Assembly (NCBI GenBank): GCA_934539295.1
Contig: CAKTCN010000001.1
Location: 62,001-126,000 of the forward strand
DNA from: an uncultured Allosphingosinicella sp.
Lineage (GTDB): Bacteria > Pseudomonadota > Alphaproteobacteria > Sphingomonadales > Sphingomonadaceae
Direction: 5' to 3'
DNA: 64,000 nucleotides
Of the stretch, positions 1 through 64,000 are shown piece after piece; the first letter of the stretch is position 1, and each line of letters begins with the position of its first letter. A program made the position numbers and the translations under genes. A model generated the notes under the pieces. The model ran no database searches. It was not told where the DNA came from and saw nothing but the letters and a program-made list of their open reading frames with translations.

Positions 1-768
1 CTGCGTCTCGTCGGCGCCTGCGAAGCTCTGCGCGGGCAGGCGGGCGGGAAGGGTGCAGGCGAGGCGGTACCACAGCAGGGTATTGCGCGCGGGCGGACCT
101 GCCGCATCGTCGACGATCTCGCTCAGCGCCACACCCCAGCGCGGCTGCTCGCCCGGGCGGCGGATGATGCTGATCGACACCGGGTCGCCGCGCTCAGTCT
201 GGAGGAAGATTTGCGTCTCGCTGTCGCCGGGCAGCGCGCCGGGCACGTGGAAGGCGCGGCCGATACCGGTGATGCGCGGCGGTGCGCCCCGCGCGGCGGC
301 CTCGGCCAGGATTGCGCGGACCTGTTCGCCGGCCTGCGGCGACCAGGCAATCTGCGCATCGGGCGCCGCGAGCCGAAGCTCGCCCGGGCGCCCCGCCACC
401 GGCGTGCCGATCACGAGGTGCTCGCTCTTCTTGGCCAGCTTGGGTGCCTTGCCATCGGGACGGTTCGGCAGCTCGGCGAGGTAGCGCAGCTGCGCCGGCA
501 GGCCCGACGGACCGCGGATCAGGGACAGGACGTCGGCTTCCACGTAGAAACGCGTGCGCCCGGCCGCGACGCCCGCGGCCTGTTCGTCCTTCAACCTGGT
601 CGCGCGGGTTACCCGCACATGGGCCGCCACCGGCGCCGACAGGCCGAGATCCGCCAGGTCGGCATAGCTGAGTGCGGATGCCGGCGCGGGCAGGGGTGCC
701 TGCGCCTGCGCGGATGAGGAGAGAATCAGCACCGCCGCCGCTGCCGCCGCTCCGAATAGTTTGTTCAT
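1..768 (-). CDS. secreted protein of unknown function, 3' end outside window
   Basis: An open frame of 256 codons on the reverse strand starts with ATG at 768 and is still open at the left edge, so the C-terminus is missing. The N-terminus (MNKLFGAAAAAAVLILSSSA, then QAQA) is a textbook Sec signal peptide with cleavage near residue 23, so the protein is periplasmic or exported. The rest is soluble, alanine- and arginine-rich, without a motif I recognise. It contains a stretch about ligand-free beta-type sequence (VIGTPVAGRPGELRL) and no membrane segment. It is divergent from tonB with 230 bases between the starts. Coding is well supported by the signal peptide, GC-rich third positions and the long open frame; overlapping forward frames here are shadows. 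Function is unknown. Confidence 0.8.
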   Translation of the reverse strand, partial: MNKLFGAAAAAAVLILSSSAQAQAPLPAPASALSYADLADLGLSAPVAAHVRVTRATRLKDEQAAGVAAGRTRFYVEADVLSLIRGPSGLPAQLRYLAELPNRPDGKAPKLAKKSEHLVIGTPVAGRPGELRLAAPDAQIAWSPQAGEQVRAILAEAAARGAPPRITGIGRAFHVPGALPGDSETQIFLQTERGDPVSISIIRRPGEQPRWGVALSEIVDDAAGPPARNTLLWYRLACTLPARLPAQSFAGADETQ

Positions 769-998
769 CCGCAACCCTTCCATTTCGTTTCGAAAGCTCA
801 TGCCGACGCCTTGATTAACCGCGGATTTCGCACGATTCTACAAATGTGTCCCATGCGCCCTGCGGAGGATTGCGTGAGGGAAAGTGTCACGATACAGACA
901 CAGGCCTCGTTCATGCCGCATGGCAGGACGATATGCAGGTCGGTCGCTCTCCCGCGTATCGGCCCACCTACTGAAATACAGAGGAGTGTGGCTGTTTA

Positions 999-1688
999 AT
1001 GGCATATGCTGATCAAAAGATGAGCTCAGGCCGTATCGCAGCGATCGTGATCGTAGCGCTGCTTCACGCACTTCTCGGCTATGCGTTCATCACCGGCCTG
1101 GCGTACAATGTCGTCAAGTCCGTGACGGAGGATCTCAAGACCTTCGACGTGACCGAGGAGCCGCCGCCCCCGCCGCCGGAGGAAGAACCGCCGCCCCCGC
1201 CGCCTGACCAGCCCACGCAGGTCCAGCCGCCGCCCGTCGTGTCGCCGCCGCCGATCGTGCGGACCAACACGCCGCCGCCGCCGGTTTCCGCGGTCGCCAC
1301 CGCTCCGCCGGCTCCCATCACCTATACGGCTCCGCCTGCGCCTCCCGCACCGGTGTCTGCACCCACGCCCCCGGCTCCGCCGCGCGTCGTCCAGACCGCG
1401 AAGGCCAAGGGTGACCTCCGCACGCTGTTCAGTCTCGACGATTATCCGTCGGCCGCGCAGCGCAACGAGGAAGAGGGTACCGTTCGCGTTCGCCTCACGG
1501 TTGGCGCCAACGGCCGTGTGTCCGACTGCTCGGTGACGCAGTCCAGCGGCTCCTCGTCGCTCGACGCCGCCACCTGCCGCATCATCCGCAGCCGGGGCCG
1601 TTTCACCCCCGCGGTCGACGCTGCTGGCAATCCGACCACGGACACGGTGAATTCGCCGCCGATCACCTGGCGGCTCCAGGACGAATAA
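999..1688 (+). CDS. tonB: TonB energy transducer
   Basis: The 229-residue protein links the inner-membrane ExbB/ExbD motor to outer-membrane TonB-dependent receptors. It has a short cytoplasmic N-terminus, one membrane anchor at about residues 12-36, a proline-rich periplasmic spacer at about 54-128 with PPPPPPEEEPPPPPP, and a C-terminal TonB domain at about 140-229. The domain contains DYPSAAQRNEEEGTVRVR, followed by the family pattern in which a V-x3-G-V run precedes a Cys and an SSG-x3-LD element. The ATG at 999 follows a GAGGAG ribosome site at 981-986, slightly distant. It is the first gene of tonB-exbB-exbD-exbD. At least five TonB-dependent receptors in this window are potential clients. 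Confidence 0.95.
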   Translation: MAYADQKMSSGRIAAIVIVALLHALLGYAFITGLAYNVVKSVTEDLKTFDVTEEPPPPPPEEEPPPPPPDQPTQVQPPPVVSPPPIVRTNTPPPPVSAVATAPPAPITYTAPPAPPAPVSAPTPPAPPRVVQTAKAKGDLRTLFSLDDYPSAAQRNEEEGTVRVRLTVGANGRVSDCSVTQSSGSSSLDAATCRIIRSRGRFTPAVDAAGNPTTDTVNSPPITWRLQDE

Positions 1689-1739
1689 GCGCGGGCAACG
1701 CGTCGGCAAAAACATCTTTCAAAGAGGAATATTTCAGTC

Positions 1740-2516
1740 ATGGCTACTCACGCAGGCGGTGATAACCCTTATGGCCTTATGGCCGCACTCGAGCAGGGCG
1801 GCGCCATTGCTTACGGCACGTTCGGCATTCTCGTGATCATGTCGGCCGCTTCCTGGTACATCATGTTCTCCAAGCTGTTCGAACAGCAGAAGATCATGAA
1901 CCAGGCGAAGCGCGCCCGCACCACCTTCTGGAACTCGGCCAACCTTCGTGAAGGCGCCAACAAGCTCGAGAAGAACAGCGCCTATCGCCAGATCGTCGAC
2001 GACGCTCTGGTTGCTCAGGATCAGCACACCAAGCTGACCGATCCGATCGACCAGCATGACTGGATGCTCGGCAGCCTCGCTCGCAGCCAGGGCGCGATCG
2101 CGTCCAAGCTGTCCAACGGCCTGGCGCTGCTCGCCACCGTCGGTTCGACCTCGCCGTTCATCGGTCTGTTCGGTACCGTCGTCGGCATCTACCGCGCGCT
2201 GGTGAACATCGGTGCGTCGGGCCAGGCGTCGATCGACGCGGTCGCCGGTCCGGTAGGAGAGGCGCTCATCATGACCGCCATCGGCCTGGTCGTCGCGGTT
2301 CCGGCCGTGCTCGGCTACAACTGGCTGATGCGCCGCAACAAGGCGGTTCTGGAAGAGCTCGCCAAGTTCACCAACGACATTCATGGCTACATGATGTCGG
2401 GTGGTTCGGTGAAGCCGCAGAGCGCGATCGCCCCGGCACGTGCCGCGGCTGCTCCTGCCGGCACCACGGCGACGGGCGCTGCCACCACCGCCAACACCAC
2501 TGCCAAGAAGATCTAA
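1740..2516 (+). CDS. exbB: ExbB/TolQ-family proton channel subunit
   Basis: The 258-residue inner-membrane protein is the pentameric scaffold of the TonB motor. Membrane segments lie near residues 20-42, 120-145 and 170-193. The family signature SPFIGLFGTVVGI is in the second one, followed by a GEALIMTAIGLVVAVPAV segment. The C-terminus is an Ala/Thr-rich cytoplasmic tail. It starts 51 bases after tonB behind an AGAGGA site and precedes two exbD genes, so the four genes form one operon. The sequence fits the MotA/TolQ/ExbB family (PF01618). I prefer ExbB over TolQ because tonB is upstream and no tolA, tolB or pal is nearby. Confidence 0.95.
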   Translation: MATHAGGDNPYGLMAALEQGGAIAYGTFGILVIMSAASWYIMFSKLFEQQKIMNQAKRARTTFWNSANLREGANKLEKNSAYRQIVDDALVAQDQHTKLTDPIDQHDWMLGSLARSQGAIASKLSNGLALLATVGSTSPFIGLFGTVVGIYRALVNIGASGQASIDAVAGPVGEALIMTAIGLVVAVPAVLGYNWLMRRNKAVLEELAKFTNDIHGYMMSGGSVKPQSAIAPARAAAAPAGTTATGAATTANTTAKKI

Positions 2517-2597
2517 TGGACGCCGGGCCGGCGGCAGGCGCCGCCGGCCCGCAACGGCTCCTGCGCCTCGGCGCTGATTAGGACAGGAACTCTTATT

Positions 2598-3083
2598 ATG
2601 GCCATGAGTGCCGGCCCTTCCGATGATGGTACACCGATGTCGGACATCAACACGACGCCGCTCGTCGACGTCATGCTGGTGCTCCTCATCATCTTCCTGA
2701 TCACCGTTCCCGTGGCGATCCAGTCGGTCCCCGTCGAACTTCCAAAGGTGGAGTACGAGCCGACGTCGACCAAGCCGGAGAACGTGTCGCTGTCCGTCAA
2801 GGGCGACGGCGCCGGCGGTTGCGAGATCTACTGGGATCTGACGCGCATGAGTTCGGACCAGCTGCTGGAACGCGCGGTCACGGAACTCGAAACTCAGGTC
2901 AAGAATGCCGGCGGTGCGGAAAACATCACCGAAGAGAATATGCCCGAGGCGCACATCCGCGGCGACATCAACACGCCGTACAAGTGCATCGGTGGCGCTG
3001 TGTTCACCATGCAGCAGGCCGGTTTCTCCCGCGTCGGCTTCATTTCCGAACCGGCGCCGGGTAGCACCGTCACGCGTCGTTAA
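2598..3083 (+). CDS. exbD: ExbD/TolR-family motor subunit, first copy
   Basis: The 161-residue protein has a short cytoplasmic N-terminus, one membrane helix at about residues 20-42 and a periplasmic domain. The conserved membrane aspartate that carries protons is D24, in the string INTTPLVDVMLVLL. This copy is longer than its neighbour because its periplasmic domain has an insertion with two cysteines (around GGCEIYW and PYKCIGG) that could form a disulphide. It lies between exbB and the second exbD. Sphingomonads and related groups often carry two exbD genes in one tonB operon; whether the two copies form a mixed dimer cannot be read from the sequence. Confidence 0.93.
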   Translation: MAMSAGPSDDGTPMSDINTTPLVDVMLVLLIIFLITVPVAIQSVPVELPKVEYEPTSTKPENVSLSVKGDGAGGCEIYWDLTRMSSDQLLERAVTELETQVKNAGGAENITEENMPEAHIRGDINTPYKCIGGAVFTMQQAGFSRVGFISEPAPGSTVTRR

Positions 3084-3128
3084 GGCAACAGGGTCTATAG
3101 CCTTCGGGCAATGAGGAGTATTTGAGAC

Positions 3129-3557
3129 ATGGCGATGGGTAGCGGAGGGACCTCCGAAGGCGAGCCGATGATGGACCTGAACATGACGCCGCTGATCGAC
3201 GTCCTGCTCGTGCTCATCATCATGTTCATCATTACCATCCCGATCCAGACGCACGCGGTGAAGCTGGACCTTCCGGTCAACAGCAACAACAACCCGCCGC
3301 CGCCGATCGACCCGATCAAGAACAAGATAGTGGTGATGCCGAACCGTGCGATCATGTGGAACGGCGCACCAGTCGATGAAGTGACGCTGCGTCAGTTCCT
3401 CGACCAGACCACCACCATGAACCCGGAGCCCGAACTGCACCTGCAGCCGCATCCGGAGGCGCCTTACGAGGTCGTCGACCAGGTCCTGGCCGTCACCAAG
3501 TTCGCCGGCGTCACGAAGCTCGGCTTCGTCGGCAACGAGGCCTATCGCAAGTTCTGA
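3129..3557 (+). CDS. exbD: ExbD/TolR-family motor subunit, second copy
   Basis: The 142-residue protein is a paralogue of the preceding ExbD. The single membrane helix at about 17-40 carries the proton-relay aspartate D24 in NMTPLIDVLLVLIIMF. The periplasmic domain ends with the typical TKFAGVTKLGFVGNEAYRKF element. Unlike the first copy it has no cysteine pair. It is the last gene of the tonB operon, and an intrinsic terminator follows 31 bases after its stop codon. Confidence 0.93.
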   Translation: MAMGSGGTSEGEPMMDLNMTPLIDVLLVLIIMFIITIPIQTHAVKLDLPVNSNNNPPPPIDPIKNKIVVMPNRAIMWNGAPVDEVTLRQFLDQTTTMNPEPELHLQPHPEAPYEVVDQVLAVTKFAGVTKLGFVGNEAYRKF

Positions 3558-3588
3558 GCCGCCTGCCCACAAGGCATGGTGATGAAGA

Positions 3589-3616
3589 GGGCGGTCCTGA
3601 CGGGCCGCCCTTTTTT
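3589..3616 (+). terminator. intrinsic terminator of the tonB operon
   Basis: A nine-pair stem (GGGCGGTCC with GGGCCGCCC, one T-G wobble) closes a four-base loop and is followed directly by six T. It lies 31 bases after the second exbD stop codon and closes the tonB-exbB-exbD-exbD operon. The following bases up to the ribosome site at 3841 contain no gene I can support. Confidence 0.9.
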
Positions 3617-3853
3617 GCATCGCCAGCAATAACGTCCCGGGTCGAGGCGCGCGGTGGCTCCACGTGGTACGCGCCATCGCCTCGATCGAAGGGGTATCAC
3701 ACTGGTGCTTCCAGGTCCCAATTCAGAGACACCGCCTGAGACCGCAACATAAATCAACTGGGCTCGCTGAAGACAGGCGCAAGCAGGCGCACGCACGCTT
3801 GCCCTCGTCTTCCTTCGCGGGTTTGGCTACGGCGCCAGACAGGAGGTGCCGTC

Positions 3854-4519
3854 ATGACAGCAGTCGCAGCCATAGCCGCCCTGCTTGTGCAGATCGCGGC
3901 AGCTTCGCCTGTCGATCTGCCGCTATGCGGGAGCAAGGACCGCGATATCGGGCGCGGCTTCCTGCTGACTCAATATATGTTCAACGGCCATCCCGAATTC
4001 TCGCTGGTCTACCAGCCGCCGGCTGCGTCGGTGCGCACGCATGGTGTCAGCATGACGGCATCGTTTCAATTGCGCTTCGGCCAACTCGACCTGCGACCGT
4101 TCCGCACCCGGCCGCCTGACCTTAGCGGGCCGCTGCTTGGCTATGCCAATTACGAGTTCAGGAAGCCCGACGGCACGCGTCTTGGCCTCGGCGCGATCCG
4201 CTTCGACTGCGGCGGAGGCACGATCCTAAATGCCCGTTACTCTTCCGAACCGCCGAGGGGCGATCTCAAGGTTCCCATCAGCTTCCCACAACCCTTCCAC
4301 AACCAGCCTGTCGCCGCCTGCCTTAGCGAGCTTCAAGCGCATGGGCGTTTCGGCTTCCGGGTAGGCGAGCATTCTGCCGACGATCCCTTCGTCACGATCG
4401 GGGGCGAGATACCTTTCGCCCGGGCGCTCAGCGAGGCCGAGCGCATTTGGAGGAACGAGCTTGCCCGTGCCGAACGCGGTGAATGCCGGATCGCACCACC
4501 TCCGCCGCCGCCATTCTGA
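3854..4519 (+). CDS. secreted protein of unknown function
   Basis: A 221-residue protein starts at an ATG seven bases after a perfect AGGAGGT ribosome site (3841-3847), which fixes the start. The N-terminus (MTAVAAIAALLVQIAAASPV) is a short signal peptide. The mature part begins with a CGSKDRDIGRGFLL element, has one further central cysteine (FDCGGG) and two late ones (AACLSE, GECRIA), and ends in PPPPPPF. I recognise no catalytic motif or family. It stands alone: a terminator is upstream, and 147 bases separate it from the next gene, which also encodes a secreted protein of unknown function. Confidence 0.75.
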   Translation: MTAVAAIAALLVQIAAASPVDLPLCGSKDRDIGRGFLLTQYMFNGHPEFSLVYQPPAASVRTHGVSMTASFQLRFGQLDLRPFRTRPPDLSGPLLGYANYEFRKPDGTRLGLGAIRFDCGGGTILNARYSSEPPRGDLKVPISFPQPFHNQPVAACLSELQAHGRFGFRVGEHSADDPFVTIGGEIPFARALSEAERIWRNELARAERGECRIAPPPPPPF

Positions 4520-4666
4520 ACCCGATTGGGGTGACCTTCTTACCTTTACGAACAGCGCACGAGGATCGTCGCCGCTGCTTCGTGCAGTAGGAGCGTGCCG
4601 CGGTGCTGCGTCCTTGTCAGGCTTGGAGTGATAACGCATGATCCCGCTCGTAGCGCGGGGGAGCAG

Positions 4667-5683
4667 ATGATGAGATCGTGGCTTACAGGCCTGGCATTCA
4701 TCCTGGCCGCATCGGCATCCTCCCTGTCGGCGCAGGCGCGGGATTGCACCGATGATCGGGGCGCGGATCGCTGCACGGCCGCCGCGCGGCAAACCCAGCT
4801 TGGCGCTTATGGCATCCCGGCGATCGAGGCAGTCGCGGCCAGCGGGGCCGAACTCGTCCGCGCCTTCTTCGTCGATGGTTATGGCCGCGATGCTGGCCTG
4901 GTCAGCTTCATCCGCGGTCCTGCCGCCGAGCCGCGCGTCGAATGGCGAACGCCCCGGACGGACAAGCGCGAGCCTGCGCTCCTGTCGGCCATCGTTCCGC
5001 TCTCCGCTTGGGAAGAGCTGCGGGCGGACGGATGGCATTTCGATCGCGACCTCGTGGAGCAGGCGGCGAACGGACCGCCCAGCATCTGCCTGCACGCCTG
5101 GATGGTCCGCGTCGAGGCGGTGGATGCGGCGAGCAAGGTACGAAGCAGGATCGATGGCGCATGCGGGGATAGCCTGGCGGTGCGCTACGGCTTTCAACTC
5201 GCCGCAGCGGCGATCGCGGCCATGCCGTCCTGTGCCCTGCTGGAGGCGGGGAAGACGCGCAACGACGTGACCCGGCTCGCCGAATGCGGGCTGCTTGCCG
5301 GCGATCGGGCGGCGGCGGCACAGGCGTTCAATGCCTATCGCACCCCGTGGTTTGCAAATCCGCGCGGTCCCGATTTCGCGCGGGCGCTCCAGCCGCTGTT
5401 CGATGAGCGCGCTTCGGTGACCTGGCCTGGGCTGCCTTCCGCCACCGGTGGCGAAGCGGCGTCAAAGCTTTGGGCCGAGCACTCCGCATCAAGTCCCTTC
5501 TACCCCGCCCGGCTGTTCGGCGAGTCTGCCGACCGTGTCCGGATCGAGGGTCACATCTTGGTCAAGGGCGCGAGTGCGAGCGACCAACGGACGCAGCTGC
5601 CCGCGACCATGGTGTGGACACGAAGGAACGGCTTCGGCTTCCGCCTGCAAAGCTTCGATACGGGACCGGCGCTCGCGAACTGA
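4667..5683 (+). CDS. secreted protein of unknown function
   Basis: The reading frame opens at 4595, but the ATG at 4667 is the likely start: it follows a GGGGGAG ribosome site and begins directly with a signal peptide (MMRSWLTGLAFILAASASSL, then SAQA). The product is 338 residues. The mature protein starts with RDCTDDRGADRCTAAARQ and has scattered cysteines suited to a periplasmic disulphide-bonded fold, including CLHAW and PSCALLE. No enzyme motif was recognised. There is no obvious operon partner; the following gene is convergent and ends 18 bases away. Confidence 0.75.
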   Translation: MMRSWLTGLAFILAASASSLSAQARDCTDDRGADRCTAAARQTQLGAYGIPAIEAVAASGAELVRAFFVDGYGRDAGLVSFIRGPAAEPRVEWRTPRTDKREPALLSAIVPLSAWEELRADGWHFDRDLVEQAANGPPSICLHAWMVRVEAVDAASKVRSRIDGACGDSLAVRYGFQLAAAAIAAMPSCALLEAGKTRNDVTRLAECGLLAGDRAAAAQAFNAYRTPWFANPRGPDFARALQPLFDERASVTWPGLPSATGGEAASKLWAEHSASSPFYPARLFGESADRVRIEGHILVKGASASDQRTQLPATMVWTRRNGFGFRLQSFDTGPALAN

Positions 5684-5701
5684 AACACGGCCGAAAATCC
5701 A

Positions 5702-6109
5702 TCACGTGCGGCTGGGCTGGTTCGAGCCTGCCGCGGCCCACGCGATGCGGGCTGTGGCGAGGGTGAACAGCAGAAAGGCGATCTGGGCGATCGGGTGCCA
5801 GTCGGTCGCGAGCAGCCTCACGAAGTCGGGCGCGGACGTGCGCTGCGCAGTGAAGGCCAGGTTATGCACGACATTGCTGCCGATCAGCGCCACGGTCGCC
5901 ACCACGCTGGTGCGCGGGAGCACGAACAGCAGCGCTGCGACGAGCGGGTCCAGGAAAGTCAGTGCCGTCCAGTAAGCGGCGCTCGGCCATGGCGCGCCGC
6001 CATAGTCCCACCACCAGCCATGCAGGATCAGGATGCGCGCATGGTTAGCGCCGGCGGCGAAGAGGCAGGCCGTCCAAAGGCTGCGTATCAAGAGGCTCGC
6101 GCGGGACAT
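5702..6109 (-). CDS. small integral membrane protein of unknown function
   Basis: The 135-residue protein has about four hydrophobic segments: residues 8-30, 48-66, 67-88 and 107-128. It carries a tryptophan-rich turn (HGWWWDYGGAPW) after the first segment. The topology resembles small DoxX-like or unknown membrane proteins, but no diagnostic motif is present, so no function is assigned. It is on the reverse strand just downstream of the GH16 gene (44 bases), so the two could share a transcript. Confidence 0.65.
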   Translation of the reverse strand: MSRASLLIRSLWTACLFAAGANHARILILHGWWWDYGGAPWPSAAYWTALTFLDPLVAALLFVLPRTSVVATVALIGSNVVHNLAFTAQRTSAPDFVRLLATDWHPIAQIAFLLFTLATARIAWAAAGSNQPSRT

Positions 6110-6152
6110 CTTGCATGCCTGGCCTCCGCGCTGCCCAGGCGCCGCTGCCTCT

Positions 6153-7028
6153 TCAGTCGGCCCCGTAGACGCGCACCCAATCCACTTCCATGCGGATCGC
6201 GCCGGCCTTGATCCGATCCACCGTCTCGGCAGGCAGGCCGTTATAGGGCGCCTTGATGCCGTTGGTCTTGAACGGATAGGCGCCGCCGAGCGCGAAGTTC
6301 AGGATCACATATTGCGGCTTGTCGTACACCCAGCGGCCATAATGCTCCACCATCGGCCGCGTCGCGCGATAGATTTCGCGGCCGTCCACGGTGAAGAGCA
6401 GCTCCCGGCTCGACCATTCGACCGCATATTCGTGCCAGGTGGTGACATCCATGCCTTCGGGGAAATATTGCTTGTTCACCAGCGGCGTCTCGCCCGAATA
6501 GCCCGGACCGTGCAGGGCGACGCCGGTCCAGTCCTTTTCGCCGACATATTCCATGATGTCGATCTCGCCCTCGTCGGGCCACTTGCCGTCCCCGAGCAGC
6601 CAGAAGGCCGGCCACACGCCCACCGCATCCGGCATCCGGATCCGTGCGGCGGCGCGTCCGTGCGTGAATTCGAACTTGTCGCGCGTGTTGATCCGGCCCG
6701 AGACGAAGTCGGCGGTACGACCCTCGGGCGTCTTGAACCCGGCACTGAACCGCGGCTGCAGCACCAGCACGCCGCCCTGTGCGCCCTCTACCGCGCCGGC
6801 CGGAAGGAAGTGCACCGTTTCGGGCGAGTCCACATAAGCCTGCTGCTCATTGTTCACCCAGAAGGTCGGCCCCTCCACATTCCACTTGGTGCGGTCCAGC
6901 GTGCCCGCGTCGAACTCGTCCGAGAATATGAGCTTGCCGCGCGGCTCGCCGCCCGCCGCAACATCCTGCGCCGACGCGCCCGCGCCAAGTGCCAGCCCGA
7001 TCGCCGCAACGGCTGCCTGCCACATCAT
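6153..7028 (-). CDS. glycoside hydrolase family 16 beta-glucanase, secreted
   Basis: The 291-residue enzyme has a signal peptide (cleavage near residue 21, ASAQ) and one GH16 jelly-roll domain. The catalytic signature EIDIMEYVG places the nucleophile at E155, the assisting D157 and the acid/base at E160. Flanking family elements include FSDEFD (35-40), ending in W49, and the WPAFWLLG stretch (139-146). GH16 enzymes of this shape hydrolyse beta-1,3 or mixed beta-1,3/1,4 glucans such as laminarin or lichenin; exact specificity is not readable. Two adjacent ATG codons (7028 and 7025) are possible starts. A LacI-type palindrome lies 26 bases upstream, suggesting sugar-controlled expression separate from the pectin genes. 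Confidence 0.92.
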   Translation of the reverse strand: MMWQAAVAAIGLALGAGASAQDVAAGGEPRGKLIFSDEFDAGTLDRTKWNVEGPTFWVNNEQQAYVDSPETVHFLPAGAVEGAQGGVLVLQPRFSAGFKTPEGRTADFVSGRINTRDKFEFTHGRAAARIRMPDAVGVWPAFWLLGDGKWPDEGEIDIMEYVGEKDWTGVALHGPGYSGETPLVNKQYFPEGMDVTTWHEYAVEWSSRELLFTVDGREIYRATRPMVEHYGRWVYDKPQYVILNFALGGAYPFKTNGIKAPYNGLPAETVDRIKAGAIRMEVDWVRVYGAD

Positions 7029-7054
7029 GCTTTCGTCCCCTTCGCATCGTTCGT

Positions 7055-7068
7055 TGTGAACGTTCTCA
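7055..7068. promoter_or_regulatory. LacI-type operator upstream of the GH16 gene
   Basis: TGTGAACGTTCTCA is a near-perfect palindrome around a central CG (one mismatch per half) and fits the general LacI-family pattern TGWNANCGNTNWCA. It lies 26 bases upstream of the GH16 start, in the only non-coding gap before it. It differs from the uronate-type operator seen elsewhere in the window, so another LacI-family regulator probably binds it; none is adjacent. Confidence 0.55.
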
Positions 7069-7182
7069 CGAACGTGCCACGGAGGAAGGGAGGTTTCAAG
7101 CGGTGAACCACGACATCAGCCTGGAGGCGGGCGGAGAACTCCGCAAGCTTTTGCCGAGCCGAGGCGGCCCGATGAGCTTCGG

Positions 7183-9258
7183 CTATCCTTCCTCGTCCGG
7201 TCCCCGACCCGGAGGCGGCGGCGCGAGTTCGACCGGCCGCTCTTCCGGCGGCGCCGCCGGGCGCCTGCCGGACGCGTCCACCGTCACGTCGCCCGTGTCC
7301 ATATCGACGCCCACGTCCACGCCGCTGTCGCCGACAGGAATGCGGATATTGTCGATGAGGTTGCCGAGCGGGCTTTCGCCGCGCGGCTCGGGCGCGGGCA
7401 CCGCCACACGGCGCGGCGCGGCGGAAGCGCCAGGCACCGCGCGGCTCATGAACGCCTTCCAGATGCGCGCCGGCAGACCGCCCCCCTGAACCCCGCCGAG
7501 CGGCGAATTGTCGTCATTGCCGACCCACACGCCCGCCACCAAGTCGCCCGCAAAGCCGATGAACAGGGCGTCCCTGTTCTCCTGGCTGGTCCCCGTCTTG
7601 CCGAACGTGTCGACGCCCAGACGCGCGGCGCGGCCGGTGCCGGTGTTCGCCGCCTGCCACAGCATGTCGAGCATCATGCGCTGGTTGCGCTCGCCCAATC
7701 GGCTCGGCCGCGACATGAAGTTGGAGAACCAGCCGCCTTCCTCCTCCGCCACGATGCCGTGCGCCTTGACCGGGTAGACGCCCGCGCGGATCGCCGCATA
7801 GGCTGCCGTCATCTCGATCAGCGGCACACCCGAGGTGCCGAGTGCAATCGACGGTTCTCCCGTCAGTTGCGATGTGACGCCGAGGTCGCGGGCGGCATCG
7901 ATCACTTCCTGCCGCCCGACGCGCTCGGACAGGCGCACGGTCGCAACGTTGCTGGAATATGTGAAGGCGTCGCGGATGGTGATCGGCCCGCGATACGTCC
8001 CGCTGCTGTTTCGCGGCGTCCAGCCGAGCACCGACACGGGCGTATCCTCGACGATCGCCTGCGGGCTCATGCCGGCCCGCATCGCGGCCAGGTAGACGAA
8101 CAGCTTGAAGGTCGATCCGGGCTGCCTCTTGGCCTGGGTGGCGCGATTGAACGGGCTGTCCTTGTAGCTCTTGCCGCCCACCATCGCGACGACGCGGCCG
8201 TCGGGGCGCATCGCCACCAAAGCCACCTGCGCCTTGCCGAGGCCGGCGCTGCGCACCGCCGCCACGGCCGCGCGCTGGATATCGTCGTCCAGCGTGGTGC
8301 GCACGCTCTGCTCACCATAGCCGCCTTCGGTGCTGGCGCGCGCCTCGTCGAACACCCAGTCGGCGAAATAGGTGCCGGTGGGGATATCCTCGCCCTTGCG
8401 GACTTTAAGCCGCACGGTCGGCAGCCGGTCTGCCTCGCGTTCGGTCAAGAAGCCGGCATCCACCATTGCGGCGGCGACCGTTTCGCCGCGTGCGCGTGCG
8501 CCCTTGAGGTTGCGGGTCGGCGCCAGCCGCGACGGCGCCTGCACCAGGCCGGCCAGCATGGTCGCCTGCTCCAGTGTCAGCGTCTCCGGCTCGCGGCTGA
8601 AATAATGTTTGGATGCCGCGCGCAGGCCATAGGCATTGTCGCCGAAATAGGCCGACGACATGTAGCGGCTGAGGATCTCATCCTTGCTGAGCCATGCCTC
8701 CAGCCACACGGCCATGATCGCTTCCTGCGCCTTGCGGCCCGGCGTGCGGTCGTTTGACAGGAAGGCGAGCTTGGCGAGCTGCTGCGTGATGGTGCTGCCG
8801 CCCTCGCGCAGGCCCCCGGCGCTGAGGTTCTTCATCATCGCGCGGATGATGCCCCACGGGTCGATGCCCATGTGGTTGTAGAAACGCCGGTCCTCGATCG
8901 CGATGAAGGCCTGGCCGACATGGTCGGGCAGCTGCGTCACGTCGACCGGATCGTCGGTCACCGCGCCGCGCCGCGCGATCGGTTTTCCGTCCGCCGACAG
9001 GATGGTGAGGCCGGGTGCGGCGATCGGCTGCAGCGACCGGGACAAAGGCGCCGTCACCACCAGCCAGGCGACCACCGCCAGGAACAGGGCCAGCAGCACC
9101 GCCGCCACGCGCCAGAAGGTGCGGTCGCGCCGGGGAGGCGGGGGTGGCGGATCGCTTGCCAGCGGGGGAAAGTAGCTGGGCGGCAGATCGTCGGGATAGG
9201 TGGCGCTACGGCCCCTGCCGAACAGCATCAGAGCACCTTGGCGGGCAATCGACAGCAC
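7183..9258 (-). CDS. class A penicillin-binding protein (PBP1A-type transglycosylase/transpeptidase)
   Basis: The 691-residue bifunctional enzyme polymerises and cross-links peptidoglycan at the periplasmic face of the inner membrane. After a proline-rich cytoplasmic tail, the anchor is at about 49-69. The glycosyltransferase domain (GT51) shows EDRRFYNH with catalytic E122 and GGSTITQQLAK (153-163). The transpeptidase domain shows the SxxK motif STFK with nucleophile S382, SSN at 435-437 and KTGTS at 554-558. All catalytic motifs are intact. The C-terminal ~60 residues are a disordered Pro/Arg/Glu-rich tail. The in-frame ATG ten codons downstream (9228) is an alternative start. It is divergent from sodC. 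Confidence 0.95.
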   Translation of the reverse strand: MLSIARQGALMLFGRGRSATYPDDLPPSYFPPLASDPPPPPPRRDRTFWRVAAVLLALFLAVVAWLVVTAPLSRSLQPIAAPGLTILSADGKPIARRGAVTDDPVDVTQLPDHVGQAFIAIEDRRFYNHMGIDPWGIIRAMMKNLSAGGLREGGSTITQQLAKLAFLSNDRTPGRKAQEAIMAVWLEAWLSKDEILSRYMSSAYFGDNAYGLRAASKHYFSREPETLTLEQATMLAGLVQAPSRLAPTRNLKGARARGETVAAAMVDAGFLTEREADRLPTVRLKVRKGEDIPTGTYFADWVFDEARASTEGGYGEQSVRTTLDDDIQRAAVAAVRSAGLGKAQVALVAMRPDGRVVAMVGGKSYKDSPFNRATQAKRQPGSTFKLFVYLAAMRAGMSPQAIVEDTPVSVLGWTPRNSSGTYRGPITIRDAFTYSSNVATVRLSERVGRQEVIDAARDLGVTSQLTGEPSIALGTSGVPLIEMTAAYAAIRAGVYPVKAHGIVAEEEGGWFSNFMSRPSRLGERNQRMMLDMLWQAANTGTGRAARLGVDTFGKTGTSQENRDALFIGFAGDLVAGVWVGNDDNSPLGGVQGGGLPARIWKAFMSRAVPGASAAPRRVAVPAPEPRGESPLGNLIDNIRIPVGDSGVDVGVDMDTGDVTVDASGRRPAAPPEERPVELAPPPPGRGPDEEG

Positions 9259-9376
9259 ATGGCATGCCTTCTATCGCCGCCTTGGCGCAGGCGCGAGTGC
9301 AATTTGACAGGCACCCGATCATGACGGCAACCGTTGCGCGCCCGGTTCGTTCAGGGCGGGAACAAGGGAGACAAAC

Positions 9377-9904
9377 ATGAAGCGCGCGATCATCGCCATC
9401 TCGCTTGCGGCCGCAACGGCTGCATGCTCGACCTACGGGGATGCTGACATGGCGGATGCGGCGCCTGCCGCGGGCACGGCGACGGCCGAACTGCGCGATC
9501 GCGCCGGCGTGGTGAAGGCGAGCGGGTCGGCCACGCAGGTCGGCACCGGCATTCGCGTGTCGCTGACCGCAATGAACATGCCGCAGGGTACCTATGCCGC
9601 GCACGTCCACACGACCGGCCGCTGCGATGCACCGGACTTCACCACCGCCGGGCCGCACTGGAACCCGACGGGGGCGCAGCATGGCAAGGACAATCCGCAG
9701 GGCATGCACAAGGGCGACCTTCCCAACCTGCTGGTCGGCACCGACGGGCGTGGCAGCATCGAATATACGATCCAGAATTCGGACCTGGCCTCCATGCTCG
9801 ACGCGGACGGCGCGTCGCTGGTGATCCATGCCAGTGCCGACGATTACCGCACCGACCCGTCAGGCAATTCGGGCGGTCGCATCGCCTGCGGCGTTTTCGG
9901 CTGA
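9377..9904 (+). CDS. sodC: Cu/Zn superoxide dismutase, putative lipoprotein
   Basis: The 175-residue enzyme dismutates superoxide in the periplasm. Its signal peptide ends in a lipobox-like TAAC with C17 as the likely lipidated cysteine. The SodC fold is shown by AHVHTTGRCD (copper ligands H76 and H78; C83 of the conserved disulphide), GPHWNPTGAQHG (zinc and bridging histidines), HKGDLPNL with the zinc aspartate, and the terminal GGRIACGVFG with the second disulphide cysteine C171. It starts behind an AAGGGA-like ribosome site and is followed after 22 bases by a phosphatase gene. Confidence 0.95.
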   Translation: MKRAIIAISLAAATAACSTYGDADMADAAPAAGTATAELRDRAGVVKASGSATQVGTGIRVSLTAMNMPQGTYAAHVHTTGRCDAPDFTTAGPHWNPTGAQHGKDNPQGMHKGDLPNLLVGTDGRGSIEYTIQNSDLASMLDADGASLVIHASADDYRTDPSGNSGGRIACGVFG

Positions 9905-9926
9905 TCCGGACGGTTCGCCCCAACGC

Positions 9927-10394
9927 ATGACCAAGTCGGTACTGTTCGTCTGCCTCGGCAATATCTGCCGCTCGCCGCTCGCGGAGGCGGCGCTGCGTGC
10001 CGAGGCGGAGCGAGCGGGGCTTGATGTCGAGGTGGATTCCGCCGGCACGGGTGACTGGCATATCGGCCATCCGCCCGATCTGCGCGCCCAGGCCGTGGCG
10101 CGGCGCAACGGCGTCGACATCGGCGACCTGCGGGCGCGGCAGGTGAAGCGGGCGGATTTCGCGCGCTTCGACCATATCGTCGCGCTCGACAGGCAGAACC
10201 TCGCCGACCTCCAGGCGCTTCGGCCGCAGGATGCCAGGGCGGAGCTGTCGCTGCTGCTCGACCATGTGCCGGGGCGGGCAGGGGAGGCGGTTGCCGATCC
10301 TTATCATGGCGATGACGATCATTTCGACGTCACCTGGCGCGACGTCACGCAAGGCGCGCGGGGCCTCGCCAAAAGGCTTACGGATGAAGGGTGA
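9927..10394 (+). CDS. low-molecular-weight protein tyrosine phosphatase
   Basis: The frame is open from 9828, but the natural start is the ATG at 9927, 22 bases after sodC, giving 155 residues. The N-terminal phosphate loop CLGNICRS has catalytic C9 and R15, and the conserved general-acid motif DPYHG lies near residue 128. This is the LMW-PTP/arsenate-reductase fold, and the canonical length supports a phosphotyrosine phosphatase. Its stop codon overlaps the GTG start of the next gene by four bases, so translation of the two is coupled. The partner, a fructosamine-kinase-type protein, suggests a shared role in repair or dephosphorylation of glycated products, which is inference only. Confidence 0.93.
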   Translation: MTKSVLFVCLGNICRSPLAEAALRAEAERAGLDVEVDSAGTGDWHIGHPPDLRAQAVARRNGVDIGDLRARQVKRADFARFDHIVALDRQNLADLQALRPQDARAELSLLLDHVPGRAGEAVADPYHGDDDHFDVTWRDVTQGARGLAKRLTDEG

Positions 10395-11197
10395 GCATCC
10401 TCGCCCGCCGCGTTGCCGATCTTGGGCTGGCCGGGGCGGGACAGGCAGAGCGTCTTTGCGGCGGCGACCTGTCCGAAGTGCTGTTGCTACGCCGTCCGCA
10501 CGGCCTTGCCGTCGCAAAGGCCGCGCCGCTTGCCGGTGTGGAGGCGTCGATGCTGCGCGCGCTGGCGGCGGCGGGCGTGCCGGTGCCGGCGGTGGAGGCG
10601 GAATATGAAGGCGTGCTCCTGCTCGACCATGTCGACAATGACGGCGTCTTCAGTCGGCGCGCCTGGGCAAGCATAGGACAGGCTCTGGCGCAGTTGCACG
10701 GCAACCACGGTGACGCTTATGGCTGGCCCGTCGACTATCAACTCGGCACCGTGGCACTCGACAATCGATCGTCGGACCACTGGCCTTCCTTCTTCGGGGA
10801 GCAGCGCCTGCGCGCCACCGCCGCCCTGCTGGATCGACCCTGGCGCAGCCGCGTCGACGATCTTGCGGCGCGCCTCGGCGACCTGCTTCCGGCATCACCG
10901 ACTCCGGAGCTGCTCCATGGCGACCTGTGGACCGGAAACATCCTCGTCCGCGACGGCGCGCTGGCCGCCTTCATCGATCCTGCCGCCTGCTATGGCCATG
11001 CCGAGGCGGACCTGGCGATGCTGACCCTGTTCGCCGAGCCACCGCCCGAATTCTGGACCGCCTATGGCACGGGGGACCCCGGCTGGGAGGAGCGGCGTCA
11101 CGTTTACCAGCTCTTCCCCGCGCTCGTGCACCTGCGCCTGTTCGGCGGCACCTATGCCGGCATGGTCGACCGGCTGCTCACTGCGCTCGGCGCCTGA
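10391..11197 (+). CDS. fructosamine kinase family protein
   Basis: The 268-residue protein starts with GTG inside the four-base overlap GTGA with the preceding phosphatase gene. It belongs to the fructosamine/ketosamine-3-kinase branch of aminoglycoside-phosphotransferase-like kinases. The catalytic loop HGDLWTGN has D178, and the metal-binding IDPAACYGHAEADLAM follows at about 195-210. The N-terminal lobe has the conserved GGDLSEVLLL nucleotide loop. Family members phosphorylate protein-bound fructosamines and ribulosamines, which triggers deglycation. Coupling to a low-molecular-weight phosphatase is a pairing known in other bacteria. Confidence 0.9.
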   Translation: MSILARRVADLGLAGAGQAERLCGGDLSEVLLLRRPHGLAVAKAAPLAGVEASMLRALAAAGVPVPAVEAEYEGVLLLDHVDNDGVFSRRAWASIGQALAQLHGNHGDAYGWPVDYQLGTVALDNRSSDHWPSFFGEQRLRATAALLDRPWRSRVDDLAARLGDLLPASPTPELLHGDLWTGNILVRDGALAAFIDPAACYGHAEADLAMLTLFAEPPPEFWTAYGTGDPGWEERRHVYQLFPALVHLRLFGGTYAGMVDRLLTALGA

Positions 11198-11292
11198 ACG
11201 TCGTTCCCGGCCGATGCCGGACGCGTTGGCCGATATCGTGCGTCACTCCAGCCAGGGCATTCTCCCATCTTGACCCTGCCCCGGCCTCGACC

Positions 11293-11306
11293 GGATACCG
11301 GTGTCA
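11293..11306. promoter_or_regulatory. uronate-type LacI operator upstream of first GH28 gene
   Basis: GGATACCGGTGTCA has a perfect right half (GGTGTCA) of the palindrome TGACACCGGTGTCA and a two-mismatch left half. It is 23 bases before the ATG of the GH28 gene and matches the sites at 14281, 14383, 17491, 27568 and 31880. Confidence 0.75.
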
Positions 11307-11329
11307 AACAGGACAAGAGGGAGAGGATC

Positions 11330-12751
11330 ATGATCATTCAGCCGTCGCGGCGCGACGTCATTCGCTATGGTTCCGCCGGAGTCGCGCTCGGCCTGCTGCC
11401 GCGGGCTGCGCTCGCTGCGCAGGCCAATCCCTGGGACCGTGCCGAACAGATCGCCCGCACCGTCCAGGCGCCCAGTTTTCCCGCGCGCGACTTCGACATC
11501 GCGCGCTTTGGCGCAAAGGGCGACGGAACGACGCTTGACACCGACGCCATCGCCCGCGCGATCGACGCGTGCAGCAAGGCGGGCGGTGGGCGCGTGGTGG
11601 TGCCGGCGGGGCGCTTCCTGACCGGCGCGGTGCACCTCAAGTCCAACGTCAACCTGCACCTTGCCGCCGGCGCGACGCTCGCCTTCAGCACGGACCCGGC
11701 TCATTACCCGATCGTGTTCACGCGGTGGGAGGGGATCGAGTTGATGAACTATTCGCCCTTCATCTACGCCTATCGGCAGAAGAACATCGCCATCACCGGC
11801 GCGGGCACGCTCGACGGGCAATCGAACGCGCAGCATTGGTGGTCGTGGAAGGGGCCGTGGGGCGGCACCGTCCCGCATGGCTGGCGCGAGGGCATGCCCG
11901 ATCAGCGCAAGGCGCGCGCCATCCTGTTCCAGATGGCCGAGGACAATGTGCCGGTGAACAAGCGCGTGTTCGGCGACGGTCACTACCTGCGCCCCAGCTT
12001 CGTCCAGCCTTATGACTGCGACAATGTGCTGATCGAGGGCGTGAGCCTGCGAAACTCGCCCTTCTGGAACATCCACCCGGTGCTGTGCCGCAACGTGACG
12101 CTGCGCGGCGTCAACGTCGCGGGGCACGGCCCCAACAACGACGGCTGCGATCCGGAATCGGTCGATCACATGCTGATCGAGCGGTGCGAGTTTGACACGG
12201 GCGACGATTGCATTGCGGTCAATTCGGGCCGCAATGCCGACGGTCGCCGCCTGGCTACGCCCAGCCAGAACATCCTGATCCGCGACTGCCACATGAAGGA
12301 AGGCCATGGCGGGGTGGTGGTGGGCAGCCAGATCTCCGGGGGCGCGCGCTGGGTCTTCGCCGAACGGTGCCGCATGGACAGCCCCGACCTCTGGTACGCG
12401 ATCCGTTTCAAGAACAATGCGCTGCGTGGCGGCCTTCTCGAGAACTTCTATTATCGCGACATCAGCGTCGGCCAGGTCAGCCGCGCCGCGATCACCTGCG
12501 ACTTCAACTATGAGGAGGGCGCGAATGGTCGCTTCAAGCCGGAACTGCGCAACGTGGTGGTCGAGCGGCTACGGGCGGAGAAGGCGACGCGCGTGATCGA
12601 CAGCCAGGGTCTGCCCGGCGCGCCGGTAACGGGCATCACCTTGCGCGACTGCAGCTTCAACGGCGTCACGCAGCCGAGCGTGGTGAAGCACACTGAGGGG
12701 CTAAGACTGGAGAATGTGCGGGTGAACGGAGCGGTGGTTACCCAGCTTTAA
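11330..12751 (+). CDS. polygalacturonase, GH28, Tat-exported
   Basis: The 473-residue enzyme starts at the ATG at 11330 behind GAGGGAGAGG; the frame extends upstream to 11270, but those codons contain the operator. The N-terminus has a twin-arginine signal (SRRDVIRYG, then a hydrophobic stretch ending RAALAAQA). The parallel beta-helix domain shows GAKGDGTT (61-68), the catalytic set NND (269-271), GDD (291-293), GHG (325-327) and RFK (359-361). The NND form GHGPNNDGCDPES is typical of bacterial exo-polygalacturonases or galacturonan hydrolases. It hydrolyses alpha-1,4 galacturonan in the periplasm or outside. It is convergent with the other GH28 gene and probably controlled by the LacI operator just upstream. 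Confidence 0.93.
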   Translation: MIIQPSRRDVIRYGSAGVALGLLPRAALAAQANPWDRAEQIARTVQAPSFPARDFDIARFGAKGDGTTLDTDAIARAIDACSKAGGGRVVVPAGRFLTGAVHLKSNVNLHLAAGATLAFSTDPAHYPIVFTRWEGIELMNYSPFIYAYRQKNIAITGAGTLDGQSNAQHWWSWKGPWGGTVPHGWREGMPDQRKARAILFQMAEDNVPVNKRVFGDGHYLRPSFVQPYDCDNVLIEGVSLRNSPFWNIHPVLCRNVTLRGVNVAGHGPNNDGCDPESVDHMLIERCEFDTGDDCIAVNSGRNADGRRLATPSQNILIRDCHMKEGHGGVVVGSQISGGARWVFAERCRMDSPDLWYAIRFKNNALRGGLLENFYYRDISVGQVSRAAITCDFNYEEGANGRFKPELRNVVVERLRAEKATRVIDSQGLPGAPVTGITLRDCSFNGVTQPSVVKHTEGLRLENVRVNGAVVTQL

Positions 12752-12762
12752 AACCTGCCTCT

Positions 12763-12840
12763 CATTGCGAGGCGCGAAGCGGCGCGGCAATCCAGCGGGC
12801 CTCCGACGCTGCACTGGATTGCTTCGCTACGCTCGCAATG
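12763..12840. repeat. intergenic inverted repeat between convergent GH28 genes
   Basis: Two imperfect complementary arms (12763-12795 and 12814-12840) are built from the block CAATCCAG and its complement CTGGATTG, together with CATTGCGAG and its complement CTCGCAATG. The element fills the gap between two convergent genes, so its RNA hairpin could act as a bidirectional terminator. The type resembles dispersed palindromic repeats common between sphingomonad genes. Confidence 0.75.
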
Positions 12841-12855
12841 ACGGGGCGGGGGCGT

Positions 12856-14229
12856 TTACTGCCGCACCTTCGCACCCGCCTCTTGCACCAGTGCCGCCCC
12901 GTCCTCGCTCCGCACGTCGAGCCCGCGCGCGTCCACCTCGGCATGGCGCACCAGCAGCCCGCGCCTTGAGCGCACGTCCACGTCCTTGAACACCAGCCCC
13001 TCGATGCTCCGCTCGGGCAATCCCACCACGATGCCCGCACGGTCTCCACCTGTCGCCTTCAGCCCTTCCACCCGCACGTTGCGGATCCATGGCGTGCTGT
13101 TCGCCTTGTAGGGCACCGGCGCCTCGCGCTCGCTCGGATAGATCTGGTGCCCGAGCAGGAAGGACCCCGGATCGGCGGCCAGCTTGTTGGCGACGGCGGT
13201 CTCGTCATAGCCGGCGCCGGTATAATAGCCGGAAAAGACCATCGGCGTCTCGACATCGGTCATGCGGTTGTTGCGGAACACGATGTCCTGCACGATGCCG
13301 CCGCGTTCGCGCGGCGTCTTGATGCGGATTCCGTACATCGATCCGGTAAGCTCGTTATCCTCGACCAGCACGTTCCTGACGCCGCCGATCGTCTCGCTGC
13401 CGATGCAGATGCCGCGCCCGGCCAGCCCCTTGTTGCCACGTATCACGATATTCTCGACCGCCGCATCGGGCCGCGCCGGGTTCACCTTCAGCGACTTGAT
13501 GGCGACCACATCGTCGCCGACATCGAAGAAGTTGTTGGTGATCAACATGTTGCGTGTGTCGATCGGATCGATTGCGTCGGTGTTGGGCGAATGGGCGAGC
13601 GCGACGAAGCGCATGCCGTTGACCGTCACGTCCTCCGAATCCTTCACCACCAGGTGGAAGCTCGGCGAGTTCCACAGGCCGACCCCGTCGAACAGCAGGT
13701 TGCGGCTGCGCACCGCATGGACGAGGCGCGGGCGATTGGTGCCGCCGCCGGTCAGCTTTTCGCGCGCCTGATCGCGCCATCGGTCCCACCAGGTCGCGCC
13801 CTGACCGTCGATCCGGCCGGAACCCGTGATGGCGACATTCTGCGCATCGGCGATGTTGATCAGTGCGATCCAATCGACGTTGGTGAGATAGGCCTCCGTC
13901 GCCCTGGTCACCTTGTAGGGCGCCGTATCGGTCACCCCGACCAGTTCCGAATAAGGCGCCAGATGCAGGCGGATGTTCGATTTGAGGAAGATCGGCGCGA
14001 TCAGATACTCGCCCCGCGGCACCAGCACCGTGCCGCCGCCTTGCGCCGCGCAATCGTCGATCGCCTTCTGGAAGGCTTCGGTGTCCAGCATCACCCGCGT
14101 GCCCCTGGCCCCGTAGCGCGTCACGTCGCAGGTCCGCTCGGCAAAGGACATGCGCGCCTGCCCATGCGCGGGAGCAGCGGTGACCATGCCGGCAAGCAGG
14201 CTGGCGGCGAACAACGTGCTGGACTTCAT
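12856..14229 (-). CDS. GH28 family protein with altered GHG motif, secreted
   Basis: The 457-residue protein starts at the ATG at 14229 behind a GGGAGAGGG ribosome site; an upstream in-frame start at 14286 would place the operator inside the gene. A Sec signal peptide is present (MKSSTLFAASLLAGMVTAAP, cleavage near HGQA). The beta-helix domain has NTD (216-218), GDD (238-240) and RIK (302-304), but the usual GHG is GRG (271-273): the codon is CGC, one base from CAC. That histidine is important in polygalacturonases, so the substrate may differ (for example rhamnogalacturonan or an unsaturated end) or activity may be lowered. It is divergent from a TonB-dependent receptor, and each gene has its own operator. 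Confidence 0.88.
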   Translation of the reverse strand: MKSSTLFAASLLAGMVTAAPAHGQARMSFAERTCDVTRYGARGTRVMLDTEAFQKAIDDCAAQGGGTVLVPRGEYLIAPIFLKSNIRLHLAPYSELVGVTDTAPYKVTRATEAYLTNVDWIALINIADAQNVAITGSGRIDGQGATWWDRWRDQAREKLTGGGTNRPRLVHAVRSRNLLFDGVGLWNSPSFHLVVKDSEDVTVNGMRFVALAHSPNTDAIDPIDTRNMLITNNFFDVGDDVVAIKSLKVNPARPDAAVENIVIRGNKGLAGRGICIGSETIGGVRNVLVEDNELTGSMYGIRIKTPRERGGIVQDIVFRNNRMTDVETPMVFSGYYTGAGYDETAVANKLAADPGSFLLGHQIYPSEREAPVPYKANSTPWIRNVRVEGLKATGGDRAGIVVGLPERSIEGLVFKDVDVRSRRGLLVRHAEVDARGLDVRSEDGAALVQEAGAKVRQ

Positions 14230-14280
14230 CTTCGACCCTCTCCCATCGGTGTTGCAGGCCCGCAACAATCGGGCGGGAAC

Positions 14281-14294
14281 TGACACCGGTTTCC
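14281..14294. promoter_or_regulatory. uronate-type LacI operator upstream of second GH28 gene
   Basis: TGACACCGGTTTCC has a perfect left half of the palindrome TGACACCGGTGTCA and two mismatches in the right half. It lies 51 bases upstream of the reverse-strand GH28 start at 14229. Confidence 0.75.
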
Positions 14295-14382
14295 ATTTTT
14301 CCGATCATGCCGCCCCGGACTCTCTTGCAGACGGTCCGGTCACGGTAAATGATGCAAGCTGCACTAGAACATCCGTCAGAGT

Positions 14383-14396
14383 TGATACCGGTGTCA
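14383..14396. promoter_or_regulatory. uronate-type LacI operator upstream of TonB-dependent receptor
   Basis: TGATACCGGTGTCA is a palindrome with one mismatch to TGACACCGGTGTCA, and flanking T and A extend it to 16 bases. It is 54 bases before the receptor start at 14451 and, with the site at 14281, gives each arm of this divergent promoter region its own operator. Confidence 0.8.
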
Positions 14397-14450
14397 ACGT
14401 AGCTGAAGCGGCAACAGACCGCGCGGCTCGCAATGAGGAGGGGAATGCTG

Positions 14451-17354
14451 ATGTCACTTCACGCCCGAAATCCGTCATGCGGCACGTCCGTGTTCGCGCT
14501 CGCCTTCGCCCTGTGCGCCGCGACGCCGGCCTTTGCGCAGGCACAGGCCGAACCCGAGTCTGCACAAGGGGACGATGAGGCTGCTGCCGAGGAAGAGATC
14601 GTCATCACCGGCTTTCGCGCGTCGCTCGACGCGGCCCTGGGAATCAAGCGCAATTCGGTCTCGTCCGTGGACGCCATCGTCGCCGAGGATATCGCCAAGT
14701 TCCCCGACCAGAACCTTGCGGAATCCCTTCAGCGCATTCCCGGCATTTCAATCCAGCGCGACGGCGGCGAGGGGCGGGCGATCACCGTACGCGGCCTCGG
14801 ATCGCAATTCACGCGCGTCCGGGTGAACGGGCTGGAGACGATTGCAACTACCTTCGACGGCGCCTCGGCCAATCGCGATCGCGCCTTCGACTTCAACGTC
14901 TTCGCATCCGAACTCTTCACCTCGCTGGTGGTCCACAAGACTGCGGAAGCATCGCTCGACGAAGGATCACTGGGCGCGGTGGTCGATCTCAACACCGGCA
15001 ATCCGCTCGGTGGCAAGAACGGGCTGACGCTCGTCCTCTCGGGCCAGGGATCCTATAACGACCTCAGCGACAATGTCGGGCCGCGCCTTACCGCTTTGGC
15101 TTCCTACAAGTCGCCCGACGGCACGATCGGCGCTTCGGTGTCGGCCGCCTACCAGAAGACCGACACGCTGGAGCTCGGCAATAATACTGTGCGCTGGGCG
15201 CAGGCTTATTTCGACTCGGTGAACGGCACGCCCTGCTTCTACTCGGTCAACAGTCCCACCGGCGGCACGCCCGTCGCCAACAATGGCGGCGGGTATCGGC
15301 AGAGCGCAGTCTGCGACCAGGCCGCTTTGTCCTTCCACCCGCGCATTCCGCGCTACGGCGAGGTGCGGCACGACCGCGAGCGGCTGGGCCTGACGGGAAG
15401 CGTGCAATGGGCGCCGAGCGAGGCAACCAACATCTCGATCGACGCGCTTTACTCGCGCTTCCGCGAGGACCGCGAGGAGCAATGGGGCGAGGTGCTGTTG
15501 CGCTCAAACGAGCGTCGTACGGACGTGCTCAACCCCGTCTATGACGATGGTGGCAACATGATCTCGGCGACGTTCAACGACGCCTGGGTCCGCACCGAAC
15601 ATTATCTGCGCCAGTCGGAGACCGAATTCTACCAGTTCGGCGGAAGTTGGGACCAGGACCTGGGCGAGGATTTCCGCTTCACCCTTCTCGGCGGCATCTC
15701 CAAGTCGAATGCCGACATTCCGGTCGAGACCACGCTCGTGTTCGACGACCGCGATGCCCAGGGCTACAGCTACGATTATAGCGACATGCGCCGGCCGGTG
15801 CTGAGCTTCGGCACCAGCGTCACCGATCCGGCCAACTTCCAGCTTGCCGAAATTCGCGACCGGCCGTCCAACGCCACCAATCGCTTCAAGACGGCGCAGC
15901 TGCGCACCGAATGGGACGCGGTGGACGGCTTCGCAGTCAAGGCAGGCGCGGTATGGCGTGAATATCGCTACGACATCACCGCCTTCACGCGCGACACTGC
16001 GGTGTGCGGCAATGGCGGGCTCGACCTCGTCCTGCGCACCATCACCTGCTCGCCCAGCAATGCGATCGGTCCGACTGCGGTTTACGGTTTCCAGGCCACA
16101 CAGGCGCTGTCTCAGCTGTTCGAGCTTCGCGATGCAGGTCAGCCTTCGGGGACGACCACGCAATGGCTGGTCCCGAACCTGGATGCCGGCACCGAATATA
16201 CCGGCCTCTACAACCGCACCCCTGCGCTCGACGTCGGCAACAACCGCGGAGTCACGGAGGAAAGCTATGGCGGCTACCTGCAGTTCGATGTGGACGGCAA
16301 TCTGTTTGGACTGGATTATGCGGCCAATGCCGGCATCCGCTACGTGCGCACCGATCAGTCATCCTACGGCATCAACAGCGGCCTGAACGTCACGGTGGAG
16401 CGTTCCTATGACGACTGGCTGCCGGCGATGAACTTGGCGCTCTATCCGGCCAACGACATCATCGTGCGTGCGTCCGCCGCAGACGTGATGACGCGCCCGG
16501 CGCTGGGATCGTTGACCCCGGGCGGGTCGGCCGATGGCTTTAACTACCGCGTGAATTTCGGCAATCCGTTCCTCGACCCGTATCGCGCCCGTGCCTACGA
16601 CCTGTCGGTCGAATGGTATTTCCGGCCCGAATCGATCTTCTCAGTGGCCTTGTTCAAAAAGGATATCGACGGCTTCCCGGTCGCAGTCACGCGGGAGGGC
16701 ACGTTCACGGAAACCGGCCTTCCTGTTTCGGTGCTGGTGCCGTCCTCTCCAGCCGCGCTCAACCCGGCGCTGTTGTCGCAGCCGATCTGGACTATCGCCA
16801 CAACGGGCAACATCAATGGTGCGAAGCTGAAAGGCATGGAGATTTCGCTCCAGCTGCCCTTTACCTTCCTGCCCGGCGCTCTTGCCAACTTCGGCATGCA
16901 GGCGAATGCCACCTTCGTGGATTCGGACGCCACCTACCGCATCAGCGGACCGGCGACCAATGCCTGCACCCGCACCACGCCGACTGCGGCATGTTCGCTG
17001 CAATTGGTGGCCGCCGACTACGACTCCACGCTCTACGGCCTGTCCAAACGCGCCTATAACGGCACGCTCTTTTACGAAGACGGGCGGTTCAGCGCGCGCG
17101 GATCAGTGACCTATCGCAGCGGCTATTTCGACGCCGCGTCGGCGACCGGCAACCTGTTCGAAGGCTATGACGACACGATCAACGTCGACGCGTCGGTGCG
17201 CTTCCAGCTTACCGACAACATCGAGCTGTCCGTGGAGGGCATCAACCTGACCGACGAGTATCGCTACCGCACCGTCGACCGGGATGCGCAGCGCAATTAC
17301 GAAAACCACCATTTCGGCCGCACCATCCTGTTCGGCGCGCGGCTGGAGCTTTGA
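14451..17354 (+). CDS. TonB-dependent receptor, TIGR01782-like, probably for pectin oligosaccharides
   Basis: The 967-residue outer-membrane protein starts at the ATG at 14451, eight bases after an AGGAGG ribosome site; two earlier in-frame ATGs (14433, 14445) overlap that site or lie too close to it. A signal peptide ends near AFAQAQA. The TonB box region EEIVITGFRASLDAAL is followed by a plug domain with KFPDQNLAESLQRIPGIS and ITVRGLG, then a barrel ending in the characteristic aromatic-type C-terminus (FGARLEL). The long barrel and plug pattern match the sphingomonad/Caulobacter/Xanthomonas family often used for plant polysaccharide fragments. The shared operator and neighbouring polygalacturonases suggest galacturonide uptake (inference). 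Confidence 0.93.
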   Translation: MSLHARNPSCGTSVFALAFALCAATPAFAQAQAEPESAQGDDEAAAEEEIVITGFRASLDAALGIKRNSVSSVDAIVAEDIAKFPDQNLAESLQRIPGISIQRDGGEGRAITVRGLGSQFTRVRVNGLETIATTFDGASANRDRAFDFNVFASELFTSLVVHKTAEASLDEGSLGAVVDLNTGNPLGGKNGLTLVLSGQGSYNDLSDNVGPRLTALASYKSPDGTIGASVSAAYQKTDTLELGNNTVRWAQAYFDSVNGTPCFYSVNSPTGGTPVANNGGGYRQSAVCDQAALSFHPRIPRYGEVRHDRERLGLTGSVQWAPSEATNISIDALYSRFREDREEQWGEVLLRSNERRTDVLNPVYDDGGNMISATFNDAWVRTEHYLRQSETEFYQFGGSWDQDLGEDFRFTLLGGISKSNADIPVETTLVFDDRDAQGYSYDYSDMRRPVLSFGTSVTDPANFQLAEIRDRPSNATNRFKTAQLRTEWDAVDGFAVKAGAVWREYRYDITAFTRDTAVCGNGGLDLVLRTITCSPSNAIGPTAVYGFQATQALSQLFELRDAGQPSGTTTQWLVPNLDAGTEYTGLYNRTPALDVGNNRGVTEESYGGYLQFDVDGNLFGLDYAANAGIRYVRTDQSSYGINSGLNVTVERSYDDWLPAMNLALYPANDIIVRASAADVMTRPALGSLTPGGSADGFNYRVNFGNPFLDPYRARAYDLSVEWYFRPESIFSVALFKKDIDGFPVAVTREGTFTETGLPVSVLVPSSPAALNPALLSQPIWTIATTGNINGAKLKGMEISLQLPFTFLPGALANFGMQANATFVDSDATYRISGPATNACTRTTPTAACSLQLVAADYDSTLYGLSKRAYNGTLFYEDGRFSARGSVTYRSGYFDAASATGNLFEGYDDTINVDASVRFQLTDNIELSVEGINLTDEYRYRTVDRDAQRNYENHHFGRTILFGARLEL

Positions 17355-17705
17355 CGACCGGCTTCATCTCGTGGGGCGGAGCGCAAGGATGGCCGGCCGC
17401 GCTGGCCATCCTTCAACGACCGTCAACTTCATCTGGATCAACACGGAAAGACAACTAACAGTCTTGACAGTAAGCCACGAACCGGGAGTATGACACCGGT
17501 ATCAGGTACACGGTCGCAAAGGCCGGTACGGGCGAAAAGGCATAGACCGGACGCCGCATATGGGAGAGGTGAGGGGGCTACCTCCACATCGTCGTCTGCC
17601 CGGTGGGGGCAGAGTCCGCGCTGCGACGCGGAGCCCGCATGCGCGCGCTTTTCGGATCTCGCCATCGCCCGTGCCGCATGCGGCCCGAACGACAGGGGAG
17701 AGAAT
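17355..17705. other. 351-base intergenic leader of the second receptor
   Basis: No gene is seen here. The region holds a TTGACA-like -35 element at 17464-17469, the operator at 17491-17504 near the expected -10 position, and about 200 bases of leader before the ATG at 17706. The reading frame is open through the leader from 17490, but codons there would encode an arginine-rich run without a signal peptide. Confidence 0.6.
17491..17504. promoter_or_regulatory. uronate-type LacI operator upstream of second TonB-dependent receptor
   Basis: TGACACCGGTATCA differs from the palindrome TGACACCGGTGTCA by one base. It lies 201 bases before the receptor start and overlaps the likely -10 region of a promoter whose -35 would be TTGACA at 17464-17469. 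Confidence 0.8.
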
Positions 17706-20700
17706 ATGTCCGTAAAGCTTCGCTACACCACCACTTCGGCCTTCGCGCTGGCGCTCGCCACCTTGCTGCCGTCGGGCGCAGCGCTCGCGCAGGGCACTGG
17801 CTCCGACGCGATCGCGCCTTCGGGTGAGACGGAGGCGGATGCCGAGGAGATCGTCGTCACGGGCTTCCGCGCCTCGCTCCAGAACGCGCTCAACAAAAAG
17901 CGCGAGTCCAACCAGATCATCGACGCGATCACGGCCGAGGACATTGCCGACTTCCCCGATGCAAACCTGGCTGAATCGATCCAGCGCCTGCCCGGCATTT
18001 CCATCGACCGCGACAATGGCGAAGGGCGCACCATCACCGTGCGCGGCCTCGGCGGCGATTTCCAGCAGACACGCCTGAATGGCGCCGACGCGCAGTCGGT
18101 GGCCGGCGGCAACAGCTCGGATTCGGGCGCAAATCGCGGCCGCGGCTTCGACTTCAACACCTTCGCGTCCGAACTGTTCGGCGGCGTCACCGTCACCAAG
18201 TCCACGTCGGCGTTGAACGACGAAGGCTCGCTCGGCGCGATCATCGACCTCACCACCGGCCGCCCGCTGTCCGGCAGCCAGCGCACCCGATTCGTGGTCG
18301 GCGCGGAGGGCGAGTATCGCGAGAACGGCAAGTCGTGGAACCCGCGCCTGACGGGCCTCGCTTCCACCCGCATCACAGACAATTTCGGCATCCTCGGATC
18401 AATCGCCTACCAGAAGCAGGATCAGCAGATCGATTCCTACCGCCGCTCGATCGGCCAGTTCGAATATACCTACCGCAATTCGCAGCTGAACGGCGTCACC
18501 CCGCCGACCTTCGGCTTCGCGCGTCCGTCCACCGCCGGCACCGGCCCGACCTTCGGCTCCGATCCCGCGGCTTACGCGCTGGTGACGCCGACGACGATCA
18601 TCCCGGCTTTGCCGTCGATCGGGCGTCAGGACCTGGCTTATGAGCGGCTCGGCGCGACGCTGACGGCGCAGTGGCAGCCGACCGACCGCACCGAGATCAT
18701 CCTAGACGGCGTCTATTCGCGCTACGATCAGGATTCGACCAACTACGCGGTCACGACCATTGGCCTCAACCGCAACGGCACCAATGCGCGCGCCGCCCAG
18801 ACCGGCAGCGCGGGCCTGCGCCCCGTCGGCAACGCCAATTATTTCCCGGACCGCGTCGCGCTCTATCCCAATTGCGTGCCGTCGGCGACGATCGACTGCA
18901 GCGGCACCGAAGGGGGTGCGGGCGTGCTGCCCGGCTATCTCAACAGCCGCAACCCGAACAACCTCAACCCGTTCGATTATTACAACAATGCCGCCTCGCC
19001 CGGCTACATCGCCAGCCCCAACCAGACAGCTTACTATGCCGAGCTGATCGGTCGCCCGAACACCAAGATCCGCGCCGCCAACGTCAATGAATTCGGCCAG
19101 GCCGACTATCTGGTGCTGGACGATGTCGACTGGCGCACGTCGGCCGACGCGCAATATGGCAAGACCGAATTCTACCAGGGCACGCTCAACGCGACCCATG
19201 AGTTCACCGATCGCTTCCGCGCCGACATGACGCTCGGCTATTCGCGGTCCGAGTTCCGGGCGACCGGCCTGCTGGCCGAGTTCAACGCCATCGACCGTGA
19301 CGGCTATACGTTCGACGATCGCGACGGCGGCAAGATGCCGGTGTTCAGCCCCGGCTTCGACGTTGCGAACGCGAACAACTGGACGCTGGTCAAGGGCCTG
19401 TCCACCATCCGCTATTTCAACACGATGGTGAACAACGAGTTCAAGGTCTTCCGCCTGAACTTCGCCTACGACCTGGTGCCGGACACCGCCGTTCTGCGGT
19501 TCGGCACCACGGTGAAGCGCTTCGCCTTCGAAAGCGACCAGGGCCGCCGCAGCCAGGATATCGAGGCGATCAACCCGACGCTCGTCGAGGCCGGCCTGCA
19601 GATCGGCCAGCTCGGCCAGACGATCGGCTTCGGCCAGGGGCTGGACGTCACCGACGGCACGCCGACCAGCTTCTATGCGCCCAGCCTGTCCGCATTCAGC
19701 GACGCGTTCGGCATCGACTGCAACTGCATCAACCAGTGGGGCGACTTCCGCGCCGTCGCCGACGGGCGCCAGCGCAACGCGGTGCGGGAGGAGGATCTGT
19801 CCGGCTTCATTCAGCTCGATTACAATCTCGACCTGTTCGGGCGCGAGCTGCGCGGCGATGTCGGCGTGCGCGTCGCCGGTACCCGCGTGATCGGCAATGG
19901 CGCGATCGGCGGCACCGACGGCGCGGCCGGCTTCCCGGTCCGGGCCAAGAACGAATATACCGACTGGCTGCCGTCGGCGAACGTCATCTACGAAGCCTTC
20001 CCCAACTTCCTGGTCCGCTTCGCCGCGGCCAAGGTGATGGCGCGTCCGCAGCTTGCCAGCCTGACGCCCGGCACCACGTCCTTCCCGTCCTTCACCGGCG
20101 GCCTCAACTCGGCCGGCGCGGCGCCTTCGGTCACGATCGGCAATCCGTTCCTGAACCCGTTCCGCGCGACCAACCTGGACCTGTCTTTCGAACGCTATTT
20201 CGGGCGTTCGGGCCTGGTGTCGGTCACCCTGTTCCGCAAGAAGATCGACAGCTTCCCGCAGCAGATTGCAGGCGAGGCGCCCCTATCGGCGATCCTGGAT
20301 CCGGCGATCTACAATGCAGTGGTCGGCAATTTCACCAACGTCGCCTTCCGCAACTATGTCCTGAACGGCGGCACCTTCAACGTGCGCCAGTTCCAGGACG
20401 CGCCGGGCGGGACGATCAAGGGCCTGGAGGTCAACGTCCAGTCCAACTTCACCTTCCTGCCGGCGCCGTTCGACAATTTCGGCGTGGTGGCCAACTACAC
20501 GCACATCGACTCGAGCCTCAGCTACCTGACCGGCACCTCGGTATCGGCCACGCAGACCGGCACGGCGGCGACGGCGAACAACACGTTTGCCGAAGGGCCT
20601 TTCCTCAACACCTCGCCGGACGCGTTCAACGCGACGCTCTTCTACGAGGATAGCCGCTTCTCGGCGCGCGCTTCGGGCTCGTTCCGCAAGCGCTACGTCA

Positions 20701-20984
20701 ACCGCTTCCCGCTCGCGTCCGGTACCTGCAGCGTCGGCACCACCACCAATGCGGGCGGCGCCTGCAACTCGCCCGTGGTCGCCGACTTCGGTTACAACGA
20801 GGACACGTTCAACCTCGACTTCGCGATGAGCTACAATCTCACCGACTGGGTCAGGCTGACGCTGGAAGGCCGCAACCTCACCAACGATCCGCAATATCGC
20901 ACCATGTATTCGGACAATCCGGTGACGCAGACCTATGCCAGCACCGGCCGCATCATCACCGGTGGCCTGCGCGTCACCTTCTAA
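17706..20984 (+). CDS. TonB-dependent receptor, TIGR01782-like, probably for pectin oligosaccharides
   Basis: The 1092-residue outer-membrane receptor starts at the ATG at 17706 after a GGGGAGAG site and begins with a signal peptide ending ALAQG. A TonB box/plug onset EEIVVTGFRASLQNAL, plug elements DFPDANLAESIQRLPGIS and ITVRGLGG, and a long barrel follow, ending in GRIITGGLRVTF. The plug is closely related to that of the receptor at 14451, so the two are paralogues. A strong terminator follows directly, and a pectate lyase gene is next. The operator in its leader places it in the same regulon as the uronate genes. Confidence 0.93.
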   Translation: MSVKLRYTTTSAFALALATLLPSGAALAQGTGSDAIAPSGETEADAEEIVVTGFRASLQNALNKKRESNQIIDAITAEDIADFPDANLAESIQRLPGISIDRDNGEGRTITVRGLGGDFQQTRLNGADAQSVAGGNSSDSGANRGRGFDFNTFASELFGGVTVTKSTSALNDEGSLGAIIDLTTGRPLSGSQRTRFVVGAEGEYRENGKSWNPRLTGLASTRITDNFGILGSIAYQKQDQQIDSYRRSIGQFEYTYRNSQLNGVTPPTFGFARPSTAGTGPTFGSDPAAYALVTPTTIIPALPSIGRQDLAYERLGATLTAQWQPTDRTEIILDGVYSRYDQDSTNYAVTTIGLNRNGTNARAAQTGSAGLRPVGNANYFPDRVALYPNCVPSATIDCSGTEGGAGVLPGYLNSRNPNNLNPFDYYNNAASPGYIASPNQTAYYAELIGRPNTKIRAANVNEFGQADYLVLDDVDWRTSADAQYGKTEFYQGTLNATHEFTDRFRADMTLGYSRSEFRATGLLAEFNAIDRDGYTFDDRDGGKMPVFSPGFDVANANNWTLVKGLSTIRYFNTMVNNEFKVFRLNFAYDLVPDTAVLRFGTTVKRFAFESDQGRRSQDIEAINPTLVEAGLQIGQLGQTIGFGQGLDVTDGTPTSFYAPSLSAFSDAFGIDCNCINQWGDFRAVADGRQRNAVREEDLSGFIQLDYNLDLFGRELRGDVGVRVAGTRVIGNGAIGGTDGAAGFPVRAKNEYTDWLPSANVIYEAFPNFLVRFAAAKVMARPQLASLTPGTTSFPSFTGGLNSAGAAPSVTIGNPFLNPFRATNLDLSFERYFGRSGLVSVTLFRKKIDSFPQQIAGEAPLSAILDPAIYNAVVGNFTNVAFRNYVLNGGTFNVRQFQDAPGGTIKGLEVNVQSNFTFLPAPFDNFGVVANYTHIDSSLSYLTGTSVSATQTGTAATANNTFAEGPFLNTSPDAFNATLFYEDSRFSARASGSFRKRYVNRFPLASGTCSVGTTTNAGGACNSPVVADFGYNEDTFNLDFAMSYNLTDWVRLTLEGRNLTNDPQYRTMYSDNPVTQTYASTGRIITGGLRVTF

Positions 20985-20995
20985 CGACCTCCTCC

Positions 20996-21037
20996 AGGGC
21001 GGCGGTGATCTCCCAAGGCACCGCCGCCCTATTTTTT
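20996..21037 (+). terminator. intrinsic terminator after the second receptor
   Basis: A perfect 12-pair stem (AGGGCGGCGGTG at 20996-21007 with CACCGCCGCCCT at 21019-21030) is followed by A and six T. It ends only 10 bases before the pectate lyase ATG at 21048, so the lyase must rely on read-through or on a promoter inside or upstream of the terminator. Confidence 0.93.
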
Positions 21038-21047
21038 GGACACCTGC

Positions 21048-22391
21048 ATGAACCTGCGCCTTGCCTGCCTGCCCGCTCTGCTGACCGTCGCCGCCTGTGC
21101 CGGGCAGCCGCTCGGCCGCGCTACGTCCGTGCCGGTCGCTTTCCCCGGTGCCGAAGGCGCGGGCGCGATGACGCTGGGCGGCAGGGGCGGGCGGGTTCTG
21201 CGCGTCATCAACCTTGCCGACAGCGGTCCCGGGTCGCTGCGCGCCGCGATCGAGGCGGAGGGGCCGCGCACCATCATCTTCGACATCGGCGGCACGATCG
21301 CGCTGCGCACGCCGCTCAAGGTCGCCAACGGCCGAGTGACGATCGCCGGCCAGACCGCGCCGGGCGGCGGCATCACGCTGCGCGACCAGCCCTTCATCAT
21401 CGAGGCGGACGACGTGATCGTCCGTTACATCCGCGCGCGCCTGGGCGACGAGAGCAAGGTCGAGGGCGACGCCTTTTCCGTGATTGGCGGGCAGCGCATC
21501 ATCGTCGACCATGTCTCCGCCAGCTGGTCGATCGACGAGACATTGTCGGCCGGACAACCGACCAAGGATCCGGGCAAGGGCATACGCGACCTCACCGTTC
21601 AATGGTCGATCATTGCCGAGTCCTTGAACAAGGCCAGCCATGCCAAGGGCGCGCACGGCTATGGATCGCTGGTCCGTGCAGGCTTTGGCGCGCGCCTGTC
21701 CTTCCACCACAATCTCTGGGCCCATCACAGCGCCCGCATGCCGCGCCCCGGCAATTACTGGGGGCCGGAGATCGATCCGTCCGGGCCAATGATGGAGTTC
21801 CGCTCGAACCTCTTCTACAATTGGGGCGGCAGCCGGTCGGGCTATAATGCCGACAAGGCGCAGGCCATCGCCTATAATTTCATCGACAATGCTTATGTGC
21901 CCGGCCCCGACAGCAAGGGCCGCCTGGCGTTCGAGGAACAGAACAGCCTCGCCCGTGGATATTTTGCCGGCAACAGCATGGGCGGCGTCGTGCCTGCCGA
22001 CCCGTGGAGCCTGGTCAAGGGTGCGACGCCCGCCAACCGCCTCTCCGCGCCCGTCAGCGTCGCGCCGGTCACGCCGGACCCGGCCGGCAGCGCCGCCGCC
22101 CGTATCCTGGCGTCTGCCGGTGCGTCACGCATGCGCGATGCCGTCGACGCCCGCGTGCTGGCGAGCGTGCAGCAGCGCACCGGCAAGCTCATCGACAATG
22201 TCGCCGAAGTCGGCGGCTGGCCCGCTCTGGCTGCCGGCACACCGTGGCAGGATGGCGACCGCGACGGCATGCCCGACGCCTGGGAACGGCAGCAGCGCCA
22301 TGACCCCGCCGACCCGACCGACGGCAATGCCGATGCCGACCGCGACGGCTACACCAATCTGGAAGAGTGGCTGAACAGCCTGGCGAGTTGA
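21048..22391 (+). CDS. pectate lyase, polysaccharide lyase family 1-like, lipoprotein
   Basis: The 447-residue protein starts at the ATG at 21048; the four codons upstream in frame fall in the terminator. A signal peptide ends in the lipobox VAAC (C17), predicting a lipid anchor. The beta-helix part begins FPGAEGAGAMTLGGRGG, which is typical of this pectate-lyase branch, and contains VDHVSASWSIDE and the SFHHNLWAHHSARMPR segment. The C-terminus carries aspartate-rich calcium-type repeats (DGDRDGMPDAWE, DADRDGYTNLEEW). It would cleave polygalacturonate by beta-elimination at the cell surface. The ribosome site is weak, at best GGA at 21038. Confidence 0.88.
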   Translation: MNLRLACLPALLTVAACAGQPLGRATSVPVAFPGAEGAGAMTLGGRGGRVLRVINLADSGPGSLRAAIEAEGPRTIIFDIGGTIALRTPLKVANGRVTIAGQTAPGGGITLRDQPFIIEADDVIVRYIRARLGDESKVEGDAFSVIGGQRIIVDHVSASWSIDETLSAGQPTKDPGKGIRDLTVQWSIIAESLNKASHAKGAHGYGSLVRAGFGARLSFHHNLWAHHSARMPRPGNYWGPEIDPSGPMMEFRSNLFYNWGGSRSGYNADKAQAIAYNFIDNAYVPGPDSKGRLAFEEQNSLARGYFAGNSMGGVVPADPWSLVKGATPANRLSAPVSVAPVTPDPAGSAAARILASAGASRMRDAVDARVLASVQQRTGKLIDNVAEVGGWPALAAGTPWQDGDRDGMPDAWERQQRHDPADPTDGNADADRDGYTNLEEWLNSLAS

Positions 22392-22776
22392 GACAGATGC
22401 TTGAGCATCAAAGGTCAGGAAAGTCAGGCCGCGGGGAAAATCCGCTCGATTGAGGCTGATCGATCTGACCGATCAAAGTTCGCGATGTGAAAGAGCCGGG
22501 CGAGTATATGCCATCAGGCCTGCCCTGTAGGAAAACGGTTTCGAAACCGCGTCCGGCGCACGCCTGAACTTCGCAAGTGCTGGTCGGCTCCCGACCCGAT
22601 CCAGCCAACGAGGATCGGTGCCAGGTCGCTCGCTACCGGATCCGGTGAGAGCCACGCACGCCGTTGACTCGCCGTTCGATCCCGTGCTGTCTTCGTGTCG
22701 GGTGGGGAAGGCGTCGCCATCGCGCAGGCAAGCAGCAGGGGCGCCAGGGGCAGAACGCAACCAAGGGGGCTCATCC
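22392..22776. other. 385-base gap without a supportable gene
   Basis: The gap between the pectate lyase and the PhzF gene contains a perfect 14-base palindrome, CGGTTTCGAAACCG, at 22536-22549, whose centre CG resembles LacI-family operators but not the uronate type. Short open frames on both strands lack ribosome sites and plausible composition. The 5' part of the PhzF frame is open from 22618 but not convincingly coding. Confidence 0.5.
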
Positions 22777-23667
22777 ATGCTTCGTCGCGACTTCATGCGC
22801 ACGGCGCTCGTCACTGCGCCGGCGATCGCCGCAGCAGGCACAGCGCGCGCGCAATCCACTGCCATGTCGGACGCCGCGGGACAGGCGCGCATCTTCCAGC
22901 TTGCCGCCTTCACTGCGCGGCGCTTCGCCGGGAATCCCGCCTCAGTGATGCTGTTCAATCGCTTTCCCGAGGATGCCGTGCTGCAAGGATTGTCGGCCGA
23001 GAACAATCATGCCGAAACCGCATTCCTCGTGCCCGAGGGGCAGGATTATCGCATTCGATGGTTCACCCCGACCGTTGAGGTGCCGCTCTGCGGTCATGCC
23101 ACGCTCGCCAGTGCTGCGGTGGTGATGGAGCGGCTGTCGCCCGGCAGGCAGTCGGTGGTGTTCCACTCCCCCAGCGGCCCATTGCCGGTCCGCCGGGACG
23201 GTACGCGCTACGTCATGGACTTTCCCGTGCGCACGCTCACCCCTGCCGCCACTCCGCCGGCCGGGCTGGCCCAGGCACTCGGCGTGCCGGTGAAGGAGGC
23301 GATCTGGGACGGGTTCAACTTCATCGCGCGCCTTAGCGATGCAGGGACGGTGCGCACCCTCTCTCCCGATCTCGCCGCCATCGCCAAGCTGCCATATAAG
23401 GGCGTCGTGGTCACCGCGCCTGGCGACCAGGGCTATGATTGCGTCAGCCGCTATTTCGCGCCCGCCAAGGGCATTCCGGAGGATCCCGTCACCGGCGGCG
23501 CCCATACCGCGCTCGTGCCATATTGGGCGAAGCAGCTGGGCAAAACCGAGATCCTCGCCTTCCAGGCCTCGCCGCGCGGGGGCGAGCTGCACTGCCGTCT
23601 TGCAGGTCACCGTGTCGAGCTGGCGGGATCGTGCATCTTCTATCTGGAAGGGCTGGCCCAGTGGTGA
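22777..23667 (+). CDS. PhzF-family isomerase with a Tat-like signal
   Basis: The 296-residue protein starts at the ATG at 22777 behind AAGGGGG. The N-terminus LRRDFMRTALVTAPAIAAAG followed by TARAQ looks like a twin-arginine export signal, which is unusual because PhzF proteins are normally cytoplasmic. The PhzF fold is supported by RRFAGNPASVM, NNHAETAFL with the catalytic glutamate E80, PLCGHATLA (104-111), and EDPVTGGAH near the end. Family members are isomerases or epimerases of small metabolites; the substrate here is unknown. Its stop overlaps the GTG start of the next gene by four bases. Confidence 0.88.
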   Translation: MLRRDFMRTALVTAPAIAAAGTARAQSTAMSDAAGQARIFQLAAFTARRFAGNPASVMLFNRFPEDAVLQGLSAENNHAETAFLVPEGQDYRIRWFTPTVEVPLCGHATLASAAVVMERLSPGRQSVVFHSPSGPLPVRRDGTRYVMDFPVRTLTPAATPPAGLAQALGVPVKEAIWDGFNFIARLSDAGTVRTLSPDLAAIAKLPYKGVVVTAPGDQGYDCVSRYFAPAKGIPEDPVTGGAHTALVPYWAKQLGKTEILAFQASPRGGELHCRLAGHRVELAGSCIFYLEGLAQW

Positions 23668-24068
23668 GCACCCATGCCGGCTCGTGCCATTGCGGCGGCG
23701 TCCGCTTCACGATCGCTCACGATCCCGCCGAGCTGACGACCTGCGATTGTTCATTGTGCGTGAAGCGCAATGCCGTGATGGCGAAGGTCCCGGAGGCGGC
23801 GTTGCGGATCGAGGCGGGTGAGGAATTGCTGGCCCTGTATGAGTGGAACACCAAGCGCGCGAAACACCATTTCTGCCGACGTTGCGGCATTTACGTCTTC
23901 CACCGCAAGCGCGCCGCCCCCGACCATTTCGGTGTCAACGTCTTCTGCCTTGATGGCTTTGATCCGACTTCCTTGCCGGTTCGGGCGACGGAAGGTGTGG
24001 GGATGACACTGGAATGCGCCGATCCGTTGGACGAATGGCCCGGGCCTCGTACATCGCCAGCCGGATGA
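23664..24068 (+). CDS. GFA-family zinc protein
   Basis: The 134-residue protein starts with GTG in a four-base overlap (GTGA) with the PhzF stop. The frame is open further upstream inside the phzF gene, but those codons belong to the other frame. Zinc-binding motifs of the glutathione-dependent formaldehyde-activating family are present: SCHCGGVRF, TCDCSLCVKRN and FCRRCGIYVF, with a further conserved FGVNVFCLDG. Whether it handles formaldehyde adducts or another substrate is not known; many GFA proteins have no demonstrated activity. It is convergent with glutaminase. Confidence 0.9.
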   Translation: MSTHAGSCHCGGVRFTIAHDPAELTTCDCSLCVKRNAVMAKVPEAALRIEAGEELLALYEWNTKRAKHHFCRRCGIYVFHRKRAAPDHFGVNVFCLDGFDPTSLPVRATEGVGMTLECADPLDEWPGPRTSPAG

Positions 24069-24193
24069 GATGACGCACAGGCGAGAGAGGCCGCCTTTGC
24101 GCAATTGCGGCAGAAGGCTTTCTTTCTGGTTTCCGCCACTTACGGGCCTTCAGCCTGTCCGATGATGCGGACCTATCGGCCTGCCTTCGCCGC

Positions 24194-25135
24194 TCACCTG
24201 ATGGATGGGGGACCGAATACGGACCAGCCGGTGCGCCGGGCGAGCAGTTCGAGTGCCCGGACGCCGATCATCGAATTGCCGTGCGTGTCGAGATTGGGCG
24301 ACCAGACCGCGACCGCGGCAATTTCGGGGACGATCGCCAGGATGCCGCCGCCGACGCCGCTCTTGGCGGGAAGGCCGACGCGCAGGGCGAAGTCGCCCGA
24401 ACCGTCATAATGGCCGCACGTCATCATCAGCGCCAGGAGCTGGCGCATGCGGCGCGCCTCGGTGTCGCGTTGCGCGTCGTCGGGCGCCAGGCGCGTGCGG
24501 GCCAGGAACAGGCCTGCCCTGGCGAGCCCCAGGCAGTCGAGCGTGATCGCGCATTGGTGGACATAGGCCTCCATCACCTCGTCAGGGGGAGAGCGCAGAT
24601 TGCCGTGATGGCGCATGAAGCTCATCATCGCGCGGTTGAGGTCGCCGCCTTTTTCCTCGGATTCCAGAACGTCCGGGTCGAGGGGCACGTCCTCGAGCCC
24701 CGCATGACCGCGGACGAAATCGACGACTGCGCTCGCCTGCCGATCGTCCGAAAGCTGTTCCACCAGCACGTCGACCACGACCAGCGCGCCGGCATTGACG
24801 AACGGGTTGCGCGGAATGCCGCAGGTCCGTTCCAGGTCGACGATCGAGTTGAACGGATCACCCGACGGCTCGCGGCCGACCCGCTTGAACACGTCGTCGC
24901 CGATCGCCTGCAAGGCGAGTTCCAGCGCGAATACCTTGCCGATGCTCTGGATCGGAAAGCCGGTGCCGGATTCGCCCGCAACGGCGAAGCGGCCATCCAC
25001 CGTGGCAATCGCCATGCCGAACGGACCGGGTGTCAGGCCTTCTTCCTTGGGGTCCGACGCTTTCTCGATCCTGATCGCGTCGCGAGTGACTTCCTCCGCA
25101 ATGTCACGGACGATCTGCTCAAGTCTGTCACTCAC
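24194..25135 (-). CDS. glsA: glutaminase
   Basis: The 313-residue enzyme hydrolyses glutamine to glutamate and ammonia in the cytoplasm. The serine-dependent beta-lactamase-like fold is shown by FPIQSIGKVFALELAL with nucleophile S64 and K67, PSGDPFNSIV, PRNPFVNAGALVVVD and KSGVGGGILAIVP. The frame is open to 25288, but that start lies next to a terminator, so I chose GTG at 25135 just after a GGTGGAG site; the in-frame ATG at 25204 is an alternative. It lies on the reverse strand after the exuT-like gene but is separated from it by a terminator. Confidence 0.88.
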   Translation of the reverse strand: MSDRLEQIVRDIAEEVTRDAIRIEKASDPKEEGLTPGPFGMAIATVDGRFAVAGESGTGFPIQSIGKVFALELALQAIGDDVFKRVGREPSGDPFNSIVDLERTCGIPRNPFVNAGALVVVDVLVEQLSDDRQASAVVDFVRGHAGLEDVPLDPDVLESEEKGGDLNRAMMSFMRHHGNLRSPPDEVMEAYVHQCAITLDCLGLARAGLFLARTRLAPDDAQRDTEARRMRQLLALMMTCGHYDGSGDFALRVGLPAKSGVGGGILAIVPEIAAVAVWSPNLDTHGNSMIGVRALELLARRTGWSVFGPPSIR

Positions 25136-25291
25136 ACGCGTCTCCACCAATTGTGCGCGCCCAACCGACGAGCGGCCATGCGGTTCACTGCAAGCGTGAT
25201 CCATGGCTTGGGACGGGTTGGATCGATCAGGCTGGTGACGGTCCAGTTTGCAAGGGGCACGTCGCGACCTGCGCCCGCGCTTGCGCAAACG

Positions 25292-25318
25292 AAAAAGGGC
25301 CGGCGTGAGCCGGCCCTT
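25292..25318 (-). terminator. intrinsic terminator of the exuT-like gene
   Basis: Read on the reverse strand, a perfect ten-pair stem (AAGGGCCGGC with GCCGGCCCTT) with a four-base loop ends in a run of five T. It lies 41 bases beyond the transporter stop at 25359 and separates it from glutaminase. Confidence 0.92.
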
Positions 25319-25358
25319 GTCGCTTGACGCCCCGCGCAGGGGACGGGGGAGCGGATGC

Positions 25359-26648
25359 TCAGTCCAGCTTCGCCGGCTCCAGCTTGGGCGAAAGGATGTG
25401 GATCAGCAGCAGCGCCACCAGATAGGCCGAGCCCGCGATGATGAACATGGGCAGGTAGCTGCCGGTCGAGTCCAGGATCCAGCCGGTGAACTTGGCCATG
25501 AACATGCCGCCGACCGCGCCCAAAGTGCCGCCGATGCCGATGATCGCGCCCACCGTCTTGCGGGGGAACAGGTCGGACGGAAGCGCATAAAGGTTGGCCG
25601 AGAAGCCCTGGTGCGCGGCGGTGGCGAGGCCGATCAGCAGCACGGCGGTCCACAGGTCGGAGACGATCGCCGCCAGGATCACCGGCGGCACGCACAGCGC
25701 GCAGACCAGCATCGCGATCTTGCGTCCTGCATTGACGCTATAGCCGCGGTGGATGAGGGTCGAGGACAGCCAGCCGCCGGCGATGCTGCCGATGTCGGAG
25801 ATGATGTAGATCGCGACCAGCGGCGGGCCGAAGCTGACCAGGTCGAGCCCGTGCTGCTTGTCGAAGAAGCTCGGCAGCCAGAACAGGAAGAACCACCAGA
25901 TCGGGTCGATGATGAACTTGCCGAGCGCAAAGGCCCAGGTTTCGCGATGCTTGAGGAGCGAGCTCCACTTGACGTCGCCCGGCGGATCGGCGGGATCGCT
26001 CTCGATATGGGCGAGCTCGGCTGCGGTCAGCGACGCCTTCTCGCGCGGGCGCCGGTACAGCGTCCACCAGAATACCAGCCATACGAACACGAGCGCGCCG
26101 GAGAAGAGGAACGCCGCGCGCCAGCCGAAGTAGATGACCAGCACCGGCGCCATCAGGGGCGTGACGATCGCGCCGATGTTGGACCCTGCGTTGAAGATGC
26201 CGACCGCGAAGGCCCGCTCCTTCTTGGGGAACCACTCGGTCACCGCCTTGACGCCGGCCGGAAAGTTGCCGGATTCGCCGAGGCCCAGCGCAAAGCGCGC
26301 GGCCATGAAGCTGGCCACCGATCCGGCCATCGATGTCGCCATCGCGGCGGTGCCCCAGATGAGGGCGGCGAGCGAATAGCCGTAGCGCGAACCCAGTCGG
26401 TCGATCACGCGCCCGAAGACGAAATAGCCGATCGCATAAGCGAGCTGGAAGGCGAGGACGATGTTGGCATAGTCCGTCTCGTTCCAGCCATATTCGCCTT
26501 GCAGCGTGGGCTTCAGCACGCTCAGCATCTGACGATCCACATAGTTGATGGTCGTCGCGAAGAAGAGCAATGCGCACATCTGCCACCGCACCCGGCCCAT
26601 CTTGCCGGGTTGCGAAGGCGCAGTGCCCCCTTGTGTCACACTCGCCAT
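25359..26648 (-). CDS. exuT: hexuronate transporter, MFS family (ExuT-like)
   Basis: The 429-residue inner-membrane protein has about 12 membrane helices and belongs to the anion:cation symporter branch of MFS. Typical elements are ATTINYVDRQMLSVLKP in the first helix, the long FGRVIDRLGSRYG intracellular loop, and ARFALGLGESGNFPAG. It should import galacturonate or glucuronate with protons. The start is ATG at 26648; the TTG at 26654 would add two residues. Its gene follows the FAH-type hydratase after 86 bases, and a half-palindrome AAATTGGTC is 47 bases upstream, similar to the one before uxaA. Context makes uronate the likely substrate. Confidence 0.9.
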   Translation of the reverse strand: MASVTQGGTAPSQPGKMGRVRWQMCALLFFATTINYVDRQMLSVLKPTLQGEYGWNETDYANIVLAFQLAYAIGYFVFGRVIDRLGSRYGYSLAALIWGTAAMATSMAGSVASFMAARFALGLGESGNFPAGVKAVTEWFPKKERAFAVGIFNAGSNIGAIVTPLMAPVLVIYFGWRAAFLFSGALVFVWLVFWWTLYRRPREKASLTAAELAHIESDPADPPGDVKWSSLLKHRETWAFALGKFIIDPIWWFFLFWLPSFFDKQHGLDLVSFGPPLVAIYIISDIGSIAGGWLSSTLIHRGYSVNAGRKIAMLVCALCVPPVILAAIVSDLWTAVLLIGLATAAHQGFSANLYALPSDLFPRKTVGAIIGIGGTLGAVGGMFMAKFTGWILDSTGSYLPMFIIAGSAYLVALLLIHILSPKLEPAKLD

Positions 26649-26695
26649 ATCCAATCCCTTTTGATCCGCCTGCTCTTCAGACTTGCAGGTCTCGT

Positions 26696-26704
26696 AAATT
26701 GGTC
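26696..26704. promoter_or_regulatory. GntR-like half-site upstream of exuT-like gene
   Basis: AAATTGGTC matches one half of the E. coli UxuR/ExuR-type operator AAATTGGTATACCAATTT. It is 47 bases before the transporter start, close to the position of the similar site before uxaA. No GntR regulator is in the window, and the right half is not conserved, so this is tentative. Confidence 0.3.
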
Positions 26705-26734
26705 AAGCCCGTTTACGGCTGAAACCTACTTTTA

Positions 26735-27523
26735 TCATGCTTGCACCGCGTCGAGGCGGCAGGCAACGGTGAAGCGGCCGTCGAACTCGGTTTCGACCAG
26801 CTGTCCGGGACCGGCATCGTGGATGCCGGTGATCGCGCCGGACGAGATCCACTGACCTGCCTCCAGCGCGATGCCGCGCCGTGCCATCAAGGTGAACAGG
26901 AAGGCGGCAGCGCCGATCGCGCCGTTGGGGAAGGACGCGGCACGGCCGGTGCCGACCTGCTGTCCATCGACGCGGGTGACGACGGTCCAATCCTCGAACC
27001 CGCTGGTGCGCCAGTCGGGAACGGCCGGGCCGATGACGAGCCCGTTATTGTTGCCGAAGTCCGACACCACGGCCATCGGCCCGATGCGGTTGATGTCGCC
27101 GAGCGGAGAGCTTGCAATCTCGATCCCGACATGGACCGCGTCGATCAGGTCGGCGGCTTCGTCGAGGGAGAATTCGGTCTTGCCCGCCGGCAGCGGGCCG
27201 GCGATGCGGAGCAGGAATTCGGCCTCGCCCGCGCCGAAGCCCTGTTCGAACACGGGCATGGTGGGGACGGTGCCATCTTGCGCATCGACCTGGTGGAAGA
27301 TCGGTCCGGACAGGCGGTCCGCGCCGAATTGCGCGTCCAATGGCGGCATGATGCGGCCGACCTTCCAGCCGACGATGGGCTTGGCCCAGCCGGTGATCGC
27401 CGCATCCTGGATCTGGTACGCCTGGTCCAGGCTGGTGGGCAGGTTGCCCGGATATGCAGGCAGCCCGGAGGCGGTTCGCCGCGCGGACAGGAACCGCTCG
27501 GCAATGGCTACGGCTTCACTCAC
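26735..27523 (-). CDS. FAH-superfamily hydratase/decarboxylase (2-keto-4-pentenoate hydratase-like)
   Basis: The 262-residue protein resembles 2-keto-4-pentenoate hydratase and 4-oxalocrotonate decarboxylase. Family elements are YQIQDAAI, GWKVG (52-56), GAGEAEFLLRIAGPLP with acidic metal ligands, DAVHVGIEIASSPL and SDFGNNNGLVIG. Such enzymes add water to, or decarboxylate, 2-keto-enoic acids with Mg2+ or Mn2+. No aromatic degradation genes are nearby. A uronate-type operator lies 44 bases upstream, and exuT follows, so it probably acts on a uronate-derived keto acid; the step is unknown. It is one of the few genes in this cluster without a textbook role. Confidence 0.85.
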   Translation of the reverse strand: MSEAVAIAERFLSARRTASGLPAYPGNLPTSLDQAYQIQDAAITGWAKPIVGWKVGRIMPPLDAQFGADRLSGPIFHQVDAQDGTVPTMPVFEQGFGAGEAEFLLRIAGPLPAGKTEFSLDEAADLIDAVHVGIEIASSPLGDINRIGPMAVVSDFGNNNGLVIGPAVPDWRTSGFEDWTVVTRVDGQQVGTGRAASFPNGAIGAAAFLFTLMARRGIALEAGQWISSGAITGIHDAGPGQLVETEFDGRFTVACRLDAVQA

Positions 27524-27567
27524 TTCTACGCATCCCCCAAACTTAAAGGCTGTTCGGCGAGGCTAGT

Positions 27568-27581
27568 GGAAACCGGTGTCA
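27568..27581. promoter_or_regulatory. uronate-type LacI operator upstream of the hydratase gene
   Basis: GGAAACCGGTGTCA has a perfect right half (GGTGTCA) of the palindrome TGACACCGGTGTCA. It is 44 bases before the reverse-strand hydratase start at 27523 and suggests a separate promoter for hydratase-exuT. Confidence 0.7.
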
Positions 27582-27644
27582 CAGGCAATTGCCGTTGATC
27601 ACTCTTTCGGGGCTGGCGGTGTGCTCATGATCGAGTGAGTTTCT

Positions 27645-27744
27645 CGCGTTCCCCGGCGAAGGCCGGCGCCCAGTTGCGCCGGACTCGAAAACCGGCGCCT
27701 GCCACAAGCGCCCGACTGGATCCCGGCCTTCGCCGGGGAACGCG
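27645..27744. repeat. 22-base perfect inverted repeat after uxaB
   Basis: Arms 27645-27666 and 27723-27744 are exact reverse complements, built around GTTCCCCGGCGAAGGCCGG. The 56-base loop holds no gene. It starts four bases after the uxaB stop in reverse-strand direction and could terminate uxaB or be a dispersed repeat; the block CCCGGCCTTCGCCGGGG is a familiar sphingomonad intergenic type. Confidence 0.85.
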
Positions 27745-27748
27745 GAGG

Positions 27749-29197
27749 TTAGCGCGTGCCCAGCGTGGCGGCGAAGCCATCGGCTTGCAGGTTGGAGAGC
27801 GTGTCCAGCAGGGCGGTGCGGAAGCCTGCATCTTGCGCCAGGCTTTGCGGAAATATCTGCCGCAATGCCAGCAGCCGCTCGGCAAGCTCACCCTCGCTCG
27901 CGCTCGTGCCGCCGATCTCGGCCAGCATGTCGGCCAGCGGATCGACGATGTCCACGCCGGCTTTGGCCTGGCGTTGTACGAACAGCATCCAGGCGGCAAC
28001 TGGGACGGCCAACCGCTCCACGCTGCGGCCGTTCGCCAGTGCGTCCTGCACCGTGTCGAGGATGCGATAGGGCAGCTTCTGCGATCCATCCCAGGCGATC
28101 TGGGCCAGCTTGTGGCCGATAGCGGGATTTTCGAAGCGCTGCAGGATCTCCTCGGCATAGGCCGCAAAGTCGACGCCCGATGCGGCGGGAAGCGAGGGGA
28201 CGATGTCCTCCATCATCATGCGTCGCACGAAGGCGGACAGGACCGGATCGCCCATCGCATCGGCAACCGTCTCGTGCCCCATCATCAGCCCGGCATAAGC
28301 CAGCGTCGAATGTGCGCCGTTGAGGACGCGCAGCTTGGCAAGCTCGTAGACGGCGACATCGGCGGCCAACACCACGCCGACCGAGGCGAGGTCGGGCGCG
28401 CCGTCCGGCAGCACGTCCTCCACGATCCAGGCAGTATAGGCCTCGCGGCTGATCGGGATCGCATCGTCGACGCCGATTGCCCCCGCGACGGTGGCGCGGA
28501 CCTTGTCGTCGGTGGCGGGCGTGATCGAATCGACCATCGTATTGGGGAAGCGCACGTCTGCCGCGATCCAGGCGGCGAGTTCGGGATCGATCCGCTCGGC
28601 ATAGGCGCGCACGGCGGCGCCGAGCTTGTGGCCGTTCGACACCATGTTGTCGCAGCACAGGACAGTGAAGGCAGGAAGGCGGGCCGCGCGGCGGTCACGC
28701 AAGCCGAGCGTGATCCAGCCGACCAGGCTCACCGGCGCCTCGGGCGTGCCGAGATCGTGGACGATGTCCGGGTGGGCGAAATCGAGGCTGCCGTCGCCGG
28801 CGAGGCAATAGCCTTTCTCGGTCACCGTGCTGGACACGATCGCCACGCTTTCGCTGGCGAGAAGTCGGCGCACCTCCGCTTCGTCGCCGGGGCCGAGGAA
28901 CACCTTGTGCGACCCGATCACGCGGAAGCTCGGCTCCGCATCGAGCACCGCCAGCGTGTAGAGGCCGTCCTGCGCGGCCAAGCCTTCGACCGTGGGGCGC
29001 GAGCGCAGCGATACGGCGGCGATGCCCCAGCGCGGATCGGTTTCCAGCAGCTGGTCGAAATAGACCGCCTGGTGTCCGCGGTGGAAGGCGCCCGGGCCGA
29101 AATGCACCACGCCGACCTGCACCGCGTCGCGGTCGTAGCCGGGCCGGGCGGTCGCCGGCGTCAAGTCCCCAAGCGTTCCCGCCCCCAATTTCGTCAA
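27749..29197 (-). CDS. uxaB: tagaturonate/fructuronate reductase (mannitol dehydrogenase family)
   Basis: The 482-residue NAD-dependent enzyme reduces D-tagaturonate to altronate (or D-fructuronate to mannonate). The N-terminal cofactor region GVVHFGPGAFHRGHQ (29-43), CDNMVSNG (182-189) and the family catalytic motif KxxxxNxxH (K288, N293, H296 in KLRVLNGAHS) are intact. It starts with TTG, which overlaps the uxaA stop by four bases (TTGA), so the two are translationally coupled. The symbol follows the galacturonate context and the altronate dehydratase partner; sequence alone does not separate UxaB from UxuB. Confidence 0.88.
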   Translation of the reverse strand: MTKLGAGTLGDLTPATARPGYDRDAVQVGVVHFGPGAFHRGHQAVYFDQLLETDPRWGIAAVSLRSRPTVEGLAAQDGLYTLAVLDAEPSFRVIGSHKVFLGPGDEAEVRRLLASESVAIVSSTVTEKGYCLAGDGSLDFAHPDIVHDLGTPEAPVSLVGWITLGLRDRRAARLPAFTVLCCDNMVSNGHKLGAAVRAYAERIDPELAAWIAADVRFPNTMVDSITPATDDKVRATVAGAIGVDDAIPISREAYTAWIVEDVLPDGAPDLASVGVVLAADVAVYELAKLRVLNGAHSTLAYAGLMMGHETVADAMGDPVLSAFVRRMMMEDIVPSLPAASGVDFAAYAEEILQRFENPAIGHKLAQIAWDGSQKLPYRILDTVQDALANGRSVERLAVPVAAWMLFVQRQAKAGVDIVDPLADMLAEIGGTSASEGELAERLLALRQIFPQSLAQDAGFRTALLDTLSNLQADGFAATLGTR

Positions 29198-30687
29198 AGC
29201 GTCACACCCCGTTTCCAGATCGCGATCTCGCGTTCGCCATTCTTCTCCGCCGCGGTCGGTTCGCCCGACGCCACGGCCAAAATCTTGTCGAGCATGGCGT
29301 CGGCCGCCGGCTCCATGCCGTCGCGCAATACCTGGCCCGCATCGAAGTCGATCCAGCCCGCCTTGCGCGTCGCCAGCCCGCTGTTCGACGCGATCTTCAC
29401 CGTCGGCACCGGGAAGCCCAATGGCGTACCGCGTCCCGTCGTGAACAGGATCACCGTCGCGCCCGCCGCCGCCAATGCCGTCGACGACACGGCGTCATTG
29501 CCGGGCGCCTCCAGCAAAGTCAGCCCCTTGCGCCGTACGCGCTCGGCATAGCGCAGCACGTCCTCGACCGGCGCCTGGCCCGCCTTCTGGACCGCGCCGA
29601 GCGACTTCTCCTCCAGCGTGGTAATGCCGCCCGCGACGTTGCCGGGGGAGGGGTTCTCGGAAATCGGCTCGCCATGGTCGATGAAGTAGCGTTTGAAGTC
29701 GTTCACCACCTCGACGATCCCGCCGAACACGCGCTCGTCGCGCGCCCGCGCCATCAGCAGCCGCTCGGCACCGAAGATCTCGGGAATCTCACTGAGGATC
29801 GCGGCGCCGCCGCCGCCCGCCACGCGATCAGCCATCTGCCCGACCAGCGGATTGGCGGTGAGTCCGCTGAACCCATCCGATCCGCCGCATTTGAGGCCCA
29901 GCACCAGGTCCGACAGGTCGGCGGGCGTGCGCTGAACTTGCGCGGCCATCTCGACCAGCTCGTCCACCAGAGCGAGGCCGGTTTCCAGCTCGTCCTCGAC
30001 GCTCTGCGCGCCGAGGCTGCGGATGCGGCCGTGCAGCTCCTCCGGAATGGCGGCGAGCAATTGCTTGAGCTGGTTCTCCTCGCAGCCGAGGCCAACGATC
30101 AGCACGCCGGCGGCATTGGGGTGACAGGCCAGCGCCGCCAGCAAGGCGCGCGTGCCGGCCAGGTCGCCGCCCAATTGCGAACAGCCATGCGGGTGGGAGA
30201 AAGCGTGGATGCCGTCCACGCGGCCCTCGTGCCGGCGCGCGGACTGGTCCGCGATACGCTGTGCCGTGCGCCCGACGCAGCCGACGGTGGGCAGGATCCA
30301 GATTTCGTTGCGCGTGCCGACGCGGCCATCCGCGCGGCGATAGCCCATGAAGCTGCCCGTGCTCTGCGGCAGCGCCTCGCCGCTGACCGGCTGGTAGGCA
30401 TAGCCTTCGACGCCGCTCAGCAGGGTTTCGAGATTGTGGCTGTGGACATGCTCGCCCGCGCGCGCATCGGCCTTCATCCGCCCGATGGGCCAGCCGAACT
30501 TGCGCACCGCGTCGCCCGCGCGAAGGTCGTGCAGCGCGATCTTGTGCCCCTGCTCGATCGGCTGGAGCGCGGCGACGCCCTCGATCGCCTCGCCGGCCGC
30601 GACGGGCCGCAGGGCGACGGCGACATCGTCGCGCGGGTGAAGCTGGAGGGCGGCGGGCGCCGCGTCGAGAGTCGCTGTGTCGGTCAT
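29194..30687 (-). CDS. uxaA: altronate dehydratase
   Basis: The 497-residue enzyme removes water from D-altronate to make 2-keto-3-deoxygluconate. Both parts of the family are present: an N-terminal SAF-type domain (about 15-100, with VAALQPIEQGHKIAL and RKFGWPIG) and the C-terminal UxaA domain (FMGYRRADGRVGTRN, VPTVGC-type ILPTVGCVGRTA, HPHGCSQLGGD, LKCGGSDGFSGLTANP). Cysteines in these motifs fit the iron-dependent dehydratase family. The start is ATG at 30687; a TTG at 30702 would read through the upstream half-operator. It heads the reverse-strand uxaA-uxaB pair. Confidence 0.93.
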   Translation of the reverse strand: MTDTATLDAAPAALQLHPRDDVAVALRPVAAGEAIEGVAALQPIEQGHKIALHDLRAGDAVRKFGWPIGRMKADARAGEHVHSHNLETLLSGVEGYAYQPVSGEALPQSTGSFMGYRRADGRVGTRNEIWILPTVGCVGRTAQRIADQSARRHEGRVDGIHAFSHPHGCSQLGGDLAGTRALLAALACHPNAAGVLIVGLGCEENQLKQLLAAIPEELHGRIRSLGAQSVEDELETGLALVDELVEMAAQVQRTPADLSDLVLGLKCGGSDGFSGLTANPLVGQMADRVAGGGGAAILSEIPEIFGAERLLMARARDERVFGGIVEVVNDFKRYFIDHGEPISENPSPGNVAGGITTLEEKSLGAVQKAGQAPVEDVLRYAERVRRKGLTLLEAPGNDAVSSTALAAAGATVILFTTGRGTPLGFPVPTVKIASNSGLATRKAGWIDFDAGQVLRDGMEPAADAMLDKILAVASGEPTAAEKNGEREIAIWKRGVTL

Positions 30688-30701
30688 GGGGAACGGTGTC
30701 A
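30688..30701. promoter_or_regulatory. degenerate uronate-type operator at the uxaA start
   Basis: GGGGAACGGTGTCA keeps the perfect right half GGTGTCA but has a poor left half. It abuts the uxaA start codon, so a bound repressor could block initiation. It is weaker than the other sites. Confidence 0.45.
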
Positions 30702-30730
30702 ATTAAGCTTCTTGCCGGGTGGCTTCAAGC

Positions 30731-30744
30731 AAATTGGTCTGACC
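30731..30744. promoter_or_regulatory. GntR-like site between uxaA and the LacI gene
   Basis: AAATTGGTCTGACC contains the small palindrome GGTCTGACC and a left half like the UxuR/ExuR operator. It is in the divergent promoter region, 43 bases before uxaA. The matching AAATTGGTC before exuT makes it more than a single chance hit, but no cognate regulator is seen. Confidence 0.35.
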
Positions 30745-30802
30745 CGCCCCTCTGGCGAAACCGCCGTCGCGCCGCTAATGTGGCAGCCAACAGGGGACGG
30801 AC

Positions 30803-31858
30803 GTGAGCAGCCAGGCGGACGGCGAGAAGGGCAGGGACAAGCCCACCATCAACGATGTGGCGCGGATCGCGGGCGTTTCGAAGAAGACCGTCAGCCGCGT
30901 GATCAATCGTTCGCCGCTGCTGAACGACGAGACGCGCGACAAGGTGCTGGGCGTGATCCGGGACCTCGCCTATGTCCCCAATCCGCAGGCGCGTGCGTTG
31001 GCGCTGGGCCGCAATTTCCTGGTCGGCCTCATCCACGACAATCCCAATGCCCAGCTGGTGCTCAACGTCCAGCACGGCATCCTCGAGGCGCTGCACGGCA
31101 CCGAGTTCGAGCTGATCGTGCGCCCGGTCGATCGCGGATCGGCGGCGATGCTGGACGACATGCGCCGTTTCCTGGAGCGGCAGCGGCTTTACGGCGTCGT
31201 CATCCTGCCCCCCGTATCGGAGAATGACGACGTTGCGCGCCTGTGCGACGAGCTCGGCTGCCGCTACGTCCGCATGGGATCGGCGCAGCTCGACGACCCG
31301 GACCATATGGTCGCGTCCAACGACCGTCAGGTGGTGAAGGAAGCCACCGCCTATCTGATCGCGCAGGGGCATCGGCTGATCGGCCTGGTCGCCGGCCCGC
31401 ACGGCTTCCGATCTGCCGCCGAGCGCCGTGCGGGATTCGAAGAAGGCATGGCGGCCGCGGGCCTCAAGGTCGGCCGCAGCCTGATCGTGGAGGGCAATTA
31501 CCGCTTCGAATCCGGCGTCACTGCGGCCGAGCGGCTGCTCGACCTGTCCCCGCGCCCCACCGCCATCTTCGCCTCCAACGACGAAATGGCGACGGGAATC
31601 GTCTATGCGGCGCGGCAGCGCGGCCTGTCCGTGCCGGAAGACCTTTCCGTCATCGGCTTCGACGACACGCCCTTCGCTGCCCATGTCTGGCCGCCGCTCA
31701 CCACCGTGCGCTGGCCGATCGTGTCCATGGCCCGGTCCGCCGCGACCAAGCTGGTCGGCAGCTTGACCGACCCCGACAGCGTGGAGGATCAGCCGAGCAT
31801 GTTCCCATCCACCCTGGTCTACCGCGCCTCGGTCGCGCCGCCGTCCAAGCGGGGCTGA
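30803..31858 (+). CDS. LacI-family transcriptional regulator of uronate genes
   Basis: The 351-residue regulator starts with GTG after a GGGGACGG site. The N-terminal helix-turn-helix (14-35, PTINDVARIAGVSKKTVSRV) and hinge (VPNPQARALALGR) are typical of LacI/GalR proteins. The effector domain follows, with GLIHDNPNAQ, VASNDRQVVKEAT, LIGLVAGPHGFRSAAERRAGFEEG and FASNDEMATGIVYAARQ. It lies inside the uronate cluster, between uxaA and uxaC, and several nearby promoters carry a palindrome of the LacI-family type. It is therefore likely the repressor of this locus with a uronate intermediate as inducer; neither binding nor effector has been shown here. Confidence 0.92.
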   Translation: MSSQADGEKGRDKPTINDVARIAGVSKKTVSRVINRSPLLNDETRDKVLGVIRDLAYVPNPQARALALGRNFLVGLIHDNPNAQLVLNVQHGILEALHGTEFELIVRPVDRGSAAMLDDMRRFLERQRLYGVVILPPVSENDDVARLCDELGCRYVRMGSAQLDDPDHMVASNDRQVVKEATAYLIAQGHRLIGLVAGPHGFRSAAERRAGFEEGMAAAGLKVGRSLIVEGNYRFESGVTAAERLLDLSPRPTAIFASNDEMATGIVYAARQRGLSVPEDLSVIGFDDTPFAAHVWPPLTTVRWPIVSMARSAATKLVGSLTDPDSVEDQPSMFPSTLVYRASVAPPSKRG

Positions 31859-31879
31859 GTTGAGGCTTGAGAACTATCC

Positions 31880-31893
31880 TGACACCGGTTACC
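31880..31893. promoter_or_regulatory. uronate-type LacI operator upstream of uxaC
   Basis: TGACACCGGTTACC has a perfect left half of TGACACCGGTGTCA. It is 33 bases before the uxaC start at 31927 and probably controls the long forward operon from uxaC to the PL10 gene. Confidence 0.75.
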
Positions 31894-31926
31894 GCCGCTG
31901 AGCAGCCAAGAAGAAGGAAGTAAGTG

Positions 31927-33369
31927 ATGTCCCGTCCGCTGACGCTCCACCCGGACCGGCTGCTGCCCGCAGACCCGGCCACGCGCGCCATCGCCCGCGA
32001 CCTGTACAATCAGGTGAAGGGCCTGCCGATCGTCAGCCCGCACGGCCATACCGATCCGGCCTGGTTCGCCGGCAATGCGAACTGGTCAAATGCGACCGAC
32101 CTGCTGCTCGCGCCCGATCACTATATCTACCGCATGCTCTACAGCCAGGGCGTGGACATCAGTCGCCTGGGTGTCGCCAGCAAGGCGGGACCTTCGTCCG
32201 CCGACCCGCGCGAGGCATGGCGCCTGTTCGCTCAGCATTTCTACCTGTTCCGCGGCACGCCCTCGCGCATGTGGCTCGATCACGTCTTTTCCGAGGTTTT
32301 CGGCATCGATGTCGCGCTGGAGCCGGCCACCGCCGACCTCTATTTCGACCGCATCAACGAGGCGCTGGCCAGCGACGCGTTCAAGCCCCGCGCCTTGTTC
32401 GAACGCTTCAACATCGAACTGATCGCCACCACCGAAGGCGCGCATGAGGACCTCGTCCACCACCGCGCCATCCAGGCGTCGGGCTGGGGCGGGCAGGTGG
32501 TCACCACCTATCGCCCGGACGCGGTGATCGATCCCGAGCATGAGGATTTCCGCGCCGCATTCGAAGCGTTCGGCAACCTCACCGGCGAGGATGTCGAAAG
32601 CTGGTCGGGCTACATGGCCGCGCACCGAAAGCGCCGCGCCGACTTCCGCGCTGCGGGTGCCACCGCCACCGACCACGGCTTCCCGACCGCCCGCACCGCC
32701 GATCTGTCGCAGCCGGAGAAGGAAGCGCTCTTCGCGCGCATCATCGGTGGTAGCTGGTCGATCGAGGATGCCGAGCTGTTCCGCGCCCAGATGCTGACCG
32801 AAATGGCGGGCATGAGCGTGGAGGACGGCATGGTCATGCAGATCCACCCCGGCGCCTATCGCAATCACAATCGCTGGCTGCATGAGACGTTCGGCCGCGA
32901 TAAGGGCGCCGACATCCCGATGCGCACCGATTATGTGAACGCGCTGAAGCCCCTGCTCGACAAGTATGGCAACGACCCGCGCCTCGCGGTCATCCTCTTC
33001 ACGCTGGACGAGAGCGTCTATGCGCGCGAACTCGCCCCGCTCGCCGGCCATTATCCGTGCCTGAAGCTGGGCCCGTCCTGGTGGTTCCATGACTCGCCCG
33101 AAGGCATGCGCCGCTTCCGCGAGATGACGACGGAGACCGCCGGCTTCTACAATACCTGCGGCTTCAACGACGACACCCGCGCCTTCCTGTCGATCCCGGC
33201 CCGGCACGACGTTGCTCGCCGCATCGATTGCGGCTTCCTCGCGCGGCTCGTTGCCGAGCACCGCATCGAGGAAGGCGAGGCGGCCGAACTGGCGCACGAA
33301 CTCACCTACGGCCTCGTCAAGCGCGCCTACCGGCTGGACCAGGTTCCGCCCGTGAAGGCGGCTGCCTGA
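31927..33369 (+). CDS. uxaC: glucuronate/galacturonate isomerase
   Basis: The 480-residue enzyme converts D-galacturonate to D-tagaturonate (and D-glucuronate to D-fructuronate). Family elements include LPIVSPHGHTDPAWFAGN with the metal-binding HGHTDP, MWLDHVFSEVFGI, MQIHPGAYRNHN and LGPSWWFHDSPEGMRRFRE. It starts at the ATG at 31927, six bases after AAGAAGGAAG; GTG at 31924 is less likely. It is first in the forward operon uxaC, DhuI-like gene, kduI, kduD, kdgK, esterase, PL10. A short hairpin (33390-33415) follows its stop and may modulate read-through. Confidence 0.95.
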   Translation: MSRPLTLHPDRLLPADPATRAIARDLYNQVKGLPIVSPHGHTDPAWFAGNANWSNATDLLLAPDHYIYRMLYSQGVDISRLGVASKAGPSSADPREAWRLFAQHFYLFRGTPSRMWLDHVFSEVFGIDVALEPATADLYFDRINEALASDAFKPRALFERFNIELIATTEGAHEDLVHHRAIQASGWGGQVVTTYRPDAVIDPEHEDFRAAFEAFGNLTGEDVESWSGYMAAHRKRRADFRAAGATATDHGFPTARTADLSQPEKEALFARIIGGSWSIEDAELFRAQMLTEMAGMSVEDGMVMQIHPGAYRNHNRWLHETFGRDKGADIPMRTDYVNALKPLLDKYGNDPRLAVILFTLDESVYARELAPLAGHYPCLKLGPSWWFHDSPEGMRRFREMTTETAGFYNTCGFNDDTRAFLSIPARHDVARRIDCGFLARLVAEHRIEEGEAAELAHELTYGLVKRAYRLDQVPPVKAAA

Positions 33370-33450
33370 GGACATCCCAGATTGTGAAAGGCGGCTCCAG
33401 AGGCTAGGAACCGCCGCAACCCGCTCCCCTTCAAGCACAGGACAGATATC

Positions 33451-34113
33451 ATGAAGATCGCCCTCATCAGCGAGAACAGCCAGGCCGCCAAGAACGGCGT
33501 CATCCACGACGCGCTGACCGCCGTTGCCGAGCCGCTCGGCCACCAGGTGTTCAATTACGGCATGTACACGGCCGAGGATAAGGCCTCGCTGACCTACGTC
33601 ATGAACGGCCTGCTCGCGGGCATCCTCCTGAACTCCAAGGCCGCCGACTTCGTTGTCACCGGCTGCGGCACCGGCATGGGCTCGATGCTTGCCTGCAACG
33701 CCATGCCCGGCGTGTTCTGCGGCCTCGTCATCGACCCGACCGACGCCTTCCTGTTCGGCCAGATCAATGACGGCAATGCCATCTCCATGCCGTACGCAAA
33801 GGGCTTCGGCTGGGCCGCGGAACTGAACCTTCAGGACGTCTACCGCAAGCTGTTCGAAGGCGAGCGCGGCCTCGGCTACCCGAAGGAGCGTGCCGAGATC
33901 ATGCGCAAGAATCGCGGCATCCTGTCGGATCTCAAGGCCGTGACCTGCAACGACATGCTGACCGTGCTCAAGAATGTCGACCAGGACCTGCTCAAGGCTG
34001 CGATCGCCGGCGAGAAGTTCCAGGAATATTTCTACGCCAACTCGCAGGACGAAGAGATCAGCGCCTATCTCAAGAGCATCACGGCAGACGCGCGCCAGCC
34101 CGAACTCGCCTGA
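33451..34113 (+). CDS. RpiB/LacA/LacB-family sugar isomerase, DhuI-like
   Basis: The 220-residue protein belongs to the ribose-5-phosphate isomerase B fold: MKIALISENSQAAKNG at the start, then VVTGCGTGMGSMLACN with a conserved cysteine (C72). It is about 70 residues longer than RpiB, with an extra C-terminal helical part. Members of this family next to kduI/kduD in other bacteria include DhuI, which isomerises the unsaturated uronate product DKI in place of KduI. The position between uxaC and kduI supports that role. A true ribose-phosphate isomerase would be unexpected here. Confidence 0.85.
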   Translation: MKIALISENSQAAKNGVIHDALTAVAEPLGHQVFNYGMYTAEDKASLTYVMNGLLAGILLNSKAADFVVTGCGTGMGSMLACNAMPGVFCGLVIDPTDAFLFGQINDGNAISMPYAKGFGWAAELNLQDVYRKLFEGERGLGYPKERAEIMRKNRGILSDLKAVTCNDMLTVLKNVDQDLLKAAIAGEKFQEYFYANSQDEEISAYLKSITADARQPELA

Positions 34114-34146
34114 TCAACTTCCCGCACCCGGCATACGGAGCGAACC

Positions 34147-34980
34147 ATGTTTGAACGGACCTACTACGCCACCCATCCCGACATGATGGAATGCGTGTCG
34201 AACGCGGAACTGGCCGATCGCTATCTGATCGACGGCTTCTTCCGCGATGGCGAGATCGTGCTCAACTACACGCACGCCGACCGCATGGTGATCGGCGCCG
34301 CGGTGCCGGGTGCGGGCAGCCTCAAGCTGCCCGACCAGACCGAGCCGGCCTCCGCCGCCGGTCACCCGTTCCTGGAGCGGCGCGAACTGGCGGTGGTGAA
34401 TGTCGGCGAAGCCGGCACCGTCACCGTCGATGGCGAGACGTTCGCGCTTGGCAACAAGGACTGCCTCTACGTCACGATGGGCGCGGCGGACGTGCAGTTC
34501 GCCGGCGCGGGCGCACGTTACTATCTGGTGTCCTGCCCGGCGCACAAAGCGTTCACCACCCGCAAGCTCGGCATCGCCGACGCGAACCGCTTGGATCGCG
34601 GCAGCCTGGAGGAATCGAACGAGCGTTCGATCTACCAGCTGGTGATCCCGGGCGTGTGCGACAGCGCGCAGCTCGTGCTCGGGCTTACCACGCTGAAGCC
34701 CGGCTCGGTGTGGAACACCATGCCGTGTCACGTCCATGAGCGCCGCTCGGAAATCTATCTCTACACCGACCTCGGCGAGAATGACCGCGTCTTCCACTAC
34801 ATGGGCGAGCCCGATGCGCTGCGTCACATCGTGATGGGCAACGAGGAAGCGGTGATCTCGCCGCCCTGGTCGGTCCACATGGGCTCGGGCACGCGCGCTT
34901 ACACCTTCATCTGGGCGATGGCGGGCGAGAACCAGGATTATACGGATATGAACGTCATGGACATCTGTCAGCTGGCGTGA
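34147..34980 (+). CDS. kduI: 5-keto-4-deoxyuronate isomerase
   Basis: The 277-residue cupin enzyme isomerises 5-keto-4-deoxyuronate (from unsaturated galacturonate) to 2,5-diketo-3-deoxygluconate. The zinc site is intact: H195 and H197 in [10 protein letters not shown]202, and H244 in WSVHMGSG. The length is typical for KduI. It follows the DhuI-like isomerase by 33 bases, so the operon encodes two different folds that may do the same step. Confidence 0.95.
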
Positions 34981-35030
34981 CCTTTTCGGGCAGGGGCGCA
35001 CATCGGGAGTTCCTGCCCATCCATATCACC

Positions 35031-35120
35031 CCCGTTCGTGTCGAGCGAAGTCGAGACACGGGCCACGCGCACAGCGTTCTGCGTGAGACGGGTTTCTCGA
35101 CTTCGCTCGAAACGAACGGG
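35031..35120. repeat. intergenic inverted repeat between kduI and kduD
   Basis: Arms 35031-35056 and 35095-35120 pair through CCCGTTCG...CGAACGGG and the central TCGAGCGAAGTCGAGA complement. The element lies inside the operon, with the kduD ATG eight bases after it, so a folded repeat would occupy the kduD leader. It resembles the dispersed type with CTTCGCTCGA found in sphingomonads. Confidence 0.85.
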
Positions 35121-35127
35121 TTCTTAG

Positions 35128-35883
35128 ATGACCAATCCTTTTGATCTCACCGGCAAGGTCGCCATCGTCACCGGCGCGAACACCGGCATCGGCCAGGGCA
35201 TCGCCGTCGCGCTTGCCGAAGCAGGCGCCGACGTTGCCCTCGTCGGCCGCTCCTCCGCCGACGAAACGGCCGAAAAGGTTCGCGCGACCGGCCGCCGCGC
35301 CGCCATCATCGGCGCCGACCTGTCCTCGATCGCGCCTGTGCAGGACGTGGTCGACAAGACGCTCGCCGAACTCGGCGGGCTCGACATCCTCGTCAACAAT
35401 GCGGGCATCATCCGCCGCAACGACTCCCTCGACTTCACCGAGGAAGATTGGGACGCGGTGATGGACACGAACCTAAAGTCCGTCTTCTTCCTCAGCCAGG
35501 CCGCGGCGCGCCACATGGTGCCCAATGGCGGCGGCAAGATCATCAACATCGCATCGATGCTGACCTTCCAGGGCGGCATCCGCGTGCCGAGCTACACCGC
35601 GTCCAAATCGGGCGTCGGCGGCCTCACCAAGCTGCTCGCCTGCGAATGGGCGGGCAAGGGCATCAACGTCAACGCGATCGCGCCTGGCTATATCGCCACC
35701 AACAACACGGCGGCGCTCCAGGCGGACGAAACCCGCAACCGCCAGATCATGGAGCGCATTCCCTCGGGCCGCTGGGGCGACCCGCGCGACCTCGGCGGTG
35801 CCGCGGTGTTCCTTGCGTCGAGCGCGGCAAACTACATCCAGGGCCACATCCTCGCCGTCGACGGCGGCTGGCTGGCGCGGTGA
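35128..35883 (+). CDS. kduD: 2-keto-3-deoxygluconate 5-dehydrogenase
   Basis: The 251-residue short-chain dehydrogenase reduces 2,5-diketo-3-deoxygluconate to 2-keto-3-deoxygluconate with NADH. The cofactor loop TGANTGIG (15-22), NNAG (90-93) and the catalytic triad S143, Y156 and K160 (PSYTASKSG) are intact. It follows kduI and feeds the same product as UxaA. No Shine-Dalgarno site is clear next to the ATG because the repeat above ends there. Confidence 0.95.
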   Translation: MTNPFDLTGKVAIVTGANTGIGQGIAVALAEAGADVALVGRSSADETAEKVRATGRRAAIIGADLSSIAPVQDVVDKTLAELGGLDILVNNAGIIRRNDSLDFTEEDWDAVMDTNLKSVFFLSQAAARHMVPNGGGKIINIASMLTFQGGIRVPSYTASKSGVGGLTKLLACEWAGKGINVNAIAPGYIATNNTAALQADETRNRQIMERIPSGRWGDPRDLGGAAVFLASSAANYIQGHILAVDGGWLAR

Positions 35884-35891
35884 TCGGCTTG

Positions 35892-35988
35892 TCACCCTCA
35901 CCCTTTCGCGGCTGCGCCGCTCCCTCCCTCTCCCGCGGGGAGAGGGAAGGGCCCCGCCGCCGACAGGCGGTGGGAAGGGTGAGGGTGA
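35892..35988. repeat. intergenic inverted repeat between kduD and kdgK
   Basis: TCACCCTCACCCTT near 35892 pairs with AAGGGTGAGGGTGA near 35975, enclosing an inner stem CCCTCTCCCGCGGGGAGAGGG. It sits between kduD and kdgK and may stabilise or attenuate the transcript. Confidence 0.85.
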
Positions 35989-36004
35989 AGCCTTGGAGAA
36001 GCAA

Positions 36005-37009
36005 ATGACTGTAGCCTGTTTCGGAGAACTCCTCCTCCGCATGACCGCACCGGGGCGCGAGCTGTTGCTCCAGCGCCCGCACCTCGACGTCCATTTCGGC
36101 GGCGCGGAGGCCAATGTCGCGGTCGGGCTCGCCAATCTCGGCCACAAGACAAAGTCGATCAGCATCGTCCCCGCCAACGCGCTGGGCGAAGCCGCCATCG
36201 GCTATCTCCGCCGCTACGGCGTCGATGCCTCGGCCGTCACCACCGCCCCCGGCCGAATGGGCCTCTACTTCCTCGCCACCGGCGCGGGGTTGCGCGCATC
36301 CGAGATCGTCTATGACCGCGAGGCGAGCAGCTTCGCACAGGCCGCGCTCGGCGACTTCGACTGGGACAAGCTGCTGGACGGCGTGACCCTGCTTCACATG
36401 TCGGGCATCACCCCCGCGCTCGGGCCGCAGTCCGCCGACATCGCGGTTGCCGCCGCCGAGGCCGCGCAGCGTCTGGGCGTGCCGATCTCCTTCGACGGCA
36501 ATTACCGCGCCCAGCTTTGGGAGCGCTGGGACAGCAAGCCGCGCGAAATCCTGACCAAGCTCGTGTCCAAGGCGCAGATCCTGTTCGGCAACCACCGCGA
36601 CATCTCGCTGCTTCTCGGCACCAAGTTCAGCGGCGACGGCCCCGACCGCCGCCGCGAGGCCAGCCAGGCGGCGTTCGACGCCTTCCCGAACCTCCAGACG
36701 ATCGCCTCCACCGCACGCCATGTCGAGGATGCCGACACCCACCGCATCTCCGCTCGCGTCGACCAGCGCGAGGGCGCCGCGCAGACCGAGGAAGTCACCG
36801 TGGCCGGCATCGTCGACCGGATCGGCGGCGGCGATGCGTTCGCGGTCGGCGTGCTCCACGGCCTGCTTTCGGACCGCGACCTCGACTGGACGGCAGCCTC
36901 GGGCCTTGCCGTCACGGCGCTCAAGCACAGCCTGCCGGGCGATGCGAGCCTGTTCGGACCCCGCGACATCGACTCCTTCATGGCAGGAGAGCTCGACGTC
37001 CGCCGTTGA
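36005..37009 (+). CDS. kdgK: 2-keto-3-deoxygluconate kinase
   Basis: The 334-residue PfkB-family kinase phosphorylates KDG to KDPG. The N-terminal sugar-binding motif FGGAEANVAVGLANLG (31-46) and the C-terminal signature GGGDAFAVG with catalytic D277 are present; the usual GAGD is GGGD, which is tolerated in the family. The frame is open from 35798, but the ATG at 36005 follows GGAG and gives the normal length. The next gene overlaps its last 68 bases. KDPG aldolase, needed next, is not in the window. Confidence 0.93.
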   Translation: MTVACFGELLLRMTAPGRELLLQRPHLDVHFGGAEANVAVGLANLGHKTKSISIVPANALGEAAIGYLRRYGVDASAVTTAPGRMGLYFLATGAGLRASEIVYDREASSFAQAALGDFDWDKLLDGVTLLHMSGITPALGPQSADIAVAAAEAAQRLGVPISFDGNYRAQLWERWDSKPREILTKLVSKAQILFGNHRDISLLLGTKFSGDGPDRRREASQAAFDAFPNLQTIASTARHVEDADTHRISARVDQREGAAQTEEVTVAGIVDRIGGGDAFAVGVLHGLLSDRDLDWTAASGLAVTALKHSLPGDASLFGPRDIDSFMAGELDVRR

Positions 37010-38552
37010 GCCTTTCACCCGGCGCACGCTGTTGAAGGCGGGCGTGCTGGCGGGCGCAGCGACCCTCGCGCCCGCCATGGCCGCCCCGCAGGCGCCGCTC
37101 GTCACCACCAGCCTCGGCCGCGTGCGCGGCACCAGCGAAGGTGGCCTCCACGTCTTTCGCGGTATCCGCTACGGGCAGGACACGCGCGCGCGCCGCTTCC
37201 AGCCGCCGATCGCGCCCGTCTCTTCGCGCGACGTCGTCGACGCGCTCGCCTTCGGCCCCTCCGCCCCGCAGCGCAGCAGGCGCGACGATCGAACCAGCGA
37301 GGATTGCCTGTTCCTCAACGTCTGGACACCGGATGCGCGGCGCGGCGGCAAGCGGCCGGTGATGGTCTACATTCATGGCGGTGCCTATTCGAACGGCAGC
37401 GTGGTCGATCCGCTCAACTACGGTCACGACCTTGCCGCGGCAAAGGACGTGGTGGTGGTCACCGTCAACCACCGGCTCAACGCGCTCGGCTATCTCTATC
37501 TCGCCCGGCTCGACCCGCGCTTCCCCGACAGCGGCAATGTCGGGCAATTGGACCTTATCCTTGCGCTGCAGTGGGTCCGCGACAATATCGCAGTCTTCGG
37601 GGGCGATCCGGACCGGGTGATGGTGTTCGGCCAGTCGGGCGGCGGCGCCAAGATCGCCACGATGATGGCGATGCCGGCCGCCAAGGGCCTGTTCGCCAGC
37701 GCCGCGACCATGAGCGGCCAGCAGGTCACCGCCTCCGGGCCGCTGAATGCCACTCGCCACGCCGAAGCCCTGCTGGCGCAGCTCAAGGCCAGCCCGCAAG
37801 ACCTGCTCGCCATGCCGGTCGAGCGCTTGCTGGAGGGGCTGTCCGCCACCGATCCTATCCTCGGCGGCGGCATCTATATGGGGCCGGTGCTCGACATGCG
37901 CTCGCTTGCCCGCCATCCTTTCTGGCCCGATGCGCCTGCACAATCCGCCGCCATCCCGATGATCCTGGGCAACACGCGCGACGAGACCCGTGCCTTCATC
38001 GACCCGCGCGGGCCAAAGCTCGCGGGGCTCGACTGGACCAACATTGCCGCGCGCATCGCGCCGGAGATCAAGATCGATCTGAGCCCCGAATGGATCGTCG
38101 CCCAATATCGCGCGCGCTATCCAGACTGGTCGGCCGAGCGCATCTTCTTCGCCGCCACCACTGCCGGGAGAAGCTGGCCCGGCCAGGTGATCGAGGCCGA
38201 CGCGCGTGCCGCTGACACCGGTTCCCCCACCTGGGTCTACCAGCTCGACTTCCAGTCGCCGGTCGAACCGTGGCGCGGGGCCCCGCACACGCTCGACATC
38301 CCGCTCGTCTTCGGCACGCTCGACGCGCCGGGCTCGATCACCGGCACGGGGGAGGGCGCCCGCCGCGTCAGCGCAGCGATGATGGACGCTTTCGCAAGCC
38401 TTGCCGCGACCGGCGACCCGAACTGGCCGCGCTACGCCTTGCCCGATCGCCAGACGATGGTGTTCGATACGAACAGCCGCGTCGTCGCCGACCCCCGCCG
38501 TTTCGAGCGCGAGCTCTTCGCCCGCGCCCCCTACATCCAACCCGGAAGCTGA
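36942..38552 (+). CDS. type B carboxylesterase, Tat-exported
   Basis: The only start that includes the export signal is the ATG at 36942, inside kdgK (68-base overlap), giving 536 residues. A twin-arginine signal (FTRRTLLKAGVLAGAATLAP) is at 25-44. The carboxylesterase family is shown by SEDCLFLNVWTP (119-130), the oxyanion HGGAY (145-149) and the nucleophile elbow FGQSGGGAK with S232; GNTRDETRAF and GAPHTLDIPLVFG supply the likely acid and histidine. In a pectin operon it may remove methyl, acetyl or feruloyl esters from pectin, but substrate is not readable. Confidence 0.87.
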   Translation: MRACSDPATSTPSWQESSTSAVEPFTRRTLLKAGVLAGAATLAPAMAAPQAPLVTTSLGRVRGTSEGGLHVFRGIRYGQDTRARRFQPPIAPVSSRDVVDALAFGPSAPQRSRRDDRTSEDCLFLNVWTPDARRGGKRPVMVYIHGGAYSNGSVVDPLNYGHDLAAAKDVVVVTVNHRLNALGYLYLARLDPRFPDSGNVGQLDLILALQWVRDNIAVFGGDPDRVMVFGQSGGGAKIATMMAMPAAKGLFASAATMSGQQVTASGPLNATRHAEALLAQLKASPQDLLAMPVERLLEGLSATDPILGGGIYMGPVLDMRSLARHPFWPDAPAQSAAIPMILGNTRDETRAFIDPRGPKLAGLDWTNIAARIAPEIKIDLSPEWIVAQYRARYPDWSAERIFFAATTAGRSWPGQVIEADARAADTGSPTWVYQLDFQSPVEPWRGAPHTLDIPLVFGTLDAPGSITGTGEGARRVSAAMMDAFASLAATGDPNWPRYALPDRQTMVFDTNSRVVADPRRFERELFARAPYIQPGS

Positions 38553-38581
38553 AAACAGCACCGTCCAGAGAGGCCCTGAAA

Positions 38582-40144
38582 ATGCTCAAACCCCTGATCG
38601 CCCTGCTGCTCCTCACCACCGCCGCTGCGCCCGCCGCGTCGCAGAGTCGGCCCGAGATCGAGCGCACCATGAAGCGCGCGACTACCTTCATGGTCGAGGA
38701 CCTTGCCACCAACGGCGGCTATGTCTGGTCCTACCTGCCCGACAAGTCGCGCCTGTGGGGTGAGATGGAGGCGAAGCCGAGCATGGTCTGGGTCCAGCCC
38801 CCCGGCACCGCGACGATGGGCCACGTCTATCTCGACGCCTATCACGCCACCGGCGACGAATATTATTACAGCGCTGCCGAGAAGGTCGCCGGCGCGCTGA
38901 TCTGGGGCCAGCATCGCAGCGGCGGCTGGAACTATTTCATCGATTTCGGGGGGCAGGCATCGGCCAAGGACTGGTACGACACCTATGGCGCGAACGCCTG
39001 GCGGCTGGAAGAATTCCAGCACCATTCGGACAATGCGACGTTCGACGATGCCGGCACGTCGGAGGCGATGCAGTTCCTGCTGCGCCTCTATGTCGAAAAG
39101 AACGATCCCAAATATCGGCCGGCGTTGGAGAAGGCCGTCAGCTTCGTGCTCGACAGCCAGTATCCGAACGGGGGCTGGCCGCAGCGCTGGCCCTACGATC
39201 CGCATTTCCCGGCTTATTCGAGCTACGTCACCTTCAACGACGATGTCGCGGCGGAGAATATCAAGTTCCTGATCATGTGCTACCAGGCGCTGGGCGAGAC
39301 GCGCGTCATGGACGCGATCACCCGGGCCATGAACGTCTTCCTGGTGACTCAGGGCCCTGCACCGCAGGCAGGCTGGTCGCTCCAATATACGCCGAGCGAC
39401 CTGCAGCCCGCGGCCGCGCGCACCTATGAGCCCAAAGCGCTCAGCACGCATACGACAGCGTCGAACATCGGCCAGCTCTTCAACTTCTACCGTATGACCG
39501 GCGATGCGCGTTTCCTGGCGCGGGTGCCGGAGGCGCTCGACTGGCTGGAATCGGTACGGCTGCCGGTAGGGCAGGAGCGCGGCAACCGCGCCTTCCCGAC
39601 CTTTGTCGAATATGGCACCAACCGGCCGATCTACGTCCACCGTCGCGGGTCGAACATCGTCAACGGCGCATATTATTGGGATTACGATCCGGATGCGACG
39701 ATCGGCCATTATTCGGCCTTCCGCGCGGTCGACGTGGCGAAGCTGCGCGCCGAATATGAGGCGCTGAAGGCAATGCCGGTCGAGACCCTGCTCGCATCCT
39801 CGCCGCTTCACGCCAGGAACCAGGTCAAGCTGCCGCGTTACTTCGCGGCCAATGTCGATGCGGGCTCGGACCTCAACGCATCGGGCCCTTCACCCGCACA
39901 GGCGCTGATCCGATCCCTCAATCGCGAAGGCTATTGGGCGACCCCGCTCAAGGCGACGAGTAACCCGTATATTGGCCCGGGATCGGCAACCCCGACGCCG
40001 GGCGACTATCGCAGCACCAATGTCGGCGACGCGCATGACACCTCGCCCTACAATACGGACAATCCGGTGATGGGGATCTCGACCGCCACCTACATCACCA
40101 ACATGGCGACATTGATCGGCGCGCTGGAGGGGACGGGGAAGTAA
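38582..40144 (+). CDS. pectate lyase, polysaccharide lyase family 10, secreted
   Basis: The 520-residue enzyme has a signal peptide (MLKPLIALLLLTTAAAPAAS) and the PL10 helical fold. Signature stretches are FDDAGTSEAMQFLLRLY (154-170), DSQYPNGGWPQRWP (191-204) and YVTFNDDVAAENI (215-227), which contain the substrate- and calcium-binding residues of this family. It cleaves polygalacturonate by beta-elimination, releasing unsaturated ends for KduI or the DhuI-like enzyme. It closes the forward operon; a pair of hairpin repeats follows. Confidence 0.92.
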   Translation: MLKPLIALLLLTTAAAPAASQSRPEIERTMKRATTFMVEDLATNGGYVWSYLPDKSRLWGEMEAKPSMVWVQPPGTATMGHVYLDAYHATGDEYYYSAAEKVAGALIWGQHRSGGWNYFIDFGGQASAKDWYDTYGANAWRLEEFQHHSDNATFDDAGTSEAMQFLLRLYVEKNDPKYRPALEKAVSFVLDSQYPNGGWPQRWPYDPHFPAYSSYVTFNDDVAAENIKFLIMCYQALGETRVMDAITRAMNVFLVTQGPAPQAGWSLQYTPSDLQPAAARTYEPKALSTHTTASNIGQLFNFYRMTGDARFLARVPEALDWLESVRLPVGQERGNRAFPTFVEYGTNRPIYVHRRGSNIVNGAYYWDYDPDATIGHYSAFRAVDVAKLRAEYEALKAMPVETLLASSPLHARNQVKLPRYFAANVDAGSDLNASGPSPAQALIRSLNREGYWATPLKATSNPYIGPGSATPTPGDYRSTNVGDAHDTSPYNTDNPVMGISTATYITNMATLIGALEGTGK

Positions 40145-40163
40145 GCTCCCCGAGATGAGCGTC

Positions 40164-40240
40164 ATGCTGAACTTGTTTCAGCATCCATCCGGGTGACGGG
40201 CGAGGGGGCTCCGAAATGGACCCTGAAACAAGTTCAGGGT
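40164..40240. repeat. paired hairpin repeat between PL10 and cmk
   Basis: Two perfect eight-pair hairpins, at 40164-40184 (ATGCTGAA with TTCAGCAT) and 40220-40240 (ACCCTGAA with TTCAGGGT), share the core CTGAA/TTCAG in opposite orientation. The pair lies between convergent genes and could end transcription from both sides; the type is a common sphingomonad dispersed repeat. Confidence 0.85.
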
Positions 40241-40273
40241 GACGCATGAGGGGGCGAATAGGGGCTTAAGTGG

Positions 40274-40909
40274 TCAGCCTCGCCCCAACGTCCGTTCCAC
40301 GATGGCAATCGCAGCCGCCACGGCTTCCTCGACGCCCAGCGCACTCGTATCCAGCACCACCGCGTCATCGGCCTGCTTGAGCGGCGCCGCGCTGCGCGAA
40401 CTGTCGCGCTCGTCCCGCGCCCGGATGTCGATCAGCACATCCTCCAGATGCACCGTCCGCCCCGCCTTGGTCAGCTCCTTGAAGCGCCGCTCGGCCCGCA
40501 CTTCCGGCGTTGCCGTCACGAACAGTTTCGCCTCGGCCTCCGGTGCGATCACCGTGCCGATGTCACGCCCGTCCAGCACCGCGCCGCCGGGCTGCCCCGC
40601 GAAGACCTTCTGCCGTTCCAGCAGATGCTGGCGCACCATCGGGTAGGCCGACACGCGGGAGGCCACGCCGCCCACCGCCTCGCTCTTGAGCTCCGGATCG
40701 TCGAAGCTGATCTGCGAGATGTCGCAGGCCCGCACCGCCGAAAATTCGCTGTCCGGGTCGCCGTCGGTCTGCAGCAGGTTCAGCGCCACCGCCCGGTAGA
40801 GCAGCCCCGTGTCGAGATGCGGCAGCCCGTAATGGTTCGCCAGCGCCCGCCCGATCGTGCCCTTGCCGCTTGCCGCGGGTCCGTCGACGGCGATGATCAT
40901 GGCGGGCAT
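40274..40909 (-). CDS. cmk: cytidylate kinase
   Basis: The 211-residue enzyme phosphorylates CMP and dCMP. The P-loop GPAASGKGT (10-18), LDTGLLYRAVAL and VLDGRDIGTVIAPEA with the nucleotide-binding arginine, followed by RAERRFKELT, are typical of bacterial Cmk. The ATG at 40909 is used; ATG at 40900 is an alternative. It is a housekeeping gene on the reverse strand, divergent from the FYDLN gene. Confidence 0.96.
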   Translation of the reverse strand: MPAMIIAVDGPAASGKGTIGRALANHYGLPHLDTGLLYRAVALNLLQTDGDPDSEFSAVRACDISQISFDDPELKSEAVGGVASRVSAYPMVRQHLLERQKVFAGQPGGAVLDGRDIGTVIAPEAEAKLFVTATPEVRAERRFKELTKAGRTVHLEDVLIDIRARDERDSSRSAAPLKQADDAVVLDTSALGVEEAVAAAIAIVERTLGRG

Positions 40910-41037
40910 TCTCCAGGCTCAGGGGTTGAAGCGGTTGGCTTTTGACAGCGCCCACCCCATGTGGCAAGGCGCACGCAACACGGCCAAGCCCACGCGCGGC
41001 CGCACCTTTTCTTTTTCTGTTGGAGGCTCTCTCACCC

Positions 41038-41364
41038 ATGGTGAAAGCTGAATGGGGTACCAAGCGCACCTGTCCGAAGTGCGCGACCCGTTTCTACGAT
41101 CTGGGCAAGGAAGATCCCGTGACCTGCATCGAATGCGGCGTCTCGTGGGAGCCTGAGCCCGTGCTCAAGTCCAAGCAGCCGCTTCCGTTCGAAGTCGCCA
41201 AGCCGGCCGCCAATGCGGCTGCCGCGCCGGATTCGGACCTTGCCGCCGACGACCTTGAACTGGTCGACGAGGACGCCGAAGAGAATCCCGACGACGAAGT
41301 TGATATCGGCGGTGACGAGGATATCGATCTGGCCGGTCCCTCGGACGACGACGAAGAGCGCTAA
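41038..41364 (+). CDS. FYDLN-acid-domain protein
   Basis: The 108-residue protein starts at ATG 41038; the frame is open upstream but not coding. Two zinc-type CxxC pairs (C12/C15 in CPKC and C30/C33 in CIEC) flank the name motif FYDLGKEDPVTC. The C-terminal 45 residues are almost all Asp, Glu and Ala. This matches the alphaproteobacterial family TIGR02300, whose function is not established. It is followed by a short GC hairpin and a tRNA gene. Confidence 0.92.
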   Translation: MVKAEWGTKRTCPKCATRFYDLGKEDPVTCIECGVSWEPEPVLKSKQPLPFEVAKPAANAAAAPDSDLAADDLELVDEDAEENPDDEVDIGGDEDIDLAGPSDDDEER

Positions 41365-41379
41365 TAATCCTCTTGGCAA

Positions 41380-41407
41380 GCGCCGCCTCCTGTCATAAAG
41401 GCGGCGC
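41380..41407 (+). terminator. possible weak terminator after the FYDLN gene
   Basis: GCGCCGCC at 41380-41387 pairs perfectly with GGCGGCGC at 41400-41407 over a 12-base loop, but no T-run follows. It may slow polymerase or separate the mRNA from the tRNA gene. Confidence 0.35.
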
Positions 41408-41448
41408 TCCAACACGGTGCCGCTTCCCAGGCGGTGCCAAAAAGGTTC

Positions 41449-41524
41449 GGGGCCGTAGCTCAGCTGGGAGAGCGTCGCAATGGCATTGCGAAGGTCAGGG
41501 GTTCGATCCCCCTCGGCTCCACCA
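41449..41524 (+). tRNA. tRNA-Ala (anticodon GGC)
   Basis: The sequence folds into a standard cloverleaf: acceptor GGGGCCG paired with CGGCTCC (one G-T), D-arm with GCTCAGCTGGGAGAGC, anticodon stem TCGCA/TGCGA with loop ATGGCAT giving anticodon GGC, and T-arm AGGGG-TTCGATC-CCCCT. The 3' end is ACCA, so CCA is encoded. The gene reads alanine codon GCC. No integrase or attachment site is visible next to it. Confidence 0.97.
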
Positions 41525-41774
41525 CTTCCCGATATGATGAAGATCGAAAGCCGCGCCGGCTTATCGCCTCCGGGTTGAGCGCCTGCTGGCCGGGCTGGAC
41601 TTAGCCGGCATCGCAGCCTGGGTCCGGGCCGCTGCGGGCCATGTTCGAATCAAGCGCATCTGCCGCTGGACAGTGGAACGGCCCGGCATGACGTGTCCGG
41701 TCCGCCACGAATGTCCGGCACGGCCGGGCGGGGGATAACGACCCGGCCCTGCGCGCGCACGGCCGGGCCTCGGG

Positions 41775-42218
41775 TCAGCCGATATCCTCGACCTGGTCCA
41801 GATACTCGCCATAGCCTTGCGCTTCCATCTCGGCCTTGGGCACGAAGCGCAGCGAGGCCGAGTTGATGCAGTAGCGCAGTCCGCCGCGATCGCGCGGGCC
41901 GTCGTTGAAGACGTGGCCGAGATGGCTGTCGCCATGCTTCGAACGCACCTCGATACGCACCATGCCGTGGCTGGCGTCGTGAAACTCCTCGACATTGGCG
42001 ATCGGCTTGGTGAAGCTCGGCCAGCCGCAGCCGGACTCATATTTGTCGGACGAGGCGAACAGCGGTTCGCCCGAGACGATGTCGACGAAGATGCCGGGGC
42101 GCTTCTCATGAAGCAGCGCGCCCGTGCCGGGCCGTTCGGTGCCGCTGTTCTGCGTGATGTGAAACTGCTCGGGGGTGAGGCGGCCGAGCGCTTCTTCGGT
42201 CTTGGCGTAAGTGACCAT
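41775..42218 (-). CDS. msrB: peptide methionine-(R)-S-oxide reductase
   Basis: The 147-residue enzyme reduces methionine-R-sulfoxide in proteins. [10 protein letters not shown] with C64 (recycling cysteine), [10 protein letters not shown] and [11 protein letters not shown] with the catalytic C117 are intact. The usual zinc-binding CxxC pairs are missing: the positions read [11 protein letters not shown] and [10 protein letters not shown], so this is the zinc-free form. It stands alone on the reverse strand; about 250 bases between it and the tRNA contain no supportable gene. Confidence 0.95.
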
Positions 42219-42447
42219 AGGGATATCCTTCTGTTTGCAACGATATGGTCACTCGGCGGACGCTCTAAAAGGGCGCGCTGCGCGCGTGCGCGCCAGCCAG
42301 GCGGGCATCGGGCTTTCCCGCCGACAGCCCGGCGTGCAACACAAACGGAATAGCTTCGAAACAGAACCGAAACAGCCAGGCCGCCAAAGGGTAAGCTGTC
42401 CTGCTTAAGCGCCGTTCCAACGGGCCTCATGCCCGGGGGGAAAATTC

Positions 42448-45087
42448 ATGTCGCTTATGCCGCGCCTGTTCCAGGCAACCCTTCCGTTCACCCTGATCGC
42501 CCTGGGCCTTTCGCAGCCGGCGCACGCGCAGGGGGCGGCCGATGCGGACCTGCCGGCCGAGGCACAGGATGAAGAGATCGTCATCACCGGGACCTATGCC
42601 CGAAGCCTGGCAGCCGCGACCGAGACCAAGCGCCAGGCGTCCTTCGGCGTGGACTCGATCAATGCGACGGACATCGGCAAGTTTCCAACCCAGAACGTCG
42701 CCGAGGCGCTTCAGCTGGTGACCGGCGTTGCCATTACCCGGCCGCGCGGTGAGGGCCTTTATGTGAGTGTGCGCGGCCTTGGTCCGCAGTTCCAGAACAC
42801 CCTGCTCAACGGCCGCACGGTCGCGATCAACGACCTAATCGAAAATGGCGGCGCCAATGGCCGCCAGTTCCGGTTCGAGATGCTCCCGGCAGAGTTCGTC
42901 TCGCAGATCGACGTGGTGAAGACGCCGACCCCGGACATGACCGAGGGCGCGCTTGGCGGCAATATCGACGTCCGCACGGTCCAGCCGCTCGACGTGGGCA
43001 ACAAGACCACGCTCAACCTTCGCGCCACCTACACCACGATGACCGAGAAGGTGAAGCCGAACGCAACGGTGATCACCAGCGCGGTCAGCGGCGACGAGAG
43101 CGTCGGCCTGCTGGTCGGTGCGCAATATTGGGGCAAGAACGTGCGCAACGACCGCTGGTACAATACCGGCTGGACGCTCGACCGCTTCACCCCGGTGCTC
43201 GGTGCCGGCTACTACACGCCGACGCGCACGCGCCCGACCGTGGAGACCGAGAAGCGCGAGCGGCTTTCCGCCATCGTGTCGGCACAGTGGCGCCCGTCCG
43301 ACGAACTCGAGACCAGCCTCGATATCCTCGCGACGCGTCTCGATGTCGCCTATGACGAATTCGGCCTCGACATCTATCCCGACGACACCAGCGTTGCCGG
43401 CCACCGTCCGGTGCTGGTGCCGGGATCCTACACGCTGGACGGCGACACGGTGGTGGCCGCGACGATCAACGACGTGCGCTTCATGGCCTCGCGCGAATAT
43501 AGCCTCAATCGCCACGACCTCGTCAGCGTGGGCCTGAAGCAAAGCTGGACGCCCGAAAGCTGGGACATCTCGGCCAATGTGAACTGGTCCTACGCGCACA
43601 GCTTCCACCCCAGCTTTGACGTGGGCACGGTGCGCAGCCGCGCCATGTTCTTCGCGCCGCTCACCTATGATGCATCAGGCGGCTACAAGGTCGTTCCGAC
43701 CTTCACGACCCCGATCGATCCGACCAATGCCGCCAATTACGTCCTCTACCCGTTCAACATCGCGCCGAAGAACAGCAAGGATTGGGACACGTTCGCCCGT
43801 CTCGACGCCGCGCGCGTCATGGACGGCTTCCTCAGCAAGGTCGCGTTCGGCGGTGAATATCACCGCCGTAAGCGCGATTACTGGCGGCGCGACTTCACGG
43901 TCAATCCGGGCCAGGTCCCGCTGACGACCTTCGCGCCCGACGGCTACGAACCCATTCCGTTCGACGATTTGCTGGAAGACGTGCCCGGCAATGCGCCGCG
44001 CAACTGGATCGTACCGATCACCAGCGTCTTCTACGACAGGCTCTTCACCGATGCGGTGGCGAACGCGCCGCTGGCGCCAGGCGACCTGCGCGCATCCTAT
44101 GTCGTCAGCGAGGAAACGGCAGCCGCCTATGTCCGCGCCGATTATGCATTCCCGCTCGGCAGCATCGACGTGACCGGCAATGTCGGCCTTCGCTACGTCC
44201 ACACCGATCAGGTGGCGAGTGGCACGCTGACCATCGGCACCGCGCCGACGCCGGCGAGCTTTCCCAAGACGTTCAACAATTGGCTGCCGAGCTTCAACCT
44301 GCGTGCCGAGTTCACGCCGGAGCTGATCGGCCGCCTTGCCGCCAGCCGCGTGCTCACCCGTCCCAACGTCACCCAAAGCGCGCCGCAGATCAGCGTCTCG
44401 ACCGACGCCGCGACCGGCAGCGGCGGCAATCCGGAGCTCGTTCCCTTCCTTGCCACGCAGTTCGACGCGTCGCTGGAATGGTATTTCGACCGGGCCGCAT
44501 CCCTAACCGGCGCCGTCTTCTACAAGAAGATGGACGATTATATCACCGCGCAGAACATCAATGTGGAGATACCGGGCCGCGGCACGATCCTGCTGAGCAC
44601 GCAGGTCAATGGCGGCGATGCCAAGGTCTATGGCGTCGAGGCCGCCTACAACCAGGTCTTCACTTTCCTGCCCGAGCCGTTCGACGGCCTCGGCATCCAG
44701 GCCTCCTATACCCACACGGAGGTCGAGGCGAGCTACACGGCCGGCGCACGCACGATCACCGATCAGATGAGCGGCCTGTCGAAGAACAGCTTCAACATCG
44801 TCGGCTTCTATGATTACGGCCCGGTCTCGGCGCGGCTTTCCTATGTGTGGCGCGACAAATATCTGTCGAGTTCGGGTAGCACGACCACAACGCCGACCTA
44901 TATCGATGCGTTCGGATCGCTGGACGGCAATTTGTCGTACCGCGTGACGGACAGGACGATGCTGAGCCTTGAGGCGATCAACATCGCCGGCGCCCGCCAA
45001 TATAGCTACAGCGACGACAAGCTGCGCTTCAACGAAATCCATTATTGGGGCCGCACCGTGTTGTTCGGCATCAGGACCGAATTCTGA
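42448..45087 (+). CDS. TonB-dependent receptor coupled to a PI-PLC-like gene
   Basis: The 879-residue outer-membrane receptor begins with a signal peptide ending QPAHAQG. The TonB box/plug onset EEIVITGTYARSLAAATETK, plug elements KFPTQNVAEALQLVTGVAI and LYVSVRGLG, and the barrel end YWGRTVLFGIRTEF place it in the TIGR01782-like group. Unlike the two pectin-locus receptors, it has no uronate operator upstream. Its stop overlaps the next start by one base (TGATG), so the receptor and the phosphodiesterase are translationally coupled; the likely cargo is a phosphorylated inositol or related phospho-ligand (inference). Confidence 0.93.
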   Translation: MSLMPRLFQATLPFTLIALGLSQPAHAQGAADADLPAEAQDEEIVITGTYARSLAAATETKRQASFGVDSINATDIGKFPTQNVAEALQLVTGVAITRPRGEGLYVSVRGLGPQFQNTLLNGRTVAINDLIENGGANGRQFRFEMLPAEFVSQIDVVKTPTPDMTEGALGGNIDVRTVQPLDVGNKTTLNLRATYTTMTEKVKPNATVITSAVSGDESVGLLVGAQYWGKNVRNDRWYNTGWTLDRFTPVLGAGYYTPTRTRPTVETEKRERLSAIVSAQWRPSDELETSLDILATRLDVAYDEFGLDIYPDDTSVAGHRPVLVPGSYTLDGDTVVAATINDVRFMASREYSLNRHDLVSVGLKQSWTPESWDISANVNWSYAHSFHPSFDVGTVRSRAMFFAPLTYDASGGYKVVPTFTTPIDPTNAANYVLYPFNIAPKNSKDWDTFARLDAARVMDGFLSKVAFGGEYHRRKRDYWRRDFTVNPGQVPLTTFAPDGYEPIPFDDLLEDVPGNAPRNWIVPITSVFYDRLFTDAVANAPLAPGDLRASYVVSEETAAAYVRADYAFPLGSIDVTGNVGLRYVHTDQVASGTLTIGTAPTPASFPKTFNNWLPSFNLRAEFTPELIGRLAASRVLTRPNVTQSAPQISVSTDAATGSGGNPELVPFLATQFDASLEWYFDRAASLTGAVFYKKMDDYITAQNINVEIPGRGTILLSTQVNGGDAKVYGVEAAYNQVFTFLPEPFDGLGIQASYTHTEVEASYTAGARTITDQMSGLSKNSFNIVGFYDYGPVSARLSYVWRDKYLSSSGSTTTTPTYIDAFGSLDGNLSYRVTDRTMLSLEAINIAGARQYSYSDDKLRFNEIHYWGRTVLFGIRTEF

Positions 45088-46187
45088 TGGGCATCGGCCT
45101 TGCCACCATCGCTGCGCTGGCGCTTGCCGGCGCAGCGCCGCCCCTGGCGATGAACGATGTCCAGGTCGTCGGCTCGCACAACAGCTTCAAGCGGCCGATC
45201 GCACCAGCCGTCATGGACAGGATCCGGGCCATGGAGCCACGGCTCGCCGACGGGCTCGAATATGATCACGTGTCGATCACCCGGCAGCTCGAAACGGGCG
45301 TCCGGCAATTGGAGCTCGATATCTTCGCCGATCCCGAGGGCGGGCGCTATGCCGATCCCAAGGGCGAGGCCTGGGCGAGGGCGGCGGGCGAGACGACCGG
45401 CTTTGATCGCGCGGCGATGCTGAAGCCGGGCTTCAAGGTGCTCCACATTCCCGACATCGACTATCTCAGCACCTGCCCGACCCTCATCGCCTGCCTGAAG
45501 GAGGTCGATGCCTGGTCGCGGGCGCATCCCGATCACCTGCCGGTCATGATCACGATCAATGCGGCCGACCGGCCTTCGGGGCGGCCCGGCATCTCCGATC
45601 CGCTGCCGCTCGACAACGCGGTCCTGCTCGATGCGCTGGATGCCGAAATCCGATCGGTGCTGCCGGGCAGGAGGCTGATCACGCCGGACGAGGTGCGCGG
45701 CGATGCGGCCAGCCTGCGCGAAGCGGTGCGGACACGGGGCTGGCCCTCCTTGTCGGCGGCGCGCGGACGGATTTACATCCTGCTCGACGTGCGAGATGCC
45801 GTTTCGGACGTCTATCGCGCGGGCCGGCCTTCGCTTGCGGGCCGTGCGATGTTCGGCTGGTATCCGGACGGGCAGCCGGAGGCCGTGGTGCAGATCGTCC
45901 AGGACCCGCTGGTCGACGGCGACAAGATCAGGCGCTGGGTATCGGAAGGAATAATCGTCCGCACCCGCACCGACGCCAACACGGTCGAGGCACGCACCGG
46001 CGATTTCACCAAGGCGGAGGCCGCGATGGCGAGCGGCGCCCAGGCAATCAGCACCGATTATTATCCGGGCGCTCCTGATCCCCTCGGCAAAGGCTTCGTC
46101 GTCTCTTTGCCCGGAAACGCCATCGCGCGCTGCAGTCCCGTGCGCGTAGCCGCGGGTTGCGCGGACCCGGACGCCGACCGACCGTAA
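45087..46187 (+). CDS. calcium-dependent phosphoinositide phospholipase C-like protein, exported
   Basis: The 366-residue protein starts at ATG 45087 overlapping the receptor stop. A short signal peptide precedes VVGSHNSFKRPI with catalytic-type H31. RQLELDIFADPEGG (74-86) and KVLHIPDIDYLSTC (117-130) supply the second histidine and acidic calcium ligands, matching the PLC-like TIM barrel (PF16670-type). It would cleave phosphodiester bonds of inositol phosphate head groups or a related substrate in the periplasm. Coupling with a TonB-dependent receptor suggests scavenging of phosphate from phosphoinositides or phytate-like compounds (inference). Confidence 0.85.
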   Translation: MGIGLATIAALALAGAAPPLAMNDVQVVGSHNSFKRPIAPAVMDRIRAMEPRLADGLEYDHVSITRQLETGVRQLELDIFADPEGGRYADPKGEAWARAAGETTGFDRAAMLKPGFKVLHIPDIDYLSTCPTLIACLKEVDAWSRAHPDHLPVMITINAADRPSGRPGISDPLPLDNAVLLDALDAEIRSVLPGRRLITPDEVRGDAASLREAVRTRGWPSLSAARGRIYILLDVRDAVSDVYRAGRPSLAGRAMFGWYPDGQPEAVVQIVQDPLVDGDKIRRWVSEGIIVRTRTDANTVEARTGDFTKAEAAMASGAQAISTDYYPGAPDPLGKGFVVSLPGNAIARCSPVRVAAGCADPDADRP

Positions 46188-46345
46188 GTGCCTGGAGTCC
46201 GCCGGCTCCTCGACCGCGATGACAAAGAAGGTGGCGGCCACGCCGCCGCCTGCACATGCTGCTGCCGCCGTCAGGGTCGAGTGGCTTGCCGGCCGGGCGC
46301 AGCCGAAGACTTTCCGTTTTCCGCCGACATGGCTAACCGCCCGTC

Positions 46346-47164
46346 ATGATGCGGTTCCGACTTTCAGCACTCGACTTGCCTGCCATGCGCGCGCCAAGTG
46401 TCGCGGCGCTCTGGGCGGGCGGGACGCTCCTGCTTTGGCTTCTCTATACATGTGTCTTCGCTGCTACGCTCGGCGAACCCATCACGCAGGCGCTGACGGA
46501 CGGGGCGGCAAATGTCCTGCCCCTGGCCCTACTGGCAGTGGCTATGCACAGCCTGATCAAGGCGCACGTCATGCGTCGCGCCGTTCCGGTGCAGATCGTG
46601 TTCCATGCTGGCCTGGCCGTCATCTTCGCCACCACCTGGTACGCGCTCGTTCTCGTCATGCTGGCCTTCTTCAAGGGCCTGCAAGGCGGGGGCTTCGGCG
46701 TCGGCGGCTTTTCAGCGATAGCTTTCACCTGGCAGGTTTTCCAAGGCATCATCCTTTACGCAACCATCGCATCGACCTGCTATGCAGTGCGGGGTGGCCG
46801 ACAGGCGGCAGAGGTCGCAATCGTCACGACGCCCCAGCTTGATCGCTATCTGACGCGCCGCGGCGACGAGATGGTGCCGGTCAGCGTGCGGGACATCGTC
46901 ACCATCACCGGCGCCCAGGATTATTCGGAAGTCCAGACGCTCGACGGCAGGCGCCATCTGGTCCGCCTGAGCCTGGGTGAGTTCGAGCGGCGGCTGGATC
47001 CTGCCCGCTTTCTGCGCATCCACCGATCGGCAATCGTCAACTTCGACCATGTGGCGCGTGTTGAGCCGGCGGGCGGCGGGCGCCTGCTTGCCCATATGAC
47101 GACGGGCGATGCCGTCCAGACGAGCCGTTCGGGCACACAGTTGCTGCGCCAGTTCGTCGTCTGA
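46346..47164 (+). CDS. membrane-anchored LytTR-family transcriptional regulator
   Basis: The 272-residue protein has four hydrophobic segments in its N-terminal half (about 20-43, 55-75, 82-108 and 120-148) and a C-terminal LytTR DNA-binding domain (about 165-268, with VRDIVTITGAQDYSEVQT and RFLRIHRSAIVNFDHV). There is no receiver domain, so signal input probably comes through the membrane part. It may control the receptor-PLC pair upstream, as there is only a 158-base gap, but the target is unknown. Two adjacent ATG codons (46346, 46349) can start it; no strong ribosome site is seen. Confidence 0.88.
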   Translation: MMRFRLSALDLPAMRAPSVAALWAGGTLLLWLLYTCVFAATLGEPITQALTDGAANVLPLALLAVAMHSLIKAHVMRRAVPVQIVFHAGLAVIFATTWYALVLVMLAFFKGLQGGGFGVGGFSAIAFTWQVFQGIILYATIASTCYAVRGGRQAAEVAIVTTPQLDRYLTRRGDEMVPVSVRDIVTITGAQDYSEVQTLDGRRHLVRLSLGEFERRLDPARFLRIHRSAIVNFDHVARVEPAGGGRLLAHMTTGDAVQTSRSGTQLLRQFVV

Positions 47165-47264
47165 GGCGTCCATTCGTCGGGTTGGCCGCAGGTTCATGGA
47201 AAAATTCCAACCTCCACGCGGTGGCGGGTGAAGGGAGGCGCGTCTTCCTGATCGGATATTCCCC

Positions 47265-48638
47265 ATGCGCCCTGTTCTCACCCTTCTATGTTCTTTCTTC
47301 CTCTTCCTGCTGACCCCGTCGCCGGCCTACGCCGATGGCGGCACGTTTGCGCCGTGCGCCGATCGATCCGATTTCCCGGAACTGAGGGGCACGGAGTGCC
47401 TTGTCGCCAAGGCGGCGCTTCACCCCGGCGCAAAGGGCGCGCAAGGCGAGGTCGAGCTCTTTGTCCGCAAGTTTCCGGTGGGCGATCGCGCCCGACGACG
47501 CGGGGACGTCTGGTTGATCGCCGGTGGCCCGGGTGAACCCGGCGCTTCCCTTTATCCGCTGATCCACGTCTTCCGCCGGGCATTCCCGCAGCACGACCTG
47601 ATCGTTCCGGACCATCGCGGCACTGGCCGCTCGACCCGGCTCTGCCCTGAACAGGAGGCCATGGACGGCCTGAGCGGATCGAGCCTGGCCGATGCTGAAT
47701 GGGGCGCCTGCATCGGCTTCCTCCATGCCGATGCTCCTCGCGCCCACGCCTTCAACATCACGAATGCGGCACGAGATCTTTCAGGCCTGATCGCCCGACA
47801 TGGCGGTGACGGCGAGTCGCTCGTCTACTCGGTGTCTTACGGTACGCAGCTGGCGCTGCGCATGATGCAGGTCGCGCCGCCCGAACTCGATGGCTTGATC
47901 CTCGACGGCCTGGTGCCGCCAGAGGGAGCGACGCCGTGGGAGCTCAGCCGCAGAACGGCGTTGGTGGACCGCGTTGGGCGCGCAATCTTGAGCGCGGGAC
48001 AGGAGCGAGCCTATCGGCGCCTGCTGACCCGTGCGGATGCGCCGTGGCACTCAACCGTGCCTGGCGGCGACTTGCGAAGGTTCATGGGCTCTCTCCTGAA
48101 CTTCCCCCGGCTGCGGGCACGAATTCCGATGCTCGTGCGCACCTTGTCGCGGGGTGACACCAGACTGCTTGCCCGCACCAGAACCGATCTGGAGGCGACC
48201 TTCGCGGCCATGCTGAAATTTCCACATTCCTCGCCTTCGATCCCGCTCGTGATGCTGATCAGCGCGTCGGAGAATAACAGCAGGCCAGGCCTCACTGCCG
48301 AGACGGTGGCCGATGAGGCAAGGGATGCGCTCTTCACCAGCCCACTTCCCGGCTTCCTGGTCGGCTCCCCCATGCCCCTCTACAAAGCGGACAGATGGCT
48401 CGGGCAATCGCCCGCGCGCCTGCCGCGGACGCTGATAATCCACGGAACGCTCGATCCGAACACGGCCTATGAAGGCGCAATCGCACAGGCGAAGATGCTC
48501 GGGCGGGCGGGGAAAGTAAGCTTCGTGTCGGTTGACAGGGGCGCTCACCTGCTCCCGCTGGTGGCGCCCGACTGCTTTGTTCGAAGCGTGTCACTGTTCG
48601 TCTCGCATCGTACCCCCGCAAAGCGGTGCCGAACGTGA
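47265..48638 (+). CDS. secreted alpha/beta hydrolase (TAP/iminopeptidase-like)
   Basis: The 457-residue protein has a signal peptide ending PAYADGG. The hydrolase fold shows AGGPGEPG (86-93, oxyanion), PDHRGTGRST (115-124), the nucleophile elbow YSVSYGTQLA with S191 in a Ser-x-Ser-Tyr-Gly context, HGTLDPNTAYEG with the acid, and RGAHLLP with the histidine. This is the tripeptidyl-peptidase/proline-iminopeptidase branch; the first elbow position is Ser instead of Gly. It would act in the periplasm, possibly on peptides. Cysteines C32, C45, C127 and C149 could form disulphides. Confidence 0.85.
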   Translation: MRPVLTLLCSFFLFLLTPSPAYADGGTFAPCADRSDFPELRGTECLVAKAALHPGAKGAQGEVELFVRKFPVGDRARRRGDVWLIAGGPGEPGASLYPLIHVFRRAFPQHDLIVPDHRGTGRSTRLCPEQEAMDGLSGSSLADAEWGACIGFLHADAPRAHAFNITNAARDLSGLIARHGGDGESLVYSVSYGTQLALRMMQVAPPELDGLILDGLVPPEGATPWELSRRTALVDRVGRAILSAGQERAYRRLLTRADAPWHSTVPGGDLRRFMGSLLNFPRLRARIPMLVRTLSRGDTRLLARTRTDLEATFAAMLKFPHSSPSIPLVMLISASENNSRPGLTAETVADEARDALFTSPLPGFLVGSPMPLYKADRWLGQSPARLPRTLIIHGTLDPNTAYEGAIAQAKMLGRAGKVSFVSVDRGAHLLPLVAPDCFVRSVSLFVSHRTPAKRCRT

Positions 48639-48810
48639 GGCAAGGAGCATCACATGCTGCTGCCGCATCTTCGCAAGAGTAGAGCTGGGCCTTTGCCACC
48701 CGCCGCCATCATCGGGGATGCCATGTCGCGCGCGGCATGGCCTCCTGGAAGGCGGCGGGCGGGAAGAGTGACCTGGCAGGTCCGGAACCCGCGCACTTGC
48801 CTCTTGACGA

Positions 48811-48824
48811 GATGATGTATCATC
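48811..48824. promoter_or_regulatory. palindromic operator upstream of His-rich receptor
   Basis: GATGATGTATCATC is a perfect inverted repeat of GATGAT with a two-base centre, 39 bases before the receptor start and just after a TTGACG-like -35 element. The reverse complement matches the site at 51182 in 13 of 14 bases. A metal repressor of the Fur/Zur type is the leading guess. Confidence 0.7.
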
Positions 48825-48863
48825 GCCAGAGACGCCGCTCCTGAATGTTCGAGGGGGTAACAA

Positions 48864-51110
48864 TTGTTCAAGATCTGCTTGGCAGGCGCACGCGTGCGCC
48901 TGCTGTCGATGGTATCCGTCGCGGCGCTCAATCCTGTTGCGGCCGCGGCGGAGGCACCTGCGGGTGAGGTTTCAACGCAAGCTGCGGACGAGATCGTGGT
49001 CGTCGGGCGCTCGCTGGGCCGGGACGTGGCGGAAGCGTTGCCCGTGCAGTTCCTGGCCGGGGACGAACTGGCCCATCGGCGCCTGGGCGGGCTGGGCGAG
49101 ACGCTGGCCGGGCTGCCGGGCATCCATCTCGACAATTTTGGCGGCGGTGCATCGCGCCCGGTGATCCGCGGCCAGACTGTGCCGCGGATCGAGGTGCTAA
49201 GCGACGGCGCCAACCTGTTCGACGTGTCGTCGGTATCGCCCGATCATGCGATCACGACCGATCCGCTGCTGCTGGACGCGATCGAGATCCAGCGCGGACC
49301 GGCAGCGGCGCGCTATGGCGGGAATGCGCTGAACGGCGCGATCAACCTGATCGACAGCAAGGTTCCCCGGCGCGTGCCGGCCGGCGGCATCACCGGTGCT
49401 GCCGAGGCTCGCTTCGGCACGGGCGACGAGGAGAAGACGGTGGTCGGCCGGATCACCGCCGGGCTGGGCCAGTTCGCCGTCCACGCCGAAGGCGCACGCC
49501 GCGCGGCGGAGAATTACGACGTGCCGGACGCATATGGTTCCGACAAGCTGCGCGACTCCTTTGCGCAGAGCAGCAGCTACGCCGCGGGTGCGTCGTGGAT
49601 CACCTCTAACGGGTATCTGGGCGCGTCGTACAGCCGGCTCGAAAGCCGATATGGGCTGCCCGGGCACAGTCACGCCAATGGCGTGTGCCACCTCCACGCG
49701 CCCGACCTGCATTGCGAGCCGCATGGCAGCCTCATCGACCCGTTCGAAGGCCTGAACGATGCCGACACTGCCTATATCGACCTAGAGAGCGAGCGGGTCG
49801 ACGTGCGGGCGGATTACGACAAGCTGCTGCCCGGGCTGGAGCATGCGCGCCTGCGCCTGTCCTACACCGACTACGGCCATGACGAGATTGACGGCCGGAC
49901 ATTGTTCTCGCGCTTCACCAACGAAGTCTATGACGCGCGGCTGGAGCTGACCCATGCGCCGTTGCTCGGCTTCACTGGCACGCTGGGCGGGCAATATACC
50001 GACGGCACCTTCAGCGGACTGGACGCGAACGACCTGCATCTTCCCCCGGAGGATCAGCGCGGCTTCATCAAGATGCGCGACGTCAGCACCGAGAATATCG
50101 CCGTCTTCCTCAGCGAGCGCCGCGCGATCGGGCCGGTCGATGTCGAGCTTGCCGGCCGCTACGACTGGCGCCGGAGCCGGCCGACCTATCCCGCGTTCGA
50201 GGAGGTCTATGGCTTGACGCGCGAGGCGGCGATGGCGCTCCCCCCGTTCGTTCGCAACCTGCTCCTCAACGAATATGACCAGCTCATCACCTTCCGCGAA
50301 GCGCGCCATGAACTCCTTTCGCTGTCCGCCAGCGCGAACTGGAACATCGGCAACGGCTATTCCGCCGCGCTGTCGATGGCGCGGTCCGAACGCGCGCCCA
50401 GCGTGCGTGAGCTTTATGCCGGGTCGAACAACCTGGCGACCAACAGCTACGAGATCGGCTTGCTACGGACCCAGCTTCTCGGGGCCGGCTTCGGTAGCAA
50501 CTCGCCCGGCATTACCGAGCGCGCCAAGTCGATCGACCTGACCTTGCGCAAGGCGGACGGCCCGCTCGGCTTCGAGGTCGGCCTGTTCTACCAGGATATC
50601 GGCGATTACGTGTTCGCCCGCTTCCTCGAGGAGGAGAACGAGACCGGCGTGCCGCAACGGCTGCTGCTCTACACCGCCTCGGACGTGCGCTTCATGGGGC
50701 TGGACGGCGAGCTGAGTTACCGGTTCACGCCGCAGTCGCGCGTCACCCTGTTCGGCGACTATGTCGATGCGAAGCTTGAAAGCGAGGACGACAACGTCCC
50801 GCGCATTCCGCCGGGCCGCCTGGGTGCGCGCTACGAGCACACCGCCGGGCCGATCGCGGGCAATGTGGAATATTACCACACCTTCGATCAGGACAAGGTC
50901 GCGGCTTATGAGACGCCCACGCCCGGCTACGACATCGTCAATGCGACACTCGCCTACCGGTTCGACCTGGGCCGTGCCAGGCAGGTCGAATTCTACGTGC
51001 GCGGCACCAACCTGCTGAACGCGCTGGCATTCGTGCACACCTCCTTCGTCAAGGACCAGTCACCCTTGCGCGGGCGGAGCTTCGTCCTGGGAATGCGACA
51101 CGCATTCTGA
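48864..51110 (+). CDS. TonB-dependent receptor with His/Cys-rich loop (ZnuD-like)
   Basis: The 748-residue outer-membrane receptor starts with TTG five bases after GAGGGGGT. A signal peptide ends near VAAAAEA. The TonB box ADEIVVVGRSLG, plug (GETLAGLPGIHLDNFGGGAS, RPVIRGQ) and IEIQRGPAAARYGGNALNGAIN are intact; the barrel ends GRSFVLGMRHAF. A loop at 268-287 has six histidines and two cysteines in 20 residues, as in zinc receptors of the ZnuD type. It is followed after 177 bases by a second receptor and ABC genes, with a matching operator in front of each part. Zinc is the likely metal; copper or another transition metal is possible. Confidence 0.88.
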   Translation: MFKICLAGARVRLLSMVSVAALNPVAAAAEAPAGEVSTQAADEIVVVGRSLGRDVAEALPVQFLAGDELAHRRLGGLGETLAGLPGIHLDNFGGGASRPVIRGQTVPRIEVLSDGANLFDVSSVSPDHAITTDPLLLDAIEIQRGPAAARYGGNALNGAINLIDSKVPRRVPAGGITGAAEARFGTGDEEKTVVGRITAGLGQFAVHAEGARRAAENYDVPDAYGSDKLRDSFAQSSSYAAGASWITSNGYLGASYSRLESRYGLPGHSHANGVCHLHAPDLHCEPHGSLIDPFEGLNDADTAYIDLESERVDVRADYDKLLPGLEHARLRLSYTDYGHDEIDGRTLFSRFTNEVYDARLELTHAPLLGFTGTLGGQYTDGTFSGLDANDLHLPPEDQRGFIKMRDVSTENIAVFLSERRAIGPVDVELAGRYDWRRSRPTYPAFEEVYGLTREAAMALPPFVRNLLLNEYDQLITFREARHELLSLSASANWNIGNGYSAALSMARSERAPSVRELYAGSNNLATNSYEIGLLRTQLLGAGFGSNSPGITERAKSIDLTLRKADGPLGFEVGLFYQDIGDYVFARFLEEENETGVPQRLLLYTASDVRFMGLDGELSYRFTPQSRVTLFGDYVDAKLESEDDNVPRIPPGRLGARYEHTAGPIAGNVEYYHTFDQDKVAAYETPTPGYDIVNATLAYRFDLGRARQVEFYVRGTNLLNALAFVHTSFVKDQSPLRGRSFVLGMRHAF

Positions 51111-51181
51111 CGGGGAGGGGCGGCGGTCCGCATCTGCCGCCTCCGCTCGCGCAAACATAGACGGCGCAGACGACACTCGAA

Positions 51182-51195
51182 GATGATACATCATT
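51182..51195. promoter_or_regulatory. palindromic operator upstream of second receptor and ABC operon
   Basis: GATGATACATCATT is an inverted repeat of GATGAT with one mismatch and equals the reverse complement of the site at 48811 except for the last base. It is 92 bases before the receptor ATG at 51288 and would co-regulate both transcription units. Confidence 0.7.
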
Positions 51196-51287
51196 ACCAT
51201 TGCACTGCAGCAGAGTGTTGGTATGGGATGATGCAACATACCGATTAATGCGGTCCTGCCGCGCTCGGCGATCCCAATGGAGTTAAC

Positions 51288-53357
51288 ATGCTTATCGTTG
51301 CCGCTGTGCCCGCACGTCTGTGTTCCTCCGCTCTTGCACTGGTGCTCGTGACGGGGGCGGCGCCGGCGTTCGCCCAGGCGCAGGATGGCGAGGACGAGCC
51401 GGAGATCGTCGTGCTGGGAACGCGCAACGCCGTCGATCGCACCTTGTCGTCCGATCGCGTGACGGAGCGCATGTCGCAGTCGAGCCGCTCGATCGAGCGC
51501 GACATATTGGACGCCGCGGGAACCTACCGCCTGAGCGACGCACTGGAACTGGTCAGCGGGTTCAGCCAGCAGAATAATCGCGGCGGCGTGATCGACAATT
51601 TCGCCGTGCGCGGCTTCCTCGGCACGCCCGATGGGGGCGCCGAATATTATCTGAACGGCTTCCTGGCGAACCGTGGCATGGCCCCGCCGCGCGATCCGGC
51701 CACGACCGAACGGATCGAGGTGCTGAAGGGGCCGGCCGGTGCCTTGTTCGGCGATGTCGATCCGGGTGGGCGGGTGAACATCGTCACCAAGACGCCGCGC
51801 TTCGCCTCCCACGCAAGCGCCATGGTCAGCTACGGCTCGTTCGACACGCGCCGCGCGGAAATCGACGTGACGGGACCGCTGGCGAGCAGGCTGGCGGCAC
51901 GAATCGTGGTCGCGGCAGAGGATAGCGACGGGTGGCGCGATCATGTGTCGCTCCAACGCCGCATCGTGTCGCCTTCGCTCACCTGGCGCCCGGGCGAGGC
52001 GGTGCAGCTTACCTATGTCGGTGAGTTCAGCCGGTTCGACACGCCCTTCGATCGCGGCATCCCGGCGATCGACGGCGATGCCAACGCGCTGCCGCGCTCC
52101 GCTTATTATGGCGAGCCGTCCAACGGGCTTACCCGGTCGCGCAACGACCAGCATCAGCTTACCGGCCAGGCGGAACTCGGCAGTGGCTGGTCGCTGAATG
52201 GCGGGCTGGTCTGGCGGACCGGCACGTTGAAGGGACTGTCCGCGGATCAGTCGCGCATCGTCGGCACGTCGCTGTGGCGCCAGCGCCGGTCGCGCGACTT
52301 CAGCGTGGACGACCTGTCGGCGCGGCTGGAGCTTGCGGGCCAGATCGGCAGCCATCGTGTCAGCGTCGGCCTCAAGGGCTATCGCTTCATCTACGGCGAA
52401 CGCTGGCTGCGCATCAATCCGTCGGAGGCAGCGCCTTATGCGATCGACCTGTTCGATCCAGTCTATGGCGCCGTCGCAGCTCCGCTGCGGCCGTTCACCA
52501 ACAATGACGAGACCCGATGGGCCGGCACCTTCTACCTGCAGGACATGTGGAAGGTCACCGACCGGCTGACCGTGGTCGGCGGCGCGCGGATCGACCCCTA
52601 TCGGCAGAAGATCGTCAACAACAATACGGGCAGCACCGGACGCAACATCGACGAACCCGTCAGCCTGCGCCTCGGCGGCCGCTACCGCGTCAGCGACGTG
52701 ATCGCCGTGCACGCAAATTGGGGCGAGAATTTCTCGCTCAACACCGGCACCGACCGCAACGGCGACGGCTTCGGGCCGGAGACGGGGCGTGGCTACGAGG
52801 TCGGGATTGCAGCCAACCTGCCCGGTATCGACCTGGCCGCAACCTGGTTCGACATACGCAAGCGGGATATCCTCACCACCGACCCGGTGGACCCGAACTA
52901 CCTTGCCCCGGTCGGCAGCATCGTCAGCCGTGGCATCGAGCTCGATGCATCGGCCCGGCTCGGGACGCGCTGGCAGATCGTGGCCAATTACGCCTGGCTC
53001 GATGCAAAGGCGGACGACGCGGCATTCCCGTCGCCCGACGTGCTGAACGTCGCGGAGCATTCGGGCACTGTGCTCCTCGTCCACCATTTCCCGACCGATC
53101 GCGGCAACTGGCAGCTCAGCGGCGGCGTCGCTTATGTCGGCGACCGCGCCGGATCGGTCGCGACCACCCCCGTGCTGCTGCCCGACTATGTGAAGGCAAA
53201 GGCCGCCATCGAAGCGCCGCTGACCGATCAGCTTCGCTTCCGGCTGGAGGCCGACAACCTATTCAACGCGCGCTACGCGGCCAGCTCCTACAGCGCGCTC
53301 TGGATCTACCCCGGCGCCCCGCGCACCGTCCGCGCCTCGCTTCGCCTCGCAATCTGA
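51288..53357 (+). CDS. TonB-dependent siderophore-type receptor
   Basis: The 689-residue receptor has a signal peptide ending APAFAQA and a TonB box PEIVVLGTR. The plug shows SIERDILDAAGTYRLSDAL, FAVRGFLG, RIEVLKGPAGALFGDVDPGG and VNIVTKTPR, the signature of ferric-siderophore receptors (TIGR01783-like). The barrel ends with PRTVRASLRLAI. It is the first gene of an operon with an ABC ATPase (12-base gap) and two permeases. If the operator is zinc-responsive, the ligand may be a zinc-binding metallophore rather than an iron siderophore. Confidence 0.9.
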   Translation: MLIVAAVPARLCSSALALVLVTGAAPAFAQAQDGEDEPEIVVLGTRNAVDRTLSSDRVTERMSQSSRSIERDILDAAGTYRLSDALELVSGFSQQNNRGGVIDNFAVRGFLGTPDGGAEYYLNGFLANRGMAPPRDPATTERIEVLKGPAGALFGDVDPGGRVNIVTKTPRFASHASAMVSYGSFDTRRAEIDVTGPLASRLAARIVVAAEDSDGWRDHVSLQRRIVSPSLTWRPGEAVQLTYVGEFSRFDTPFDRGIPAIDGDANALPRSAYYGEPSNGLTRSRNDQHQLTGQAELGSGWSLNGGLVWRTGTLKGLSADQSRIVGTSLWRQRRSRDFSVDDLSARLELAGQIGSHRVSVGLKGYRFIYGERWLRINPSEAAPYAIDLFDPVYGAVAAPLRPFTNNDETRWAGTFYLQDMWKVTDRLTVVGGARIDPYRQKIVNNNTGSTGRNIDEPVSLRLGGRYRVSDVIAVHANWGENFSLNTGTDRNGDGFGPETGRGYEVGIAANLPGIDLAATWFDIRKRDILTTDPVDPNYLAPVGSIVSRGIELDASARLGTRWQIVANYAWLDAKADDAAFPSPDVLNVAEHSGTVLLVHHFPTDRGNWQLSGGVAYVGDRAGSVATTPVLLPDYVKAKAAIEAPLTDQLRFRLEADNLFNARYAASSYSALWIYPGAPRTVRASLRLAI

Positions 53358-53369
53358 GAAAACATCCGA

Positions 53370-54110
53370 ATGACCCAAGAAAGCTCCACACCGATCCTGA
53401 TCGACGGCCTGACCCTCGCTTATGGCGAGCATCGCGTGCTCGACGGCCTGTCCTTGCAGGTTCCGCCGGCAAGCATCACCGCTTTGCTGGGCGGCAATGG
53501 CGCCGGCAAGTCCACCACACTGGCTGCGCTGCTGGGCTTCGTGCGCGCGCAGTCGGGCACCATCGAGGTCGGCGGCGTGGATCCGGGGACCGACCCGGAC
53601 GGCGCCCGGCGCCGCATCGCCTACCTGCCGGAAAATGTCGCCCTCTACGAGCATCTCAGCGCGGTCGAGAATGCCGATTATCTCCTCGCACTGTCCGACG
53701 AGCGCAAGGGCCGGGACGTGATCACCGGTGCCTTTGCCGCCGCCGGTCTGCAGGAACGCGCCTGGGACCAGCGGCTCGGCGGCTTTTCGAAGGGCATGCG
53801 GCAGAAGGTGGCGATCGCCGTAGCGCTGCTGCGTGAAGTGCCCGTGCTGCTGCTCGACGAGCCGACGTCCGGGCTCGACCCGCGCGCCACGGCGGACTTC
53901 AACGCGCTGGTCCGCGCGGTTCGCGACCGCGGCACGGCGGTGCTGATGGTCACGCACGATCTGCTGTCGGCCGCCGACGTGGCCGACCGGATCGGCTTCC
54001 TCGAGGCCGGTCGCATCGTGGAAGAGGTGGAGGCGAGCGGCGCCGACCGGTTCGACGTGCGCGCGCTCCATGCCCGCTTCGCCGTGGGGGCCGGGGGGCT
54101 CGCCGCATGA
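53370..54110 (+). CDS. ABC transporter ATP-binding protein
   Basis: The 246-residue cytoplasmic ATPase has Walker A LLGGNGAGKSTT (39-50), a Q-loop, the signature GGFSKGMRQKVAIAVAL (LSGGQ variant), Walker B VLLLDEPTSGLD and a switch histidine in MVTHD. It is of the ABC-2/CcmA-NosF type that pairs with multi-span permeases rather than with a binding protein. It overlaps the next permease by four bases (ATGA). Confidence 0.93.
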   Translation: MTQESSTPILIDGLTLAYGEHRVLDGLSLQVPPASITALLGGNGAGKSTTLAALLGFVRAQSGTIEVGGVDPGTDPDGARRRIAYLPENVALYEHLSAVENADYLLALSDERKGRDVITGAFAAAGLQERAWDQRLGGFSKGMRQKVAIAVALLREVPVLLLDEPTSGLDPRATADFNALVRAVRDRGTAVLMVTHDLLSAADVADRIGFLEAGRIVEEVEASGADRFDVRALHARFAVGAGGLAA

Positions 54111-55546
54111 GCGTCACGCGCCTTGTCGCCCGCGACGAATTGCGGCTGATGGCCCGCAACCGTGTCGCGGTGATCGCCTTCATCCTGCTGGTCCTGCTGA
54201 CGCTCGTCGCCGTGCTGAGTTCCTGGTCGCACCAGAGCGGCAATGCCGAACTGCGCGCCCGGCATCAACATGAGGCGGAACATGCCTTTGATGCACAGCC
54301 CGACCGCCATCCCCACCGCGTGGTCCATTACGGCCATTTCATCTTTCGTCCGCTCGGGCCCTTGGCCGCCTTCGACCCTGGCGTCGACGCCTTCACGGGC
54401 AGCAGCATGTTCCTGGAAGGGCATCGGCAGAACACCGCCAATTTCGGCGATGTGCGGCAAAGCTCGCTGCTGGTCCGCTTCGGCCAGCTCACCCCCGCCT
54501 TCGTGCTTCAGGTGGTCGCACCGCTGCTGCTGATCTTCCTCGGCTATGGCGCGATCGCGCGTGAGACGGAGCGCGGCACGATGCGCCTGCTGATGCTGCA
54601 GGGCGCCTCGCGCAGCCAGGTGCTGCGGGGCAAGCTGCTGTCGCTGGGCATCGTGGCGCTGCTCGCCGGCCTGCCCGCCATGGCCGGCCTGGTGCTGATC
54701 GCCGGACAGCCCGGCGCGATGGCGCTGCCGATGGTGGTCATCGCGCTCGGCTATGCCGTCTATCTCGCGCTCTGGGTGGTGCTGATCACGCTCGTTTCCG
54801 TTCTGGTCCGGCGCAGCCGCGACGCGCTGCTCGCGCTGGTCGCCTTGTGGGCGGTGGCGGTGGTGCTGTTGCCGCGCGTCGCGCCGGACGTGGCGAGCGC
54901 CGCCGTGCCGCTCCAGAACCGGCTCCAGACCGATGTCGCCATTGCGCGCGACCTTCGCCAGATGGGCGACAGCCACAATCCGGACGATCCCCACTTCGCC
55001 GCCTTCAAGCAATCGGTGCTGGAACGCTACGGGGTGTCCCGCGTCGAGGATCTGCCGGTCAACTACAAGGGCCTGCTCGCGCTGGAAGGGGAGAGGCTCA
55101 CCTCCGACCTGTTCGATCGCTACGCGGGGCGAAGCTATGCAGCCCAGGACAAGCAGAACGCGCTGGTCGAAGCCGTGGGCGTGATGAGCCCCGCCATCGC
55201 GCTGCGATCGCTGTCGATGGCGGCGGCGGGCACCGATTTCGCCGGGCATCGCCGTTTCCTCGAACAGGCGGAGGCGTATCGCTTCGCGCTCGTGCAGCGG
55301 CTCAACCGCATGCAGGCCGAAGCCGTCACCTACAGCGACGATACCGCGACCGACGCCGGTGCCGATCGCCGCAAGCGCGTTTCAGGACAGAATTGGGAAG
55401 AGATGCCGGACTTCACTTACCGGGCGCCGACCGGCGCTGCGCTCGCCGCCGGCGCGCTGCCGGGGCTTGCCATCCTGCTGGCCTGGCTGGGTATCGCCGC
55501 TTTCCTGCTCGCCCGCGCAAGCCGCCGCCTGGGGAGCAGCCGATGA
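54107..55546 (+). CDS. ABC-2 permease, DUF3526-type, with His-rich periplasmic segment
   Basis: The 479-residue inner-membrane protein has one helix at about 20-40, a periplasmic stretch with eight histidines between residues 42 and 77 (HQHEAEHAFDAQPDRHPH and VVHYGHF), then helices near 125-145, 165-200, 205-235 and 245-265, a large domain at about 270-440, and a final helix near 445-475. The pattern matches DUF3526 permeases. The histidine-rich stretch supports a role with metal or metallophore. It overlaps both neighbours by four bases, so translation is coupled through the whole ABC unit. Confidence 0.88.
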   Translation: MSVTRLVARDELRLMARNRVAVIAFILLVLLTLVAVLSSWSHQSGNAELRARHQHEAEHAFDAQPDRHPHRVVHYGHFIFRPLGPLAAFDPGVDAFTGSSMFLEGHRQNTANFGDVRQSSLLVRFGQLTPAFVLQVVAPLLLIFLGYGAIARETERGTMRLLMLQGASRSQVLRGKLLSLGIVALLAGLPAMAGLVLIAGQPGAMALPMVVIALGYAVYLALWVVLITLVSVLVRRSRDALLALVALWAVAVVLLPRVAPDVASAAVPLQNRLQTDVAIARDLRQMGDSHNPDDPHFAAFKQSVLERYGVSRVEDLPVNYKGLLALEGERLTSDLFDRYAGRSYAAQDKQNALVEAVGVMSPAIALRSLSMAAAGTDFAGHRRFLEQAEAYRFALVQRLNRMQAEAVTYSDDTATDAGADRRKRVSGQNWEEMPDFTYRAPTGAALAAGALPGLAILLAWLGIAAFLLARASRRLGSSR

Positions 55547-56793
55547 CCTTGTGGATGCACGAACTGCGCCTGCTGCTGCGTGCGAGGCTGACGGTGATCG
55601 CACTTGCGCTGCTGGCGATCCTTGCAAGTGCGGCCGTGATTGCCGGCATGGCGGAAGTGTCGCGCCAGCATGCCGCCATCGCCGCCATCCCCGCCGCCCA
55701 GGCCGAGGATATCGGTGCCGTCGCCGACTATGTCGACCGCACCAAGGATGCCGGAAGCGCCGCTTATTACAGCTTCCATCCGACCTGGGATGCGCCGTCG
55801 CCGCTCGCCTTCGCGGCGCTCGGCATGCGCGATGTCTCGCCCTTCATCCTGCGCGTTCGCGCGCTGGGGCTGGAGGCGCAGATCTATGACGGGGACACGT
55901 TCAATCCCGAACTGGCGCTGCCCGGCCGGTTCGACTTCGCCTTCGTGCTGGTGTTCCTGGCACCCTTGTTCGTGATCGCGCTGTTCCATGACCTGGTCTC
56001 GGGCGAGCGCGAGGCAGGGCGCCTGCGCACGCTGACGGCCTTGCCGCGTGGTGGGGCAGGGCTGATGCGCCGCCGCACCATGCTCCGGCTCGCCTTGCTG
56101 TGGGCGGCCTTGGCGGTGCCGTTCACAATTGGCGCAATCGTCTCCGGCGTGGAGGCGACGGCGATCCTGCTGCTGCTCGCGGTGGTCGATGCCTATCTGT
56201 TGTTCTGGATCGGCCTGGCTGCGCTGATCGGCTGGCTGCGCTGGACGTCGGTCGCCAATGCCGCGACGCTCGCCGCCTTGTGGCTGGTGCTCGTGCTCGT
56301 CGCGCCCACGCTTGCGCATGTCGCGATCAACCGCGCGGTGCCGGTCGACCAGGGCGCGGAGATCGCGCTGGCCCAGCGGGAGCGGGTGAACCACGCCTGG
56401 GACATCCCGCGCGAAGAAACGATGCGCCGCTTCTATGCCAACCACCCGCGCTGGGCGAACTCCGCGCCGCTGGGCACGGCGTTCCATTATAAATGGTATC
56501 TCGCATTCCATCAGAATGGCGACGAGAGCGTGGCTGGGCAGGTTCGCGCCTATCGCGCCGGGCTGGAGCGGCGCGATGCGGCGGCGCGGGCACTCGGCTG
56601 GGTGCTGCCGTCGGTCGGCGTGCAGGCGCTGCTCACGCGCGTGGCCGCAACCGATCTCCAGGCGCAGCTCGCCTATCAGGACCGGATCCGCGACTTCCAC
56701 CGCCGCCTGCGCGAATTCTACTACGGCTATCTTTTCACCGACCGGCCGTTCGGCAAGGCCGACTTCGCACGCGCGCCTGTGTTCAGGGAGTAA
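55543..56793 (+). CDS. ABC-2 permease, DUF3526-type, second subunit
   Basis: The 416-residue inner-membrane protein starts at the ATG of the ATGA overlap with the first permease; the open frame to 54847 is a shadow. It has an N-terminal helix at about 13-36, a periplasmic domain, helices near 130-150, 185-205, 207-230 and 235-265, and a C-terminal domain ending near a helical RRLREFYYGYLF. It is the likely partner of the other DUF3526 permease and forms a heterodimer with it. No periplasmic binding protein is present, which favours an exporter or extractor over a classic importer. Confidence 0.86.
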   Translation: MTLWMHELRLLLRARLTVIALALLAILASAAVIAGMAEVSRQHAAIAAIPAAQAEDIGAVADYVDRTKDAGSAAYYSFHPTWDAPSPLAFAALGMRDVSPFILRVRALGLEAQIYDGDTFNPELALPGRFDFAFVLVFLAPLFVIALFHDLVSGEREAGRLRTLTALPRGGAGLMRRRTMLRLALLWAALAVPFTIGAIVSGVEATAILLLLAVVDAYLLFWIGLAALIGWLRWTSVANAATLAALWLVLVLVAPTLAHVAINRAVPVDQGAEIALAQRERVNHAWDIPREETMRRFYANHPRWANSAPLGTAFHYKWYLAFHQNGDESVAGQVRAYRAGLERRDAAARALGWVLPSVGVQALLTRVAATDLQAQLAYQDRIRDFHRRLREFYYGYLFTDRPFGKADFARAPVFRE

Positions 56794-56925
56794 GGCCGCA
56801 AAGCGTCATGCTCGCACCCGGTTCCGACCGGCCAGGGGGCTGGGCATTCGGATGATTTGAACGTCTGCACCTGAGCCGGAAGCGGGATGTCTGCCGTGGC
56901 GAAAGCGCGTAGCGCCGATCGTTGC

Positions 56926-59274
56926 CTAGCGGTCGATCACTTCGCGGACCTTGCTGGCGAGCGTCTGGAACGTAAACGGCTTGGCGAGCAGGTCCACGCC
57001 CTCGTCCAGCCGGCCGTCGTGCATGATCGTGTCGCGGGTATAGCCTGAACTGTATAGGACCTTGAGCGAAGGCTGCAGCGCCTGCGCCACGCGCGCCAGT
57101 TCGCTGCCGGACATTTGCGGCATCACCACGTCCGTCATCAGCAGCGTGATGGGCTTTTCCTGCCGCTCCAGCAGCCGGAGGCCCGAGGGGCCGTCATGCG
57201 CCTCGATCACGCGGTAGCCGAGTTCGCGCAGCGCGCCGACGCTATAGGCGCGCACGTCGTCATCGTCCTCGACCACCAGGATCGTTTCGTGGCTGTTGCC
57301 GCGGCCGGCCGCCGCGTTGTCGCTGCCCGCTTCCGATGCCTCTTCCGATCGGGCGCGGGCGAGGAGCAGGGTGACGGTGGTGCCGCGGCCAAGTTCGGAT
57401 TCCACGATCACGCCGCCGCCCGACTGGTGGGCGAAGCCATGCACCATCGACAGGCCCAGGCCCGTGCCCTTGCCGACATCCTTGGTGGTGAAGAAGGGGT
57501 CGAACACCTTGGCGAGCGTTTCGGGCGACATGCCGGTGCCGGTATCGGCCACGCTGATCGCGACATAATCGCCTGCGCCGACGCCTTCCACCTCGCCCGC
57601 CGCGACCCGGCGGTCGCGCGCGCAGATCGTCAGGGCGCCGCCTTCGGGCATGGCGTCGCGTGCATTCACCGCCAGGTTCAGGACGGCATTTTCCAGCTGG
57701 TGCGGGTCGGCCTCGATCCGCCACAGGTCGGCCGGGACGTCGAACGCGACCGCGACCGCTTCCGTGATCGAGCGGCTGAGCAGGTCGGACATGCCGGCGA
57801 TGAGCTTGGGCACGTCGATGCTGCGGGGCTTGAGCGGCTGGCGGCGCGAAAAGGCGAGCAGGCGGTGCGTCAGGGCCGCGGCACGTTCCGCGCCCTTGGC
57901 CGCATGTTCGAGCGAGCGGCGCAAGCGCGGATCGGCATCATTGTCGAGCCGCCGCACCGCCGTGTCGATCCCGCCGATGATGATGGTCAGCAGGTTGTTG
58001 AAGTCATGGGCGATGCCGCCGGTCAGCTGGCCCACCGCCTCCATCTTCTGCGCCTGGCGTAATTGTTCCTGCGCCGCCTGCAGCCGCGCTTCCGCCTGCA
58101 TCCGGTCGGTCACTTCGTAGGAGGTGCTGGACGCGCCGATCTGCCGGCCCTTGTCGTCGAGCAGGGGGCTGAAACGGACATCGTACCACCGCCGGTCATG
58201 TTCGTCGGCCCCGAACTCCGCCACCAGCGAATAGGTCTCGCCCCCAAGCGCGCGGTCCCAGATCTCGCGCTGCTGCTCGCGTATCTCGGGCGTGGCCGCG
58301 AACAGCGACAGGAAATCTTCGCCCACCTGCGCGGGCCGGCCGAACACGGCGACGTGGGCGTCTGCATTGGCCCGGTTGATCGCCATGACCCGGTAGTTGC
58401 GGTCGAGCACCGTGACGGCCGCCGGCGACGTTTCGATCAGGTCGGCATAGACCTTCTTCTCGGCAAGCTCGTCATCGATCCTTTGTTCCAGCCGCTCGTT
58501 CAGCGCGCGAAGCTCGGCCTCCTGCGCCTTGGCGCGGGTGATGTCGTATATGGCGCCGAGCAGGCGGTAGCCGGAGCCCGCACCCTCGCGGATCACCTCG
58601 CCGCGGCGCGCGATCCAGCAGACGCGATCGTCGTCGTTCCGGCGGATGCGGAACTCGCCGTCGAGTGCGTCGGGTATCGCCGCTCCGCCGCCGCCCTCGA
58701 TGATGAGCGGCCCGTCGCCCCATTCGACGACGCTGTTGATGGTGCGCACCGGCAGGCGATCGGTCGGGTGGAGGCCGAGAAGGCGGCAGAATTCGTGGCT
58801 GACCGACACGGTCGCGAACCCGTCGCTATATTCGAAGGTGCCGACGCCGCCCGCGCTCTGGGCGATGCGAAGCCGCTCCTCCGTGCGCTTGCGCTCCGTG
58901 ACGTCCACCAGCAGGCCGGTGAAGCGGGTCGGCTCGTCATCGGCATCGCGGTGGCTCTGGCCCCGGCCGTGCATCCACAGCACCGCGCCCGACGGGTCGA
59001 TGATCCGGAATTCCTTGGAAAACAGCTCCGCCCCGCTCAGCAGCCCCGCGACCGCGATGCGGATGCGTGCGCGATCCTCCGGATGGATCGCGGCAAAGAA
59101 GCTGGAGGTTGGATAGCCATCGCCGAGGCCGGCCGGGTCGAGCCCGTACAATTCGGCAAAGCGCGGATCGACGAACAGGCGGTCGCCGACAATGTCCCAG
59201 TCCCAAGAGCCGCTCGCTCCGGCTGCGGCAAGTACCGCGCGCAGCTGGTCCTCGCTGGACCGCGGTTCAGCCAT
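56926..59274 (-). CDS. hybrid sensor histidine kinase with PAS domains
   Basis: The 782-residue cytoplasmic protein has three PAS-type sensor domains (about 10-130, 140-260 and 285-395), a phosphoacceptor domain with GGIAHDFNNLL, an ATPase domain with NAVLNLAVNARDAM, DTGTGMSPE and GKGTGLGLSMVHGF, and a C-terminal receiver with VVEDDDDVRAYS and LLMTDVVMPQMSG. No membrane segment is present. It starts eight bases inside the cheC gene and is the last gene of the chemosensory operon, so it probably adds phosphate flow to the pathway. The ligand of the PAS domains is unknown. Confidence 0.93.
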   Translation of the reverse strand: MAEPRSSEDQLRAVLAAAGASGSWDWDIVGDRLFVDPRFAELYGLDPAGLGDGYPTSSFFAAIHPEDRARIRIAVAGLLSGAELFSKEFRIIDPSGAVLWMHGRGQSHRDADDEPTRFTGLLVDVTERKRTEERLRIAQSAGGVGTFEYSDGFATVSVSHEFCRLLGLHPTDRLPVRTINSVVEWGDGPLIIEGGGGAAIPDALDGEFRIRRNDDDRVCWIARRGEVIREGAGSGYRLLGAIYDITRAKAQEAELRALNERLEQRIDDELAEKKVYADLIETSPAAVTVLDRNYRVMAINRANADAHVAVFGRPAQVGEDFLSLFAATPEIREQQREIWDRALGGETYSLVAEFGADEHDRRWYDVRFSPLLDDKGRQIGASSTSYEVTDRMQAEARLQAAQEQLRQAQKMEAVGQLTGGIAHDFNNLLTIIIGGIDTAVRRLDNDADPRLRRSLEHAAKGAERAAALTHRLLAFSRRQPLKPRSIDVPKLIAGMSDLLSRSITEAVAVAFDVPADLWRIEADPHQLENAVLNLAVNARDAMPEGGALTICARDRRVAAGEVEGVGAGDYVAISVADTGTGMSPETLAKVFDPFFTTKDVGKGTGLGLSMVHGFAHQSGGGVIVESELGRGTTVTLLLARARSEEASEAGSDNAAAGRGNSHETILVVEDDDDVRAYSVGALRELGYRVIEAHDGPSGLRLLERQEKPITLLMTDVVMPQMSGSELARVAQALQPSLKVLYSSGYTRDTIMHDGRLDEGVDLLAKPFTFQTLASKVREVIDR

Positions 59275-59905
59275 CTTCGCCGACGACGCGCGCGATGAAT
59301 TCGTCGAGCAATTCCTTCAGCGCCGCGAGCGAGGGTATGTCCATCAGCATGGCGATATAGCCGCGTATGTCGCGCTTGCGCACCGCGAAGTCGATGTAGA
59401 GGAACAGGACCAGGCCTTCATCCTCGGCCGCATCGCTCACTTCGAACAAGGTGGTGCCGTCGCCGCGCAGCACCTCGGGAATGGTCATGCTGAGCGAGCG
59501 CTTCAGCATGTTGGCCATGGTGGCGAGGCAGGAATTGAGGATCACGTTGCCGGTTTCGGCAAGCGCCTCATGCTCCATCTCGACCACTTCTTCGGCCGTG
59601 AGTTCGCCGCCGGTGACGGCGCGCACCAGTTCCAGGCTGTTCGATTCCGGGAAGATGAGCAGGGCGCGGCCGGAAAAGGGTCCGTCGAAATCCTGCCGCA
59701 CCGCCACCAGTTCGGACGTCTCGCGCTCGCTGATCAGGCGCGCGGCGCGGCGCTGGCTGACCACTTCGATCGAGGGCACCGACAACAGCACCTGGTCGCC
59801 GATCATCTTGCGCAGGTTGGACGCCGCACGGCTGACGCCGATATTGACGATCTCGGTCAGCGCGTCGCGTTCGAGCTCGCCGAGGTTCACCGCGTCGGGG
59901 ATCAT
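59267..59905 (-). CDS. cheC: CheC-like CheY-P phosphatase
   Basis: The 212-residue protein has two related helical repeats with acidic and asparagine residues: LTEIVNIGVSRAASNL and EMEHEALAETGNVILNSCLATMAN. These are the active-site motifs of CheC/CheX phosphatases that remove phosphate from CheY. It overlaps the receiver gene by four bases and the kinase gene by eight. No cheD is in the window. Confidence 0.88.
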   Translation of the reverse strand: MIPDAVNLGELERDALTEIVNIGVSRAASNLRKMIGDQVLLSVPSIEVVSQRRAARLISERETSELVAVRQDFDGPFSGRALLIFPESNSLELVRAVTGGELTAEEVVEMEHEALAETGNVILNSCLATMANMLKRSLSMTIPEVLRGDGTTLFEVSDAAEDEGLVLFLYIDFAVRKRDIRGYIAMLMDIPSLAALKELLDEFIARVVGEDG

Positions 59906-60285
59906 GCCCTCGTGTTTCTCAGCTTGAGCGCCGCGCCGGACAGGAAGCCGGAAAGCGCCTCGCTGGTGACGGGCTTGGCGATGAAGGCGGCGCCGACCTC
60001 GCGGGCACGGGCGACCACTTCATCCTGGATGTTGGCCGTGATGATCGCGATCGGCATTTCTGGGCGCAGCGCGCGCAGTTCGGCGGCAAGTTCCAGCCCG
60101 TCCTTTTCCGCCATGTTGAAATCGATGAGGGCCAGATCGATCGCCTGCCCGGCAAGCATGTCCAGCGCCTGCGCGGCGCTGCCCGCCTCGACCCTGGTCC
60201 AGTCCGGCTGCAGCTCGGCAACAGCGCGGCCGGCGACGATCCGCGCCAGCTTGCTGTCGTCCACAATCATGACGGTCATGCTCAT
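59902..60285 (-). CDS. single-domain response regulator (CheY-like)
   Basis: The 127-residue receiver has the acidic pair D9/D10 in VMIVDDSKLAR, phosphoacceptor D55 in LALIDFNMAEKDG, and the lysine motif FIAKPVTSEAL. It has no output domain. Its position between the STAS gene and cheC suggests it is the substrate of the CheA kinase and of CheC. It overlaps cheC by four bases. Confidence 0.92.
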   Translation of the reverse strand: MSMTVMIVDDSKLARIVAGRAVAELQPDWTRVEAGSAAQALDMLAGQAIDLALIDFNMAEKDGLELAAELRALRPEMPIAIITANIQDEVVARAREVGAAFIAKPVTSEALSGFLSGAALKLRNTRA

Positions 60286-60321
60286 TCGCGACTCTGCGTC
60301 CCTTGTCCCGGAATCCTGCGG

Positions 60322-60603
60322 CTATAGGTGATCGTTACGCCCACCGATATCCCCTTGTCCCTGCTCCATCGCCTGCAATGCCGGCATCAGCAGATCGCGC
60401 AGGAACGGATCGGCGGGCGGTGCCCCGATGGCGGGGCGCGCCACCAGCAGGACCTGCACCACCGCGCTGTGCAGCCGGGTGGCTTCGGACAGGTCGATCC
60501 TGCGCGACGGCGCCTCCGTCAGTGCGACCAGCAAGGGCTCCGCATCCTCCACGGCGCAATGGCCGGCCAGGTGGATGATCCCGTCCGCGATCCGCACCGT
60601 CAT
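60322..60603 (-). CDS. small STAS-like domain protein in che operon
   Basis: The 93-residue protein has a predicted STAS-like alpha/beta fold (VRIADGIIHLAGHCAVEDAE, SRRIDLSEATRLHSAVVQVLL); a serine in LHSAVVQ sits where anti-sigma antagonists are phosphorylated. Such proteins in chemosensory operons may link the kinase to a switch that is not the flagellar motor. It overlaps cheA by four bases (ATGA) and ends 36 bases before the receiver gene. Confidence 0.7.
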   Translation of the reverse strand: MTVRIADGIIHLAGHCAVEDAEPLLVALTEAPSRRIDLSEATRLHSAVVQVLLVARPAIGAPPADPFLRDLLMPALQAMEQGQGDIGGRNDHL

Positions 60604-62510
60604 GCGAGCAACTCCGCCAGGTCGATCACCAGCAGCACGCTGCCGTCGACGAGCACGCAGGTGCCCGCAATGCCCGGCACGTTCGCCAGCAGTCCCGACC
60701 GTTCACGGACAAGCGCGTCCAGCCGGTCGCCGAGCGCATCCACCCGCAAAGCCACCGTGTCGCCGGCGGCCTGCGTCACTACGATGCGCGCCGCCCCGTC
60801 ACCGCCATGCCCGGCCTGACCCAGGAGGCTGCCGAGGTCGACGATCGGCACCGTCTGGTCGCGGATCACGCAGGCCTCGCCCGCGCCGACGGCGTGGATC
60901 GCGTGCCGCTCCACCCGCATCGTCTCGACGATCTGGTCGAGCCGGATGCCGACGCGCATCCCGCCCGCGGTCACCGTCATCAGCCGTGTCGTGATGGCGT
61001 TGAGCGGAAGATCGAGGTGGAAGGCAGTGCCCGCGCCGGGCGTGGAGCGCAGGTCGATACTGCCCTGCAGCCGCTCCACCGTGCGCAGCACCGCGTCCAT
61101 GCCGATGCCGCGCCCCGAAATGCTGGACACGTCCGCGGCGGTCGAGAAGCCCGGCGTGAAGATCAGCCGCTGCGCCTGCATGTCGGTGAGCGCGGCTGCC
61201 GCCTCTTCGGGCACCAGCCCCTTGGCGACCGCGCTTCTGCGCACCCGGTCGGGATCGATGCCGCCGCCGTCGTCGCGCAGCGTCACCGCAAGACGGTCGC
61301 CGCGCACGGCGAGGTCGAGCACGACCTTGCCGCGCCCCGCCTTGCCCGCGGCCTCGCGTTGTTCGGACGGTTCGATGCCGTGGTCGATGGCATTGCGCAC
61401 CAGGTGCAGCAGCGGCTCGAACAGGGCGTCTGCGATATGCTTATCGACCTGGGCACCGTCGCCGCCGAGGCTGAATTCCACATCCTTGCCGAGCGACAGC
61501 GCCAGTTCGCGCGCGAGCCGGGGGAGGCGGCGCAGGACGGGGGTGAGCGACACCAGCCTGATGTCGGCGATCGATCCGCGGATCGCCGCCTCGGCCCGCG
61601 CAATCCCATCCTCCGCACGGCGCAGGTCATCGGCCAAGGCGCGGTCGACCCGCTCCACCCGCGCGGCGAACCCACGAAGGCCATGCACCGCCGCCGCCAG
61701 CTCGCCCGCCTGCCGCGCAAGCCGGTCGAGCCTTGCGCCCTCGACACGCAGCACGGCCGTCTGCCCCTCCGCTTCGCCGCCGATCTCCAGCGGCATGGCG
61801 GCGGGGTCGAGCGGCGCGAGGCGCACCTGGTCCTGCACCAGCCGGAAGGCCGCGCGCACGTCGCCCGGCGAAGCATCGCTGACGCCCTCGATGGCCATGG
61901 TGCAACGGAACGGGTCCATGTCGGCCAGCGCCGTGGAATCTTCGGGCAGGAGCGCGATCGCCAGGAGGCCCGGCACCCCGGCGACCAGGGCAAGCGGATC
62001 CTCGCCGCGGAAGAAGCAGTCGGGATCGGGCGCATAGCGGAATGCGGACCGGGCGGAGGAAAGGTGCGGCGCAAGCGACGGCCGCCCGCGCAGCGCGTCC
62101 AGCCACGCTTCGCCCGCGCCGACCGGCCCGCCATCGGTCGCGCCCGCCAGCAGGGCACGAAGCTGATCCGACAGCGAAGCCGCATCGGCGGGCAGCCCGC
62201 CATCGCGTTCCATCGCGTCGATCCAGCGGTCGACCTGGTCGATCGTGCCGACCAGCGCCTCGCGCATGTGCGCGCTGATCGGCGCATCGCCCTTGCGTGC
62301 GGCGGCGAGCTGGTCCTCGGCCGCGTGCAGCAATGTCTCGGCCGGCGCCATGTCGAACAGCGCGACCGATCCCTTGAGCGTGTGAATCGCCCGGAACAGC
62401 CCGTCGATCGCCGCGCGATCGTCGCGATCCTTCAGCCGCGCGAGCGCCGCATGCGCATCGGCCACCAGCTCGCGGCCTTCGATCAGGAATTGTTCGAGCA
62501 GCTCGTCCAT
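60600..62510 (-). CDS. cheA: chemotaxis histidine kinase CheA
   Basis: The 636-residue kinase starts at ATG 62510; the open frame to 62600 is not part of it. The HPt domain has H43 in FRAIHTLKGSV. A P2-like domain lies at about 125-250, the dimerisation domain follows, and the ATPase has LLHLVRNAIDHGIEPSEQ, DDGGGIDPD and SISGRGIGMDAV. The C-terminal ~140 residues form the CheW-like coupling domain. It controls the receiver and probably the CheB methylesterase. It shares one base with cheR (TGATG). Confidence 0.93.
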   Translation of the reverse strand: MDELLEQFLIEGRELVADAHAALARLKDRDDRAAIDGLFRAIHTLKGSVALFDMAPAETLLHAAEDQLAAARKGDAPISAHMREALVGTIDQVDRWIDAMERDGGLPADAASLSDQLRALLAGATDGGPVGAGEAWLDALRGRPSLAPHLSSARSAFRYAPDPDCFFRGEDPLALVAGVPGLLAIALLPEDSTALADMDPFRCTMAIEGVSDASPGDVRAAFRLVQDQVRLAPLDPAAMPLEIGGEAEGQTAVLRVEGARLDRLARQAGELAAAVHGLRGFAARVERVDRALADDLRRAEDGIARAEAAIRGSIADIRLVSLTPVLRRLPRLARELALSLGKDVEFSLGGDGAQVDKHIADALFEPLLHLVRNAIDHGIEPSEQREAAGKAGRGKVVLDLAVRGDRLAVTLRDDGGGIDPDRVRRSAVAKGLVPEEAAAALTDMQAQRLIFTPGFSTAADVSSISGRGIGMDAVLRTVERLQGSIDLRSTPGAGTAFHLDLPLNAITTRLMTVTAGGMRVGIRLDQIVETMRVERHAIHAVGAGEACVIRDQTVPIVDLGSLLGQAGHGGDGAARIVVTQAAGDTVALRVDALGDRLDALVRERSGLLANVPGIAGTCVLVDGSVLLVIDLAELLA

Positions 62511-63343
62511 CAGTCGCGTCGATAGACCATCGCGTCGCCCAGGCGAACCAGCCTGTATCGGGGATCGATGCGCGCCATCGACTCGCTGTGGCCCAGGCAC
62601 AGATAGCCGCCGGGATTCAGCGCCTCGTAAAGATGCGCGGCCGCGGTCATGCGCGCCTCATCGTCGAAGTAGATGAGGAGGTTGCGGCACAGGATGACGT
62701 CGAACTGGCCGGCGGCCGCGACTTCGGCCGGGTCGATCAGGTTCACCTGGCTGAACGCCACCGACTGGCGAAGATCCTCGATGATCCGGCGCTGGAACCG
62801 CTGTTCCGGTTCGAAATAGGCATCGCGCACCCGGTCCGGCAGCCGGGCCAGCGCGCGCTCGCCATACAAACCCTCGCGCGCGGCCAGCAGCGCGTCGGTG
62901 TCGATGTCCGATCCCACGATCTCGACATGATAGGCATCGACCAGCGGCCAGTTTTCCAGCAGCCAGATCGCGATCGAATAGCCTTCCTCTCCCGTCGCGC
63001 AGGGCAGGGACCAGATGCGGACGCGGTCGCCCGGCCGGCGGCCCTGGACGATGTCGGGCAGGATCGACGCGGTGAGAGCGGCGAGCTGCTGGTCCTCGCG
63101 GTAGAAATAGGTTTCGTTGATGGTGACCGCGTTGATCAGCGCCTGCCGCTCGGCCGGATCGCTGAGCAGGCGGGCGAAGTAGATGCGCATGTCCTCGCTG
63201 TCGGTACGCCGCAGCCGTTCGCCGATCCGACGTTCGAGATAATAGCGCTTGTTCTCGCCGAACGTCATGCCGGTCCAGCGGTTCAGCAGGGCGCTGATCC
63301 GCTGGAGCTCCTCGCCGGTGAGAAGATGGGGCGCGGGGTTCAC
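62510..63343 (-). CDS. cheR: chemotaxis protein methyltransferase CheR
   Basis: The 277-residue enzyme methylates chemoreceptor glutamates using SAM. It starts with GTG at 63343 in a four-base overlap (GTGA) with cheB; the frame is open to 63439, but that part belongs to cheB in another frame. The N-terminal helical domain (LERRIGERLRRTDSEDMR) is followed by the methyltransferase core with INETYFYREDQQL, WSLPCATGEEGYSIAIWL, IVGSDIDTDALLAAREG and FDVILCRNLLIYFD. Confidence 0.94.
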   Translation of the reverse strand: MNPAPHLLTGEELQRISALLNRWTGMTFGENKRYYLERRIGERLRRTDSEDMRIYFARLLSDPAERQALINAVTINETYFYREDQQLAALTASILPDIVQGRRPGDRVRIWSLPCATGEEGYSIAIWLLENWPLVDAYHVEIVGSDIDTDALLAAREGLYGERALARLPDRVRDAYFEPEQRFQRRIIEDLRQSVAFSQVNLIDPAEVAAAGQFDVILCRNLLIYFDDEARMTAAAHLYEALNPGGYLCLGHSESMARIDPRYRLVRLGDAMVYRRD

Positions 63344-64000
63344 GCCTGCGCCCACTGGATCAGGCGGGCCGGGATCTCGGGCAGGGGCAGCACGGCATCC
63401 GCGCCGTCCAGCGCGACGAGCGCGCCGGGCATGCCCCACACGATCGAACTGGCTTCATCCTGTGCGATCACATGCCCCCCGGCCTCCCGCACGCGCGCAA
63501 GCGCCTGCGCGCCGTCGGCTCCCATGCCCGTCATCAACACGCCGACCAGCCTTTCGGGGCTGAGAACGTCGGCGGCGCTTTCGACTAGCCGCTCGACGCT
63601 GGGATGCCAGGGATAGTCGGCCTGGGAAGGCGCCGGGACCAGTGTCGCGCCGCCTGACCGCCGGGACAGGATCAGGTCCGCATCTCCCCGGCCGATATAG
63701 ACGTGGCCCGGCTCCAGCAGCGTGGGCCGGGTGACTTCCGACACGCGCAGCGCGCAGGTGCGGTCGAGCCGGCGGGCGAGCGGCCCGGTGAAGCTGGCCG
63801 GCATGTGCTGCGCGATCACGATCGGCCAGGGAAAGTCGTGCGGCAACGGACCCAGCAGCGCATCGAGCGCGGGCGGCCCGCCGGTCGACACCCCGACGAT
63901 TACCGCCGCGACATTGTCGATCGGCGCGGTCCGGCCGGGTCGTGCCGGCGCGATCTTCGGCGTCGCCTCGGCCCGGATGCGCGATCCTGCGCGCAGGCGT
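63340..64000 (-). CDS. cheB: chemotaxis methylesterase CheB, N-terminus outside window
   Basis: The catalytic domain is seen: VGVSTGGPPALDALL with the active serine, VIAQHMPASFT with the histidine, and GVLMTGMGADGAQAL with the aspartate. The frame stays open to 64000, so the internal GTG at 63891 is not the start and the receiver domain lies beyond the edge. It demethylates receptors or deamidates glutamines and is the first visible gene of the operon, overlapping cheR by four bases. Confidence 0.93.
   Translation of the reverse strand, partial: RLRAGSRIRAEATPKIAPARPGRTAPIDNVAAVIVGVSTGGPPALDALLGPLPHDFPWPIVIAQHMPASFTGPLARRLDRTCALRVSEVTRPTLLEPGHVYIGRGDADLILSRRSGGATLVPAPSQADYPWHPSVERLVESAADVLSPERLVGVLMTGMGADGAQALARVREAGGHVIAQDEASSIVWGMPGALVALDGADAVLPLPEIPARLIQWAQA

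Follow-up and report, generated by a model that had tools for sequence, protein, structure and literature searches.

A probable Zur-controlled zinc-scavenging module with a ZnuD-like receptor and a pair of DUF3526 ABC-2 permeases in an uncultured Allosphingosinicella sp.

Introduction

Five genes at 48864-56793 of the window, the whole stretch of 64,000 nucleotides from an uncultured Allosphingosinicella sp. that was analysed, encode two TonB-dependent receptors, an ABC-2 ATPase and two DUF3526 permeases. This combination immediately raises two questions. Which metal does the module handle, and under which regulator? In which direction does its ABC-2 part work? A preliminary description, made from the letters of the sequence, suggested the uptake or cycling of a metal-metallophore complex, possibly of zinc. 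Our comparison supports the zinc part of this interpretation but not its operator unit as written; the metallophore stays a supposition, and the role of such permease pairs is not wholly unestablished. We regard the module, with a probability of roughly 0.8, as a Zur-controlled zinc-scavenging set, the sphingomonad counterpart of znuK-znuGHI of Caulobacter crescentus joined to a ZnuD-like receptor. The system is thus already known from Caulobacter, and the window provides a further member.

Results

Organization of the module

All five genes are present as first described, and their coordinates are collected in Table 1. TBDR2 and the ATPase gene are separated by 12 bp, followed by 4-bp overlaps through both permease genes. 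Because these four genes are nearly contiguous, the module likely comprises two transcription units, TBDR1 alone and TBDR2 with the ATPase and the permeases. The start of PERM2 is placed at 55543, the start at 54847 in the mechanical ORF list being too early. A family search with the five module proteins gave no match to a binding protein family, which agrees with the preliminary description, and neither an ABC-3 permease nor a periplasmic binding protein of the ZnuABC type is present among them.

Table 1. Genes and sites of the module, in window coordinates
Feature	Position	Strand	Supporting data
Zur-type box before TBDR1, TGACGAGATGATGTATCATCG	48805..48825	+	18.0 bits, matrix from relatives
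TBDR1, ZnuD-like TonB-dependent receptor, 748 aa, TTG start as listed	48864..51110	+	NCBIfam ZnuD 466 bits; PDB 4rdr 9e-90
His/Cys loop coding region of TBDR1, residues 268-287	49665..49724	+	its beginning corresponds to ZnuD loop 3 cluster 241-HSHEYDDCHAD-251
Zur-type box before TBDR2, AATGGTAATGATGTATCATCT on the minus strand	51181..51201	-	16.5 bits
Second, weak box-like site before TBDR2	51226..51246	+	10.4 bits
TBDR2, siderophore-type receptor, ZnuK counterpart, 689 aa	51288..53357	+	TIGR01783 265.9 bits, cut-off 223.5; 35% to L127 receptor
ABC-2 ATPase, ZnuG counterpart, 246 aa	53370..54110	+	PF00005 3.4e-29; 59% to L127
PERM1, DUF3526 ABC-2 permease, ZnuH counterpart, 479 aa, His-rich stretch	54107..55546	+	PF12040 2e-38; 55.7% to L127
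PERM2, DUF3526 ABC-2 permease, ZnuI counterpart, 416 aa	55543..56793	+	PF12040 1.3e-34; 56% to L127

The two receptors

The loop of TBDR1 contains six histidines and two cysteines in 20 residues (H268, H270, C275, H276, H278, H283, C284 and H287), exactly as had been read from the sequence. In the alignment with ZnuD, which covers the start of this cluster, HSHANGVCHLH of TBDR1 is set against HSHEYDDCHAD, and the latter is named as the loop 3 cluster with cadmium sites in the accessible part of PMC4557270. After receptors with less than 50% identity or 60% length had been left out, six relatives of TBDR1 from the 82 loci remained in the alignment, and all eight His/Cys residues are kept in each of them.

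ZnuD of Neisseria meningitidis (4rdr) is the best solved relative of TBDR1. With an offset of 14 worked out for the ZnuD numbering in this alignment, three of the four buried ligands of ZnuD are kept, with D99, H100 and E340 corresponding to D127, H128 and E341. The fourth one, H499, is N523 in TBDR1. Judged by its sequence, TBDR1 is named ZnuD-like and not ZnuD because of this replacement, and its score of 466.2 bits with the NCBIfam ZnuD model NF038289 lies below the cut-off of 950.

TBDR2 passes the cut-off of the TIGR01783 model for siderophore receptors, in line with its first description. Among solved structures, the enantio-pyochelin receptor and FoxA come closest to it, the FoxA entry being also labelled CntO.

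Zur-type boxes in the window

Palindromes of the form GATGAT-N2-ATCATC had been proposed before each transcription unit. They are indeed found, GATGATGTATCATC at 48811 being exact, GATGATACATCATT at 51182 having one mismatch and GATGATGCAACATA at 51227 having two, but this pattern is an off-centre reading of a longer box, ATGATA-N5-TATCAT, whose register is that of Zur boxes. The shorter pattern occurs 4 times in the window with up to two mismatches, compared with 2.36 expected, and 24 of 100 shuffles reach 4; the count was therefore rejected as significant by itself.

A scoring matrix was built from 26 sites of relatives and from no site of the window, although its two intergenic stretches had been part of the 60 sequences used to find the motif. 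With this matrix, the three best sites in the window are the three palindromes before the two transcription units, and the fourth, at 13428, has 9.6 bits. In random sequence, sites of at least 16 bits turn up at 0.5 per Mb, and 2 Mb contained none of 18 bits or more. The site at 51226 is considered weak, since 16.5 sites per Mb are expected by chance at 10 bits or more. The left half of the box at 48805 overlaps a TTGACG hexamer (48804-48809).

The box in relatives

Relatives of PERM1 numbered 219 in one genome-collection search, of which the best 80 loci were kept and one, L080, was dropped for being too short. The stretch before the ATPase gene was taken from 58 sphingomonad and related loci, together with the two intergenic stretches of the window, and separately from 21 xanthomonad loci. 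Among these best 80 of 219 loci, the former set yielded caATGaTAtaataTAtCATtg and the latter aAATGttATgacATaaCATTt. Leaving the window sequences out did not change the motif (.ATG.TA.....TA.CAT.). For 11 of the 58 loci the stretch directly ahead of the ATPase contains no site (score below 0); in most of them the receptor gene lies upstream of the ATPase gene in the same orientation. In several of these a box is found before the receptor instead, with 18-23 bits, for example at 7131 in L001, 7055 in L002, 7103 in L003, 7132 in L012 and 7080 in L036.

The motif scores 427, compared with 61-64 for Markov-shuffled sequence and 382 for homologous coding sequence of the same loci. The kinship of the loci explains why their coding sequence comes so close to the motif, and the score was rejected as proof of an operator. 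What argues for an operator is that genes unrelated to one another are preceded by this box, together with the box published for Caulobacter.

When 15 genomes were searched for ATGATAYNNTGTATCAT with at most one mismatch, the box was found at 14 places (17 rows) in 9 genomes. Five of these places are at DUF3526 operons, four before MerC genes and two before receptors, and one of the MerC-gene boxes is shared with a ZigA-type GTPase (586 bits, below the ZigA cut-off of 600). The other three have no gene class: L090/L135, before a phosphoesterase gene, L092/L132, and L093/L136 (small frame, no Pfam match). The small frame of L093/L136 looks DUF2149-like. Two FUR-family genes, a strong and a weak match, are present in each of 9 genomes. 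In the three cases tested, the best NCBI match of the weak gene is Zur, with 58, 67 and 59 bits, below the cut-off of 167. A site of at least 12 bits is present at 5 of the 9 weak, Zur-like gene loci vs none of the 9 strong ones. The idea that GATGAT-N2-ATCATC would mark zinc genes of related genomes is borne out in form, with a box before the ZigA-type GTPase, MerC genes and receptors and a site at those 5 of 9 Zur-like gene loci, but not as to the box unit itself. As for znuABC, it could hardly carry the box, because only 2 of 69 Sphingomonadaceae genomes have strong ABC-3 permease matches.

Correspondence to znuK-znuGHI of Caulobacter

In C. crescentus, according to the available text of PMC4176598 (2014), znuK, encoding a receptor, and znuGHI, encoding an ABC-2 ATPase and two permeases, are bound by Zur and repressed by it in a zinc-dependent manner. 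The same text states that colony formation at 850 uM EDTA is lost in znuK and znuL mutants and returns upon addition of zinc, and it reports neither a znuGHI mutant nor a transport measurement. The review PMC6103462, as far as available, lists znuGHI as a zinc uptake system. No paper in the collection searched mentions DUF3526 or PF12040 by name. The preliminary description had called the role of DUF3526 pairs with receptors unestablished, which is not wholly the case, because Zur control of znuK and znuGHI is reported in that part of PMC4176598.

The printed znuG box is found letter for letter in 2 of 199 genomes (G113 and G094) of the family of a Phenylobacterium MAG, presumably Caulobacteraceae. 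In both it sits between a receptor gene and genes of an ATPase and then two permeases, the products of which are 35-36% (receptor), 59% (ATPase), and 55-56% and 56% (permeases) identical to those of the window. Locus L127, of a presumed Caulobacter genome, gives 35, 59, 56 and 56%, and its box is the one printed for CC1517/CC1518. The receptor next to the L127 genes that correspond to znuGHI likewise belongs to the siderophore type (327 bits), and the Caulobacter box scores 23.5 bits with the matrix from relatives. Caulobacter vibrioides is the only one of 14 named control genomes with DUF3526, and it is also the only control without an ABC-3 match at E 0.001, two more being without one at E 1e-20.

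Histidines and fold of the permeases

PERM1 has eight histidines in 36 residues, at positions 42, 53, 55, 59, 68, 70, 74 and 77, precisely the number first noted. H70, H106 and H290 are invariant in 82 close relatives of PERM1, and H68 and H74 are each missing once. Among 28 distant first permeases, left after second-permease and fragment rows (2 of 30) had been dropped, H70 and H106 are both present in 28, H74 in 26, E104 in 25, H290 in 20 and H68 in 18. The predicted fold of the permeases is NosY-like, the fold matches listed also include ABCA and efflux pumps, and the fold shared with NosY says nothing of function. By hydropathy, PERM2 is without the last transmembrane helix.

Distribution of DUF3526 and its relation to ZnuABC

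DUF3526 is found in 21 of 398 Pseudomonadota genomes. With a combined box matrix, we scored 20 loci of this phylum set (all but that of G003) and 8 Sphingomonadaceae stretches. A site of at least 17 bits is present in 18 of the 28 loci and in 12 of the 20 from the phylum set; in 11 of those 12, such a site lies no more than about 100 bp from where a cluster frame starts. A receptor match, in some cases weak, is found in 25 of the 28 loci and is absent in L142, L143 and L150. The proposal that all DUF3526 loci are under Zur was rejected, as ten of the 28 have no box of at least 17 bits (L139, L141, L148, L150, L151, L152, L154, L157, L159 and L164). The genome of L154 (G532) has only two copies of a palindrome ATGCAA-N5-TTGCAT, one ahead of its DUF3526 operon and the other ahead of an FtsX/MacB-type ABC pair.

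An ABC-3 permease of the ZnuB kind (E 1e-20) is present in 5 of the 21 genomes with DUF3526 vs 43 of 50 without it in the same phylum sample (Fisher p 8e-7, confounded by kinship). Within Sphingomonadaceae this contrast vanishes, with 0 of 14 DUF3526 genomes vs 2 of 55 others (p 1.0). The anti-correlation fits a replacement of ZnuABC and does not prove it. ZIP matches at E 0.001 were found in 21 of 69 Sphingomonadaceae genomes, 6 of 14 with DUF3526 and 15 of 55 others, with no clear pattern.

Discussion

Metal and regulator

That the module deals with zinc under a Zur-type regulator is, on comparative grounds, very probable, because a ZnuD-like receptor, the correspondence to the Zur-repressed znuK-znuGHI and a Zur-type box common to zinc-type genes in relatives come together; the same comparison bears out the original zinc guess. 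A siderophore system controlled by iron or copper, in which zinc has no part, would draw on the siderophore type of TBDR2, with the enantio-pyochelin receptor as nearest solved relative, and on a palindrome of L164 that looks Fur-like. The box type, the ZnuD-like receptor and the Caulobacter counterpart all speak against it. Moreover, a siderophore-type receptor also stands beside the znuGHI counterpart in L127, and znuK is zinc-controlled (PMC4176598, in its available part), so that we consider an iron or copper system highly improbable.

Proposed mechanism and direction of transport

We infer the regulator, the ligand, the metal binding by the permeases and the direction of transport in this organism, and picture the module as follows. 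With enough zinc, Zur would sit on the boxes before both units and block them, and upon zinc starvation it would leave. The ZnuD-like receptor may then catch zinc ions by its His/Cys loop, hand them to the buried site of D127, H128 and E341 and let them through with TonB, while the ZnuK-type receptor would import zinc, probably as a complex with an organic ligand. Once in the periplasm, zinc or its complex could be bound by the DUF3526 pair at H70, H74 and H106, together with H290 in close relatives, and the ABC transporter would pass it inward by means of ATP, doing the work of ZnuABC.

This inward step, by which the ABC part would replace ZnuABC at the inner membrane, is our best guess at about even odds. 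In its favor, the Caulobacter genes are switched on together with other genes for zinc uptake, most DUF3526 genomes lack an ABC-3 permease, and no synthesis gene was recognised nearby. Two points stand against it, namely that ABC-2 transporters are mostly exporters and that no binding protein was found. The main rival is export: the same Zur-controlled module would have an outward ABC-2 pair that exports or recycles the ligand after zinc removal, a scheme that has been suggested for pyochelin and a MacB-type pair in Pseudomonas. The ABC-2 fold, with its matches to NosY, ABCA and efflux pumps, is consistent with this, and so is the evidence in P. aeruginosa for pyochelin-cobalt export by the Zur-controlled MacB-type pair PA4063-4066, once annotated as zinc uptake (PMC11481552, accessible part). 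However, the recurring flank ORFs that can be named in the best 80 of 219 loci are a receptor, the ATPase, the permeases and an M14 peptidase. Among the clustered flank ORFs of these loci, no biosynthesis gene, adaptor or TolC-like partner was recognised, nor were opine metallophore synthase or dehydrogenase genes, and we think the outward direction rather unlikely. The metallophore of the preliminary description stays a supposition. A machine like NosDFY may also be imagined, in which ATP moves the large periplasmic domains so as to strip zinc from its complex or to load a periplasmic acceptor, with no transport across the membrane. It would share the NosY-like fold, which shows no function, and no NosD-like partner was found among the five module proteins and the two upstream genes; we hold this to be improbable.

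Under the reading as a Zur-controlled zinc-scavenging set, the module connects a Pfam domain whose function is unknown with zinc starvation in several groups of Proteobacteria, and the conserved histidines are targets for mutation. More tentatively, and with considerable doubt on our side, DUF3526 pairs could form a distinct class of zinc-handling ABC-2 transporters, with a NosY-like core, a periplasmic site of H-x3-H and E-x-H and no binding protein, that replaces ZnuABC in many Proteobacteria and is perhaps the first ABC-2-type importer of a metal or metallophore. If so, a function could be assigned to PF12040; import would be an uncommon role for an ABC-2 transporter.

Comparison with known systems

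ZnuABC is the Zur-controlled inner-membrane step of zinc uptake, which the module would resemble in its regulation and place; the difference is that the module has no ABC-3 permease or binding protein. With ZnuD of N. meningitidis, TBDR1 shares the loop 3 cluster and three buried ligands, and it differs at H499 and in its score with the ZnuD model. The NosDFY ABC transporter, which has a role in the assembly of the copper site of nitrous oxide reductase, has a permease fold of the same kind. In contrast, the module permeases bear large added periplasmic DUF3526 parts and are two unlike proteins, and receptors stand in the place of NosD. PA2911-2914 and PA4063-4066 of P. aeruginosa, as described in the accessible part of PMC11481552, similarly combine a Zur-controlled receptor and importer with a Zur-controlled exporter-type ABC system, but these are of the siderophore-importer and MacB types, not ABC-2/DUF3526. 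The closest likeness is to C. crescentus znuK-znuGHI (CC1517-CC1520), with a siderophore-type receptor, an ABC-2 ATPase, two DUF3526 permeases and a Zur-type box. Different from it, the window module runs in one direction, whereas in G113 and G094 a single box stands between the divergently oriented receptor and ABC genes; its consensus box has the arms GATA/TATC and not GTTA/TAAC; its PERM2 lacks the last helix; and a ZnuD-like receptor lies just upstream.

MerC genes and a second palindrome

The Zur-type box, ATGATA-N5-TATCAT, is common to the DUF3526 module and to genes for MerC-type small membrane proteins (stretches L085, L086, L087 and L133 from relatives), and in two further stretches, L104 and L105, a MerC gene lies directly 5′ of the Zur-like gene. 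Because of this shared box and this position, a role in zinc handling is suggested by sequence for some MerC proteins. In genome G532, a palindrome unlike the Zur-type box, ATGCAA-N5-TTGCAT, occurs in only two places (4357 and 12768 of its DUF3526 locus, L154), one 5′ of the receptor-DUF3526 operon and the other 5′ of an ATPase and FtsX/MacB-type permease pair.

Permease architecture and gene neighbourhood

According to hydropathy, the second DUF3526 permease lacks the last transmembrane helix, C-terminal to the DUF3526 part, in 80 of the 82 sequences compared; the helix is present in those of L127 and L128, the loci with the exact Caulobacter znuG box. One gene recurs as a neighbour of the DUF3526 operon in 32 of the best 80 loci among 219 relatives of the first permease, and its copy in one of them (L003, 5206-6996) encodes an M14 zinc carboxypeptidase.

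The tonB/exbB/exbD row of the window would be able to energise receptors.

Features of the window
Feature	Position	Remarks
tonB, exbB, two exbD	999-3557	consecutive
Pectin/hexuronate use genes	12856-34980	GH28, mannitol dehydrogenase type, altronate dehydratase, LacI, UxaC, KduI
Large receptor	14433-17354	within pectin/hexuronate region
Receptor, then Ca-dependent PI-PLC-type phospholipase	42448-46187	
Second DUF3526 permease (PERM2)	55543-56793	last transmembrane helix lacking by hydropathy; compared with L001-L080, L127, L128
Hybrid PAS histidine kinase and chemotaxis-type genes	56926-62600	strand opposite to module, downstream of it; CheX/CheC, response regulator, CheA-type kinase
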